From Lepidurus packardi (taxonomy: Eukaryota > Arthropoda > Branchiopoda > Notostraca > Triopsidae), in the NCBI GenBank assembly GCA_023053545.1, contig JAKZAN010000002.1:1286375-1350374 (forward strand): a stretch of 64,000 bases of DNA, given 5' to 3'. How positions within the stretch are numbered: the stretch's first letter is position 1; the number at the start of each line of letters is the position of its first letter. The notes under the pieces were generated by a model that was not told where the DNA came from, ran no database searches, and saw nothing but the letters and a program-made list of their open reading frames with translations. The position numbers were made by a program, and so were the translations under genes. This document shows, piece by piece, positions 1-64,000 of the stretch.

Positions 1-1180
1 CAAGTCTTCAACCATGCCACAGCACTGTTATCCGTTCTTAAGGTAAATGAACGTCCCAAGAGGTAATGGCCAAATTGCGTCATAGCAAATTTTACGGCCA
101 ATAACTCTTTCCTTGTAACACAATACTTAAGCTCAGGCCTCGTCAATGACCTGCTAGCAAAAGCTATTGGCTTTTCTACTCCGTCAACAATCTGACTCAG
201 GACCGCACCAAGACCAATGTTACTTGCATCCGTATCGACAATAAAGGGCTTCGACAAATCAGGATAAGCCAAAACCGGAGTTTCAGTCAGCTTTTTCTTT
301 AAGTGACAAAACGCGTTTTCACAGGCTTCGTTCCAGTTAAACACCACATTCTTCTCCGTAAGTCTATATAGAGGCTTTGCAATACCCGCAAATTGAGGTA
401 CAAACCTCCTATAATAGGAGGCTAATCCCAAAAACCGGTGTGTCTCATCCCCTGACGTCGGCCGAGGCCACTCAGCAATAGCCAAGGTCTTCTGAGGATC
501 AGTACACACACCTTCTTGGTTAATGACGTGTCCCAAAAACGGAACTGACGAACAGAGCAATTTACATTTAGAAGGCTTCACCTTCAAATTGACTTCTTCG
601 AATCTTCGGAACACTTCACCAAGACTCTCAAGATGCTCCTCAAACGTCTTACTGAAAACAATCACATCGTCTAAGTAAATAAGGCAGATTTGCCATTGAA
701 GGCCTTCCAGAACCAACTCCATAAGGCGTTGAAACGAACTTGGGCCATTACATAACCCAAATGGCATTACATTGAATTGATATAATCCACTGGAAGTTTG
801 AAAAGCTGTTTTTTCCTTCGAAGTGTCCTCCAACTCAAGTTGGTAATACCCGCTCACCAGGTCAAGCGTCGAAAAGTAATTCGACCCTGCCAAAGCGTCT
901 AAGGTATCGTCTATCCTTGGCAGGGTATATGCGTCCTTCGTCGTTAAATTGTTCAGGCCTCTGTAGTCCACACACAAACGGAGAGTGCCATCCTTTTTCT
1001 TCACCATGACCACAGGTGAACTCCAGGGACTATTTGACGGTGTAATTACCTGTTGGTCAAGCAAGTCGCTCACCATCTCTTCTAGTTGTGGTTTCCAATG
1101 AGCTGGAACCCTTCTTGGGTGAAATCGCCAAGGTGGATTTGACCCCGTATGGATTTCGTGACGCAACAGCGATGTACGGC
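1..1180 (-). pseudogene. Ty3/Gypsy pol fragment (reverse transcriptase and RNase H start)
   Basis: The minus strand is open from about 1180 to the window edge and encodes a Ty3/Gypsy reverse transcriptase. In order there are the fingers block with a VKKKDG motif, the palm block with FSTLDL, the MPFGLCN block, the catalytic YLDDV box (near 680-665) and the connection domain leading into RNase H (VDTDASNIGLGAVLSQ). The enzyme copies element RNA into DNA inside virus-like particles. Gag, protease and the 5' LTR are missing upstream. The coding match stops near 1180, where a short duplicated segment begins. The rest of pol lies beyond the window, so its completeness cannot be judged. It is not the same family as the elements at 19849 or 40010. 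Confidence 0.9.
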
Positions 1181-1262
1181 CAAGTTATAAACACTAACTC
1201 AATGTACGGCGATGTACAATGTACAGCGATGTACGGCCGGTTATAAACACTAACTCTATCAT
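1165..1262. repeat. Two-copy direct repeat beside the pol fragment
   Basis: The phrase gcgatgtacggcc followed by gttataaacactaact occurs twice, near 1170 and 1228, with an extra short gtacaatgtaca segment between. It abuts the broken end of the Gypsy fragment, so it may be a rearranged piece of an LTR or of the target. Beyond it, up to about 1400, I see only AT-rich sequence. Confidence 0.6.
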
Positions 1263-1406
1263 TTTAAATTAGCATTGATTAGTAACGTAATTATTTCTAA
1301 TTACAGTTATCGTGAATGATTGAAAATTCTCGGTTAACCAGCAAGTTAATCAGCAAGACACTCCCTTACAGCAAAAAATTGCCATACAATAAAAAACAAA
1401 AAGAAT

Positions 1407-1964
1407 ATGTTACACAGGATATTGCGTGGAAGCTGTAACGATAAGGACAGTAAAAGAAGGGGGCGTCAAGCTAACTTGGCCCTATGGTTAAAGTCATTTG
1501 TGATTGCGCTGGAATGTGTTGATCTGATGAATTCTTCTAGTAGTAGCAAAAGTCACATCCAAGTCTTCGGTTCGCTGCCCTTCATTTCACAACGCGAAAT
1601 CGTAACATCATATCAATGCAACATTGCATTGCAGTATAAAATCCCAGAAGAAAATAAAGTCTTGCTTAAGAGCCTTAGTGATTCATTTGCTGTGGAATCG
1701 TGTTTTCGCATCGAACTTTTAATACGTCAGCTGGCGACAACAAACCAGATAGCGGTTGGAAGACAACACATGTCAGCCATGTTGGAGGAGGTGGCTAACG
1801 ACCCGCAGCATACCAGATTTCCAACGTTAGATTATCCTGACCGTGTGTTGTTTACGTTCTATGATTTTTCAGCGAACCGCGCATCGGTAACACTTGATAT
1901 ATTTTCCCCCAGGTTTTACCGCGGTTTACGCCGCAGGGTGCTTATAACCATAGGAATAGCCTAA
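1407..1964 (+). CDS. Unrecognised 185-residue ORF ending at the Harbinger boundary
   Basis: An open frame with ATG at 1407 and TAA at 1962-1964. I do not recognise the product. It has a serine run near residues 43-48, no obvious membrane segment and a basic C-terminus. The stop codon coincides with the edge of the Harbinger element starting at 1965, so the frame may be a gene or older transposon truncated by that insertion. It could also be chance. The lack of similarity to anything I know keeps confidence low. Confidence 0.3.
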   Translation: MLHRILRGSCNDKDSKRRGRQANLALWLKSFVIALECVDLMNSSSSSKSHIQVFGSLPFISQREIVTSYQCNIALQYKIPEENKVLLKSLSDSFAVESCFRIELLIRQLATTNQIAVGRQHMSAMLEEVANDPQHTRFPTLDYPDRVLFTFYDFSANRASVTLDIFSPRFYRGLRRRVLITIGIA

Positions 1965-2279
1965 GGGCCTATTCCCACTAAGCGCATAAGGCCTTATGCT
2001 TATGATCATGCTATGCTCCGTGGGCCTACCTGTTGTCATTTGTGAGCCAGTGGCGGAGCCAAACTAATTACGAAGATCCGCCCAATTAGACAGGAAGGTG
2101 AAATGTTAGTAAACAAGGGCTATTGAACCATAAACAAAGAGTGAGCTATTTTACCAGCCATGGATATGGCAATTTACTTCTCTTCTTTCCCGGGGGCTAT
2201 TAATGTGGCTTACCTGTTATTGTTATTGCGGAGGAAAAAAAGCTATGGACTACGTCCTATTGTACTGAAGCTAACCGAC

Positions 2280-3403
2280 TGCAGTTTAGTGAATATAACA
2301 CCTTCATACCAAACTTGAGACTGAAGGACCCAAGGATGTTTACCGTTTATTTACGAGTGAGCTCGAGCATGTTTGATGACTTGCTGAACAAAATTGGTCC
2401 TAAAATCAAGAAACCAGACACGAAATTTCGAAAGGCAATTTCCGTTGGTAATTTCTCTATAAGATATGGATAACTAATAACTAAAATACACTATTAATTG
2501 CAAAATATATCTCAACAGGAGAGAAACTCTCGATCACGTTACGGTATCTGGCATCAGGAGAGTCACAGAGGTTCCTCGCCTTTTCTTTTCGATGTGGACA
2601 CAGTACGATGTGCAAGATTCTACGGGAAGTCTCGGTTGCGATCTACAATTCTTTACTAGATGAGTACCTCCAAAGTCCTGACAGTGTAAACTGGAGATCA
2701 GTAAGCCAAAGATTTGAGAAAAGATGGAATTTCCCAAACTGCCTGCCTAGGAGCTATTGATGGGAAGCACGTACGCACAAGAGCACCTCCTAGGTCTGGA
2801 TCCCTGTACTTCAATTATAAACATTATTTTAATATTGTAATGCTCGCTGCTTGCGATGCGGACTACTGTTTTACAATGTTGGATATCGGCGCGTTTGGAA
2901 AGGAAAGTGATGGGGGTATATTTGAGGCTTCCATATTCCGTAAAGCCCTGCGGAAAGGAAAGCTCAACATTCCGAGACCCGCTAAACTTCAAAACTCGGA
3001 AATGATCATGCCCTTTGTATTTGTCGCCGATGAAGCCTTTCCTTTAGACCAACACATTCTACGGCCATACCCAGGTAGGGGTACGGGCCGATTAAGTCAT
3101 GAAGAAATAGTATTCAAATACCGCATCTCGAAACCCCGAAGAACGGTTGAGAGGGCGTTTGGCATCTTGTCAGAACGTTGGAGGATACTCACAACTCTTA
3201 TTCACGCAACCCCTGAACATGTACTAATATTTGTAAAGGCATGTGTGCTATTGCATAACTATATTATGAAGTCAAAGCAAGGAGCGAAAGTTGTCAAATC
3301 TAGTGTTGTGCAGAATTATCAAAATGATGTTTATCCTGAAGAAGATGCGAACACCATGCCTGAGAACAGCCTCCTTCAAGCGGTAAATGTTCGGAATATT
3401 TAA
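2280..3403 (+). pseudogene. Harbinger transposase (HARBI1-like), frameshifted
   Basis: Cuts and pastes the element using a DDE nuclease. Exon 1 ends near 2447 (donor GTAATT) and encodes a helical N-terminal region (PNLRLKDP, FDDLLNKIGPKI). Exon 2 starts at 2519 after a CAG acceptor with LSITLRYLASGES and a helix-turn-helix-like stretch. The catalytic core follows: first Asp in AIDGKH, second Asp in the DIGAFGKESDGG block, Glu in VADEAFPL, then the family signature of paired Arg residues before FGILSERWRI. A tandem CTGC duplication at 2740-2747 shifts the frame just before the first catalytic Asp, so the copy cannot encode a full enzyme. The start of exon 1 is uncertain. Confidence 0.85.
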
Positions 3404-3914
3404 GCGAAGTATTTTGTTAATAAAGGATGTGTCCCATGGCAAAATGATTACGTAAAGAGAACTTCTTGAAGAGATGATGTATAAAGTTTAAGCTCACATA
3501 TGGGACTGGGTAGTACAAGTTTACTTTACTTAGAATTTTTATTTTCCGCGTCGATAAATTTCGTGCAGTACGCAATAAACAAAGAATACGTTTTCCGAGT
3601 AACGTGAGTTATAAAAAGACGTCAATTATTTTTAACTAATAATGGAAACACACAGGGTTGAAAAAATAATTTTATAGGATTTTAGAACAAAGACTAAATG
3701 GATAAAATTAGAAATTGTCATCAATTGTCTGTCAAGCTCATCATTTTCCTTTGCCTGGCATTGGATATGGCTGGACTGAATTGCGAAAGTTTCGCACATT
3801 GTAACTTCCAAGTCATCATTCGACTTGCGCTTCTTCTTGGTACTCATCGTGCTTCGAGAGGTGGAAGCACCAACGTTTATTCCTAATGTTTTAAACTTAA
3901 GTATAATTAATTTT

Positions 3915-4610
3915 CTAGACTAATCTTCTACCTTGACTACGAAGGGAAGGAAAAGTAGCATCTGAACCCTGCGTTGCAAAAGTATTATCTTTGTCGCTGT
4001 CTTCCAAAGAGACAAAGGAAGCGTTTCCTGGAGAAATACACGTCGTTCTTTTGCTTTGCACGACCTCTTCGTTTCCTTCTGCAATGTTAATTTCTTCTTC
4101 GCTGGATTCGTTCTCGTCAGCACTCAAGGGAACGGCAACATTAGTGCTACGTTTGCTATGACATATGTAAATGTTGGTAATTTATGAAAAGCCTTTTTTA
4201 CATTTTCAATATCCTTTTGATAATATATGTACTCCAAATAAGGAATCAAAAAGCGGGTATAAATCCCATTTTTCTCGGGGATTGAAAGGTTTGGCAGCAG
4301 ATCCGCTTCGTAAAAGCCCTGCTCTTTTACACAAACGTACGAATTTCAACCTCAACCGTTTGAAACGCTGCTCCAGTTCGTCTATTCTGCAATCGTCTAT
4401 TAACAAATCCATTCTTTTTGAGACTTAATATTTTTTTCAGAATAAATTTTTGTTTGCACAATTACTTAATCCAATATCATGCGCGATACTTTTCAGCGCG
4501 TTCTCTCGTACGTTCACGTCTTTGAAGCTTTTCTCCTTCGAGTTAAAAAGCACGGAGTACTTGCAATACGCTTTAATAAAAACTTCATCCGAAACATTTG
4601 GATTTGACAT
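3915..4610 (-). CDS. MADF (Myb/SANT-like) domain partner of Harbinger
   Basis: Harbinger elements carry a second gene whose trihelix Myb/SANT-like protein helps import the transposase and recognise the ends. Here the first exon starts at the minus-strand ATG at 4610-4608 and reads FIKAYCKYSVLFNSKEKSF then RENALKSIAHDIGLS, the first two helices of a MADF domain. The next coding block (4412-4206) gives the third helix with RFKRLRLKFVRL, then REKWDLYPLFDSL. The last block (4127-3915) is acidic and serine-rich and ends SLRSQGRRLV. Splice sites between blocks were not resolved. The last block recurs at 30780-30918. Confidence 0.75.
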
Positions 4611-4981
4611 TTCCACTCCGTTCGATTGTTTTTACACCATTAAAACACGAACACCAAATGAACGTTGCATGCTTGTTTGAGCTTCAACCGGATTTGGGGA
4701 AAGTCAATTATTTACAATAACATTTCTTGGAAAAATGGTGCTTTTTAAAAATCGGAAAAAGGTTACAGTTGTTTGCTCACAACTAGCTACACGTATTAGG
4801 TATTTGTTTACAATACCTTTCATAACTTGCTCAACCCCCTTCTTTAGCCCAACCCCTTTCTGTCGGTGAAGCTATGGAAGTTAGCTGAAACCCTTGAAAG
4901 TCCATAGTTCACCTTTCCCTTCCTTGTGCCTCGCTTATGCAGCTGTTATGCTCTAATGCGCTAAGTGGGAATAGGCCCTTA

Positions 4982-5840
4982 CCCTTCTGGCTAATAACAA
5001 AATGTTACCTCACCTCAATGGGAAGTCCTTGCCGTCTTGCCCCTGAGTTCCGAACGACGCGTTTCGGTAGAAGCAGTATGGATTGATTGGGTAGCGCCAA
5101 GCTTACGTTTAAAGGGCATGCCTGACTTCGACCCGTTCCATGGTTCTTCGACAAAGCTTGCGAGGCCTGCAAATTAAGGCGGTGCTTAATGGGTTCCAAG
5201 ACCGATTCGTCAGCACTGTAGGGTCTGGGTTTAGACAAATATCCATAAACGAAACCCATATCCTGCCTGCAAAGTAAGATAAAGAAGAACTTCTGTCAAG
5301 AATACAACAATTAAAGGGATTAATAGGATTGTTTTCTCCACTCAACAGCAAAAAAATTAGAAAATGGTTATCAATATAATAATAAGAAGAATTGCCGATA
5401 CAAATTTTAAAAACTCGGAGCGGAAAACTTGGCACTTCAGCCGTTGGACATAAACGGTCCTATAATAGTGAATGTTGCCTATAGCATTGCAGTTCCTTAT
5501 TTTGTATGGCCGCAGCCCCTTCTAAGTGGTTCCCGGTTCAGTAGCCAGAGTGAAGCTACGTATGAAAACAAGTGAATGAATAACAACAATCCTTTGTCGT
5601 AAGCAAGCAGTTTATTGTTTAAGATATTACACACATCCACACCGGCAAACCTCACGAAGAGCCAGGTCATAACATCTATCCAGTACTTGTAGCGTCTTTG
5701 AGCACCAACAACTCAAACAAGGACGTCCGCTCAGACGCATTGGAGGAACAGCTGTTTTACACCCCGGCATAAAACCGGGTATAAACCTCCCGAATTCTTC
5801 AATTTTTCACTTGTCTCGCTTGGTTGATATTCAAGATGTT
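4982..5840. other. No recognisable gene
   Basis: Two overlapping minus-strand frames (5435-5109 and 5259-5005) have no recognisable motif and run in different phases over the same bases, so neither is supported as a gene. The rest up to the LINE fragment shows no coding or repeat signal that I can name. Confidence 0.5.
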
Positions 5841-7500
5841 ATAAGTATTGAAAAAGCAAGCCTAGAAAAGGAAGCTTCCATCGTATGGAGAAGAGCCCGA
5901 GAGGTGTTGATGAAAGGGTCAAAAGACCTGTAACTTACGGAGCTTGTAAGCCAGACGGAAGTCTTCAATGCTGTCGACAAACGCAAGTTGGTTTCGTCCA
6001 CGCCGCGATGCCCATCATTACGCGTCTTTCCTGGAAAATCGCTCCACTCCTTTTTGGAGCCAGGTCATGGGGAGGATTCCGAGTTGTCCTTTTGTGATCC
6101 CGAGTTTGAGCAGGTCATCAGCCTCTCCCTTCGCGATTAGTCCATGCCAGTTAAAAGTTGCAGATGTACGGATCACGTTTTCTACCCGAGGTAAATTGAG
6201 AAGAAATTGTTGTTTACTGAAGGATCTGCCGCCTACCTTGAAGACACATCGCACGGTTCTGATTCCAATGGTGAACATCCCCGCACACAACGTGATCCAT
6301 GTAGACCAATCACCATATCAACCGTTTTTGTAAAAATCTTAAACAAAATTCTCTCATCAAGACTCAGAAGATGGACTAGAAATCCACCACAGCCAAACGG
6401 TATGTCTACGTTTTGACGGATGTGCAGAGCGTGTCTTCCTACTGGATAGTTTTTTCAGAACTCCACAGAAGAAAAGAACCCCCTTTTTCTGCGCCGTTAT
6501 TGACATCAAGAAAGCGTTCGATTAGCTTAGCCACCGAGCCCTTAAAGGTATAAAAATTGCCCTGTAAAAAAATATGCGTAGCTGTTTCGGCACATCTAGT
6601 GTCTTTGCGAGTAGACCGTGGTGTGCCCTGCTATTCTATCCTATCCATTCCCCTATCCGGTTGGCTTCGCGATTGCTTTGCATAGGAGTTTGCCTAGAAG
6701 GACAGAGGCAGTTGGCTGAGATCTTTTGATCAATAAACAGCTTATACTTAACCATTTCTTGAACCCTTTGGCGTTGTTATTGTCAACTCAATACACCTTC
6801 TTAATTTCAACTTCACCATATATAGAAAATTCTTACAAGGGATGTATCACAAACTTCCAGATCCATGGTGATAGTTTAACCAACAAACTATCCATTACAC
6901 GTGGTGTGAAGCAGGGGGATCACCTATCCCCACTTCTATTTAACTTGATCATCGACCAAGTCTTAAAATCTCTTCCCACAGACATCGGTTTCGAAATATC
7001 CGGTGAAAACTTCAATGTCCTCGTTTGTGCAGACGATCTAGTGCTGGCTGTCAGAACCAGCCAAGGCCGCCAGCACTTGATAAATGTAACAACAGCAATT
7101 TTAAAGAAAAGAGGACTTGAAACGAAACCGGAAATATGCTCAAGAACCGCCATTCAAACGGACTCTAAAAAGAAGATTTTCGTTGACGAACAAGAAAAAT
7201 TCCAGATACGGGACGACACAATACCGACCACAACCTTGCAACAAACAGACTTATTCGGGAATTCCCTTCAGTCAAATTGGCCGCAGCAGTTCATGCAATC
7301 CTATCTTTTTCGGATTAATGGAGAAACTTAATAAGTCCCCACTAGTACTATAGCAACGACTTTTTGCGTTGAAATACTTCATTATCCCAAGAATGACCCA
7401 TGAACTGGTGCCCTCTTCAATCAGAAAGACTGAACTGAAAAAGATGGATGTGATGATGCCCGAAGGATGTCATTTTGGGACGAATAGTTCATTTAACTAA
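5840..7500 (+). pseudogene. R2-like LINE reverse transcriptase, heavily decayed
   Basis: Pieces of a non-LTR reverse transcriptase appear in order across shifting frames: a fingers block reading LKTHRTVLIP and CRPITISTVFVKILNKILSSRL (about 6230-6370), an AVIDIKKAFD block that fits motif A (about 6490-6530), then TRGVKQGDHLSPLLFNLIIDQ (motif B, about 6898-6960) and VCADDLVLAV (catalytic ADD box, about 7024-7050). The TRGVKQGD and ADDLVL style is that of the R2 clade. Frame changes and an unrelated insert near 6550-6720 make it non-functional. No rRNA sequence flanks it, so it is not a site-specific rDNA copy here. Confidence 0.8.
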
Positions 7501-7667
7501 CTTCAGTATGTAGTTCCAAGGGCGGTGTGATTCCTACAAGTGTGCAACTTATTGATACGGTAGAACTAATCTCTTAACGAAAAGGCTAGAAAATGTTGTC
7601 ATGGGAAAATGGTGTCCGATGTTAGCTCCGTAACACCTATGCCTAATCCCGTAGAGCGAGACTAGTT

Positions 7668-7800
7668 TATATAAACTATAAAATTAATAAATTATAAAAC
7701 TTATATAATAATTATAAAAATTATATAATAAAATTATAAAAATTATATAATAAAATTATAAAAATTATATAATAAAATTATAAGTAATAAACTATAAAAC
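7668..7800. repeat. AT-only tandem repeat, about 22-bp unit
   Basis: A unit close to attataaaaattatataata repeats about three and a half times, with degenerate copies at both edges. Pure A+T minisatellite. Confidence 0.85.
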
Positions 7801-10380
7801 TAATAAGTATGTCTGAAAGTTTTCTATTGGACAGGTAAGGCACAGGAGAAACCTGATTTTAACGTAGGTCATTTTGCGAGGTAATACGGAATACGCTTAG
7901 TGGGAAATCCCTTCTAAACCCCCGGTCGTCAAATGAGCAGATTATTCAATTGATTGGGGAATTTAGAAAGGATATCGTGGTGAAAACTTTAATTTTATAG
8001 ATTTTCTAGTTTGTTACTTTTGTTCATTTTGTAGACAATAAACTGTAATTTCGTTCCTAATACCATATTTTTATTTCTATTACATCGTAAACAGTCTAGC
8101 TATATGAAGGCATGTAGGTAGATATTTCCGATTTTCATTTATTAGAATCGCCGCTTAATAGAATCAAATTCCCTTGACAAGTGTGATCACAAAAAGCGAC
8201 ATCTACTGTATTTGTATTGTCATGTTTCAAGTTTAACAGTTCAGCAAACAGATACGGTACCAGTCAGCAAGAATATTCTTGCAGTGTGGCTTTTGCAGTT
8301 AAAGGGAGGAAAATAGAAGTAAGTTTCAGTAATTTGCGGTTCGTGTATCGTGCCTTTAAGCAACGGCTTTGGTGTTAGGAGAAAAGGATGTGATGGAAAT
8401 GCGAGGAGACTGTGTTTAGAGCCGGAGCCGACCCGAAAACCTTACTTCTCACCATTCCACTTTCCGAAGCAGAGTCGTGTTGCGAAATGAAGAATGCCTT
8501 AAAAATATGGATCGCCCTTTGGATTTTTTTTTTAACATTCTCAAGACGTTCGGTTTACAGACGAGTATGACAAAAATTAAAATGCCTTGCACCATTTTCC
8601 ACACGTCTGTCACGATGCTCCATTCTGGACCACCACAAACGAAGGTCACTACTTCCATGATCCACGACACGCCCATCGAAATAGATACGCGAAAGGATGT
8701 AAACAGCCTGATACAAGGAACCCGATTAAGTGCAATGAGCTTTCTTTGTTTTACCTGTTAGTATTTTAACTGTTAGTATTTCTTTCTTTATCGTTGACAG
8801 GTATTTCTTTTTACGTTTATGTTTATCGCTGCCAATGAACCATCGTTTTGAGAAATAGACTCCAGTGGAAACCGATTAACACGAAACCGAAGGGACCGAA
8901 ATATTTTTTCGTGTTAAAAGAATTTCGTAACAGATAGATGCAAAAAAACGAGTTAATTAAGAAACTGTCGTGATAGCAGAATTAGTGTGCAAGTTCATAC
9001 TCGAACATTGACAGTCCATACATTTTAAAGCACAAATAATAAGTTTTAAAGCATTTTAGCAGACTGTAAATACAAATTCAATATTTTGACTGCCCACAGA
9101 CTGTTAGGGGGAGGAAGACGAAAATTGTAATTTAAGTCAGGGATACAATTTTTCTTTTTTGGGTATTCAAAGCTAGGTGTAATCACAACCCGTATTCCGT
9201 AGTTGAAACCCAATACCGAGCTTCGGTTTTGTCCCCAATGAAAAGAAAAATCAAACTACCAGTTTTTTTTTTTGTCTGTTTAAACTCCTTTCATCAGTTT
9301 CTGCATTTTCTTCTCCTATGATGGCAAATTGTACGTAAGACTTACCTTGGGATCTGCTTGGCATGTCAGATGAATTTTTGCGTGCTTGTGTAGTATCTAA
9401 TTCCGTCGCGCATCAGAAATGGCGGGAAACACGAAAGCCCAGTTTTCCATCTTCGTTACTATGCGAAGAAACTGAGTGACCCAAAAATATACACAAGTTC
9501 ATCCAAAACTCGTATTTTTCAGATATTGAAGTTCTCTTGGCCTCCGGTCGAGAAATGTAAGGACTTCACTTCCATTTTCACGTAATTTCTACACATTTTA
9601 AGAAACCAAAGCATGAGCAACATTCTCATGTTCTGAAAACGTGATATGAAGACGGTTAAACGTCTTCATAATTCATGTTAAACCACTATTTCTGAAATTA
9701 ACTTAATTTTTATGTGAAAGAAGTCGACAGTATTTATTGTTGTGTGCAAAATTAAAAGAAAATATTAACTGCATTTCGATCTTTATCTGTAGTAAACAAT
9801 ATGTTTAGTAGACTATTTTCTTCTTACCCTGGTAAGTACCCTTGTTATCGAAATAACGGGAGAGTTAAGTTATCTAAAGTTGACCTGATTTATTTCCCTC
9901 GCTAAGAAAAACAAACGGTAATCGCCAAAAAGTGAAATCAACGTCTTGCCGTTGCCGTTGTCTTTGTCTTTGACTTAATTCTTCAGCAATTCTCCACGAA
10001 GAAAAATATGAGAGCTCGGTTGCGGTGTAAATTAGGACAGGAAGCTGAGTTCAGAAGGGACAGAAAACCTTACCAGACCCTGCGGTTTCTTCCATTGGTG
10101 AAGAAAAAGGCGCCGAAAAATTAGTTGAATTATGGGAGAAAAAGCTCCCCCCCCCCCATTATTCACACTTATCATCTGACCGATTTAGGCGTTTCTCCGA
10201 ATTAAAGGTCCCAGTTGAACTGATAACCCTCTTGGTTGGCTCGCAGCCAGTCTGTATAACTAGCCAGGCCCGTTTTCAAGCCAGCATATTGGTCTAGGAG
10301 GTAGAAAACCTGTTACATAGGAACTCTGAAGATAGCTTATCTTGTTACTTGTTTCATTTCAGTTTCCTTTCAGTTCGCTG
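7800..10380. other. No recognisable gene
   Basis: Mostly AT-rich DNA. Two overlapping plus-strand frames at 8477-8769 and one minus-strand frame show no recognisable domain. A C11 homopolymer lies near 10147-10157. I see nothing else. Confidence 0.5.
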
Positions 10381-10508
10381 TGCCACGTTCTTCTTTGGGG
10401 AATACAGGCACTTGTAAACTTTTTCAGATAGTTCTGCTGCGTCGAGGCTGTGTATCGTCAAGACTGTATATAGTACCAGCAGAGTACCACCAACGGAGAC
10501 TAGTGAAA

Positions 10509-11507
10509 ATGCTGAAGGATGTCAGATTCATGTGTTTGTTAGCTAGCTTTGTATACTTAATCACGAACGTGGGAGCTCTCCGCCCCCAATCCAGCAACAA
10601 AGTTCCTCAAACTGTACAAGTTTTTGACGTCAACGCCAATCCCAGGTATAAAAAAAAAGAAAAAAAAAAAAAATCTTAAAGCAGAAATTGAATCCTGTTT
10701 CACAGAAGCACGAACGAAATAAAAGCATGCACAAAAGTTCCTGTTTGTAGCAGATTTTTATTTCTTGGTCCGGTTTTGCGAGCTTGGTAACGTAATAAAG
10801 TACCCAACAATACGTCCGCAATTTGCCTCATAAGAGCTCGAGTACAATATTTTTGCTTCGTTCTTTGCAGGAATTGCGTCTGAAAGCATTTTCTTGGTCA
10901 TCATGCAGTGGGCCCAATGCTTCGTTAAGCCTGACGAAGTTGGAATTGCCAGATTCAATTACTCTACCGGGCGTAATTACCGTCTCATTAGCTGCCAATT
11001 TGGCACGCGACCTGGTGGCTCCAATAAAAGCAAGTTTCCCTTTAAATGCTTTCCATTTTACTTAACCAAAAAAGCTATACCTTGGAAAAGCTAAACGTTC
11101 CCATTTCAGACTGTAGTACAGTTGAAGAAGAAACTGGCTTTTCTATGGGTAGATGTTCATTGTGTGGAAAACCTCGGGTCTTGTGCTTACGACGATTTGT
11201 GCAGTATCATTCCATACCCACCTCAGGAGCCATGCCCAGATTTCTTCCTCCAAGCCGGTATTCCATGCCACTGTCCTGCCCAGCAGGTAATTCCAGCTAA
11301 TTCGAACCATACATGCTCCCATTAAGGACGATTAATAAGCTTGCAAATTGGCTTATAGGGTGATTATGTGGTCCAGAAAGGAGAATTTCCAGTACCTAAA
11401 GATCAATTGCCAGCTTTTTTAGAGCGAGGGAGTATTCTCTGAGTGTTAACGTTGGATCCAACGAAGGGGAAGTGATTTGCTTGAAAGTCTTTATTGAATT
11501 AGCGTGA
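10509..11507 (+). CDS. GM2 ganglioside activator-like protein, four exons, frameshifted at the end
   Basis: GM2 activator proteins are secreted or lysosomal ML-type lipid carriers that lift glycolipids from membranes for hydrolases. Proposed exons: 10509-10645 (signal peptide MLKDVRFMCLLASFVYL..., donor GTATAA), 10871-11029 (FSWSSC start of the domain, then LPDSITLPGVITVSL), 11110-11286 (LAFLWVDVHC, GSCAYDDLC, EPCPDFFLQAGIPCHCP, the cysteine pattern of the family) and 11359 onward (GEFPVPKDQLPAFLERG). Exons 2-3-4 join in phase 0. The exon 2 donor is GCAAGT, a GC-AG intron. Exon 4 stops early at 11440. A one-base shift near 11425-11431 would continue to a stop at 11505-11507 with family-like sequence, so either the gene is decayed or the assembly lost a G. 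Exon 1 to exon 2 phase does not match, so a further exon or indel is possible. Confidence 0.8.
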
Positions 11508-11524
11508 TTTCATGTTTTGTTAGA

Positions 11525-11530
11525 AATAAA
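11525..11530 (+). promoter_or_regulatory. Polyadenylation signal AATAAA
   Basis: AATAAA lies about 20 bases after the expected final stop of the GM2-activator-like gene and fits its 3' end. Confidence 0.5.
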
Positions 11531-11539
11531 AGTTTTAAT

Positions 11540-14500
11540 TTCTTCTAGCAAATTCCTTTTAACCCTTGTATTTGATTGGCTTGGTTCTTAGTCTGAGCTT
11601 TGCGTTGCTGCTTGGCAGCTTTCTTTTCTTACCGTTGCTTTTCTTGACAAAAGTTTTGTCGTCCAAAAATATATGTATTGTCACGCCAATCTTTGTTAAT
11701 TGTTTCGTTTTAGCTTTGTTTCCCTTTTTTCTAACATTAATTAGCATAACAGCGCTTATCTCCTGTTTATACAAGATTTTACATTCCTTGCCTACTTCTG
11801 AAAGCAAGCATTTTCTTTGCTTTGATATTTTGTTTTTCAGGAAAGGGAAAGCACTTGATTGACTGACTGTGCTCCTTTAATTGACTGGGGAGTTTAGAAG
11901 GGACTTGTTGAGAACCCTACTGAGCGTAGAAGTAGGCAAGAATTGTAAAAACAAAACCTGATCAAACGGTCCTTGATTGTTAACGAAATACGTAAAGGAT
12001 GGGAACGTTATAAACCTGTTGTAGAAGAAATAGAGGACAACCCACATATTGAGAATACAATGGAATAATCTTTGCCCTAAGCCAATGGGGACGAAGCGGA
12101 TTGCGTTTCCGAACCTAAAAATCCCCTAGGAATTGGCAGTATCAATAACCCCCCAAAATAAACAAAATCTCGGACCTACATAGCAATAAGCACAAGTTTG
12201 TGCTTCCGCGTGGCGTACTCTACAAGACCATAGAACAGAAATGGGTGACGACAAAGGCGTGGACAGAACTTCGGGGCTGCAGAAAAACGTCCGTATGCGT
12301 TTGTTGGAGGATGGGAGGAAAATTATTGTGAAATCTGGAAGAAACTGAATGAGTTGGATCTAATTGAGGAAAATACAACTGCCAAACCCGGTTATGTTGC
12401 CTGGTGAAAGGACATCGAAAAGAAACATTGGAAGAACGTCGGAAATTAAGATTGGTTGCCTACGTTGAGCTCGTTATACTCCGTTATACTGTTCCTTCCC
12501 TAAAACACGTTATATTTTTTAAAAATAATATCCATTTTGCAATATGCATGTTGTCCTTTCAAGTGCGTGTACACATTTTTGTATGAAAGGTCTGACTGCA
12601 GATATGTGAAAAATGACCAAAGTACAAAATGCATCTTGATGTTAGTCTTACACACAAATAAACCATTTGTTGTCAAATTACGTTACAAGTAAAGTAATTG
12701 AAACCCTCCAGACGAGGAAAAAGACTGAAATAAATAATCCGAATCTGAGAAGAGATATTCCCGAAACTCAACTTAGATAAAAACTAAATTGCCTTTAATT
12801 AATTTCCATTATAAATTATCATAGACATTATGTAATTCCATAAGGAACTGAAACTTTTGTCCTAACTTCAGCCTGCAAGACCAGGATTACACTAACCAAG
12901 TCATATTGTCGCGGATGGCTCTTGTTTATGCCTTGTATTTTCCTCTACGGTCTGAGCTAGACTCCCCTTTTCGGCTGGCTGCGTAGGTTTTTGTATCCCA
13001 AAAACGGGCAACGTTAGCAAAACGTTGACATCAAACATTACATTCTTATTTATATTAGCCATAGCCTTGACTAATCTCTCTAAACCTTGACCCGTAACAA
13101 TATTGAAAATTCGTGTCGAAGAAGAGGCTATACTGCATTTCTTTTTGCAAATTTGTATACATTGAAAATCATATATGTTTTAGTATTTTTGGGTTTGGGT
13201 CTTAAAAGTTTACTCGGAAGCTAAATAATGGAAATAGGGTGAATAGGTACTCATAAGGTGAACTATTTTGCTTTCTAAAAGATAATTTATAGAAAAAACG
13301 AGGTATTAGGTTTTACATGTCGTTGAGCACAGATTAATCATGTAATGTATCTACTTTTCATTTGAGTGGATGTATGAGCTGTAACCGATTGCAAACTGGA
13401 TTCTCGGATATTTGTCTGAGCCGTTGTCTCACTTGTGCAGGGTCATTTTTCCTTTAGTCTGGGACCCTGTAGTCCAGTTTCTTGTCTCCTATGTCGCAGT
13501 AACTCAGTGGAGCGACAACACATTCGGAATTGTTGCATACGAAGCTTTTTGAAGAGAAAAAGCAGCGACGATGTAGCAAACTTAACACTACGTTTGAACG
13601 CGATATAACGAGATAAGCACAGCTTGCCTAATGTTCACAATGTCGGCAGCCAGGCAGTAATAGCTTTTTGCCCATGATGCTACTTCCATAATCCACGTAA
13701 TATCCTTCAAAACCTATACGCTTAACTCCACACGTAACCTAAGGAAATCCCATATTTCTAAGTTTCATAGAATTTTCTTTTTGTTTGAGTGAATAACTTT
13801 GTCTATAGCTCTGATACTCCTTATTGCTGCATGGGAATCATAATCATGTCGCGAATGTAAAAGGTCAAAGAGTCCGTATGAAAAACGACAAGTTAGGGAT
13901 CATAATTATTGCGACTATATGCTCCATGATAGAAGTAAAGTTTTTCCATTTGGTCCGTGTTATCTAAAGAAAAGATGAAGAGAAAACCAAATACAATAAA
14001 ATAGAGAGTTGAAAGGGAAGTCATCCCATACTTGGAAACAAACATCTTTCGCCTCCAAAACATGGCGCGATAACCAGGTCTGCAAAGTCGTGCTTAACAG
14101 AATCAAGGATTTGCCCAGTGACACATTGCTAAGCGGTGCACCCCAAGCGATAAATGGAATATTTGACAAACTGTAAAACGTATTGTTAAAGCGCCTCAGG
14201 TAATTTGCTCCATTTAGTACATTTCGTGAATTACTCTCTGCTTTCGTCTGTGTTTGTCTTTTTGGGCAATTCAAACTTATTTTTTTTTTAAATTCACTTA
14301 TTTCTTGAGTTTGTGCAGAGAAAGCTTCGCTTATGCTAGCCCGGGCAAAGCTTTTGGGTTTGAAAGAATGAAACAGTTCTTGGCCAGAAGTGTTTTATTT
14401 CGGTCAAACTTGCCGCTTTAGTTTAGTTATAATCCCAGTGAGGGTCATTATAATCAGAGGTAGTTTTAATCCCAGTGAGGGCCATTTCTTGCTCATTTCT

Positions 14501-14560
14501 GAGAAAGCGCCCGGAAGAGAACGTAACAATTAACGAACTTTTCAATTTATGCCAACAGGA
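11540..14560. other. No recognisable gene
   Basis: Frames at 11566-11862, 12404-12586 and 14274-13960 have no recognisable motifs. The 11566 frame is very hydrophobic but has a full-length shadow frame on the opposite strand, so it is weak. AT-rich intergenic sequence otherwise. Confidence 0.5.
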
Positions 14561-14754
14561 AAGCTTCTGGAAAGGTTCAGAAAGCCATTTGGGTTCGATA
14601 AAAAACGTCCGTTTTAGGATTTAGCCTTTGACTCGTTTGTATGAATTCCGAGTAAGTCGTTTTCCCCCTTCTATGTTTGTTTTGCAGGATCTTCGCCACG
14701 TAGACCGCGGAAAGAGGGTGAAAGGAGGAAAGAACAATTTGGTGGGTTGTGGAA

Positions 14755-15565
14755 CTCGTCCAATGTATCGAAGCGAAAAGGAAGAGTGAATAAGTCGACT
14801 TGGTCAACGTCGCAATCGTCTGGAACTTGAGCCCTTTCTTTCAGACATTTTCTTTTGTGGGTGTTTTTCTCCTAATAATTTTGACATAATATTTTGATTT
14901 GAATGAACTCGATCTTTTCTATTAATATCTGCCTTGTCATTGTCTAATAGGCTTGAGATAGAGCTACGTTTGGCTACTATACCGTATTGGGAAATACCGC
15001 GAGCAGGACCGTTCAGTCTTCATGGTCGTCTGGGGTATGGTGCGCGTGGTTGTGGGGCCGGTGGAAGACCATCAGGCAAGGGACGGTATTGCATGTGTGG
15101 TGTTAAAGAGGTCGGAGTAAGTTCGAATTCTTTTTTTAAAAGTGTATGCTAAGGTTGTTGCTTTTATTCACATAGGCTATCTATCTTATTATTCACATAG
15201 GCTATCTATCTATCTATGGGATCTCCTGCGTGATTACTTAACAACATCTCCATGACATTGTGCCTTTATGTCGTTAAAAATTCCATTAGAAGAACGCAAA
15301 GAGTCTTGTGAGCTGCAGTTATCCAATTCACCAGCTTCGCCCTTGGTGTTCACTACTGGAGTTAAAGTATTTTCATTGGAATGAACTCGATTTCTTAAAA
15401 ATTAATATTTGCTTGGTCCTAGGCTCTCAAATGCTTCAGACGGAAACTTTCTTCAATTCCGCGGTGTTTTCAAGATTCTCGTACTCGTCCAATGTCTCGA
15501 AGGGAAAAGGAAGATGTAAATAATTCGACTTTGGCAACGTCGCAATCGTCTGGAACTTGAGCTCC
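14755..15565. repeat. Degenerate direct repeats of about 75 bp
   Basis: The segment at 14758-14832 (gtccaatgtatcgaagcg ... cgcaatcgtctggaacttgagc) recurs at 15487-15562 with about ten changes. A related pairing links 14945-15010 (aggcttgagatagagct ... ataccgtattgggaaa) with 15790-15850. The pattern suggests local duplication of an exon-sized unit of roughly 730-850 bp. I cannot name the product. Confidence 0.6.
15165..15218. repeat. Short tandem duplication with ATCT microsatellite
   Basis: The phrase ttattcacataggctatct occurs twice in tandem and runs into a short atct repeat. Confidence 0.7.
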
Positions 15566-16162
15566 GTGCGCAAGTTAGCACTGTGCTTTGTGTTACTTAC
15601 ATAATACTGATGCTTTTCTCTTTTGTTCTAGAATTCTCAGAGCGAAAATTAAGCTAAAGAGGACACTTCTAGACTCTTATGAGCTGCAGTTGTAAAATTC
15701 ACCAGTTTCATGCGTGGCGTTCATAACTGAAGGTAAACCCCCTTAAATGAAATGAACTGATTTTCGAACATTAACATCCCCTTGATCATAGGCTCTTGTA
15801 AGCTTGAGATGGAGGTCTGTTGCGCTAACATTCCGTATCGAAACATTGTGTGAACGGATCCTATAATTCGGAATGCGCTTTGAAGGGTAAGTTGTTCTCT
15901 TGATAATTTCGCTCAAAAAGAGTTTTCCGTAGTGGATTTTTTTTTTAATGTATTCATGTTTTTCTCATTCCTCTTTGCTCTAGTCTTCCTCTTTTGAGCC
16001 CCTAGTGCTCTTTCCTCGCTATTTAGTAGTGCAGACATTTCTAAAAAAGATTATCCGTGCATCAATGGCGATTCTTCCAGCCGATATACCGAAGATCATC
16101 GTCATCATCAGCTCTTCCCTCAACCCTTGCCTTGTCTTTGAGCGCCGCCGTAGCTGATCCCG

Positions 16163-16650
16163 TTGGTGTTTATTCACGTCGCCTTTGATTCGGATTTTGG
16201 ATTCGCCCTTTCTTGTGATGGGACTGGAGACCCAGAGAGCATAAGGTATGCTAGGAGAACTGACTTTTTCAGAAATGGACAAACCACACTTGAAGGCTTC
16301 ACCCAGACTGAAAATTGTCTGCTGAGCCGACTTGCAATTTCACCGGAAAATGATACGTCTACTTCCTTCGAAGCCTGCGTGTTGTCTAAATTGATGCTTA
16401 TCTTACAAATTTTACGCGGTAAGTTTTCTCTAGTATTACAATTAATAATGGAATTTATTGTTATAGAAGAGACCTTCTCGTTTCTGACAAACTCCTCCCA
16501 TCTTCACCGAAAACCATTCCGGCTACGTTGATGACCACAGACTTGCTGCAGTTGCTCTACGCAACGCTCTCCACGTTGGATTCCGTGGACTACACCCCGG
16601 GCTATACGGAGATAATTGGGAAAGATCAGGTCAAGCAAGCCCTGTAAAAG
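16163..16650 (+). CDS. Unrecognised, possibly spliced coding region
   Basis: An open frame from 16163 runs to a good splice donor (GTAAGT at 16418-16423). After a pyrimidine-rich stretch ending TATAG (near 16467) another frame is open to a TAA near 16647 and ends GYTEIIGKDQVKQAL. The phases of the two pieces do not match as drawn, so the model is uncertain. No family recognised. Confidence 0.3.
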
Positions 16651-16984
16651 TAAGATTCATGTCATTCTCTTTATTTGTGTACTGTCTACAACCAACAAAT
16701 CTCCTTGAAATCGCTCCGGAAGTAAGTGATTGGCATAATTCTATTCGAAAGGATGTAAAAATGGCCTTGGAGTTTTTTAAAGCATTGTTTAAAATCCCTG
16801 TATATTTTGTATAAACTCTCAGTATGAGCCTCTTAATTAAACTGCATATTGTTGCCATTGTTTATGAATTGGACTAAAGTTTATGTTCGAAATCCTCATA
16901 TTTTCTTCAATAGTATATTAGAAACTTCCAAATAGAACAAAAAATCCTTTTTTTTAAAGAAGGCGCTTCCAAATAGTGCCATTC

Positions 16985-17075
16985 AATTTCAGTATAGCAA
17001 TCAGTATTCAATATAGTTCAGTGTAGTTATCAGTTTTCAGTATTTAGTTTTCAGTATTCAATTTCAGTATTTCCC
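16985..17075. repeat. Degenerate cagtattcaattt repeats
   Basis: Variants of tcagtattcaat occur five to six times in 90 bases. Confidence 0.6.
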
Positions 17076-17079
17076 CGAT

Positions 17080-18235
17080 TTTTCATTCCTGCTCGGTTGC
17101 CCGCGCCTTATTGTCGAGAAAGGACAAAGCTTGTTGCTAACAATGAGTATACGCTCTTGCGTTTGAGTGACTAATCCCCGCTTTGCACGTAAATCGCTTC
17201 ACCACGCAGAAATAGAAGATCTCCACAGCTCTCAACAAGGAAAAACTAATGAGACATGTCTGACATGCAGTGAGACATGCCTGGCTCAGCATGAACGATA
17301 AATATTTTCTTCCAGCAAATTGGTTTGCAGTCCGGTTTGCATACCAAATGAACCAACGTATTCTAAAACACCATGATCTACATTACTGTCACGGTAGTTT
17401 GTTATGTTTCAAATGTTGTATTCTAAAGATTTTTGTTTATTGTTTGGTTCATTGTATTATAATTTTTGTTTATTCTTGTTTCGTTTATTATTTATTTTTT
17501 TTCTTATTTATTTCTTCTTTGTTTTGTTTGTTATTTAGTTTATTATTGTTTTGTTTATTTTATTGTATTTTGGGTTTGTTTTTTGTTTATTATGTCCTAC
17601 ATTATGGGACAATAATTGCCCTCTGGCCGTGCGCAGTGGTTGTCTGCAGAACTTTTACGTCACGACTGAAAAGCATTCAAACGCTGACACCCTGATGGGC
17701 TAACCTTCTATAAAGTAACCTTGGCATACGAGAGCGAATTTGAACCTAACGGAACCGAAATGCCACTCGCGATTCACCTTTTCGTTGGACAGACAACATT
17801 CAAAAATCCCGCTCGTCAACGCTTGGAACTTGTGATGTGGTCGGGAGTCAACTGTTTGGGCGGGGTTTGTGCCTTTGCGACCTGTTAAGGCTTAGGCCAG
17901 AAAAGAAACGAGTGTTACGAGAAGACCGATTCTGGTTTTAATCCGTATTGGATTTTTTCTATTTGTAGGAGTACACTATGTTGCGAAGGAACAAATAGAG
18001 TTATCTATACGGGGCTTTAATGGGCATTATTAACGGAGTGGCTTCTATACGACTCACTTAGGATTCAGGATTCAGGATGTCGAGAAATACTTCGGGGCTT
18101 GTGCCATGTTTTTGTAAACTATACTAGGGAAGTTTCTGGGTAACACTGGAATATTATATATTTGTTTACAGATATAAAATACTTGGATTCTAGGTTGAGA
18201 GACAAAGGAGACATTTAGCATCGATTTTGCAGAAT
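17080..18235. other. No gene; T-rich low-complexity tract
   Basis: 17415-17600 is a T-rich low-complexity run built from tttgttta-like phrases. The 141-residue frame across it is an artefact of that composition. The rest holds nothing I recognise. Confidence 0.6.
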
Positions 18236-18239
18236 TACG

Positions 18240-18830
18240 GGTCTCCCGACAACGTTTGAGCCCTCAATAGAAAGATAAGAGGGCCGCCCCTATGAATCGA
18301 ATGTCCGATTTTGAATGCGCTAATAGGTGAAGGCACAAGGTCTCCGACCAACTGTCCCCGCGTGTTATAAGGATAGGGAAATTAGAAATTTGGCGGAAAG
18401 GGGTGGAGCTTAAACCGCTAAATAATTAATTACTAGGTTAATATGCATAATTGACATAGGGGTTCCCATAGCCAGAACATGTAGTTTGGTCTCTTCTATA
18501 ACAAATATTTTTTCTTTTTGAAACCTTACTCTCCCTTTAAACAAGGAGCGTGAACCAGTTGTTGGGATCCACAAATGTGAAGATACCCCGTTCCTTTCTC
18601 TGACGTGGACAAGTTCTTCTGGTAGGAGTTTAGAAATGGCTAGGTAGAAGTTGTGTTGTGCCCAGAAGAACTTTGTAAGTCCACGGCGGAGAAAACCCGA
18701 GGGTATAAGCACCAGTGGTACCCGACTGTATAAAAAGGAAGCCACTGTCTGGCCACTCGTTTAGTTCTTCTGCAGTTTTGGGCGTGTCCGCGTAGAAAAA
18801 ATTGAAGTAATGTAACATTAAAGTACATTT
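18240..18830 (-). other. Unrecognised repeat-derived region
   Basis: Two minus-strand frames overlap at 18828-18410 without a known motif. The phrase aactgtcccc(g/c)cgtgttataaggat is present here near 18352 and again at 19812-19838 at the edge of the LINE fragment, so this is probably transposon-derived. Confidence 0.4.
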
Positions 18831-18899
18831 TTATTAAAAATAAGAAGAAGAATAAATTACGCGTTTTTTCAAAAAAGTAAGAGTAAAATTAATTTTTTT

Positions 18900-18955
18900 T
18901 TTTAAAAGTAATGTAATAGTAATGTAATAGTAATGTAAAAGTAAGTAAGTAAATT
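18900..18955. repeat. agtaatgtaat short tandem repeat
   Basis: The phrase agtaatgtaa repeats four times and then degrades to agtaagtaagtaa. Confidence 0.75.
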
Positions 18956-19115
18956 ACATTTTTTAAAATTCAATACCAACGTAGGCTTTCGCCTATTGTC
19001 GGTGTTCTTTATTAAAGGTATATTTTTACATAGCGCTTTTCTAAGCTCATGATGTAGGCCTAAATATTTCATGTAGGGAAGTTAGTTTACCCGGGGAGTT
19101 TACCGTGCTCCTAAA

Positions 19116-19843
19116 TCATTTTTTTAGCTTCCTTGAAAAAACTTGCAAACAGTTGGAACATTTTTTTGATAGGTTAAAAGTGTTTCGGTGTTCAAGTGTA
19201 GTTTGTGGCAACTTAATTGTCGTAAAAGAGTAGCTCGAGTCGTCGGCAGTGGTAGGGTAGGTGGGCAATGTCCTGTCGAGTCTGGTCTTGGCAAGAACCA
19301 CGATCGTTGTCTGTTTTCTTGATTCTTCGTAAGTAGGATGTGTTAGGGTAGTGGCCTGTGCGTAAGTGAATTCTTGTTGATATGACCGGTTTTGGTAGTT
19401 TTAACGTTGTAATCGATTTTTGTAATGTAATTTTGTAATTCCTGAAAAGCGTTTTTTCCAATACAAGATTTAGCTTGGGGAGGCCAGTTTGGCAGTCATA
19501 GGGGTGGATTTTAATGCGGTTGTAATTGATAAGAGTGCTTTTCTGTAAATTTGTCCCAACGGTTGAAGATTGCTTGAAGAAATGTTGCTCCAGGCTGGAA
19601 AGCCAAATTGTAGTTTTGAGATTACCGTGGCTAGGAAGAGAGTTCCTAGTTACATGCGATGTGCTTTTCGAGATGAAGCTTATTTTACGTATTTGTTGTT
19701 GGTTAAAATTGCACTCAGAAGCGAGGTAGTTAGTGTCATTTTGCCCGTTTTATTTAGTATCGTATAGATTAGGCCCAAGTATTTAACCGTTTCTTTGGCT
19801 AGCTCTCCGGCTAACTGTCCCCCCGTGTTATAAGGATGGTAGC
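19116..19843 (-). pseudogene. LINE 3' fragment (RNase H and C-terminal zinc motif)
   Basis: On the minus strand, LRTGHYPNTSYLRRIKKTD and then a Cys/His block ending LPYHCRRLE are typical of the region after RNase H in LINE ORF2 proteins. Frames are broken. A related fragment lies at 25606-25914 with the similar ending ILYHCRRLNKERTLL. The Gypsy element that follows is inserted at its edge. Confidence 0.7.
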
Positions 19844-19848
19844 TTAAC

Positions 19849-20070
19849 TGTAATGTATTAGTCATTAACCTTAACCTTAACCTTGTGTTAGTCATCATTA
19901 ACCTCAACCTACCCTGACCTGACCTGACCTAATCTTAGATGATCCCAATTAGTCTTAACTTTGAACCTTTCCTATCCTCCTATAAATACTTGTACTAGAA
20001 GCAGAATACAGTCAGTCGATACTCAACATCCCAGTATCTCATTACTCAGTTGAACACGCCGAGTATTACA
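19849..20070 (+). repeat. 5' LTR of Gypsy-C
   Basis: 222 bp, TGTAAT...ATTACA, identical by eye to the 3' copy. Contains three ccttaa units near the start and a tataaata box about 65 bp before the end. The primer binding site TGGCGACGAGGA follows from 20072 and fits the 3' end of a tRNA-Ser. Confidence 0.93.
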
Positions 20071-20087
20071 TTGGCGACGAGGAGAGG

Positions 20088-23000
20088 ATGGCCTCTTCTC
20101 TACCACTGTTTAGTGAATTTAGCATACAGGAGGAGCCAGAGACCGTGGGCACCCGCTGGACAAGATGGCTTCAACGTTTTGAGAATCTCCTCAAAGCCAT
20201 GGACGTCCGCCTCAAGTCAACCGATACTGCAGACACCAGGAGAGAGACAGACGAACGACGACTTGCACTCCTTCTCCACTACGCAGGATCTGAAGTAGTC
20301 GACGTGTATAACGCCCTTCCACAACCCGAAGCGGAAAAAGACACATACACCACAGCTCAGCCACTGTTAAACGCCTATTTCAAACCTAAGAAAAACCTAG
20401 AGCTTGAGATCTTCAAATTTCGTCAAATCAAGCAAGAAAGTAAAGAAAACATTGATACTTTCGTAACCAAACTTAGGCTAGCAGCAGACAGATGCGAATT
20501 TCCGAACAAAGATCAAGAAATCAAGCAACAAGTCATACAAGGCTGTTCATCGTCCTCATTCCGGAAAGTCTGCCTGAGGGAGAACATGACACTGGACCAG
20601 ATACTAACTCACGCCAGGTCCCGAGATGCTGCGAGCCTTTACAACACTCATCTTGATAATACCACGGAAGAACATAGCGCTAACATTGTCAAGAAAGACA
20701 GCCGTCCGAAAACCAACGATCGAACAAACCCAAAGACGCCCCAGGAGTCGGACAACCGTTCAAAGTGTCGGAATTGCGGTGGAACCTGGCCCCATCCCAG
20801 TTTTTGTCCAGCTAAAGGCAAAACATGTTATAAATGCAACAAAGCTAACCATTTTTCCAAAGTTTGCAGAAGCCAGGCGAAACGTGAGAAATCTGAAGAA
20901 GTTAAACCTGTGCAGCACTCAACTGATACAGACAGCGAGGAAGAAGACGCCGAACCATTTGTCTTCGCTCTCAACAACGGGAAGAAAGATACCAGACCCA
21001 TGACGTCAATCAACATAGAAGGTACCACCATCCCCATGATGATTGATACTGGAGCCACCTGCAACATTATCAGCTTAAAAGCATTTGACCAAATTGTAAG
21101 CCGTCCTACGCTTAATCCAGCACACGCCGCTGTAAACGCATTTGGCAACAAACGAATCTCAATTTTGGGATTTTTTAAAGCTCATCTAAAGTCAAAACAT
21201 GCGGAAACCAAAGCACTCGTCTATGTTAGTCAAGAAACAAGCGCAGAATGCATCCTCGGGTATAAAACCTCTAAAACACTTAAATTAGTACAAATCATTA
21301 ACTCAATTAAAAGTCGTAATGCTTACGAAAACCTGAAAGTCCAGTTTCCCAAAGTTTTTAGTGGCTTAGGAAAAATGTCAGATTACCAGGTACAACTCCA
21401 CATCGACTCATCCGTACAGCCAGTCACCCAAAAACATCGCCGAGTCGGATTCCACCTACGGAAAGCAGTATCGGAAGAAATTAAAAACTTGTTATCAGCG
21501 GACATCATCGAGCCTGTAACCGAAGGACCGACACCGTGGATTTCACCATGTTTAGCCGTGCCAAAGCCCAAGCAGCCGGGGAAAATCCGAATTTGCGTCG
21601 ATATGAGAGCACCAAATAAAGCAATACTGCGTACAAGACATGTCATCCCAACAATAGAAGACCTTATCGTAGACTTAAACGAAGCAAAATTTTTTAGTAA
21701 GCTCGATTTAAACCAAGGTTACCATCAGATGGAATTACACCCGGATTCCCGTTATATTACAACATTCGCAACACACAAAGGATTATTCCGCTACAAACGA
21801 CTAAATTTCGGAGTCAATAGCGCAGCGGAGATCTTTGATAATATTATCCGACAGACGATAAGTGGAATACCTGGAGTCTGCAACCGCAGCGATGATATCC
21901 TCGTGACTGGACGCAACCAAGAGGAGCACGACCGCAACTTAATAGAAGTCATTCGTCGACTAGCGAAAAAAAATTTGACCTTAAACTTCAACAAATGTGA
22001 GTTCGGTAAAACGAATTTAACTTTTTATGGTTTACACTTCAGCCAAAATGGGTTAGCTCCAGACCAAAGCAAAATTGACGCCATCAATGCCGCCACTGAA
22101 CCAACAACCCCGGAAGAAGTTTCCAGTTTTCTTGGCATGATAACTTTTTGCAGCCGGTTTATTCCCAAAGCAGCCGCCATCAGTGAACCACTCCGCAAGT
22201 TAACACACACGAAAACTACTTGGTCCTGGAACACTGAACACCAAGAAGCCTTTGACAATCTGAAAAAAGGACTTCGTGAAGCTACCACGCTGGCGTATTT
22301 TGACACTTCCAAAGAAACCACCATTATCGTAGACGCAAGCCCGAAAGGACTAGGAGCTATCCTCACGCAAACTTCAAAAAATGGAATGTACACGCCCATT
22401 TCATTTGCTAGCCGCCTTCTTACTGACATCGAGTCCAGATATTCACAGATCGAGAGAGAAGCATTGGCGATAACGTGGGCCATTCTCCACTTCCATCTTT
22501 ACCTAATCGGAAAACAATTCACAGTAGTCACTGATCACAAACCATTAGAAAGCATCTTTAACAAGCCCCATGTCCAACCGCCAGCACGTATTGAACGATG
22601 GTTGCTTAAACTTCAACTTTATGATTTTAAAGTCGTTTTTCAGCCTGGCAAGCATAACGCCGCAGATTTTATGTCCCGTCATCCGACACCGAAGAGTACC
22701 TCCTCATCCAGGGAGCAGGTAATAGCTGAGCACTACGTCCATTCAACATGTACAACCGCTGTCCCGAAGTCAATCACCTTGCAAGAGATAGCGCAAGAAA
22801 CCAAAAACGACAAGCCAATGCAGATCATGATGGGTCGTTTGCAAAACTCAGGAGCGAGCTTACACCTTCACCTCAAACCAGAAGAAGAAGATCAACTAGC
22901 AGCTTTAAGTAAGGTAAAAGAGCAGCTAACGAAGATTAATACCGAAAATGGTGACATACTACTTAAAGGAACCAAGATTGTAATCCCGAATTCCCTAGCT

Positions 23001-24191
23001 CCAAGAATTGTTGACATTGCACACCAGGGACACCTTGGCATCGTAAAAACCAAAGGACTCATCAGAGAAAAAGTTTGGGTTTTTAATCTAGACAAGTTGG
23101 TTGAGGAAAAAATCAAGAATTGCCCTCCTTGCCAAGCGTGCGGACCAAAAACACCATCAACTCCCTTACAAATGTCAAGTCTCCCAGCTGGCCCATGGAT
23201 TGAAATCAGCGTCGATTTCGCCGAAATCCAGAACGAATATCTACTTGTCCTCTACGACGACTACTCCCGATTCCCGTTAGTTAGCCGAGTCAAGAGCACC
23301 TCAGCAGGATGCGTCATTCCCAAACTACAGGAATTTTTCGCCATCTTTGGAATTCCAGAAACACTAAAATCCGACAATGGACCTCCGTTTAACAGTCAAG
23401 AATTCAGAGATTTTTCCCAAAGGTACAATTTTAAACACCGGAAAATTACGCCTGTCTGGCCCCAAGCAAATGGAGGAGTGGAGCGTTTTATGAAAACTCT
23501 GAAGAAATCTCTCCGATGTGCTTCCGTAGAAGGTTTACCCTGGCAGAATCAAATAACTAAACTCCTTTTTCATTATAGATCTTCACCGCATTCTTGCACA
23601 GGAGAAACCCCAGCTTACCTCCTTTTTGGAAGGCCACTAAGGAACCAACTACCGCAGCTACCACTCACGAAAACTAATACACCTGTAAGAAGCCAAGATT
23701 ATGCAGCCAAGACGAAAATGAAGAAATATGCAGATAGAAAAGCTGTAGACCAAAAAATCAAGATTGGTGACACCGTCCTAGCCAGAAGAGAAGGGATCCA
23801 ACGCAAGCTTAGAACTCCTTACGACCCGAATCCTTATCAAGTATCCGATATGAAAGGCACAATGGTTACCGCAACCCGACAAGATCGACAGCTTACCAGG
23901 AACGCTTCACATTTCCGGATTGTTAATGCACCCGACAATTTCAAGGAAACAAAAAGGATTCCGAGAAAAGTGGAAACCGAAGAAGACGACTCGGATGACG
24001 ACAGCCAGCCGATGTTTAATACTGACTCCAGTACAGCTACCACCAACATTAACGACGCCAACACATCCAACTCCAATAATAATACCGATGATGTAGATAT
24101 AACCACCAACGCCGACGCCACAGAACACTCAAGACCACAGAGAAACCGAACATTACCCAAACGTTATGAAGACTGTGAGCTGAATTTTTAA
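20088..24191 (+). CDS. Gag-Pol polyprotein of Gypsy-C
   Basis: One 1,367-residue ORF carries every retrotransposon function. Gag comes first, followed by two CCHC knuckles (CRNCGG...C and CYKCNKANHFSKVC, residues about 228-261). The protease has MIDTGATCN (about 319-327). The reverse transcriptase has VDMRAPNKA, FSKLDLNQGYHQ and the SDDILVTG catalytic box (about 604-611), a variant in which Tyr of the usual YxDD is replaced, as in K02A2.6-like elements. RNase H has IIVDASPKGLGAILTQ. The integrase has a zinc-binding H-H-C-C (HQGHLGIVKTKG ... CPPCQAC) and D-D-E in SVDFAE, KSDNGPPF and GGVERF. ATG at 20088 is just 18 bases after the LTR. Gag and Pol are in one frame, so no frameshift is needed. 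The C-terminus is acidic and Asn-rich. Confidence 0.95.
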   Translation: MASSLPLFSEFSIQEEPETVGTRWTRWLQRFENLLKAMDVRLKSTDTADTRRETDERRLALLLHYAGSEVVDVYNALPQPEAEKDTYTTAQPLLNAYFKPKKNLELEIFKFRQIKQESKENIDTFVTKLRLAADRCEFPNKDQEIKQQVIQGCSSSSFRKVCLRENMTLDQILTHARSRDAASLYNTHLDNTTEEHSANIVKKDSRPKTNDRTNPKTPQESDNRSKCRNCGGTWPHPSFCPAKGKTCYKCNKANHFSKVCRSQAKREKSEEVKPVQHSTDTDSEEEDAEPFVFALNNGKKDTRPMTSINIEGTTIPMMIDTGATCNIISLKAFDQIVSRPTLNPAHAAVNAFGNKRISILGFFKAHLKSKHAETKALVYVSQETSAECILGYKTSKTLKLVQIINSIKSRNAYENLKVQFPKVFSGLGKMSDYQVQLHIDSSVQPVTQKHRRVGFHLRKAVSEEIKNLLSADIIEPVTEGPTPWISPCLAVPKPKQPGKIRICVDMRAPNKAILRTRHVIPTIEDLIVDLNEAKFFSKLDLNQGYHQMELHPDSRYITTFATHKGLFRYKRLNFGVNSAAEIFDNIIRQTISGIPGVCNRSDDILVTGRNQEEHDRNLIEVIRRLAKKNLTLNFNKCEFGKTNLTFYGLHFSQNGLAPDQSKIDAINAATEPTTPEEVSSFLGMITFCSRFIPKAAAISEPLRKLTHTKTTWSWNTEHQEAFDNLKKGLREATTLAYFDTSKETTIIVDASPKGLGAILTQTSKNGMYTPISFASRLLTDIESRYSQIEREALAITWAILHFHLYLIGKQFTVVTDHKPLESIFNKPHVQPPARIERWLLKLQLYDFKVVFQPGKHNAADFMSRHPTPKSTSSSREQVIAEHYVHSTCTTAVPKSITLQEIAQETKNDKPMQIMMGRLQNSGASLHLHLKPEEEDQLAALSKVKEQLTKINTENGDILLKGTKIVIPNSLAPRIVDIAHQGHLGIVKTKGLIREKVWVFNLDKLVEEKIKNCPPCQACGPKTPSTPLQMSSLPAGPWIEISVDFAEIQNEYLLVLYDDYSRFPLVSRVKSTSAGCVIPKLQEFFAIFGIPETLKSDNGPPFNSQEFRDFSQRYNFKHRKITPVWPQANGGVERFMKTLKKSLRCASVEGLPWQNQITKLLFHYRSSPHSCTGETPAYLLFGRPLRNQLPQLPLTKTNTPVRSQDYAAKTKMKKYADRKAVDQKIKIGDTVLARREGIQRKLRTPYDPNPYQVSDMKGTMVTATRQDRQLTRNASHFRIVNAPDNFKETKRIPRKVETEEDDSDDDSQPMFNTDSSTATTNINDANTSNSNNNTDDVDITTNADATEHSRPQRNRTLPKRYEDCELNF

Positions 24192-24238
24192 GTAAAGTTA
24201 TTGGTCATGATTTATTTGTTTTTTTAAAGGGAAAGTGT

Positions 24239-24460
24239 TGTAATGTATTAGTCATTAACCTTAACCTTAACCTTGTGTTAGTCATCATTAACCTCAACCT
24301 ACCCTGACCTGACCTGACCTAATCTTAGATGATCCCAATTAGTCTTAACTTTGAACCTTTCCTATCCTCCTATAAATACTTGTACTAGAAGCAGAATACA
24401 GTCAGTCGATACTCAACATCCCAGTATCTCATTACTCAGTTGAACACGCCGAGTATTACA
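24239..24460 (+). repeat. 3' LTR of Gypsy-C
   Basis: 222 bp. I found no mismatch against the 5' LTR when reading line by line. Confidence 0.93.
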
Positions 24461-24465
24461 TTAAC

Positions 24466-25600
24466 ATAGAATGGCTATTCTATAAGTCAATCATGACAAT
24501 GGTATAATCTTTATGGCCTAATACGAACTATTTTATTTGATCAATTAATTATCAAAAATTCATTCATTCATTCAATTAAATTATTGAAATAAATTTAATT
24601 AATTAATTAAATGTATTAATTATGTTTAATGTCAATTTTCAGCCTTTTTGCAATTGAGTTCATTGAGATCTTCCGCTATGATGATGACGTCATGCTAAAT
24701 TCTGAGAATGTTGGTTTATAGAGATATATGCCCAGTGAATTAAAAAAATAACAACAAATTTTAACGCAAGTAATATTCATGGAATTTGTTTCCCTATCAT
24801 TTTTGGTTTGGGTAAACGTGTATATTTCAATTATAGCATTTGTCGCTATCGCGAAGGTTACCTTGCCATTCCAGACGTAATGAGTTCTAATAGTTTTAGC
24901 TCTGTACAGTCGCCTGTAGTGATTTCTTGTTTCATTTCATAGCTTTTGCCGTTTTATTATGTTCAAACCTCAAAATATTTTGTACATCATTGTTCTACTG
25001 CTTGCAATTCATTTATCATTCCTTGAATGTACCACAAAACAATTTTATTTTTAGAAAACCATGTTGTACTTTATAAGTGGTACGATTAGATTCAGCAATG
25101 CTTTACTCGTGAAAGGATTTGTTTACAATAATTTTAATCAATAAAGCCTTCGCTATGGAAATTCGATTTGAAAAATGGGGCAAATATCACTTCGGTAATA
25201 GTATAATTTAGTCTTCCTTAAAAACTGTTTCCGGGAATTTCAAAATGCAATATATGAATCCAAGGTTTTGTAAATAGCATAGACTAAAAGGACTGGAAAC
25301 GCTTCTACTAAACTTGTCCGTGCTACTTGAAAAAGCCAATGACAGACCTGTATCCAATAACATTGTAGGTCAGTCTTGACTCTGTAGTTAGTGGACGTTA
25401 CCTACCACTCACTTTTAAGTTTCGCGCTAGTTGCAGATACTACCATCTGTTAAGAATAGAACATAACAGAGCTTTATTAAGAAAAAACAGTAGTGTCATC
25501 TATTAGCAGAAAAAATCTCCAAAGTTGCTAGACCGGGGCCTTAATCCATTATTCTTCGTACAATTTGAATATACACTGCAAAATATCTATTTCCATAAAC
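24466..25600. other. No recognisable gene; AT-rich
   Basis: Includes attc and aatt simple repeats at 24550-24610. Nothing coding seen. Confidence 0.6.
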
Positions 25601-25605
25601 AATAT

Positions 25606-26440
25606 CTATTTCCATAAACAAGGATTATGCAGGTTATGGCCACTGGTTGTTTTAGAATCAGCCGTTGAAATCTTTAATTTGCTTAACTGTCTTAAAAGGA
25701 GTGTCCTTTCTTTGTTCAGTCTTCGACAGTGGTATAGGATTATAGGTACATAAGATGGATCTTGGCAGGTACAGTGGTCGGTATTCGTTTTCGCGACGCG
25801 TTTTAGGTCACTCCTTGTGGGGAAATGTGTTGCTCTCCGTTGTATTATTTTTGAACTAATCGTTCTGGGGAGATTTGCATGTGTGATTCCCCGATTTGCT
25901 GGGCCGGGTATCAAATCTTGAAGTGGACTGGAGCATCTTTTTCATCAACTCATAAGTGAACTGTCGATCAGGCTGAAGGCAGCCTTTAATGACTCCGGCG
26001 GGGATGTCCAGACTAGCATCCCGAACTGATCGATCCTTTGTCGATCCTCTTCAGTTTTGTACAACCCAACGCTCCATTAATATAAATCAAGAATCATAAG
26101 GGTGATAAGGGAGAGCCTTGCGGTACTCCTTTCATAATCGAGATGACGTCGCTTTTTTCTTCACCAAAAACCGCAAATGCTCTCCGTTTCTCGAGAAAAC
26201 TCTTGATCCATATGGTCATTCGTGGAGGACCTTTCCACGCCCAAAGCTAACAAAGCTCTTCCACTAACACTTCGTGGTCTACATTGTCGAATGCTCCGGA
26301 AATGTCCAGCAGTAAGGCTGACAGGACTTTTCCTTTATCGAAGCTATCCCATATCGCATCGCTGAAATTCACCAGAGCAATTATTGAAATTAAAATGATC
26401 GGAAAGATATCCTTTTTGGTATTCAGGAAATAGAATAGTT
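25606..26440 (-). pseudogene. LINE ORF2 fragment (reverse transcriptase to C-terminal zinc motif)
   Basis: On the minus strand, 26400-26250 reads VLSALLLDISGAFDNVDHEVL (reverse transcriptase motif A region). 26170-26080 reads KGVPQGSPLSPL then FLIYIN (motif B region). 25914-25606 reads CTCQDPSYVPIILYHCRRL (C-terminal Cys/His motif). Stops and frame changes interrupt it and the catalytic ADD box is lost. Same family as the fragment at 19116. Confidence 0.8.
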
Positions 26441-26520
26441 GGAATAAGATTATTGTAATATTTTTTTATTAGAACTCTAAATTATATTGGGTTCTTTTTG
26501 CTATAATCTTTTGTTTGGTT

Positions 26521-26931
26521 TTACGCTCGTTTTATGGCAGCAATACGCTTAGTGGCAGTACCTATATGGCAGTTGCTCACTTTCGTGGCAAAGTGAAGCG
26601 AGTTAAGTGTTTCACTGATACAATTATCCTTCGGTGACACATTGACAAACATCAAAGTCTTGGAATTCCCACCCAGTGAGCACTGGAACAGATGCGTCAG
26701 CTTCGAATTTCGGTAGGGGATATGATCGTTATACAACGTAAAAATAAACCAAATTAACTTTAAAACTTCTTTCTTTCACAATCTAGATTACCTTGTCTGC
26801 CAATGCCAAAATGATATTGCTCAGATTCGCCAAGGATTTATTGATGTTTTTTGTCTCCGTCAATCGAGCCCCAGTGGATCCTGAATCCCTTATCCGCTCC
26901 GAACCCGCCAAATCAACCAAATGCAACGTAC
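26521..26931 (-). CDS. Kinesin-14 (KIFC1/Ncd-type) motor, last two exons
   Basis: Kinesin-14 motors walk toward microtubule minus ends and organise spindles. Exon A (26931-26792) follows a TGTAG acceptor and encodes [11 protein letters not shown] (switch II), then [19 protein letters not shown], ending at a GTAAT donor. Exon B encodes [31 protein letters not shown], then [18 protein letters not shown], and stops soon after the motor at 26521, as in C-terminal motor kinesins. Exon B lacks an AG right at its conserved start. The nearest in-frame AG would add about eight residues. The Walker A and upstream exons are not visible nearby, so this is either the end of a long gene or a fragment. Confidence 0.8.
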
Positions 26932-26989
26932 CTACAGTAAGTACTTTAAAACTCCATCTGAAAATAAAACTCAAAATCTCCTTTTTTAC

Positions 26990-28920
26990 CTTGACAGGAC
27001 TCGCTCGTGTTGTCGTTTTTTCCCACGATCTTTAAACGAAAACCGCTGTGAGAAACGCTGTGAGACTGTGAGACCTGGACGAGCGTTCATTGCAATTAGT
27101 GACGGCCACACCTCGCTGTGGATAATGCGACAATTTACGGCAGCAACTTGAGGATATAGTCAACGTTTCGGAAGAAATCGTGCCACCCTTATTACCGCAC
27201 TACAGGGCCAATTACATGACAAGTAATCCGTCGTTTTTATCAATTTATTATTCATTTAGAATATCTAAGTCTTCATTACCAGTACATAAAGAAATGACTT
27301 GAGTTAAACCTTTTGCTAAAATACTATTTTTACATGGAGTTGGTAAACAGTTTATTTCTTACTTGGCTAATCGCTGGTTGATTGAATTATTTAAATTAGC
27401 TCTCTATAATTCATTTTTTTAATTAAATTAAAACTTCCTCCCATTCCCATCAATTTTATATAGCGCAGTTAAATTAAATAGTTAATTGTCACTATTGAAT
27501 AAGTGAGTTAGAAAAAGGGAAATATTTCAAAACAAACTAGTTCCGTTTGCACCGTTAATGCCCCAAATCTCTCATAATGGCGCTCGATTCGTATTCCGCA
27601 ACTGGAATGCAGCTGTGGCGGCGTGGCATCCCCTAAGGAAGCCTCTCCTGTTGGCGTTTAATATGTTTTTGGTATGAGGTCATCTACATGCCCTCTATTG
27701 GTATGTAACCTTGAGGGCAGCTTTGCCTGGTGAGAGGTCAGTTAGGAAAGGTGAGAGAGAGGTAGTAAGAATTGAGCGTCAACACGGTGACCATCGTTAG
27801 CTTGTGAGCCACACGTCCAATACACCAAATCTTAGTACCAAATTTAAGACTAGAAGTCATACCAGTTTTGTCAGAATAAGTGGCTTAGAAAGTTGAACTT
27901 TTTGGAAGTTTTAGAGCTAAAAAACAACTGGAGAATATTCGCATTCACTTAGACTTAATTAATGTACCAAGTTTAACCTCTAAGTATGCCAGTAAAGCCC
28001 GTTCTTGCCATTTTTAAGAGCGATAACAGGCTGTCCGTTGCCCCCACACTCCAACGTTGCTCCAACGTTTGGACAACGTTTAGATTTTTCTAAACAAACG
28101 AAATGTTTAGAAAAATTAAGGATTTTTGTATTTTTACTTTACTATTTTTACTTTACTAGCATACAATGGGATAGAGTAGGCGCATTGAAATTGGCGTAAT
28201 AAGCTGCACTTGGTAAGCGTTCACTTTTGCGGGGAGTTTTTCAGCACGAAAAAGTCGGTACTTTCCAGTTTCATTGCCATTTTTAATTTTTTAGATTGGT
28301 TTGATTTCCATTTAATATTATTTAATTTAATGCTTTTTAAACATTATTCGTACAATGCATGCTAGCTTTAATTTGGTAATAATATATAAACAATTGTTTT
28401 CATAGAGTTTTTGTTTCTCTTGGCAAATAGATACCGCCCAGGGCAGCTAACTTTGCAGTCGACAGTACGCACCTTGCTCTCTCCGAGCAGGAGGTGTGTG
28501 ACTGTGTCTCGGCTGCTTCGGTGTAAATGGTCTTTATACCGTATTTTCCAGGAGCAGCTCGATAGTATATTATCCTAATCCGGCGTTAGGGGGTCTCCGG
28601 TCAGTGTTAGTGATGGGAATAGAGCACGCCCCCAAATGGAAAGTCCCTCCTTTTCTGCAGGAACTCCCTAAACCCCAACACTGTACAAAATTTCAATACC
28701 CTTGGAGTACTATTTCGCCAATCATTTTCATTCCCCGCCGATCCCTCTGAATTTCCTTGATTTCCACTCGTCCAACCTCTCCCGCTGAATACCCTTTTTC
28801 GTTGGTGTGACCATTATTCTCATTCTTATTATTACTAGTATTATTTTACAAGTTATGCTAGTAATTGCTATGCCCTGATATCCTCTTTAGATCTCGTTTT
28901 TTAAAAAAAAAAATTCCTTA
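26990..28920. other. No recognisable gene
   Basis: AT-rich intergenic DNA. A short run of cgttgctccaacgtttggacaacgtt near 28055-28080 resembles a palindromic repeat remnant. No coding signal supported. Confidence 0.5.
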
Positions 28921-28929
28921 TATTCTGGA

Positions 28930-29830
28930 TTAAGAGCTTAGCTGCTTTCACCGATTTCACGTTTACTAAGTGGATTGGATTTCTTTATTAGCGGCAGTTC
29001 CATTGTGTCCGGGTTGGTCATGTTTTTGCCTTTCGGCAATTCGTGTTGGGCAAGTATTGTCAAACGAGTAGTGGTTGCCTCCACAGTTTCGGCACTTTCG
29101 CGCATTATCGGCACAGTTATTCGTCTTGTGATGCCCAGAACATTTCGCACATGTATGTGGGTTCCTTACATTGAAAGGCAGTGTGACCGTAACTGTGGAG
29201 AATTTTGGAGAATAAGAGGGTCCCTGCGTTGTGATTAGGGGAGTACTTGAGGAATAGGTTGGATGAGAGCACTTACCAAGAGAAGTTTGGTAGACTTGTT
29301 TTTACTATCAGAATGCTTTCTTTAAGACTTTCTTTAAGATGTATTTACAAGGAAAATGACGAGCTTATATACACGATTGAAAGGACACCGGATAGAAGAG
29401 TAAATTAACATTCAAGGAGTAATTAACTAAAATAAGTAGATTAAGCATATTTTCAGTGAAGGTTAGGACAAAAGGGAAAGGTCACAAGGGAAGGAGAAGA
29501 CATTCCAATATATACGAAGGACTTTTACACAGTAACATTGGCAGTTAAAGCATTGGAGTAGGTTTTCTTTTCGGCGGTCTTCGACCTATACCCTCCTGCT
29601 GAAGGCGAAGAGAAAGCCTTGGTTAAGAAGTCGTGCTTTAGTTTCGGCTGAAGTGCAGGAGAGACGTACAGATCCGAAGGCCTTTGTGCTTGATTGGTTT
29701 AACCATCTGATGGCTTCAGCAGTGATTTCCAGCTCCAGATTTTCATTTCTGCGGTTCAGGTGTTGAGCGATCGGCTCCCTCACGTGCGTTTTTGGGCAGC
29801 TGATGTATAACAACATCCAGTCGCGGCTTC
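28930..29830 (-). pseudogene. LINE ORF1 (gag-like) fragment with zinc knuckles
   Basis: Minus strand 29160-28960 encodes two knuckles of the form CAKCSGHHKTNNC and CRNCGGNHYSFDNTCP, typical of nucleic-acid-binding ORF1 proteins of non-LTR elements. 29816-29586 encodes a helical segment ending KARLLNQGFLFAFSRRV that would lie upstream. Unrelated sequence (about 29230-29560) separates them and the frames do not join. It may belong to the same LINE family as 19116 and 25606. Confidence 0.6.
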
Positions 29831-29864
29831 GACGAGACGTCCATAGACTAGTTCAAATGGAGGG

Positions 29865-30038
29865 AAACCCGCATGGTTCTCACAAAAACGGCGTCACGCC
29901 AACCAGCCACGTACGCCTATTCCAAAAAATAGTTTTTAATATTTTTAAAGTATAATATATTATACTTCGAAGTAGTATTATGCACCGCATGGTTCTCCCA
30001 AAACGGCGTCGCACCAACCAGCCACGTATTTGCCTCTA
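29865..30038. repeat. Direct repeat of about 50 bp, spaced 115 bp
   Basis: The phrase ccgcatggttctc(a/c)caaaa followed by cggcgtc and accaaccagccacgta occurs at about 29869 and 29984 with few changes. Confidence 0.75.
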
Positions 30039-30564
30039 ACCGTGCCTTTTTCGCTCCTTCTTTAACAAAGTAAGGATGGGCTGATTTTTTTGCTTGAAAA
30101 GAGCAGCTCGGCTTTCCCGCATTGCTCTCACATGTCCGGTAGTATTTTCTGGTTCCTAAGCAACTGAGGTTGATATTTACTATATTGTGTTACATTTACT
30201 CTATTCCATTACTTGGTCCCCAATAGCAAGAAAACTTCACTGTTTTTCTTTACCAAGCAGGCCAATCGGAATGTTTACAATGGTTACTAAGCAAAGGCAT
30301 GGTATGTTTCGGTACTTCAGTACTGCTTGGCTACTGAGATTTAATCTCTGCTAGTAGATTAGGGGTGACGTTAGTTTGCTTTTGGATTTGGTCTAGTTTG
30401 GAGCTAATTTGGATGATTTGCTGATTTGATTCGAGAGCTGATTTGGTCTAATTTGGATAATTCCTCCCTCGGGAGGAGGACCGAGAACTGTGTGACATGT
30501 CACCATGTGTAGGAGAAACACCAAGACTTTCACCAAGTAGTAAGAGGGAGAGATAACCAGCTAC

Positions 30565-32203
30565 GTGGTATTGAAAGATGAGATGGGGAATCTGAATGGG
30601 TTCCTGCGTTGTGTTTCTAAACTGATAGATAACAGCTTTGTTCACTTACAAAAGAACTCACTTAGTATTTTCACATTCCTAAAAATGGAAGAGTTAAGAC
30701 TACTTGGTTTAGACACCAAAAACTTAACAAGAGCGCGCAAAAACTCTTACAAAAGCAAGAGCGCGCTTCAAACACGTCCAAACTTAGGGGACTCCCTCTC
30801 TCCAATGAACGCTTCCTTTGTCTCTTTGGAAGACAGCGATAAAGATAATACTTTTGAAACGCAGGTTTCAGATTCTACTTTTCCTTCCCTTCGTAGTCAA
30901 GGTAGAAGATTAGTCTAGAAAATTAATTATACTTAAGTTTAAAACATTAGGAATAAACGTTGGTGCTTCCACCTCTCGAAGCACGATGAGTATCAAGAAG
31001 AAGCGCAATTAGAATGATGACTTGGAAGTTACAAAGCGAAACTTTGTTCGCAATTCAGTCCAGCCTTATCCAATGCCAGCCAAAGGAAAATGATGAGCTT
31101 GACTTCGTCATGAAGCACTAGGCAAAAAGGTTAAAGCGGTTGCCGTCTAATCAATCCGAGGAGATTCTCTGGCACTTTGAAAGAATGTTGATGGAGGCAG
31201 AATTGCAAAATCGGGTAGCACTTACAGATCGCGATACCGAGAGTGACTAATGGAACCTCTATGGTATACTTAATCATGACAGTTTCTAATTTTATCCGTT
31301 TAGTCTTTGTTTTAAAATCCTATAAAATTATTTTTTCAACCCTGTGTGTTTCCATAATTAGTTTAAAATAATTGACGTCTTTTTATAACTCACGTTACTC
31401 GGATAACGTATGCTTTGTTTATTGCATACTGCAAGAAATTTATCGACGCGGAAAATAAAAATTCTATGTAAAGTAAACTTCTACTACCCAGTCCCATATG
31501 TGAGCTTAAACTTTATACATCATCTCTTCAAGAAGTTCTCTTTACGTAGTCATTTTGCCATGGGACACATCCTTCATTAACAAAATACTTTGCGTAAGTA
31601 TTCCGAACATTTACCGCTTGAAGGAGGCTGTTCTCAGGCATGGTGTTCGCATCTTCTTCCGGATAAACATCGTTTTAATAATTCTGCACAACACTAGATT
31701 TGACAACTTTTGCTCCTTGCTTTGACTTCATAATATAGTTATGCAATAGCACACATGCCTTTACAAATATTAGTACATGTTCAGGGGTTGTGTGAATAAG
31801 AGTTGTGAGTATCCTCCAGCGTTCTGACAAGATGCCAAACGCGCTCTCAACCGTTCTTCGGGCTCGAGAGAGGCGGTAGTTGAATACCATTTCTTCATGA
31901 CTTAATCGGCCAGTACCCCTCCCTGTTTATGGCCGTAGAATGTGTTGGTCTAAAGGAAAGGCTTCATCGGCGAAATACATAGGGCAAGATCATTTCCGAG
32001 TTTTGAAGTTTAGCGGGTCTTGGAATGTTGAGTTTTCCTTTCCGCAGGGCTTTACGGAATTTGGGAGCCTCAAATGTACCTCCGTCACTTTCCTTTCCAG
32101 GCGCGCCGATATCCAACATTGTAAAACAGTAGTCCACATCGCAAGCAGCGAGCATTACAACACTAAAATAATGTTTATAATTGAAGTACAGGGATCCAGA
32201 CCT
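30565..32203 (-). pseudogene. PIF/Harbinger copy 2, partial and inverted
   Basis: The reverse orientation of copy 1. Minus strand 32203-31640 matches the transposase from the SLYFNYKHY block through FGILSERWRI to the C-terminus. Plus strand 30780-30918 matches the end of the MADF partner (NASFVSLEDSDKDNTFET... SLRSQGRRLV). The MADF domain itself is missing. The transposase is cut exactly where the palindromic inverted-repeat block begins (about 32203), inside the codons after the first catalytic Asp, so this copy is inactive. The later block was probably inserted into it. Confidence 0.8.
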
Positions 32204-32206
32204 TAC

Positions 32207-32885
32207 CCCAAGTTCGAACTCGGGTAACCCGAGTTCGAACTCGGGGAGCCCAAGTTCAAGAAATCCCATAAGCGTCCTATTTTGAGAGAGTTTTTATAAG
32301 ATTTAATAGCATACTTAACCTGTTGATGTAATAAATTAAATGGTTTATCTTTGTGCTGTGAACATGCTATGAGAAGGGGCTTTTTCTACACAATACCGAA
32401 CTCTGGTTCCCAAAAGTTAGAACTCTATCGGTAATAGCCCTATATTGTTCAAGAATTGAGACAATATTGTAAAATTTGATTGAATAAAAATCTTGCTTAT
32501 GATTTTGAAAAGTTTGAGAGACCTTTCGTAAAATTGTATAAAATAATAAGCTTGTTGATGTAATAAATTAAGTGGTTTCTCTTTTTGTCGTGAACTAGCT
32601 GTGAATAGTCCTTTCTCTGCGCAATACTGAACTTGGGCTTCCCAAGTTCGAACTCGGGTAACCCGAGTTCGAACTCGGGGAGCCCAAGTTCAAGAAATCC
32701 CCATAAGCGTCCTATTTTGAGAGAGTTTTTATAAGATTTAATAGCACACTTAACCTGTTGATGTAATAAATTAAGTGGTTTATCTTTGTGCTGTGAACAT
32801 GCTATGAGAAAGGGCTTTTTCTACACAATACCGAACTCAGGTTCCCAACTTGGAGCTCTATCGGTTGCCCTATGTTCAAGAATTG
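32207..32885. repeat. Left arm of long inverted repeat, with two tandem 436-bp units
   Basis: A unit starting cccaagttcgaactcggg and containing an almost perfect palindrome (gttcgaactcgggtaacccgagttcgaac) begins at about 32211 and again at about 32648. Both are followed by the same gaaatcc...ataagcgtcctattttgagagag sequence. The arm reappears in reverse complement at 37160-37690. Confidence 0.85.
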
Positions 32886-33121
32886 CCTGCAAATGTCTTT
32901 TTTTAACATAATGGTGCAAATATACCAAATGTGTGTATATTTTCAAAAGTTTGGTTCACTCGGGCATGTTCACTAAATGGAATGCCTATATTTATTAAAA
33001 TTTTAATTGAACTTATGTAGCAGACAAAGCAAATAAATGCTTAGCATCGAAATTGAAAATATAATATTCGTATATGTGATGTAAAGGGAAGGGAAGTTAA
33101 GGGGATTCGTAAATGTGAAGA

Positions 33122-33671
33122 GTGCGCAGTGCATTTAAGGACAAGGATTTCCCCTATTGGTCGGAATATAACAATATAAGTACAGTCTATATATTCAATA
33201 TAAGTACTTGGGATGACCGTGTGCCCCTCCACTTCTCATTTTACTGTGGTCTTACTAAGAGCGCGAAGCTTGTTTACCATGGAAGGTATATCCTCCCATC
33301 TCCTGTGAAGGCGTTTGCTACCAATTTCGTTTTTTCTTTTCTTACAGGAAAATGCAATTTAATTGATAATTGTGAAGAGTGTCTTGGTGATGGCGACTGT
33401 GCCTTCATGGTTGGACCCAACGACGGGGACATCGTCTGTTTCAACGAAGATACGGGGCACCCGCTGGCACCCTACTATGCTCGTATTGAGCATTGCGGTA
33501 GTAATACATTTTCTTTTAATAGAATATGCTAAATTCGATTATTTAGATGAAAGTACCTACATTCGAGTGGCTACAAGCCTCGTCGTTCTTGCAGTTTGTG
33601 TAATTTGCGTACTTGGAGTTATGGTTTACTGGTACGCTCTGAAATGCTTTAATTACAAAACTTTATCCTAA
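33122..33671 (+). CDS. PSI-like cysteine-rich single-pass membrane protein, 3' exons
   Basis: After a strong acceptor (ttttcttttcttacag, exon from 33348) the frame encodes CNLIDNCEECLGDGDCAFM, a cysteine spacing like a PSI domain, up to 33497. A 25-base GT...AG segment (33498-33522) with a pyrimidine tract separates it from the next piece. Removing that segment joins in frame to ESTYIRVATSLVVLAVCVICVLGVMVYWYALK, a clear membrane helix, then a short cytoplasmic tail and TAA at 33669-33671. This fits a type I membrane protein. The upstream exon and signal peptide are not certain. I do not recognise the exact family. Confidence 0.5.
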
Positions 33672-34210
33672 TGATTTGTCGTTATATTAAACGACGGCGT
33701 AATCGACGGAATGAAATAGTATAGGAAAATTACTCATGCTTTTGATCCTCTTCATGCTTTTGTGTTTCCGGTTTTTGTAATCCAGTTTACGATTTGTAGT
33801 TTAATCGGACATTGTATGCTTTTGATTTTTTCAATGGTTTTTATTGTGCTTTTATCATATTTTGTGATTTTTTTTAATTTTTATGTCTAAAAACTTTGAA
33901 TACATAAGTTAACCTTGTTTTCATCTATCTTGTCTGTTCGGTGAAATGTTTTAACAATTTATGCAGCTCCTTTTCCGAAATAAATTTTCCGTTTATTTAC
34001 TCTTTTCGTTACCTCCTGACAACACAAATTGTACACGTTTTCCGAAGGTTTTGCCTTCGAAAGGCTTGGAAAGATACGGTCCGAAAGGGTTGGAAAGCTA
34101 TGGTATATCGGTTCTTCCGTCCCCCAGCAACCATCGTCGCATCCCAGCACTCAACCATCGTCGTTCTGATTTGAGGTCACACAGTGCAAACATTGTCGGC
34201 TTTTCAAAGT

Positions 34211-34795
34211 TTAGTTTTCGTCGCTGTTTCCACAAGTTCCACAAAACCAGTCTTTATCCTTGTGCTCCGCCATGTGAAAATTCGTTGCACAAAGGTAATG
34301 AAACCATGACCAGCATCGGTTACACTGTACAGTTTTGTTTTTCGCCGGTAGACTGCATGCAGGACAGCAAAATAGCTTTTTCCCGCGCTTTTCTGCGATG
34401 AGCTTTTTTACGGTAATCTTGGCTTGCGGTGTGAGGTACGTATATACTCGGTTAAATTGTTTGTTAACCCGCTGGTCAAGAACTCCATCCGAGATAGTCC
34501 GGGAATCTAATTTTAGATCGCTATTGTCGGCCTTTTCTAGTTTTTTAATTCCTTTGTCCAGACTCGATTCCTTCAGAAGCCACGATAACACTAAGTGCGT
34601 CTTTTCTGTAGGCAGCATGTTTTCAAACTTTAGTGGTCCGGCTCGCAATTTTCTCGACGCCGGAACCGAAGGAAGTTTAAAACTGGTCGCACGTACCGTT
34701 GTGCGATTGCCTTGTTCCTTTTGTGTTACGGCCCAATTTAGGACAGTTGTAGCATGAGACGACTGCTGCTTCCCAGCCTTAGATTTGGAATCCAT
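34211..34795 (-). CDS. PHD-like zinc-finger protein of the inverted-repeat block
   Basis: A 194-residue ORF, ATG at 34795. The N-terminal half is basic and low in order. Residues about 143-190 hold CCPAC ... CNRCWSWFHYLC ... WFCGTCG, the Cys4-His-Cys3 pattern of a PHD finger with its conserved Trp. PHD fingers bind histone tails or, in transposon proteins, nucleic acid or partner proteins. It is the last of a group of minus-strand exons inside the long inverted repeats. Confidence 0.65.
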   Translation of the reverse strand: MDSKSKAGKQQSSHATTVLNWAVTQKEQGNRTTVRATSFKLPSVPASRKLRAGPLKFENMLPTEKTHLVLSWLLKESSLDKGIKKLEKADNSDLKLDSRTISDGVLDQRVNKQFNRVYTYLTPQAKITVKKLIAEKRGKKLFCCPACSLPAKNKTVQCNRCWSWFHYLCATNFHMAEHKDKDWFCGTCGNSDEN

Positions 34796-34829
34796 CGCTA
34801 GCTGCCGAAAAGTAATAGTTTAGGTTAGG

Positions 34830-35395
34830 TTATAGCAGAGATGTCTTGTTTTCTACCTGATACTCGAGCAATTTGTATGGACTTCGGTAAGTCGAAGCTT
34901 CAATTGTCACAGCATTGGAAGCCCAAAGAAGACAGATCTTTGCATCGCGCAGAATTTCTAAATCATCCGGGGTGTGAGCAATAATTCTATAGCGGTACCA
35001 GTAATCATCCAAATCACGATCCAGGATTACAGTGGGGTAATCCACGGCCCCCGTTTCCTTAATACGCTTTTCCATTTTGTTGTTTAATTTCCATTTTTGT
35101 TCCAACTATAAAAGGAATTTTAGGGTGAGGAATTTGTGCCATTGAATACCTTACGTAGGGGATGGTAACATGCTCCTCAAAGTGATGCATGTTTGCCTGA
35201 ATCCATGCATATGCAGCATATAACGACGGTAGCACCGTGCGTAAATGCTTGAGTTTCGTGGAATGAAAAAACGTCTCCAAGTTATTAGTAACTGTCGAGC
35301 AAAAAGTAATTAAATCTTAATCGGGTAAGTTTGAATTCTTCAGTAAAATTACCTTTTCGTACAACTTGGTTTGAACATAATCGTCCTCTATGACA
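34830..35395 (-). CDS. Unrecognised minus-strand coding region
   Basis: Two overlapping frames, 35280-35059 and 35105-34830, together look like one protein: LRTVLPSLYAAYAWIQANMHHFEEHV, then TVILDRDLDDYWYRYRIIAHTPDDLEIL, then LLWASNAV, ending at 34830. They overlap by 46 bases in different frames, so an intron or frameshift lies near 35060-35105. Codon-like character is good but I do not know the family. Confidence 0.45.
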
Positions 35396-35732
35396 TCCCA
35401 AGTAGCACAAGTTGGTTGAAGGAACGTCTGTTTCTGACCTTTAACGTCAAAAGTGACGTTATTTCAACGTTGCAAAGACATACAATTTGCAATCTTTGGT
35501 AATCTTTTAATCGTTGGGGAAAGAAAAATCCCCGTAGGACTATATACTTGACTCTGAGCAACGTTGTTTCGACCTAAAACGGACGATACCTTGGACGTCT
35601 AAATTTGACGATTATACAACGTAAAGGTGACATACAATTTGCAGTCCGTCTTAACGTCACAAAGTGACGTCAATTTCAGACGTCGGTGACGTCATTTCAA
35701 CCATTTATCGACCAACTTGTGCTACTTGGGAT
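35395..35732. mobile_element. MITE with 24-bp terminal inverted repeats
   Basis: Perfect inverted ends beginning GACATCCCAAGTAGCACAAG, about 335 bp apart, with internal aacgtc/gacgtt palindromes and no ORF. It interrupts the minus-strand cysteine-rich coding region. A flanking target duplication is not obvious. Confidence 0.8.
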
Positions 35733-35734
35733 GT

Positions 35735-37150
35735 CGTGCTGCAACGAAGAGATTTTATTGTACGGGAGAGGTCAGTTGGATCCAGCAAATTAACGGTCGT
35801 TCGACAAGGACAGAATTTTGGTGCGCCATAATTATCTTTGCATTGGCAGTTGAATTTTTTAAATAAATCATCCTCAGTTAAGGGCTGTGGTTCGTCTTCC
35901 ATAGGGATAGCCTCCTCGTTGACTGCTTAAATGATTGAAAAGTAAAAATCAATCAGCAATTTAGGAGGAAGAATCAAAATGCGTACCCATGTCTGCATCA
36001 GTGAATTGTGGTTCAGCGGACTGAATCGCTGACTGGTCATCGCGTGGTCCCGCTTGTGTTTCTGTTTTGAATAATTAGAGTAGTCACCTTCGCGTTTTTC
36101 TTTGCAGCAGTATGGTAATAAACTTACCCATGTTCTCATCGATAAGATCGCAAGTCCTTCCGTTATGGCACAAAGCCGACCAACACGGAATGTCAGCCTT
36201 CTTGCATTCACATTCCTTACTGTTTATACATGACTCCGTGCAGTCACACATGATTCGGTTATTCTGGGTTGGGAGGCCTTTCCCTACATGTAATTATATA
36301 TTGTTGTATGGAACGGGATTAAATGATATATTCACAAAATTGATTTACTTTTTGAACAGTTCTTGCTGCAAGTGCATTCCATATCACGGAATGCTCGACA
36401 GGAACAATCTTCTGCCACATCGCAGACTTCAATGCAGTCACACCCATTCGAAGATTTTTTTGCTTGATGTTCTGTACCGCAGAATAAGTTTGACATTGTT
36501 ATATTCATTTGCAACTCACTTAATTCTCGTGCTTCGGCATTGTTGCAAGCTTGTTCGCCATGGCAAAGTTCGGTACATCTCCGTGAGGCCTGCATGCACT
36601 TGCAAAATTTTTTCAAACACATCTTACGGCAGCTACAAGAAGTCGCATCTGGATCATAAATAAATAAGTCGGGACTTTAAGCCTTGTATCTCTCTTAAAT
36701 AATTTATGTGCTTACCAGCTTGATCCCAAAAATGGTCTTCAGAGACTTTCAAACAATATTGTAGTCCTTGCTCCGACAACACCTGCATTTCATCTACCGG
36801 AATGGATCTGTACGGTTCGTGATATTCAGGTTTGCAATAGTCGTTCGAATCGTCAGAGTTCACATCTCTTAAAAGAAAAACAAAACCTTACCCACTTCGC
36901 CCCAAAACAAAGTGAAGAAATTACCAGCAAGGTTATATGCGGAGCCCATCACGTCGTTTATTTTAAACCTCAGAGCTTGAAAGTATAATTGTGTAACTGC
37001 CATACTTGTTTCAGAAAGCGCCTGGTTTTGGCAGTACCTTCCACCATGACAAGCCGATGTGCAATTTTTTAACGTTCGGTTACACCTGCACCGCTTAGTT
37101 TCACAATCACTTTTACACTCGCAAATGTCTACTTTGCTTTTACCGCCGTA
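35735..37150 (-). CDS. Multi-exon protein with CXC-type cysteine clusters
   Basis: At least five minus-strand exon-like segments each carry the same module, C-x-C...C...C-x-C....C...CH....C. They read CECKSDCETKRCRCNRTLKNCTSAC (about 37120-37050), CLKKFCKCMQASRRCTELCHG (about 36615-36555), CDCIEVCDVAEDCSC (about 36445-36400), CDCTESC...CECKKADIPC (about 36250-36190) and FNCQCKDNYGAPKFCPC (about 35855-35805). Such CXC clusters bind zinc and DNA and occur beside the transposases of several DNA transposons and in EZH2/Tesmin-like proteins. I see no nuclease core. Splice sites were not all resolved. Confidence 0.5.
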
Positions 37151-37159
37151 AAAAAGTAA

Positions 37160-37690
37160 AAGTAGAGAAAGGACTATTCACAGCTAGTTCACGACAAAAA
37201 GAGAAACCACTTAATTTATTACATCAACAAGCTTATTATTTTATACAATTTTACGAAAGGTCTCTCAAACTTTTCAAAATCATAAGCAAGATTTTTATTC
37301 AATCAAATTTTACAATATTGTCTCAATTCTTGAACAATATAGGGCTATTACCGATAGAGTTCTAACTTTTGGGAACCAGAGTTCGGTATTGTGTAGAAAA
37401 AGCCCCTTCTCATAGCATGTTCACAGCACAAAGATAAACCACTTAATTTATTACATCAACAGGTTAAGTATGCTATTAAATCTTATAAAAACTCTCTCAA
37501 AACATGACGCTTATGGGGAATTCTTGAGCTATATGTTTACCCAATAGTTCGAACTTATGCTGGGTAGCTCAAGTTCAGTATTATGTAGAGAGAGCACTTT
37601 TTCCATCGCATTTTCAGAACAAAAAGAAACCAGTTAATTAATTTCATCAAGTTTATTATTCTATCATATCTATCGGTTTTATTTAATACG
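37160..37690. repeat. Right arm of long inverted repeat
   Basis: Reverse complement of the 32262-32625 portion of the left arm over 37165-37510 at high identity, then a more diverged second unit (37510-37690) that includes the mirrored agttcgaact and gctcaagttcagtatt phrases. Confidence 0.85.
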
Positions 37691-37694
37691 CGAA

Positions 37695-38240
37695 TACAAA
37701 GAGACCGAGCAACGCGGTCTCCTTTTCTTAACAACAACAAAAAAGTTTATTAACACTTTATTCACTATTTTAACTGCATGAACAATACATGAAACGCAAC
37801 GGTGTAATCACTAAGAAAGGGTTACATTCACAAGTACAAACTTGAATAGAAAGTAGGAGATTTGACACAACGAAGGTCTATGTTTGGATGTCGAATGAGA
37901 AGTTTTAAGCATCCTTCGATTTCTATGAAATATATAAATACAAAATAGATTTAAAATGAATCTGTGTCTGTCTAAGTTAAGTAACTTCACATAAGTTCAC
38001 TAAATCTTTTCCGTTAAAAGAGATACCATTTGTTTATATTTTCGTTCACGGGTTGAATAAAGAAAGAATAACAATTTTAATAAGCTTTATACTGGAGAGA
38101 AAATACAATTAACAGCGACTCCAACGGATCATGTTTGCAAGTAGATAAAGTCACACCCATAGCTACACCCTTCTTTTGGAAAATGCCACGCCTCTGCAAA
38201 ATGTGTCACGTCAAATATAAAGTTCATACTTTTAAGCATC
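37695..38240. other. No recognisable gene
   Basis: AT-rich DNA between the inverted repeat and the hAT fragment. Confidence 0.5.
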
Positions 38241-38345
38241 GAACTTGGGCAGATGCCTCGCGTCCCAAGTTCAGTGTCTACCCAAGTACGAACTTGGGCT
38301 GCCCGAGCTCGAACTCGGCCAGATATCGAACTTGGGTCGCAACAG
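38240..38345. repeat. Cluster of aagttcgaactcggg-type palindromic words
   Basis: gaacttggg, cccaagttca, cccaagtacgaacttggg and gagctcgaactcgg occur together within 100 bp, the same vocabulary as the ends of the inverted-repeat block. They sit at the truncated 5' end of the hAT fragment. Confidence 0.7.
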
Positions 38346-38359
38346 TCTCGTGTTAAGGC

Positions 38360-39635
38360 CGAAACCCAACATTGCGTCCAACTTAAATGTATTTGCCATT
38401 CTCTCAACCTCGTTGTGAAGCATGCGTTTGAGGCTATGCCATCCAGCATTGGATTTTTATTGACAGAAATTCCTTCCTTCTTCTCGAAGAGTCAGATAAG
38501 ACGTGAGGATTTCCTTAGTTTGTTTGAAAGAATGGACCTAAATAGTGACAGGCAAGATACCCCAACTCCTTTTCAGAAGTACTCTGTTACTCGCTGGTTA
38601 GTGCGAGGCAAAGTCTTGTACAACCTGCTGGTAAACTGGCAGGAGTTGAAGGCCTACTTTAGCCAAATGGAACTCAAAGCTCCGGCTAGTGTGAGATACA
38701 AGGTTTCGTCGATCAGCGATATGCTGAAAGACGACTCCGTGTACCTCCTGATTGTGTTTTTGACGCCTATCGTGAGGGAATTTGAGCAAATTAACGCACT
38801 ATTCCAAAGTGCCAGTGTGGATCCCGAAAAGCTTGTTCGTGAGCTCTCTCTCCACCACAAAAGTGTGAAGGATAGAGTTTTTGACGTCAGAGGGTATCAA
38901 AAACCTCTTTCCCGTGTAGATTTCGGAGCGAAATTTTCTTTTGAATGTGGAGCGTTTATCCAAAATCAATCTTGCGGCACCAAAGAGGGTGCTGAAAAAA
39001 TTGTTGAGACTGTCCAAGGGACATGTTTGAAGTTTCTCTTGGAACTTATTTCTCAAATGGAGTCTCGTCTTCCGGAAAATACGGAAATATTTCGTGGATT
39101 GTCGTATCTGTCGCCAAGTCGAGTCCTTTCTCAAGTGGACAAAGTAAATTTTGGTGAGCTACCTCTGAGACACCTAATGGGAACAAATGCCCAGTTAATA
39201 GAAGACCAGTACAGAAAAGTTAGCCTTATCATCTGGACTGACACGGATCTTTTTAAAAATTCAACCATTTCCAAAGACGCAGTCAAGTTCTGGGCCTCAG
39301 TCAGAAGCTATCAGAATGTACTAGGAAGTTTTGCTTTTAGGGAGTTAGCTGACTATTGCTTGGCCTGCTTATCTCTGCCCATATCTAATGCTTTCGTAGA
39401 GAGAGTATTTTCTCAAGTCACCTACGTGAAGAGTAAACGTCGTAATAGAATGCAGATAAAAATGCTCGACTCAGTTGTTAGAGTGAAGTCGTACCTTTCA
39501 AGTAGAGGTTTATGTTGCAAGGAATACACTGTGTCGGCTGGAATGGTTCCGCAATTTACCAGCAAAATGTACGGTGAGAATATTGATGGTGAAACTGAAG
39601 ATCAAGATCTCTCAATTTTGTTACATTTTGATTAA
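38360..39635 (+). pseudogene. hAT transposase, N-terminally truncated
   Basis: Matches the same hAT group as the intact element at 57847 from CICHSLNLVVKHAFEAMP onward, through the helical insertion domain to the C-terminal dimerisation region LADYCLACLSLPISNAFVERVFSQVTYVKSKRRNRM, where the ERVFS glutamate is the third catalytic residue. The BED finger and first two catalytic aspartates are missing. The open frame starts at 38253 inside repeat sequence, so that start is not genuine. The frame is otherwise open to TAA at 39633-39635. Confidence 0.85.
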
Positions 39636-39639
39636 TGAT

Positions 39640-40009
39640 CTGTTTAATCCATGCAGTACGCAGTTTCCGTATTTGTTGCATCATTAGTATCGTTTTTTTC
39701 TGCGTGTAAATGCATGATTGTATTTTTTTGCTCTGCACGTGTTTCCAACTTTCGTTAAACATGAAAAACACTCGCATGTAATCTTATTAATTGAATCTCT
39801 TTCACGTGCAATTTCATTTGCGATGTATTAATCCCAAAGGAAGTTCCTATGGGTTTCAATTCCCCAAAAAATAGTGATCTCGTTTTCATAATAAAATGAT
39901 TTAATCGGATGTTTAACATTCTTTTGGAGAGCTTGTGTTTCATGACTCGTACAATTTTAATTCTGGGTTTTTCTAACATTGTATTAATTAATACACTAAT
40001 GCATAATAT
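39640..40009. other. No recognisable gene
   Basis: AT-rich sequence between the hAT fragment and the 5' LTR of Gypsy-A. Confidence 0.6.
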
Positions 40010-40541
40010 TGTCACGGCTATATTTCGCATTGCTTGCTTTTCTCACGCTTTGCTAATCTTTGCAGCCAACTTAGCCCAGAGCTAAGCTGATCCCTGACCC
40101 CATGTACTGGGTTACCTACATGGTGTCGCTTTTCGCTAAACTTCGCAGCTTAGTTAGCACGGAGCTTCGGTGATCCCTGACCCCATGTGCCGAATTGCAA
40201 TCCTGCTGACGGACATGGTGTCGGATAGAGCACCGGAGCTACGTGGGATTGCATGCCCAGCTTTGGCGAATTGTGCCAAGAAGAGTTTAGTTGGTTAGAG
40301 AGTTGAAGGACTAGCCGGTAGTCTGTTAGTGGGAGCGTAAGAGAGTAGTCTGGTAGAGAGAGTCGAAGGGTAGAGTCTTGAGTAGTGTTGTTATGTCCTA
40401 GTCCTCTGTTTTTCATGTAGTGTTTTCGTCCTCTTAACTTTACCACTGTAATCTTCCCGAATACAGTTCTGTAAATCCACCTTTCCCGAACATACTCTAA
40501 TTCCTGACGGATTTGATGCCCTGTCAGATTTAGACGTGACA
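40010..40541 (+). repeat. 5' LTR of Gypsy-A
   Basis: 532 bp, starting TGTCACG and ending CGTGACA (perfect 7-bp inverted ends). The U5 side carries the A-type variant ctctgtttttcatgtagtg near 40400, which differs from the B-type LTRs at 50849 and 62632. Confidence 0.93.
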
Positions 40542-40543
40542 AT

Positions 40544-40561
40544 TGGTGCATCGACCGGGAA
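40544..40561 (+). promoter_or_regulatory. Primer binding site, tRNA-Gly
   Basis: TGGTGCATCGACCGGGAA, 18 nt, is the exact complement of the 3' end (with CCA) of a tRNA-Gly(GCC). It starts two bases after the LTR. The match ends at the base before the copy of A58, the usual 18-nt limit. Confidence 0.92.
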
Positions 40562-40629
40562 AGGTGGTTTGATTGGTAAAGTTAGGCTACGTGTTTTGTG
40601 TTAGAACCTAACTAGGACTTGGGGGTTTC

Positions 40630-42201
40630 ATGAGTGACACTGGGGCGATCCCGAAGACCGAGGGAACCGGTAAAGGCGTTCCTTGCCCGAATCGCCAGGG
40701 TACACGTATCCCAGGTGCCCCAACGTTGCCCCCAAGGGAGTCATCGTTCGCCCGTTCCGTGTCGGTACGCCGTCAGCCCGGAGAAAAGCGGAAGGAAGCA
40801 GTCACTCCCTCGTGGCTCCACTCTAAAAGCGCCGAACGAGCCATTGCTGCCTCGAGCCCACGGAAACCTACTCTGGAAGCGCAAGAGATTCCGTGGAGTT
40901 CAGCTGACCCGTCCGAAGACGACGAAGCCGAACGCCCCCAGAGTCCGGATCTAGACCTCACCTGCTACGCCGTTCCTAGCGAGCCGGAATCCAGCCCGGA
41001 AACCCCTCGCAGGAGGTACCAGTTCTCCGCGGTACGGGAAGAGTTGGAGGCGATTGAAAGGTCGACTATTGAAGCCGGCCGTACCACCCCTTCACCGCGA
41101 AGATCCGTTGTGAGACTCGTAGACCTCCTTGCCGAGCCAAACAGCCCTACATCAACCATGGCAAACCCCGGTGCGCCCGGTAGGTTGCGTAAGGCGGTGA
41201 GTGCCCCCCGATTTTCTGGGGCTCACGATGAGGACGCTATGCGGTTCCTCCAAAAATATGAGCAGGTGGCGATTTACAATGGATGGAATGAGAAAGATAA
41301 ACTGGAGTGTTGGGCTACGAGCCTGGACGGTATGGCCGATACATGGTACGCCAACCGGTACCCCCTTGATGGCCCACTCCCTACCTCCTGGAATGAACTA
41401 AAAGAGGAATTCCGAAAGTTTTTCGTCCCCCAAGGTCGAGTTTTCCGCAGCAACGCCAAGTTGCAAATGCGGGTGCAGCGTTCGGAAGAGAGTGTCAACG
41501 AATATTACATGGACGTAGTCAACATGTGCCGGGAGATTAATCCCGGCATGTCCGAATATGACAAACTCAATCACCTCTTCCGAGGCCTACGGCCTGGTCT
41601 AGTGGAGCCGTTGTCACGCTTAAACGTGCAAACGTGTGACAAGTTTCTTGAAGAGGCTAACTTGCTTGAGTTCAGCCAGGAAAGGAGCCGAGTTTCTCAA
41701 GCCTGGTGGACAAACGTGATCCGTAGCGAAGAAGCCGAAAAACGTGCCGCGGTGGCTGGTGTTGGTGTGCGAGGGCAAGGTTCGTTTACCCCTTTTGCCC
41801 CAACGGGTCGTGAAAATCCTAAACCCAGCTCAGGATCGGAATCCAGTGCCATTGCGGAGGCTCTCTGCAAACTCGCCGGTGAATTCCAGCAGTTCCGCGA
41901 AAGTTTCGCGAAACCGCAAGGTAAGGTTGGCCGTCCCTATTCTCCCAATCGTTCTTACTCCCCAAATTCCCGCACGCATGATGGGAAACCTATTTGCTAT
42001 CGCTGTCAGAAACCAGGGCACATTGCACGTTACTGTGTCAACCCTGAGTCCAGGGAGCGTGGTCAAGACCACAAGGGAATCTGGAAGGGGAAAGGGAATA
42101 AAGAATCTCAGAACAGGGATAAGGGTGGCAAGTCGAGATTGGATAGACCATCAGGACGGCGCTCGGATAGCGATAGAGAAGATTCGTGTTCGGAAAACTA
42201 A
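40630..42201 (+). CDS. Gag of Gypsy-A
   Basis: 523 residues. A disordered, Pro/Ser-rich N-terminus (1-180), then a retrotransposon capsid domain (about 190-340) with APRFSGAHDEDAMRFLQKYE and W-rich helices, then a CCHC knuckle CYRCQKPGHIARYC (about 457-470) and a basic tail. It builds the virus-like particle and packages element RNA. ATG at 40630. It overlaps pro-pol by 16 bases in the -1 frame, with an A-rich GGAAAAC just before the stop that could serve as a slip site. Confidence 0.92.
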   Translation: MSDTGAIPKTEGTGKGVPCPNRQGTRIPGAPTLPPRESSFARSVSVRRQPGEKRKEAVTPSWLHSKSAERAIAASSPRKPTLEAQEIPWSSADPSEDDEAERPQSPDLDLTCYAVPSEPESSPETPRRRYQFSAVREELEAIERSTIEAGRTTPSPRRSVVRLVDLLAEPNSPTSTMANPGAPGRLRKAVSAPRFSGAHDEDAMRFLQKYEQVAIYNGWNEKDKLECWATSLDGMADTWYANRYPLDGPLPTSWNELKEEFRKFFVPQGRVFRSNAKLQMRVQRSEESVNEYYMDVVNMCREINPGMSEYDKLNHLFRGLRPGLVEPLSRLNVQTCDKFLEEANLLEFSQERSRVSQAWWTNVIRSEEAEKRAAVAGVGVRGQGSFTPFAPTGRENPKPSSGSESSAIAEALCKLAGEFQQFRESFAKPQGKVGRPYSPNRSYSPNSRTHDGKPICYRCQKPGHIARYCVNPESRERGQDHKGIWKGKGNKESQNRDKGGKSRLDRPSGRRSDSDREDSCSEN

Positions 42202-43895
42202 AAAGGGCGGCTCCGGGGGGCGGAGTCGCCCAGGTCATTGAGATCCCCCTCTTATGTGTGTTTTGTCCCAACCTCGTCAGAGAAAAGATAGTGTGTAATG
42301 GAGTCGAAACGATAGCCATCATCGACACTGGTGCGGCCGTGAGCGTGGTTTCTGCAGATTGGGCCTTACGTACCCAGGCGCAGCTGGTAGCCTGGGAGGG
42401 ACCCGAGAAAGTTGTAGCAAACGGCGAGCGTGCTCAGATTCGAGGTGGTGTGAATATCGGGGTTCGACTCGCAGGGAAGGAGGTATACACGAAAGCCGTT
42501 GTCTTTAACAACGGCTTGGCAGAACTGATCATAGGCAACGATTTGCTTAGGCAATTAGGTGATGTGACCCTCCGATATAGGGATGATGGGTTTACCCTCG
42601 CAGGTCATCGGGAAAGTGAGGAAAAGCCCATCGGAGATAGCGCTAGCAACGTAATTGCACAGGCGACCTGTTGCCTAAAGAGGGTTAAAAACAAGGACAA
42701 AACGGTAGTAGGGGCTACAGACACAGAAATTGGGCCCTCGCCGCAGGGGCGGGACCGAATAGGAGTGTCCACTATCCCCACTAGCCGGTTTTCCTTGTTG
42801 AAAAGAGAAATGGGTACTTGGGAGCGTCACGAAGAGCCAACTAGTCCCGCTAGGGTAGAATCAGACCATTCGGATGTACCATCCATCGCTGCGTTCAGTA
42901 ATGCGATCAGAGTGACATCCATGCTTGAACCAGTTCGCGTGGGTGTGATCATGGCGCCCCTGGATGCGTTAGATCCTCTCGAGAATTTTCAAACTCGCCA
43001 AAATACGACGCGAATGGAGGATTTTGGCGGGGATTTAATTAGCTTTGATAAGGAGTCAGAGAAAGATTTGATTAGCTTTGACGAAGAGGAGGAAGTCGAT
43101 TTAATAAGCTTGGAGGATCCGTCTACGTCAAGGGAGTCCAACCCTACGCCTGCAGATAGTGAGGTAGCAATTCTAGCCTCAAACCCCAAGGCAGATGACA
43201 TCACTGAGCGCGCTGAGAGGCTTCCCCAGAGGGGGAAGAGTAAACAGAAACTCTGCAAAAGAATAGGTGAGCCCCGAGTCCCTCGGGATGGCGCACAGTA
43301 CCGGCCGTCAGGTCATCTCGCCGACGAGAAAATGGCGGAGGCCGTGCAGATCTCCACCACGATTACGGAGGGGTGGGCGTGGTCGTGCCGTCGAGGTGGA
43401 GGTGAGACTCCAAAGGTGAAGCCTGGGATTGAAAGGTCCTCGGCTCCGCCGAGGCCGAAGGAGCCAGATAAAGGGGGAGAGCTTTCTGAATTTTTAGTAC
43501 AATCTTCCACAGCTGAAAAAAGAGAGTCACCGGAAACCCCTTATTGTCCCCATGAGCAAACAGACGAGAAAATAGAACAGGATGCGGTCCTCTTCCCGGA
43601 TTTAAAGATCCACGAAGACGAAGGTACGAGAGTAGAGAAGATAGTTGCCTTAAGGGAGTATAGGATTCCCCCGCGATCGGGAATACCCATTAATGTCCAC
43701 CTTGTGAACCAGGGTTCAGACAAATGGGGCGAATGTAAACTAACACCGCCGTCTGAAGACGAAGCTCAGGATTTCCTGGTAGAACCCGAGAAGCGATTAT
43801 TAATCGAAAAAGGGATCAGCTTAGGTCGAAGCATAACTACCTTTCAGGGTGGGTACGGTCCGGTAATGCTAGTAAACTTTGGTCCGGAGGCATAA
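42186..43895 (+). CDS. Protease and long linker of Gypsy-A pro-pol
   Basis: In the -1 frame to gag. Residues about 38-48 carry IIDTGAAVSVV, the aspartic protease active site, followed by the flap region and the hydrophobic LIIGNDLL. A long acidic linker follows with three repeats of DLISFDE-like sequence (about 278-312). The frame ends at TAA 43893-43895. Pol continues in the same frame straight after, so protease and pol were one ORF split by this single stop. Confidence 0.88.
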   Translation: MFGKLKRAAPGGGVAQVIEIPLLCVFCPNLVREKIVCNGVETIAIIDTGAAVSVVSADWALRTQAQLVAWEGPEKVVANGERAQIRGGVNIGVRLAGKEVYTKAVVFNNGLAELIIGNDLLRQLGDVTLRYRDDGFTLAGHRESEEKPIGDSASNVIAQATCCLKRVKNKDKTVVGATDTEIGPSPQGRDRIGVSTIPTSRFSLLKREMGTWERHEEPTSPARVESDHSDVPSIAAFSNAIRVTSMLEPVRVGVIMAPLDALDPLENFQTRQNTTRMEDFGGDLISFDKESEKDLISFDEEEEVDLISLEDPSTSRESNPTPADSEVAILASNPKADDITERAERLPQRGKSKQKLCKRIGEPRVPRDGAQYRPSGHLADEKMAEAVQISTTITEGWAWSCRRGGGETPKVKPGIERSSAPPRPKEPDKGGELSEFLVQSSTAEKRESPETPYCPHEQTDEKIEQDAVLFPDLKIHEDEGTRVEKIVALREYRIPPRSGIPINVHLVNQGSDKWGECKLTPPSEDEAQDFLVEPEKRLLIEKGISLGRSITTFQGGYGPVMLVNFGPEA

Positions 43896-43898
43896 TGG

Positions 43899-46175
43899 GT
43901 GGCTGCGGGGACAGTTTTAGGCAGTGTCGAAGACCAGGTACCCCACGTAGTGGAAGCAGAGGAAGGAGTAGTTACTGACGAGACCCTGGATGGCTGTATC
44001 TCGGATCGATTAGACGATGATCAAAGGCAAGCGCTTAGAGAGGTGCTAAGTAAGCATCGCCAGTGCTTTGCCGGGGGTTCAGAAGATTTAGGTGCATCCA
44101 ACGTGGTAGAGCACGGAATAGATACGGGTAACGCAAATCCCGTTTCGCAGGTCCCCTACCGGAGCGCCTACAGGGAAAAAGAGCTGATTAGGCAGCAGGT
44201 GGAAGAAATGATAGAGGCAGGGGTGGTAGAACCATCAAGCAGTCCATGGTCTTCCCCCGTAGTTTTGGTAAAGAAGAAAGACGGTACTTGGCGCTTTTGC
44301 GTTGACTACCGGAGGCTAAATTCCGTCACGATCAAGGACGTTTATCCTTTGCCCAGGACGGATGATGCCTTGGACTCCATGCAAGGTTCGAAATTCTTCA
44401 GCACTTTAGACCTCATGTCAGGTTACTGGCAAGTAGGAGTAAAGGAGGAAGATAGGGAGAAAACGGCATTCATAACACCGGATGGCCTATACCAATTCAC
44501 GAAAATGCCATTTGGGCTATGTAACGCACCGGCCACCTTTCAAAGGATGATGGACGTTATCTTAGCAGGTTTCAAGTGGCAAATTTGTCTAATCTATCTA
44601 GACGATGTGGTAATTTTCTCCAAAACTTTCGAGAAGCATGTGGTAGATGTTGACGCCATTTTGGCATGCTTAGGTAAAACAGGACTGAAGTTAAAACCCA
44701 GCAAATGTCACTTTGGCTGCGAAACTGTTCAGGTGCTTGGGCACATAGTGGACCAGGAGGGTATTAGGCCGGATGACGGTAAATTAACAGCCGTCACGGA
44801 TTTTCCAACGCCGGCAAATCTTACGGCGGTTCGTAGCTTCACGAGCCTATGCTCGTACTACAGAAAATTCGTGGAAGATTTTTCAGCTAGGGCCGAACCT
44901 CTCTCAAGGCTTACAAAATTAAATACACCATTTGTATGGGGTGTCGAGCAACAGTCTGCTTTTGAAGACCTCAAGCAAGCTCTTGTTTCGGCGCCTATTC
45001 TAGCTCACCCAGAGTTGGATGGTGAATTTGAGATCCATCCTGACGCATGTGATTTTGGCATAGGAGCGGTTCTGGCACAGCGCCAAAATGGCGAAGAGCG
45101 GGTTATCGCTTATGCGAGCCGGCTCCTTAATAAAAGTGAACGGAATTATTCCACCACCGAGAAAGAATGCTTAGCTCTCGTATGGGCCGTAAAGAAATTT
45201 AGGCCGTATGTTTGGGGTAAACCTTTTAAAGCTGTCACAGACCATCACGCATTGTGTTGGCTAATGACCAAACGGGAGTCCACAGGGCGGTTAGCTAGGT
45301 GGGCCCTCGCTCTGATGGAATACGAGTTTCAAATCGTACATCGGAGTGGGAGGGTTCATAATGATGCTGACCCTCTGTCACGCAACCCCGTTGACCCCCC
45401 AGCTGGAGAAGGCGACGACAACGGCCCGGTAGTGTTCGGGATTGGTGTCCAAGCAGTTGATACTCGTTTAGCTGATGTGGAACAAGAACAACGGTCAGAT
45501 CCGAGATGGGCAAAGCTTATTGCCATCTTGGAAACACTTAATCCGCGGGCCGTACAGAGGCGCCAAGTCGTGCAATACACGATGAAGGAGGGAAAACTTT
45601 TTCGGATTTTAGTGAGAAACGGCGAATGTCGCCTAAGGCTCTGCGTACCTGCTTCTCTCAAAAGGGAGGTTTTGTACGCCTGTCATGACGACGTCACTGC
45701 TGGTCATTTAGGTCTCAAAAGAACCTGGGACAAGATCAGCAAAAGGTACTATTGGCCTAAAATGATCACGGAAGTAGCTCGTTACGTCGCCTCCTGTACG
45801 GATTGTCAAACCCGGAAAGGAGAAGCGACGAAAAAGAAAGGGCTAATGGTCCCGATCAAGGTTGACAGGCCTTTCGAGAAAGTCGGGATTGATCTACTTG
45901 GCGCGTTCCCCGAGACCCCGCGCGGTAACAAGCACATTATTGTAGCAGTCGACTATCTAACGAAGTGGGCTGAGACCAAGGCTGTCCCATCAGCTTCGGC
46001 CGAGGAAGTTGCCAAATTCTTCGTGCAACAACTCGTGTTGAGACATGGGGCACCGGAGACTTTGTTAAGCGATAGAGGTACCTGCTTCACAGCAGAGTTT
46101 ACCGAGGAGCTGATTAGGGTCATGCAAACTAATCACGCTACGACTACGGCCTACCATCCCCAATGTAACGCTTAA
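43899..46175 (+). pseudogene. Reverse transcriptase, RNase H and integrase of Gypsy-A (interrupted)
   Basis: Same frame as protease. Reverse transcriptase: VKKKDGTWRFCVDYR, FSTLDLMSGYW, MPFGLCNAPATFQ and YLDDVVIF. RNase H: HPDACDFGIGAVLAQ and TDHHALCW. Integrase: zinc-binding HDDVTAGHLGLKRTW and C-x-x-C, then the first two catalytic Asp in GIDLLGAFP and LLSDRGTCF. A frameshift near 46170-46180 ends the frame right before the catalytic Glu, which lies in the next frame. There is no ATG. The listed start follows the stop at 43895. Confidence 0.9.
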
Positions 46176-47008
46176 CCGAGCGTCTCAATCACACGCTAGC
46201 GGACATGCTTTCGATGTACGTAAGCAGCAACCATCGTGATTGGGATGATTGTTTAGACGCTGTGACCTTCGCGTACAATACGGCGAGGCAGGAGTCCACC
46301 GGGTACTCCCCATTCTATCTCCTCTACGGGAGGGAGCCAAAACTCCCACTCGATGTGGCGATGGGTGCCAATGCCGAGGTAGACGAGATGGAAGACTCCG
46401 CTGACATAAGCAGGGCAGGTCAAATGGCCAGTCGTATAACGAAAGCTTTTAGCGTTGTAAGACAGCGCCTGGGTAAAGTTCAGGCAAAACAAAAGGAGCG
46501 TTATGACGAATCTCACGAGGAGCGTTTCTACGATGTAGGGGATGTTGTATGGGTTTATACTCCGGTTCGGAAAGTGGGGAAGTCGGAAAAACTTCTCCAT
46601 CGCTTCTTTGGCCCATATAAGATTCTCCGTAGAACGTCTCCTGTAGATTACGAGGTCCAGGGGGTCAAAAGACGGAAATCCGACATAGTCCACATTTCGC
46701 GCCTCAAACCCTTTGTGGACAGGGTTAACGACTTTGATGAACCAACTATGTTCGTCAAGTTGGGAGACGAGCGAGATCTCGAAGTGCGCAATCGGACACT
46801 CGAGGTATCGGGTGAAGCTAGCGAGTTGGCGATAGAACCTGCTGACTTGCTTACCCACGAAGCGACCGGGGATGACAACGTAAACCCTCCGGAGCCTGAG
46901 GCTCGCGTTACGGAGAGAGTAACGGACAGTGCTCGCCCGGATGAGCCCGTGGGTTTACGACGATCTCAAAGGAATAAGGGGAAAGTCAGGTTCTATGGGT
47001 GCGTTTAA
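46176..47008 (+). pseudogene. Integrase C-terminal part of Gypsy-A
   Basis: After the frameshift, the frame begins with the catalytic Glu context (TERLNHTL) and runs through FAYNTARQESTGYSPFYLLYGREP and the GPY/F module (HRFFGPYKILRR) to an acidic, then basic, tail with stop at 47006-47008. Confidence 0.88.
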
Positions 47009-47094
47009 CGGGGAGGAGGGTTTAACGAGGAGCAACGGCGTTCTGGTTTTGGCAAGCTTAAGTAAACAAATGGAAGGTAGGGCCCCGTAAATGG

Positions 47095-47808
47095 TTGTAC
47101 TCAACCGGTAAGGCCATTGGAGTGACAATTGCTTGCCACCCAAACCTAAAAGGGAACGGGGAAGGTCAGACTAATACTTTAAAAATTCAGGGGATGGGAA
47201 TTCTCGAAGTTCCCGTTGCATGTGTGGCCATCAGCCCGGAGTGGATTTTAGCCGCTTCCTTGGACTCTTTTGGGCAGTCCAATATCACCTCACGCATGCC
47301 GGCTTGGTCTTTGTCCGCTTTTCCAACTAACCTGACCCAACCACACCTGCCCACGGCCAACCTTACCTGGGTAGACCCGAAAATAGCCGATCACATTAAA
47401 ACACTCGAGAAGGAGAGTGGTGACGTAGCCGCCAGCTGGAGAACTACGTGGGATACCTTCCAGAAAGCAGCCAAGCAGCGCAGAAATCTCTTCGAGGAAG
47501 CTCCCGGCGTATGGGGCGATATCAGCTATCCCTCGATAACCATCTCCGGGTCGTTTACCGTGGTAGTACTAGTGATCGTCGCCATCCTGAGTTGGTGCCT
47601 ATGGCGAGTAACCGCTGGACGTGACCAAGCGCTCCTGACACGGATCGAGCAATTGGAGGCAACCTTACGGCTCCATGAGCCAGCCGCCTTGGGCAGACCC
47701 AGCTACAACATCGACGCACTTGTGCGACGTGTGCGAGCCATAGAAGTAAGGATGCGTGACCATGGAGGCGTACTCCCGCTGACCATGGAGGGAACCGCCG
47801 ACCAGTAA
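47095..47808 (+). CDS. Env-like membrane protein, C-terminal part (Gypsy-A)
   Basis: 237 residues with a TAA directly upstream (47089-47091), so the N-terminal part is missing or would come from splicing. The first half has N-glycosylation sequons (NITS, NLTQ, NLTW). A membrane helix follows (SFTVVVLVIVAILSWCLW, about 153-170), then a cytoplasmic coiled-coil-like tail. Sequons only before the helix fit a type I glycoprotein such as a retroviral-type Env. A diverged copy is at 61726-62400. Function not shown by any catalytic motif. Confidence 0.6.
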   Translation: MYSTGKAIGVTIACHPNLKGNGEGQTNTLKIQGMGILEVPVACVAISPEWILAASLDSFGQSNITSRMPAWSLSAFPTNLTQPHLPTANLTWVDPKIADHIKTLEKESGDVAASWRTTWDTFQKAAKQRRNLFEEAPGVWGDISYPSITISGSFTVVVLVIVAILSWCLWRVTAGRDQALLTRIEQLEATLRLHEPAALGRPSYNIDALVRRVRAIEVRMRDHGGVLPLTMEGTADQ

Positions 47809-48052
47809 TCAAGACAATCAGTGTAGTGGTAGTGTCGTACTTGTTCCCCTCAGTACAAGTTACCCCAAAGTATCCACGGTTTAGTCTAGTGTTTAACCAG
47901 TAGTTATCAACTATTAGGTGTGTACGCTTGCTGATTTTAACCATGTGCTTGCAAGCTTGTCATTAAATTTCGCCTGGCATTGCCCCTAGATGGTGTAGCT
48001 GACTAGGGTCCGCTTGTTTCGACCGGGACGTTTGAAAGCGGGCCGGGGGTAA

Positions 48053-48550
48053 TGTCACGGTTATATTTCGCATTGCTTGCCTTTCTCACGCTTTGCTAAA
48101 TCTTTGCAGCCAACTTAGCCCAGAGCTAAGCTGATCCCTGACCCCATGTACTGGGTTACCTACATGGTGTCGCTTTTCGCTAAACTTCGCAGCTTAGTTA
48201 GCACGGAGCTTCGGTGATCCCTGACCCCATGTGCCGAATTGCAATCCTGCTGACGCACATGGTGTCGGATAGAGCACCGGAGCTACGTGGGATTGCATGC
48301 CCAGCTTTGGCGAATTGTGCCAAGAAGAGTTTAGTTGGTTAGAGAGTTGAAGGACTAGCCGGTAGTCTGTTAGTGGGAGCGTAAGAGAGTAGTCTGGTAG
48401 AGAGAGTCGAAGGGTAGAGTCTTGAGTAGTGTTGTTATGTCCTAGTCCTCTGTTTTTCATGTAGTGTTTTCGTCCTCTTAACTTTACCACTGTAATCTTC
48501 CCGAATACAGTTCTATAAATCCACCTTTCCCGAACATTACTCTAATTCCT
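48053..48550 (+). repeat. 3' LTR of Gypsy-A, truncated at its 3' end
   Basis: Begins TGTCACG after the polypurine tract gaaagcgggccgggggtaa. A-type variant. Stops after ctctaattcct, where Harbinger sequence starts. Confidence 0.92.
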
Positions 48551-48551
48551 C

Positions 48552-48941
48552 CGAAAGAAGGGAGCTCTTGATTTAAATAAAAGGAGCGGAAACACCAGGA
48601 CCTCTGTAGAATACGAAGACGAGCTAAGCAAGATTGCCTCGCTGGACGACTCGATAGAGCCTGAGATAAGAAGGGGAGTTGGCATTGTCGCCCACAAGGA
48701 AACTGTCTCGCAGAAGGAAGACGCTACGGAGAAACAAACGGTTCCGTCCCCCAACACGAGCGCAAATTCTGACGAGGAGCCTGAAAGAAAGAAAACGAAG
48801 TATTCAACAGTTCAAAACTTACTATTGGAATTTCACAAGGAAAAGCAAGAGTCCAACCGGAAGAAAGAAGAGATGAAGGATAAGCGCCATAAAGAGCGTC
48901 TGGAATTGATTAAATCCCTTTTGGAGAAACAAGCTGCGTGA
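48552..48941 (+). pseudogene. Harbinger partner protein, C-terminal part
   Basis: Open from the breakpoint at 48552 to TGA at 48939-48941. Acidic middle (SVEYEDELSKIASLDDSI), a basic patch ERKKTK, and a charged helix with KEKQESNRKKEEMKDKRHKE, typical of the tail of MADF/Myb partner proteins. The DNA-binding N-terminus was removed by the fusion to the LTR. Confidence 0.6.
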
Positions 48942-49298
48942 ATTTTTTGGCCCGGTTCGCAATTCTAATTTTTACCAGTACTCAAATCTTAACTCTGTGA
49001 TTTTCACTGCCTTGTAAGATGACTGCCAAAATTCTCAGTGATTCAATGTTACCTCAGTGTTATAACTAAGTCATCGTTTATCAAACCAATGTCATGTTTA
49101 TCCAAGAAACGTTAAGATCTCATCCAGGTAAATTTGTATTCCGGAATGTACGTAAAGTTAGTAAAACTGTCAGTGAGTTCTGAAAATGGGAGGCAAAGTT
49201 GTTACGTTTTCAATACAATTTTTGCGAAATTTTCGTTTAATGAAAAATAGTTTTTTTTTTTTTTTTTTTACCACAAGATATGCAGATTTCAATCTGTC

Positions 49299-50640
49299 TT
49301 AACTAGCCATTTGTATGGCTAGGCGCTCCCGCTTTGCTTCTCCGCGGAGTCGCGTTTCGGCTTCTCGCCCGCTTGCTTGAGGGCAATCTTCTCCGGCAGG
49401 GTTGTTTTCTTCGGGGACAGTATCGAACTCAATGTCGTTGTTCCGAATACACAAATTATGAAGAACGCAGCAAGAAATAATAAACTTAGTTATCTTATCC
49501 ACACTGTGGAATTCCAGATGCTGAAGTTGCCGGAACCGTTGTTTGAGAATGCCAAAGGCATTCTCAATTAGTGCCCTCGTTGAGCTTAGCTTGCGGTTGA
49601 ATTGGAGTTTTTCAGGGGTTAAGTTTCCGAAATCTTTGTGTGGCGTCATTAGCCATTCGGACAGTGGGTATGCTGAATCTCCTAAACTAGAACGTTTTAA
49701 TATTTTAGTTAATGATTTGAAAGCTTACCAAGTAGATGGTAATCGCCGTTGCAGATAACAGGCAAGTCCTTAGAGATGAAAGACATCTTGTAGATGCGGG
49801 CATCATGGATTTTGCTGGGTGTTCCCGTAAAGACGTCGAGAAATGCTCTATTCGCGTCACAGATGCCTTGCATTGTTACGGATACCTGGTCGTGGCGATT
49901 CACGTAGGTAGACCGTATTTTATGTGCTGGTGTTCTGACGGATATGTAGCTTCCGTCTATGCACCCGAGCACCCCAGGGAATCCAGCAACCTAATAAATA
50001 GCCTCTATTGACTCTTAAAGCGCTAAATAGCAGTACTTACCCTATAAAATTCATCGGCTAGTTTTCGCTTTGCCTCCACAGTACTGGGAAAAGATATGTA
50101 CAGTGGCGCGATGTCCAGCAAAAACTCCATTACTTTGTTTATTTGGCGAAACAGTGATGTCTCGCCAATCCCGAAACGACCAGCAGTGTCCCGCAGACAC
50201 GCTTTATTACCTGCAAACCTATAAACTGATTGTTATAATTTATCTAAAGACCCATGAAGTACCATAGGAATGACAAGATGTAATTGTCGGCTGAGTTAGG
50301 AGGAATACCCCCACGCGTACAACTTTTCGGGTAGAAATCAGAATTATGGAATAACGTGATAAGTTGGTCGCATACCCGCCGAGACATTCGGAAGTTCTTC
50401 CTGAACTAAAAACGAATAGAGAACTGGATATTATAAACGAATAATCACAAGGTAGCTAGGTTACCTCTTCGTCCGAGTACAAACGTATTATGGACCCGTA
50501 GTTCCTTATTTTGGGCCTGGGAATTTGATAATCCGCAAGTAAAAAAGCCATTTCATCACTGTCACTGTCACTACTAGAACTTGAGGACGACATTTCCTCT
50601 AAAAGAAGAAAAAGTAACTTTTGTTTTTGTGTTGGGTTCA
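49299..50640 (-). CDS. Harbinger transposase, multi-exon
   Basis: Minus-strand exons: serine-rich start (about 50600-50460), FRKNFRMSRRVCDQL (about 50400-50290), ACLRDTAGRFGIGETSLFRQINKVMEF (about 50205-50035), VLGCIDGSYISVRTP with the first catalytic Asp through VICNGDYHL (about 49990-49735, donor GTAAGC), and GDSAYPLSEWLMTP through RALIENAFGILKQRFRQL to stop at 49299. The DDE core and HARBI1-type ENAFGIL signature are present. Introns are short with good GT-AG signals. It may be coding-competent, but the element has lost an end and is probably immobile on its own. Confidence 0.8.
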
Positions 50641-50848
50641 TATTTGGCGCCAAACCTACCGCTCTCAAACTGTAGCACTGCCGAAAAAGTTAGAGCTGCA
50701 AAAGCTGCCCTTGGCCGCACTTTCCAGTGCGCACCTTCCCAAAGGAATTTGCCCAGTGTCACTGAACTTGCTCTCGCTTCCCAAAGGAAAACGCAAAGTG
50801 CACTCAGTGGATGAAAGTTCAGCACTAGGGCTCCCAAAGGAAAACGCC

Positions 50849-51037
50849 ATTAGAGAGAGTCGAAGGGTAGAGTCTTGAGTAGTGTTGTTATGTCCTAGTC
50901 CCCCTGTTCTCTGTACAAATAGTCCCTCTTAACTTTACCACTGTAATCTTCCCGAATACAGTTCTATAAATCCACCTTTCCCGAACATTACTCTAATTCC
51001 TGACGGATTTGATGCCCTGTCCGATTTAGACGTGACA
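50849..51037 (+). repeat. 5' LTR of Gypsy-B, 5' part missing
   Basis: Matches the end of the Gypsy-A LTR through CGTGACA at 51031-51037, with the B-type variant. The upstream two thirds were lost with the Harbinger insertion and fusion. Confidence 0.92.
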
Positions 51038-51039
51038 AT

Positions 51040-51091
51040 TGGTGCATCGACCGGGAATCGAACCCGGGCCGCCCGCGTGGCAGGCGAGCAT
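51040..51091 (+). other. Primer binding site extended into a tRNA-Gly copy
   Basis: 51040-51057 is the normal 18-nt primer site. 51058-51091 continues as the complement of tRNA-Gly(GCC) through the T loop, variable region and anticodon arm to the 3' side of the D stem. The antisense reading shows the T-arm GGTTCGATTCC and the anticodon arm with GCC. The 5' quarter of the tRNA is absent. This is a reverse-transcribed primer, not a tRNA gene. Confidence 0.9.
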
Positions 51092-51103
51092 CCCCCCCCC
51101 CCC
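51092..51103. other. C12 homopolymer at the tRNA/flavivirus junction
   Basis: Twelve C lie between the tRNA copy and viral sequence. In frame they read Pro, and NS1 may itself carry Pro codons at this point, so the exact crossover lies somewhere in this run. Non-templated C addition by reverse transcriptase is an alternative source. Confidence 0.8.
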
Positions 51104-51215
51104 TCATTCTGGTCTGGAGACTACTGCTGGTATCCCATGGAGATCAGGCCATCAAGGTCAACCACCAGGCACGTCGAGACGCAATTCGACTCTTTGAAGT
51201 CAAAACTCTTTGTTT
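51104..51215 (+). pseudogene. Flavivirus NS1, C-terminal fragment
   Basis: The frame begins with viral sequence right after the C run and contains YCWYPMEIRP, the conserved end of flavivirus NS1 (a secreted glycoprotein that also acts in the replication complex). About 35 residues remain, ending at an Ala/Val site before NS2A. The start codon at 51032 belongs to LTR sequence and is not viral. Frame is open from the LTR through the tRNA copy. Confidence 0.85.
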
Positions 51216-52235
51216 CCGCGGTCTCGGGAAACTGGTGGGGGGGGGGGGGGGTTGGTGCTTCCAACCCCCTTTCCGGCGTTGTCCTCGAGATGGTTCTACT
51301 AACTTGCTTATTCTGGAATAAGAACGGCCACATGAAGCTGTACGGAAGGGACATGCTCCTGGGTGCCGCGATCCTCATAGTTGGTTCATCAACTCTAGGT
51401 GTGAGTGACCTCCTTGCTTTCACCTGCCGCATGGTCTATGGGATCATCAATATTGACAACCACTTGCTCACCCAGGACGAGAGATACTTCTTCTTAGCCT
51501 CGCTCATAAGCACTGGACCAGGTGTTACCAGCATTGCGAGATGGATGAACTTTACGCCCGTGACCACTCTCGTGATCTTGTTCACCTTCATGGCCGTGGT
51601 AGACTATAGCAACGAGATGGGAACAGTCCTCGAGGGACTGTGTTTCTTCTACGCCCTCTCAAGAGTTACAAAGAACCGTGACCTCCGGTTCCTCCTCCTC
51701 AGCGTGCTTGCCTCCAGGGCCATTAAAGAAGTGGCCATCGTCGGGTTCGTAGCGTGGTCCGGGGCCCGGTTGTTCGAGGTTTTTCGCTTAAGAGGGAGAG
51801 TTGGAATTACGAGTCTAAAGGGCGGTGATGAGGTCGTGGGTGGTCTCATCCTCAGCCTCACGTGGTTTTTCGTAGTGGGGGCGGGAAACTACCCCGTCCC
51901 AACTGAAGCACTGTTCGTCGGATCCATGGTCATTCTCTCCATTCTCCTTGGGAGCTTAAGCTACAGTGGGGATCTCCAAATAGAGCGGGTCTGCACACTC
52001 AGTTATTTACCAACAGACGAGGTTCTTACTGACAAGGAGGACTTCGAGGCGTCCATAGATGAGCACGGATCCATTCAAGTCACATCATTCTCGCAACCCC
52101 TTGGAAACGTCCAGGGTTCTCCCTGGGTCATTGGGACAATATTCTGCGGAATTATGCTGGGTGGTTTGTCCGGTGGCGCAATAGTCGCTCTTTTAGCCTT
52201 CATCTTGAGCCGAGGTAAACTCAGATCTTTTGAAG
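51216..52235 (+). pseudogene. Flavivirus NS2A-NS2B region
   Basis: Multi-pass membrane sequence between NS1 and NS3. NS2A has several hydrophobic helices, for example MLLGAAILIVGSSTLG and VTTLVILFTFMAVVDYS. NS2B is recognised by position and by its acidic central segment DKEDFEASIDEHG (about 52032-52070), which wraps the NS3 protease as cofactor, flanked by helices (the last is WVIGTIFCGIMLGGLSGG and what follows). The NS2A/NS2B boundary is approximate. A G15 run at 51237-51251, just after the NS1 end, encodes Gly and is probably expanded or misread. Confidence 0.8.
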
Positions 52236-52842
52236 ACACGCTGAGAGGGAACGTGGTGATAATGGGCCCCCACCATGGAGTGGTGGAACCGGGCATCTAC
52301 CGTATCTTCCAGACTAATTTCCTGGGAAAGAAAAAACAAAAGGGGGTCGGGACTGTTGTCAACAACGTGCTCCATACTAGCTGGCACGTCACCGGTGGTG
52401 GCCGCCTCGTCCTCAACGGTCGTTACCTCCTCCCATTCCAGGAATCTATATCCAACGACATAATCACGTACAATGGAGCGTGGCAAGGGAGGGGTAGAAA
52501 CACTCAGGTCGTTCAGCTTTGTGCATTGGTCCCCGGGGACCACTTGGAACGAATTTCTATCAACGCCGGAGAGGCAATGATTAACCTCACGGACGGGAAA
52601 AGGCGCCGCCTCACCATCAAGAAGGATTTTCCCCCAGGCACCTCGGGCAGCCCTATCATCAATTCTTATGGCGAATTCATAGGAGTTTACGGATTTGGGG
52701 TGTATGGCCACGACGGTGAGTACGTCAGCCTAGTGTCCAAAGTCGATGAGGACCAGGTCCTCGCTCCGGACGTCGGGCTCACCCCTGAAGAAGAGCAATG
52801 CGCGCTCAAGGCCGGACGGCTGGTCTGGAACACCCTCCACCC
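52236..52842 (+). pseudogene. Flavivirus NS3 serine protease domain
   Basis: Trypsin-like protease that cuts the viral polyprotein together with NS2B. The triad is intact: His in WHV (codon 52385-52387), Asp in the SNDII block (codon 52457-52459) and Ser in GTSGSP (codon 52643-52645). The substrate-pocket region VYGFGVYG follows. The frame is uninterrupted to the G15 tract at 52843-52857, where it is lost. It then runs on out of frame to a stop at 52886-52888. Confidence 0.92.
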
Positions 52843-54010
52843 GGGGGGGGGGGGGGGAAACCACCCGCGTCATCCGCCGACTTGTTGAACTAGGTAAGGC
52901 CAATGGCAAGAGGATGCTTGTCCTTGCCCCCACTAGGGTCGTTAAAGAACAGTTGTTAACTAGTCTCAAGGATCTGGGGGCCACCGATAGCGTTAAGAGG
53001 AGGAGCCTTGTCAGCGTAGGGTGTCACGCGACGTTCTTCTCTGAAATCCTCCGTGGGAGTAATAGGTTTTTCGACCTTTACATCGTCGACGAGGCCCACT
53101 ACGTGGACCCCTCTTCCATAGCCCTCCGCGGCTGGATATCAAACGAGGTCCATGAGGGGAGGACCTCCGCCCTCTTCTGCACAGCCACCCCTCCTGGCAG
53201 TAGCGACAACTGCGAGAGCAATTACCCGATAGTGGAAACGAGAATAAGCCCCAGGGACATATCGAAATCTTATTTTCAGGGAAGGGACGTAGACTTCTCA
53301 GCCAGGAAGATCAGGGCAAAAGTGGGTCCAGGGAACCTGTGCGTGTTCTGTTCATCGATCCGCGAGGCAAGGGACCTCGCCCAGGACGCCATGCGGGAAG
53401 GAGAGAGAGCTCAAGAGCTCCACAGTGGCAATTTCGACGAAACTTACCAGCGCCTCCTCAAGGAACCTCCGAGTTTCTTGGCCACCACAGACATATCCGA
53501 GCTAGGTGCCAACTACGATCTCGACATAGTGGTCGACCTCAGGAGAACCATGAAACCCCTCGTCACCAACTTGGATTTCCCCTCAGAGGAGGTGACTATG
53601 GAAAACTTCCCTGCAAACCATTGCAGTGTTAACCAACGCCGGGGTAGGATAGGACGATCAAAACCCGGCAAGTACTTCTTTTTGGACGAAGAGCCTCTTG
53701 AATATCCAGGCGAGACTGCCATGTATGTAGAAGCGCGTATTCTGCTGGACCAATTCGAAACTCCCATACCTGCCCTAATCCCGGAGGAGCGGAGTGGGAT
53801 GGTTCCGGGAAAACGAAAACTCCTGCCCGACGAGAGGAATGCTTTCACCTCCCTCGTCTGTGATCGGAGTTTTCCTATCTGGCTTGCATACAACGTTTCG
53901 AGGGAAAAGGATGATAGCTGGTTAGTCAACTGTGGAGAGAGCAAGAGGGACGACGCCAAGGAGTTTGCCAAAAGGAATTCCTACCAAAGTATCACCCACG
54001 GCAAACATGC
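52843..54010 (+). pseudogene. Flavivirus NS3 helicase domain, frame-broken at Walker A
   Basis: DExH helicase/NTPase that unwinds viral RNA. The Walker A region coincides with the G15 run. The upstream frame enters it with LHPG and the downstream frame leaves it one frame over, and the usual Lys of the P-loop reads Glu. All later motifs are present: LAPTRVV (Ia), VDEAH (II, near 53085-53099), TATPPG (III), the SSIREARD block, ATTDISELGAN and QRRGRIGR (VI, near 53634). The ORF start at 52746 lies upstream in the wrong frame and is not a viral start. Confidence 0.92.
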
Positions 54011-55364
54011 TGGCCAGCCATTTAGGCCCAAATGGATGGACCAGCGAATGTTCGAGAGGGGAAAAATGAGACCTTTTATGCACGCCTACCTGAGCGGCCA
54101 GCAGGTGTACAGGACAGACTTCGGACTAGCCACCAACATAGTTGCAGCCGTATTCGAGACCTTTGCCGTTGCCGAGCTTTTCTTCAATGAGGACTTCGGG
54201 TCTTTCTCAGACAAGTTGAAGGCCCAGATCTACGGATATGTCGGATTGTGGGCTATAGTGGGCAGCTTGGTCTTCCTGGGCTTTATATCCCGGGTATATA
54301 CCATGTTGACACGGAAAGAGGAGCGCCCCATTCCTGACAAGTACAGCCAGGGTAGAGAGAGGAACCTCATCCAAATGGCGTTTGCATTCACCGTTCTTTC
54401 CACTTCCGGTTACCTGTTTTATGGGATGTATGTCGGAGTCTTGGACGTCAAGCACTGTATAGTAATATGCTTTTGCATTATGGTTTTCGTTGGATGCTAC
54501 GTCCATGAAGCATCCAGTTACCGAAGCCTCCAGGACAACGCCTTGTCTATCCTTTACTGGGCAACGGCGGTCATCGGCGTGGCAGTCGCCATGAATGAAA
54601 TGAACCTTCTCGAGAAGACCAAGCATGACCTTTTCGGCCGCCGGGAATCATCCACGTCTCCCAATGTCCCCCGCTGGAATGAATGGATGTTCGCCGACGG
54701 GGACTTGGCAGCCGCCATGAGTTCCCTGAATGGCCTCCATGCTCTGGTGATGCCCTGGTGGCGGAAGCGAGCCAAGCTTAGAGCCGAGGTCAAGCTAGCT
54801 GGGTCGGAACCCAACATGGGGCCCCTCAGGGATGTGGATGTCCCATTCCCTTGGGAGAGTCTCGGCATCCCGGAATTCTTCATATTTGTGGTCTTCGTCC
54901 GCTCGGTTTTCGTTGGGAGTTTCGCCTCCCTGGTGCTGGGCGGAGCTGTCGGTGGGTTAGCTATCTACTTCACTGTCAGCCATGACGGAGCGGTAATTCT
55001 CAACAACTACCTCCGTCGTTTCTACTATTCCAGGACCAAAAATGTGGAAAGCCAAGGAGTCGACACAAATGACATCGAGCAGCTGTTCTCTTCAACCAGG
55101 GACGTTTCAAGCGATGTACATAGCTTCATGACGCTCGTGCTCACTTTCGTTTACTGCTGGAATTTTCGCAGCACCAATACCCTAGCCGAGGGGGGCCTAA
55201 TCCTTGCTTCCATCGGTGCGAGACTGGGGGGTTTTAGAGTCATGATATGCGCCACGCCCACGGGAGTGTCGTATCTCACAACTCTAAGACACAGCGTGGA
55301 CTACGTGTGCTTGTGCGCCTGGGGACAGATGGCTTACCGGGACTACGTGACGTGGGGAGAGAGG
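54011..55364 (+). pseudogene. Flavivirus NS4A-2K-NS4B region
   Basis: Membrane proteins that anchor the replication complex. Hydrophobic helices recur (for example IYGYVGLWAIVGSLVFLGF and VKHCIVICFCIMVFVGCY). NEMNLLEKTKHDLFG (near 54592-54636) is the conserved start of the NS4B luminal region. Boundaries between 4A, 2K and 4B are approximate. The frame is fully open. Confidence 0.85.
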
Positions 55365-57846
55365 AGAGGAGCTGGTAATGCCCCTGGCAATCTCGGAGTC
55401 ACATGGAAGAGCGCTTTGAATTCTTTGAGCGGAGACGCTTTTCTTAAGTACAGATTCCACAGAGTCCAAGACGTTGGAAAGGGGAACTATGTTAGCAAGG
55501 GGGCTGCAAAGATCTTGTATATGATTGGCAGGGGTTTCCATCCACGAGGTGTCGTCGCGGACCTAGGGTGCGGAAGGGGAGCATGGTCTCAGGTAGTGAG
55601 TTCGCTCGACCAGGTCTCTCAGGTCATCGCGCTAACCATCGGGGGAAAGAAGCACGAGAGGCCAGTCCCCACCAATACCCTAGGATATAACTTAATCAAG
55701 TTTACAGAAGGGGTAGACGTTTACCAGCTGGCACCTTTCAGGTGCGATACTATCCTCCTTGATGTGGGCGAATCGGATCCATCCTGGAGGATTGAAGAAG
55801 GGAGGACACTCAGGAACCTGGACTGCCTCGAAAAATGGCTTCTGGCAAACCCAACTGCTTCTTTCTGCGTTAAAGTTCTCTGCCCGTACGCCCCCCAAGT
55901 TCAAAGGAAATTGAGAACACTCCAGAAGCAATGGGAGGGCCAGATCGTCCGTGCCCCCACTTCAAGAAATTCCACCGCCGAGATGTACTACATATCTGGG
56001 CCCCGAAACAACATCGAGACGTCAGTGAGCAGCGCCATGGGTATGCTCCTCCGGAGATTCGAGGAACACTGGCACCAGCTGCCGGACATGACCCTCGAGG
56101 ATCTGCCCCTTGGAACCCGCTCGGCCGGACCAGGAATCGAGATGTCCCTAGATCTTAGCCAAGAGCGCCTAGACCTCTTGAAGCGCGAGTATGGTCGGTC
56201 CATGTTCACGGATGCAGACAACCCCTACAGAACCTGGAAGTACGTGTTCTCCTGGGCCGCAAACCCCCGCAATCCGGGGGGCCAATCCATCAATGGCCTC
56301 GTGAAGTACATGAGCTGGCTTTGGGACGACGTGAGTGGCGTGGTCAACATGGCTCTGACGGACGTTTCATCCTTCGCTCAGCAAAGGGTTTTTATGGAGA
56401 AAGTCGATCGGAAGATGGAAGAGGTGCCAGACAAGTTCGTGAAGCTCAACAGTTGGATCGCTAGGTGGCTCTGGGAGCGCCTTGGCAAGAGAAAACCTCC
56501 CAGGAGGTGCACCAAAGAAGAGTTCATAGGCCAGGTCCGCAGTGATGCCGCCATAGGAGCTTTTGTCCCAGAACTAAATTTCGAAAGCGCCAAGTTAGCC
56601 GTTGAAGACAACCGATTCTGGAAACTAGTAGCGGAGGAAAAGGCCCGCCACAGGGAAGGGCGGTGCCTCTTCTGTGTCTACAACATGATGGGAAAGAAGG
56701 AGAAGAAGGCTACCCAATTCGGAAAACCGAAAGGGTCTAGGGCCATCTGGTACCTCCCCCTGGTCAGTCGATACATAGAGTTCGAAATAATGGGATTCCT
56801 AAACCAGGACCATTGGTGCAACCGAGACAACCACCCGGGCGGAGTTGGCCAGATAAGCGTAGGATACCTTGGCAACATCATCCGTGGCATAAAACAGACG
56901 TGTGCTTACCTGTTTCCGGAAGATACTGAAGGGTGGGACACGCGGATCACGAGGCACGACCTAGAAGACGAACTCCTCATTACCGAAATGTGCACTCCAG
57001 ACCATAGACACGACATGAAGATGCTCTTCAAGCTCGTTTATATGAACAAGATCGTTCTGCTGCCTAGGCCCTCCCCCAAAGGCCCTTCTGGAACCGTCAT
57101 TGACGTGATCATCAAGCCGGATCAGCGAGGCTCGGGGGAGAACGGTACCTACGCTCTCAACACGATCACCAACACCAAAGTCCTGCTAGGTAGGAGTCTG
57201 GAATCAGAAGGCTTTCTAGAGGAAGCTTGCCTCAGCGAAAAACATTGCAGAAATCTCCTCGAAGCACACGGCGAGAGAATGCTCAGCTGCATGACTGTTG
57301 CCGGTGATGACGGAATGGTGGGAACCAACGAAGCCCGTTTCGCCACCGCGCTCGAGTATATCAATGCGACCGGGAAGCACCGCAAAGGAGTGGGCCTATG
57401 GGAACCCTCCGAGGCCCGCACCAGGTGGGAGGACGTTAGTTTCTGCTCACACCATTTTCACGAGATGCTGATGAAGGATGGACGCAATATCGTCGTCCCG
57501 TGTCGTGACCAGCATGAACTGATAGGCAGGGCTAGAATACAAACAGGGTACCAACCCAACCATCAGGAAAGCTGCATGGGCGGGAAGGCCTATGCAAACA
57601 TGTTCCTTTTATACTTCTTCCACAGAAGAGACCTGCGCATGCTTGCTCAAGCCATCAACTCTGCCGTCCCAGTGGACTGGGTTCCAACTGGTCGTACCAC
57701 GTGGAGCGTGCATCACGGCCACGAATGGATGACAAATGAGGATATGCTACGGGTCTGGAATCGATTCTGGATCGAAAACAACCCGTGGATGGAAGACAAA
57801 CGACCAGTGGAGAGCTGGCGCGACATTCCTTACCTCCCCAAGGGCC
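55365..57846 (+). pseudogene. Flavivirus NS5 methyltransferase-polymerase, cut by hAT
   Basis: Caps and copies viral RNA. The methyltransferase domain has DLGCGRGAW (SAM site, near 55560) and the K-D-K-E tetrad at codons 55509, 55761, 55872 and 55980, with spacing of 84, 37 and 36 residues. The polymerase has SRAIWYLPL (fingers), DTEGWDTRIT (motif A, codon 56922), GSGENGTYALNT (motif B), GDD at 57303-57311 (motif C), and motif E with FCSHHFHE. The frame is open to the hAT insertion. The residues after DIPYLPKG in the open frame are hAT sequence. The true continuation is after 61595. Confidence 0.93.
57839..57846. repeat. Target site duplication of the hAT, left
   Basis: CAAGGGCC, repeated exactly at 61596-61603. 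Eight bases is the standard hAT length. Confidence 0.95.
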
Positions 57847-58073
57847 CAGTGTTGCCAGATTTTTTAAAGATCGCCCGCCAAAATCGCTTGTAAAGTAGCC
57901 AAACTTCTCGCCAATTTTTTTTAAAAAGAAGTCGCCAAAGTACTCGCCAAAATACATAGATAATCTCGTCGAAGCCCGATAATACTATAACTATATTTTA
58001 AAAATGATGCTTTATACAATTAAGTTTACATACACATTAGTCAGGGTCAATACAAAATTTAAAAACAAAATAT

Positions 58074-60161
58074 TTACATAACATAATCAGATAAATCCTC
58101 ATCGTCATTATTTTCGTACATATTGCTATTCATTTTCTCCAACATTTCCGGTGATGGCTCAAACAATTGGCAACAAATTCCTTTAATTTTGAGACCATAT
58201 TTTACATGCAAAATTTGCCTTAAGGTGGAACTCGACATCCTGTTTCTCAGCTTTGACTTTATAATGTTAACATGACTAAATACTCTCTCGCATGCAGCGT
58301 TACTAAAAGGTAGTGAAAGCAGAGATAAAACAGTTAATGCTAAATCTTGGAAAGGTTTTTCACCGATAGAATCGGTATACGTAAACACTTTGGCCCAAAA
58401 TTCCGAACTGTCACACAGAACATCTTCGCTGACATAATTTTGCCATTTAACACAAAGAAAATTACGCCACTGGTTTTCAAGTGTTGTTATGCATGCAGTC
58501 TGGGGCAAAAAAGGCAAGTCTTTGAATTTCGGAGGGTTATTGCTCAAGATCGCGTGCGGGGAATAAAAACCAAGCTTTCGAAAAAGTTTTAAGTTAGTAG
58601 GTAGCCGTAAAAGTAACTGCTTGGTTAATTCCACTAAAAAATTAATGCAAATTTTTCTAACTGCGTCTTTCTTTTCCTCACATGTAGCAGCCGATAAAGC
58701 CTGTTCAAATGAAAATCCTAGATCTATTTCCCCATCCTTCATCATGTTATGGTCAACAATAACGGTTGACGTTATATCACTTTGGATGACTTTCGGGACA
58801 ATGAAGCGTTTTATCAAGGTACCTACGTAGATCTCGAGTTCTTGGAATAACATGAAACTATCAATTGAATCTTTCTGAAACTTCGTGTTAAATTTTTCAA
58901 CTTCTTCTAGTATGGGTTGCAAAAACATAAAATATAAACGATTTGGCTCGTCGCGATACATATCACGCAAAAGATTTGCTGTGTAACAGCGCTCTTTTGT
59001 AACTATAGTTTCAAAGAAAGCTTTCAAAACATCCCATTGGTCTAAAATTCTAGTAATACAACGTGATATGGACAGCCAACGAGTTGATGCAGGTGAAACA
59101 AACGTCAGTGGGGTATTAACAGAATCAGAATCACCGGCATCGATAACATCGTAGACCTCCCGATACAATGTTCTGCGCATGGGACTATTTGAAAACCAGT
59201 TATACGTTTCTCTAATCATGAATTCAATATGTTTTGGAAAAACTAAACTAGCTTTCGAGGCTGCTAAATGTAAAGAGTGGCAAACGCACTTAACCAAAAT
59301 TAAGCCAGGAACCTGTTCTCGAAGCTTTGTGTACAATGAATTATTTGCGCCACACATTGCACTTGCACCATCAGTCCCTATCCCGACAAGGTTTTTCAAA
59401 GACAAACTCTTCTCGGATAAGAAACCTGTTACGGCTGTGTATAGGTCGGCTGCCGTAGTTCCACCTGGCATGTCAATAATACCAAGAAACGTTGTTTTAA
59501 TAGTGCGTGCAGTTTTTGAAAAGAATCGCACACATAAACATAACGATTTGGATACAGATACGTCGGTAGACTCGTCAAGAAGCAAAGAAAACATAGAGTC
59601 ACCGATTTCATTAAAAAGTTCCTTTTCAAGGCAAGGGGCAACAACCTGCTTAATTATTGCCGTGCATTTGGTGCGTTTTAAGCGTAAATCGTCACCGGTA
59701 GGGCTAAGCAAACCGCTTGCCTTCAGAAGATCGGTAAGGTGGTCCGTAATCCTGATACTGCAGTGGGTGGCCACAAAAACTGCGAGCTTTATTTCCATCG
59801 TCTTCAATTCTTTTGAAGCAACGGAAACCGTGAAACCGGATTGTTCAAGGCGGCTCTGCGAATTTACGTTTGCCCGATCCAAATTTGACTTGTGCTGTTT
59901 TGTTTCCGAGTGTTTCCGTAAGTCGCTTAAGTGGGACCTTATTTGCTTACGGCAAACTCTGCAAAAAGTCTGCGTAGGATCGTCCGCAACTGGAGCAATC
60001 CATCCTATAAGGATTCAGAAGAAGTCCTATAGCTAACTGTGCACGCACGAATCTCACAGAAACTCGCGTTAAAACGGAAGATGAAATATCTTACCTTTAA
60101 GATCGGAAAAGGTTTCCCACTCCTTGCGATAAAGCCTTTTATCGTTCGCGTATTTTCCCAT
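58074..60161 (-). CDS. hAT transposase, two exons, intact
   Basis: Exon 1 60161-60095 starts MGKYANDKRLYRKEWE and ends at a GTAAGA donor. Exon 2 60004-58074 follows a TATAG acceptor, joining in phase as KGWIAP. Together 665 residues. Order: a zinc-finger of the C-x2-C...H...H type (FCRVCRKQ ... LRKHSETKQH), the first catalytic Asp in LLLDESTD, the second in GIGTDGAS, the CHSLHLAAS region, an all-helical insertion, then the C-terminal dimerisation part with LSLPFSNAACERVFSHV carrying the Glu. No stop or shift seen. It cuts at the element's 13-bp ends. Likely young and possibly mobile, though the upstream foldback insertion may affect its promoter. Confidence 0.93.
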
Positions 60162-60174
60162 CCTCTAAACTGCT

Positions 60175-60487
60175 GTACTATACCTTCCAAAAAAATTGAG
60201 TATAGGGAAACCACAGTGGTCTAATCCCCTACCCGTGGGATTAATTAAAGACTGCTTAGCGAACCGGTTTGTAGGCCTCCTGTCTAAAAACCAAACCGAA
60301 ACGTATAGAAAGCGGAATCCGTTTTAACCCTGGGCTGTAGAACAGAGAACTAGGATTCTACTTTCCTTAGTTTTGGTTTGGTTTTAGAGAGGAGCGGGTT
60401 CGAGCGAGCAAATTTTAATTAATCCCACGGGTAAGGATTAGCCCACTGTGGTTTCCCTATACTCGATTTTTTTGGAAGGTATAGTAC
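60175..60487. mobile_element. Foldback MITE next to the transposase start
   Basis: Inverted arms of about 75 bp beginning TATACCTTCCAAAAAAAT, 60179-60483, flanked by GTAC on both sides (60175-60178, 60484-60487). No ORF. Its left edge is 14 bases upstream of the hAT transposase ATG. Confidence 0.85.
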
Positions 60488-60489
60488 GT

Positions 60490-61470
60490 AGATTCACGTA
60501 ATGTTTGAGGTTGGATATTGTAGTAGTCCACTTAAACTTAGCTATTTTTATCTCGTACACAAAACTCATCTCGTGGCTACACGTTCATTCTCTGTATCTT
60601 AGAAATCGAACCCTTTGCCTTTTTATACCTCTTGTGATAAACAACGTACTTTTGGCGAATACTTGGAAAAGTCGTTTTCACTTTCGCGACTAGGCTACGA
60701 CGAAGCGTTGGGGGAGACAAAAAGAAGAAAAAACTACCTGGGAGGCTGTACAAGATCATGAAAATATTTGGATTTCTTCTGGTTGACTATGGCTGACAGT
60801 TTTCTCAAGAAGATATAGTTCCTCTTGTATGTTATCATGTGTCCTTTTTATAACTGCTCGAAAGATAGGCCCCGACCTTGGGCAGTCGAGGAAGAAAGCA
60901 CAATTCAGAACTTTTAGAATAGCGGAAAGTAGACAAAGTTGAAGGATGTAAAAACATAAACTAATTGGAACCGGAGCAGAAGAATGAAATGTGTGGTGCT
61001 TTTGCGCTATTTTCGATGAATTTTAGGGGTGTCAATATGCCCACCTGGAAAAACCATCGACAGGGCAACTTCGCTATTAAACCGTAATATCCAGAAACAG
61101 AAAAATAAGCATATAACTATACTGAGACTGGGGAGCAAAAAGTGTGTTTCTACAGGTTTGCATCAATTTCCTAACGTCTCGAAACATACTTATCCATATT
61201 GCTATCGTTTTTCGTTTGAGCCTCATTTTTATATTTCCCGCCATGAGCAAGGCGTTGATCAAACAGGTCTGACCAATGATGTCCTCTCAGAGAACTAGCC
61301 TGCAGCTTTCGTAAAGTGATAACAAAAGGCCCATAAGGAAGGGGCTACATCCTGCATGTTCCCTCTCTATATATCTCTACTCCGTCTCTACTCTACACTA
61401 TGAACTATTTTGAGACCATGGAGCAGAAAATGCGTTTGTACAGGCTTGCTTTACTTTCATTTAATCAAAA
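60490..61470. other. hAT 5' non-coding region
   Basis: About 1 kb between the foldback element and the right terminal repeats. No coding signal recognised. Probably holds the transposase promoter. Confidence 0.5.
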
Positions 61471-61595
61471 CAAAAAAGCAAAGATACAGTAAAGTCGCCA
61501 AACAAACCGCCATCGCCAAATGCCCAAAAATTGTCGCCAGTTCATGTTTTCAAGTCGCCAATTTTGGCGAGAAATCGCCAAGTCTGGCAACACTG

Positions 61596-61656
61596 CAAGG
61601 GCCAAGACATAGAGTGTGGCTCTATGATAGGCACGAAGGAGAGGAGGAGGGTTTAA
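61596..61656 (+). pseudogene. Flavivirus NS5, continuation after hAT
   Basis: The right target duplication is followed by sequence that continues the NS5 frame with the ECGSMIG block, the conserved tail of the polymerase. About 12-15 more viral codons follow before Gypsy sequence takes over in a purine-rich stretch (from about 61642). The stop at 61654-61656 is Gypsy-derived. The last few tens of NS5 residues and the 3' UTR are absent. Confidence 0.88.
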
Positions 61657-62614
61657 CGAGGAGCAACGGCGTTCTGGTTTCGGCAAGCTTAAGTAAACAA
61701 ATGGAAGGTAGGGCCCCGCAAATGGTTGTACTCAACCGGAAAGACCATTGTAGTGACGAATGCTTGCCACCCAAATCTAAAAGGGGACAGGGAGGGTAAG
61801 ACCAATACCATCAAAATTCAGGGGATAGGGATTATTGAGGTCCCTGTTGCATGTGTGGCCATCAGCCGAGAGTGGATTTTAGCCGCCTCCTTGGACTCTT
61901 TTGGTCGATCAACCACCACTTCACGCATGCCTGCTTGGTCCTTTCCCGCTTTTTCTATTAACCTGACCCGACAACATTTGCCCACGGCCAACCTTACCTG
62001 GACGAATCCGAAGATAGCCGATCACATCAAAGCGTTGGAGAAGGAGAGTGGTGACGTAGCCGCCAGTTGGAGAACGACTTGGGACGCGCTCCAGAAGGCC
62101 GCCGAGCAGCGCAAAAACATCTTCGAGGATCGTTCACAGCCATAGTGTTGGTAATCGGCGCCCTCCTGAGCTAGTTCCTATGGCGAATCACCAGTGACCG
62201 TAATCAGGCCCTCGAGAGATGCATAGAACAATTAGAGGCAACCTTACGGCTCCATGAGCCAGCCGCCTTGGGCAGACCCAGCTACAACATCGACGCACTT
62301 GTGCGACGTGTGCGAGCCATATAAGTAAGGATGCGTGACCATGGAGGCGTACTCCCGCTGACCATGGAGGGAACCGCCGACCAGTAATCAAGACAATCAG
62401 TGTAGTGGTAGTGTCGTACTTGTTCCCCTCAGTACAAGTTACCCCAAAGTATCCACGGTTTAGTCTAGTGTTTAACCAGTAGTTATCAACTATTAGGTGT
62501 GTACGCTTGCTGATTTTAACCATGTGCTTGCAAGCTTGTCATTAAATTTCGCCTGGCATTGCCCCTAGATGGTGTAGCTGACTAGGGTCCGCTTGTTTCG
62601 ACCGGGACGTTTGA
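61642..62614 (+). pseudogene. Gypsy-B env-like remnant
   Basis: From about 61642 the sequence matches 47012 onward of Gypsy-A, including the same start of the env-like region (61726). It differs by many substitutions, a deletion of about 45 bp and stops around 62145, and it lacks the membrane helix. From about 62230 to the LTR it is almost identical to Gypsy-A. Confidence 0.88.
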
Positions 62615-62631
62615 AAGCGGGCCGGGGGTAA
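62613..62631 (+). promoter_or_regulatory. Polypurine tract of Gypsy-B
   Basis: gaaagcgggccgggggtaa directly before the 3' LTR, identical to that of Gypsy-A. Primes plus-strand DNA synthesis. Confidence 0.8.
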
Positions 62632-63031
62632 TGTCACGGTTATATTTCGCATTGCTTGCCTTTCTCACGCTTTGCTAAATCTTTGCAGCCAACTTAGCCC
62701 AGAGCTAAGCTGATCCCTGACCCCATGTACTGGGTTACCTACATGGTGTCGCTTTTCGCTAAACTTCGCAGCTTAGTTAGCACGGAGCTTCGGTGATCCC
62801 TGACCCCATGTGCCGAATTGCAATCCTGCTGACGCACATGGTGTCGGATAGAGCACCGGAGCTACGTGGGATTGCATGCCCAGCTTTGGCGAATTGTGCC
62901 AAGAAGAGTTTAGTTGGTTAGAGAGTTGAAGTACGAGAGAGGAGTCTGTTAGAGAGAGTCGAAGGGTAGAGTCTTGAGTAGTGTTGTTATGTCCTAGTCC
63001 CCCTGTTCTCTGTACAAATAGTCCCTCTTAA
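62632..63031 (+). repeat. 3' LTR of Gypsy-B, truncated
   Basis: Starts TGTCACG. Carries the B-type variant also seen in the LTR at 50849. Ends after gtccctcttaa and passes into unrelated sequence, so the 3' target duplication is lost. Confidence 0.92.
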
Positions 63032-63842
63032 GGCTCCCGTATACCTTAGCTTATTGATACTAAACTCTCACTGGATGGCGTTGGCGTCGGATTGTTTTTT
63101 TGGAAAGCCTTGCATATGACAGTGCAATAGCACAACAGCGCAACTTTTGAACGGCGATTTGCTTCTGCACGGCCAAACGGCGCCAACCTTTGAAAGCTGC
63201 TTTTGCCTATATATGGGCTGTGTAACACAATGAGACAGACCAAATAAAACTTACACTACCTCATTATTTCAATTGCCACGTTTCAGCTTACTAAATAAAT
63301 AAAGCTATAACTCCATAGCTCTAATTTACTTTATCAAAGTAAGTCATATATAGCAAAAAGTAAGCAGAACAATACAAAAAGACGATTGGTCTTGCTGAAA
63401 CAATCAAAGGTGTCATATAACTGACAACCTAAAGCAGCATATAAGTTATACATAGTTCTTTTTACTAGCTAATAGACATATAACTGATGTTGAGGTTTGA
63501 CACATTGAGAATTCCTCAGGTTTGTTATCGCAAATGAACAGAGTTTGTACCGAAAATTAAAATTACTTCAAACTACAAGTTTCTTGCCACATTTTCCCCA
63601 ACAGTTCAGTACACTTGCTTTTCCGCAATCGTTTTTCAACGGAAAAATGTTGCAGTTTCACAACATACGACCTCACATTTTACAAACTGAGCAGAGAATC
63701 CGTCACAGAGGACAAAACACATTTCATGTTCGAATCCAGCTTTGTATCTTTATTTCCAAGTTGGACAGCAAAGTACTCGCAACGTTACTTTTGTTCACGG
63801 AAAGAGTATTCTTATATCGTATTTTAGCGTGACTTTGTTCTA
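63032..63842. other. No recognisable gene
   Basis: AT-rich DNA. Frames at 63243-63046 and 63545-63832 have no recognisable motif. Confidence 0.5.
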
Positions 63843-64000
63843 ATGGGAAGTAAAAGAAATAGAGTTCGTCCCAGAAGAAAAAGGAAATCCGAGTCTGGGA
63901 ATGTCACTGATGGAGTCCCTAACAAACTTCTCAAGGTACAATGTCTTGAAAACGTCAGTGAGTTAGCTTTGACGACAGAGCAAACCCTGGGCACTAGTTT
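63843..64000 (+). CDS. N-terminus of an unrecognised basic protein, runs off the window
   Basis: ATG at 63843 opens a frame to the window end (52 codons). It begins MGSKRNRVRPRRKRKSESGN. This very basic start is common in proteins of some DNA transposons, but that is only a hint. Confidence 0.4.
   Translation, partial: MGSKRNRVRPRRKRKSESGNVTDGVPNKLLKVQCLENVSELALTTEQTLGTS

What the first reader, a model, noticed from the sequence alone, without database searches (positions are those of the whole stretch)
50849..63031. A flavivirus genome segment captured inside an LTR retrotransposon
Seen directly: one LTR end and primer site, then flavivirus NS1(C-term)-NS5 in sense orientation, then Gypsy 3' internal sequence, polypurine tract and LTR. 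The two LTRs share a variant (ccccctgttctctgtacaaa) not found in the neighbouring Gypsy-A and agree over their overlap, so they belong to one element. Known: retrotransposon reverse transcriptases can switch to RNA virus templates (IAP-LCMV recombinants are the classic case). Inference: Gypsy minus-strand synthesis began on Gypsy RNA, jumped to flavivirus RNA near the NS5 end, ran to NS1, and the product was completed with LTRs and integrated. Virus-derived insertions usually sit beside retroelements. Here the virus replaces gag-pol between the LTRs, so the provirus-like structure itself is preserved.
Basis: partly seen in the sequence, partly recalled or inferred. Interest (0 to 1): 0.97.

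Follow-up and report, generated by a model that had tools for sequence, protein, structure and literature searches.

The report
Flavivirus captured inside Gypsy retrotransposon
A piece of an RNA virus genome sits where a jumping element's own genes should be, and a stray copy of the element's tRNA primer left at the join indicates that the element's reverse transcriptase made the hybrid; hybrids of this kind are known, but this footprint shows how one was finished.

Summary
The finding is real, with corrections. Window 50850-63031 holds a Ty3/Gypsy-type element in which gag-pol is replaced by about 6.8 kb of flavivirus (NS1 C-term to NS5, sense). The stated ends are not the element's ends: both LTRs were cut by later DNA transposons (at TTA and at TTAA). 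A 3.75-kb hAT with an 8-bp duplication interrupts NS5.

At the 5' junction the 18-nt primer-binding site continues for 34 more nt of exact tRNA-Gly(GCC) complement, then the virus begins. Eight ordinary Gypsy copies checked by letter match for only 18-19 nt. This is what plus-strand strong-stop DNA looks like when it copies its tRNA primer past A58 and then joins viral cDNA instead of completing normal strand transfer.

A second locus in the same genome repeats the pattern with another LTR family and another tRNA (36 nt copied; 19 in three ordinary copies), followed by an unidentified ORF and then flavivirus sequence.

Virus pieces inside LTR elements are already in print (mosquito CFAV/Gypsy; AeBunya1/Pao-Bel). 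The tRNA over-copy at such a junction did not turn up in ten literature searches. New variant of a known kind.

The parts
40010..48550 (+). Neighbouring ordinary Gypsy copy (Gypsy-A): 5' LTR 40010-40541 (532 bp), PBS 40544-40561, gag/pol/integrase ORFs, 3' LTR truncated at 48550; used as control
48552..50849 (.). DNA transposon, left-truncated, inserted at TTA in the captured element's 5' LTR; I call it Harbinger-like
   Evidence: right end the same in 4 other copies; one copy continues about 640 bp further left to a putative terminal repeat; 'Harbinger' rests on the TTA/TAA target and recall
50850..51037 (+). Remaining 3' part of the element's 5' LTR, ending ..CGTGACA
51040..51057 (+). Primer-binding site, 18 nt complementary to the 3' end of tRNA-Gly(GCC) including CCA
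51058..51091 (+). 34 further nt of exact tRNA-Gly complement from position A58 on: over-extended primer copy, absent from the ordinary Gypsy copies examined
   Evidence: 48-nt core (51044-51091) found at 18 genomic places, this junction plus 17 others; 6 of those 17 were taken as loci, all 6 tRNA-Gly(gcc) by ARAGORN; LTR+PBS+extension pattern only here
51092..57846 (+). Flavivirus NS1 C-terminus to NS5, sense; protease, helicase, methyltransferase (weak) and RdRp domains in order; two long open stretches in different frames
   Evidence: Pfam; NS1 label through the related locus L012, which aligns from 51092 on and carries Flavi_NS1 just before
57847..61595 (-). hAT DNA transposon with transposase ORF 58074-59882(-), inserted later; 8-bp duplication CAAGGGCC at 57839-57846 and 61596-61603
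61604..61642 (+). Continuation of NS5 after the hAT; virus ends here, about 130 nt before the NS5 stop seen in the related locus L016 (C5:11317259)
61643..61651 (+). Virus/Gypsy junction in GGAGGAGGG; Gypsy similarity begins
61652..62631 (+). Gypsy 3' internal sequence (region after integrase), ending in the presumed polypurine tract at about 62614-62631; 62235-62931 equals Gypsy-A except one base
   Evidence: the tract was judged by eye and is not purely purine
62632..63031 (+). 3' LTR, TGTCACGG.., truncated at TTAA by a later transposon
63032..64000 (+). Later DNA transposon (TTAA target), running beyond the window; a 981-aa open frame starts in it

Best explanation
A Gypsy virus-like particle reverse-transcribed a Gypsy RNA and a flavivirus genomic RNA into one cDNA, which was integrated. 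Steps: (1) tRNA-Gly-primed minus-strand DNA made its normal first jump to the 3' end and copied LTR, polypurine tract and 3' internal sequence [inferred from the anatomy]. (2) Just past the end of the integrase gene, in GGAGGAGGG, it switched to flavivirus RNA in NS5 and ran back to NS1 [junction shown, direction inferred]. It therefore never made a complement of the Gypsy primer site. (3) Plus-strand strong-stop DNA from the polypurine tract copied the LTR and then the tRNA primer, past A58, to 52 nt [copy shown; route inferred]. (5) The product integrated and was later hit by a hAT, a TTA-target and a TTAA-target transposon [insertions shown]. The same RT route, with another LTR family and another tRNA, would explain the second locus on C5.
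For: tRNA copy of 52 nt (18 PBS + 34) in exact register with the LTR end. The 48-nt core matches 17 other places; the 6 of these taken as loci are tRNA-Gly(gcc) genes. Ordinary copies stop at 18-19 nt: 8 of 8 by letter. In one search (40 scored of 109 candidates) 35 matches are other LTRs; 21 of them reach the PBS and all 21 end at 51057-51058. The LTR+PBS+extension pattern at up to 3 mismatches occurs once in the genome, here. Virus domains in sense and in genome order. Second case: LTR + PBS + tRNA copy of 36 nt in a C5 array (6 of 40 scored of 88 candidates); 14 other matches that cover the PBS end there; 3 of 3 ordinary copies read match for 19 nt. The two viral pieces searched occur once at 100%; the other matches are 74-79%, with pS 0.81-0.86 against pN 0.06-0.08 for L010, L013 and L016, so the captured virus and theirs were different viral lineages. 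Literature: strong-stop DNA normally stops before m1A58, loss of m1A58 gives extension beyond it, and far-extended products are not active in transfer: PMC13191261 (passages; HIV-1).
Against: No target-site duplication can be checked: the left LTR part was deleted, and the rest of the 3' LTR was not found in the next 9.5 kb. The viral source sequence at both junctions is unknown, so microhomology cannot be scored; the relative L016 differs there. A tract of 697 bp identical to Gypsy-A but for one base means part of the 3' end was exchanged with Gypsy-A or a sister RNA. No raw reads were available. Step 4 could be end joining rather than RT. Short over-extension (to positions 54-55) occurs in normal HIV-1 replication (PMC13191261), so over-copying alone is not proof of failed transfer. 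In the second case the sequence next to the tRNA copy is not identified, the rest of the locus is rearranged, and no 3' LTR was seen behind the integrase-bearing unit in the 13.7 kb held.
Confidence: 0.87

Rival explanations
1. A flavivirus cDNA made independently was inserted into, or recombined with, an existing Gypsy element by DNA repair, deleting gag-pol.
For: Other flavivirus insertions here merely lie beside LTR-element sequence: L010, L011 and L016 adjoin the same antisense segment that I take for Gypsy env (no Pfam family).
Against: It does not explain why the primer site continues in register into 34 nt of tRNA complement before the virus, nor a second such case with a different LTR and tRNA.
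Confidence: 0.07
2. Homologous recombination between the primer site and a tRNA-Gly gene brought the tRNA sequence in, independently of virus capture.
For: Primer site and tRNA genes share the same short sequence; tRNA-Gly genes lie in tandem groups.
Against: The copy includes TGG in register with the LTR and stops inside the tRNA, with no tRNA-gene flank before the virus; it would have to happen twice, each time at a junction with foreign sequence.
Confidence: 0.03
3. Assembly chimera.
For: Homopolymers of 12-15 bases lie at and near the left junction and in NS3; repeats abound; no reads could be checked.
Against: The window lies inside a 13.5-Mb contig; the join is register-exact at the primer site, which random joins would not give; a hAT with matching 8-bp duplication lies inside the viral part.
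Confidence: 0.03

Closest known systems
CFAV NS2A EVE flanked by LTR and gag of Ty3/gypsy in Aedes aegypti Aag2 cells (PMC6797480, passages, section 9 read)
   Same: Insect-specific flavivirus piece flanked by Gypsy LTR sequence; virus/LTR-retrotransposon hybrid reads also seen in infected cells
   Different: There the NS2A region with gag sequence; no primer-site/tRNA junction is described in what I read. Here NS1-NS5 replaces gag-pol and the tRNA copy is visible
AeBunya1 embedded in a full-length Pao-Bel element in Aedes aegypti (PMC5497376, passages)
   Same: RNA-virus piece inside an LTR retrotransposon
   Different: One sentence in the passages seen, without junction anatomy
IAP-LCMV recombinant in mouse (Geuking et al. 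2009; recalled, paper not seen)
   Same: LTR-element RT switches to an RNA-virus template
   Different: From recall: experimental infection in a mammal, not a germline element with viral sequence between both LTRs and an over-copied primer
LTR-mediated retroposition of host mRNAs (Tan et al. 2016, described in PMC5408686, passages; original not held)
   Same: mRNA sequence taken up between LTRs by template switching at microsimilarity
   Different: Host mRNA, not virus; a tRNA over-copy is not mentioned in the passages seen
tRNA-Gly cDNA beside deleted HIV proviruses (PMC12220202, abstract and passages)
   Same: Reverse-transcribed tRNA-Gly joined to proviral DNA
   Different: At the 3' end of the provirus, nearly whole tRNA, proposed self-priming; here a primer copy in register with the 5' primer site

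Membership tests
LTR-retrotransposon-mediated capture (LTR-retroposed copy) | Foreign sequence between two LTRs of one orientation | tested here: met
   LTR fragments 50850-51037 and 62632-63031, both +; both truncated by later transposons
LTR-retrotransposon-mediated capture (LTR-retroposed copy) | Primer-binding site at the 5' side and polypurine tract at the 3' side | tested here: met
   PBS 51040-51057; tract at about 62614-62631 judged by eye
LTR-retrotransposon-mediated capture (LTR-retroposed copy) | Switch points at microhomology | tested here: inconclusive
   GGAGGAGGG on the Gypsy side; the virus's own sequence there is unknown, and the relative L016 differs
LTR-retrotransposon-mediated capture (LTR-retroposed copy) | Short target-site duplication outside the LTRs | tested here: inconclusive
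   Sought but not readable: left LTR part deleted; right remainder not found within 9.5 kb
Flavivirus (family Flaviviridae) endogenous element | NS3 protease/helicase and NS5 RdRp of flavivirus type in order | tested here: met
   Peptidase_S7 2.3e-15, Flavi_DEAD 7.6e-21, Flavi_NS5 1.3e-135
Flavivirus (family Flaviviridae) endogenous element | Placement in a named group (insect-specific or other) | not tested
   NS5 piece 45% identical to Anopheles flavivirus, Cacipacore virus and Nakiwogo virus alike; no tree built
Ty3/Gypsy retrotransposon | gag with zinc knuckle; RT, RNase H, then integrase | tested here: met
   On the neighbouring copy Gypsy-A; the captured element itself has lost gag-pol and is assigned through LTR, PBS and 3' sequence
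BEL/Pao retrotransposon (second locus, C5) | Pao-type integrase (H2C2 plus DUF5641), and the LTR belonging to it | tested here: inconclusive
   Integrase_H2C2 2.8e-9 and DUF5641 1.5e-32 in sense at the locus (that DUF5641 marks Pao/BEL is recalled). The LTR family itself is not proven BEL: the first 1.5 kb of three ordinary copies showed no family above its cut-off

The most novel reading that the evidence does not exclude
An over-copied tRNA primer is the regular signature, and perhaps the cause, of LTR-element capture of foreign RNA. When the minus strand jumps onto a foreign RNA it loses the primer-site complement; the plus-strand strong-stop end then has no partner, reads on through the tRNA past A58, and is rescued only by joining foreign cDNA. 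Two LTR families and two tRNAs in one arthropod genome, each with foreign sequence behind the over-copy, would be the first two fossils of this failed-transfer-and-rescue route, and the signature would let one sort endogenous virus elements by mechanism in any genome.
Probability: 0.4. Interest if true: 0.88.

Novelty: new variant of a known kind. Interest (0 to 1): 0.76.

Why it matters
How RNA viruses without a reverse transcriptase enter animal germlines is usually argued from their neighbourhood: they lie near LTR elements. Here the sequence itself records which enzyme system made the DNA and at which step normal replication went astray. The over-copied tRNA is a testable signature that can be searched for in all genomes. 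It would allow a count of virus insertions made by LTR elements as opposed to LINEs or repair, and it links tRNA modification (m1A58) to virus capture.

Tried and rejected
Rejected: reading 50850-63031 as an R-U5..U3-R copy of the RNA genome. It looked attractive because the 83-bp overlap sits at both ends, but both ends are explained by transposons that end or begin at the same bases elsewhere. Rejected: non-templated C or G tailing at the junction; C- or G-rich tracts stand at the same places in related viral insertions. Rejected: that the shared LTR variant proves one element. Led nowhere: remainder of the 3' LTR; the ~619-aa open frame behind the second tRNA junction, which reminded me of chuvirus nucleoproteins (recall only; no Pfam family; no protein match at 1e-5 among 8000 scored candidates); proof that the second LTR family is BEL/Pao; naming the host (a mitochondrial pseudogene of COX1 matches various arthropods, best about 90%; 162 proteins at E<=1e-60, 120 listed). 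The tRNA gene at C2:3848456 was missed by ARAGORN in bacterial mode; with introns allowed ARAGORN finds an 86-nt tRNA with a long variable arm and a 30-nt intron, which it labels Met(cat); I read it as Leu from the long arm (recall). Not searched in the genome by DNA: the viral stretch 52841-55999.

The claim that the tRNA over-copy at virus/LTR junctions is not in print rests only on the searches, in a library that lacks most subscription papers.
Full report
What is there. The window is C2:1286375-1350374 of an unnamed 108.6-Mb genome in 344 contigs, an arthropod to judge from a mitochondrial COX1 pseudogene (the species was not identified). An ordinary Gypsy element, Gypsy-A, occupies 40010-48550: a 532-bp LTR beginning TGTCACG and ending CGTGACA, an 18-nt primer-binding site TGGTGCATCGACCGGGAA, gag, RT-RNase H-integrase, a further ORF without a Pfam family, and a 3' LTR cut at 48550. 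Downstream lies the element of the finding.

Left side. 48552-50849 is a left-truncated DNA transposon. Its right end stands at the same base in 4 other copies, followed by TTA in two and TAA in two. I infer that it entered the 5' LTR of the captured element at TTA, and that the first part of that LTR was later lost in a deletion that fused the transposon to Gypsy-A's 3' LTR. The surviving 5' LTR part is 50850-51037. Two bases on, the primer site begins at 51040.

The tRNA footprint. From 51040 the sequence matches the complement of a mature tRNA-Gly(GCC), CCA included, for 52 nt without a mismatch, then turns into the C-run of viral NS1. The 48-nt core 51044-51091 occurs at 18 places in the genome, one of them this junction. 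Six of the other 17 were taken as loci and ARAGORN finds tRNA-Gly(gcc) there in all six; the other 11 were not examined. The reversed control pattern gave 0. In 8 of 8 ordinary Gypsy copies checked by letter (Gypsy-A and seven loci) the match is 18 nt, in one of them 19. In one search, 40 matches were scored out of 109 candidates: one is the window itself, 4 are the transposon only and 35 are other LTRs. Of these 35, 21 (Gypsy-A among them) reach the primer site, and all 21 stop at its end. A pattern of LTR end, primer site and extension, up to 3 mismatches allowed, is found once in the genome, here.

Virus. Pfam finds, in order and in sense, flavivirus NS3 protease, NS3 helicase, a weak methyltransferase match below its cut-off and NS5 polymerase (fingers/palm E=1.3e-135, thumb). 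The NS1 label at the left end comes from the related locus L012, which aligns from 51092 on and carries Flavi_NS1 just before that point. The NS5 piece is 45% identical to NS5 of Anopheles flavivirus, Cacipacore virus and Nakiwogo virus (the 8000 candidates sharing most words were scored). 51104-52840 and 52905-57845 are each open in one frame, but in different frames, the change lying near a 15-G run. The C- and G-rich tracts look viral: related insertions have C- or G-tracts of other lengths at the same places.

hAT and right side. A 3749-bp hAT (transposase 58074-59882 minus) splits NS5, with CAAGGGCC on both sides. After it NS5 runs on for about 40 bp and joins Gypsy sequence within GGAGGAGGG at 61643-61651. 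A related insertion, L016, continues there to the NS5 stop about 130 nt later and on into what looks like a 3' UTR. The Gypsy part then holds the region behind integrase, a presumed polypurine tract and a 3' LTR (62632-63031) cut at TTAA by another transposon that begins at the same base in 4 other copies. Its far end, and the rest of the LTR, were not found in the next 9.5 kb. So no target duplication can be read. The stretch 62235-62931 equals Gypsy-A but for one base, while the sequence upstream is 74-88% alike: either co-packaged RNAs recombined or gene conversion followed.

Copies. The two viral pieces searched as DNA occur once at 100%. The NS1-NS3 piece has 5 further matches of 74-79%, the NS5 piece one of 76%; 52841-55999 was not searched. 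A profile search for NS5 finds two loci, this one and C5:11317k, the latter in two pieces. Between the window and L010, L013 and L016 synonymous differences are saturated (pS 0.81-0.86) while pN is 0.06-0.08. That divergence arose in replicating viruses, so the window's capture is separate from theirs. The other loci are not all independent of one another: L010 and L011 are 99.5% alike, as are L013 and L014 (99.8%).

A second case. At C5:10405229-10435784 an LTR is followed by its primer site TGGTGTCAGAAGTGGGAT and then 18 more nt of the complement of a tRNA gene at C2:3848456 (36 nt in all). Then comes a ~619-aa ORF of unknown family and flavivirus envelope/NS1 sequence, and in one unit a Pao-type integrase in sense. 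In one search (40 scored of 88 candidates) six matches carry this junction, four of the five spacings between them being 5338 bp; 14 other matches run through the primer site and end within four bases of it, and 20 end at its first bases or before. Three ordinary copies read out match the tRNA for 19 nt and continue with one shared sequence of their own. I take the LTR to be BEL/Pao because of the integrase; the first 1.5 kb of the ordinary copies gave no family above its cut-off. In the array unit that was fetched, a flavivirus envelope piece also lies further down, and no 3' LTR was seen behind the integrase-bearing unit in the 13.7 kb held. The locus is rearranged and I do not claim a full history for it.

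Mechanism. In HIV-1, plus-strand strong-stop DNA copies 18 nt of the tRNA and halts before m1A58. When the modification is missing it reads on. Products that stop at positions 54-55 still work; those that run to position 37 or to the tRNA's 5' end do not serve in transfer (PMC13191261, passages). If the minus strand had already jumped to viral RNA, no primer-site complement would exist for the second transfer. An over-extended strong-stop end joined to foreign cDNA is then what one expects to see, and what is seen twice. Shown: the anatomy and the tRNA match. Inferred: the order of the jumps, and whether the last join was made by RT or by repair. That m1A58 applies to these two tRNAs in this animal is assumed.

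Known or new. A CFAV NS2A piece flanked by Gypsy LTR and gag sequence (PMC6797480, section 9), AeBunya1 inside a Pao-Bel element (PMC5497376, passages) and LTR-mediated retroposition of mRNAs (PMC5408686, passages) are in print. The IAP-LCMV case is recalled. The tRNA over-copy at such a junction did not turn up in ten literature searches (listed under Tried and rejected). I file this as a new variant of a known kind.

Noticed in passing
C5:10405229-10435784 (L053-L058, L066): Array of at least six LTR/tRNA/foreign-ORF junctions, four of the five spacings 5338 bp, identical over 341 bp; unknown 619-aa ORF plus flavivirus pieces in the parts read
   Followed up: partly
window 51237-51251; L010 1637-1652; L012 1700-1707 (as fetched, other strand): A G-run just behind the NS1/NS2A region recurs in three flavivirus insertions (15, 16, 8 G); in L010 and L012 an in-frame TAG stands directly before it, in the window TGG (read by eye). 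Possibly a viral recoding or slippage site
   Followed up: no
L010 3856-4440, L011 2978-3562 (reverse complement), L016 3991-4575: Three flavivirus insertions adjoin the same 585-bp antisense segment (about 99% alike), which I take for Gypsy env by eye
   Followed up: no
window 62235-62931 and 47656-48352: Near-perfect identity between captured element and Gypsy-A next to sequence only 74-88% alike: recombination of RNAs or gene conversion
   Followed up: partly
window 19849-24462: Apparently young LTR element: identical 224-bp terminal repeats around a 1367-aa ORF
   Followed up: no
G000 contigs C52 and C214: Open COX1-type genes of bacterial appearance, one locus at 66% GC: probably symbiont or contaminant contigs in the assembly
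   Followed up: no
window 2792-4034 with 30799-32203, and 32265-32848 with 37164-37530: Long inverted repeats; 5 of 7 pairs listed are 94-99% complementary
   Followed up: no
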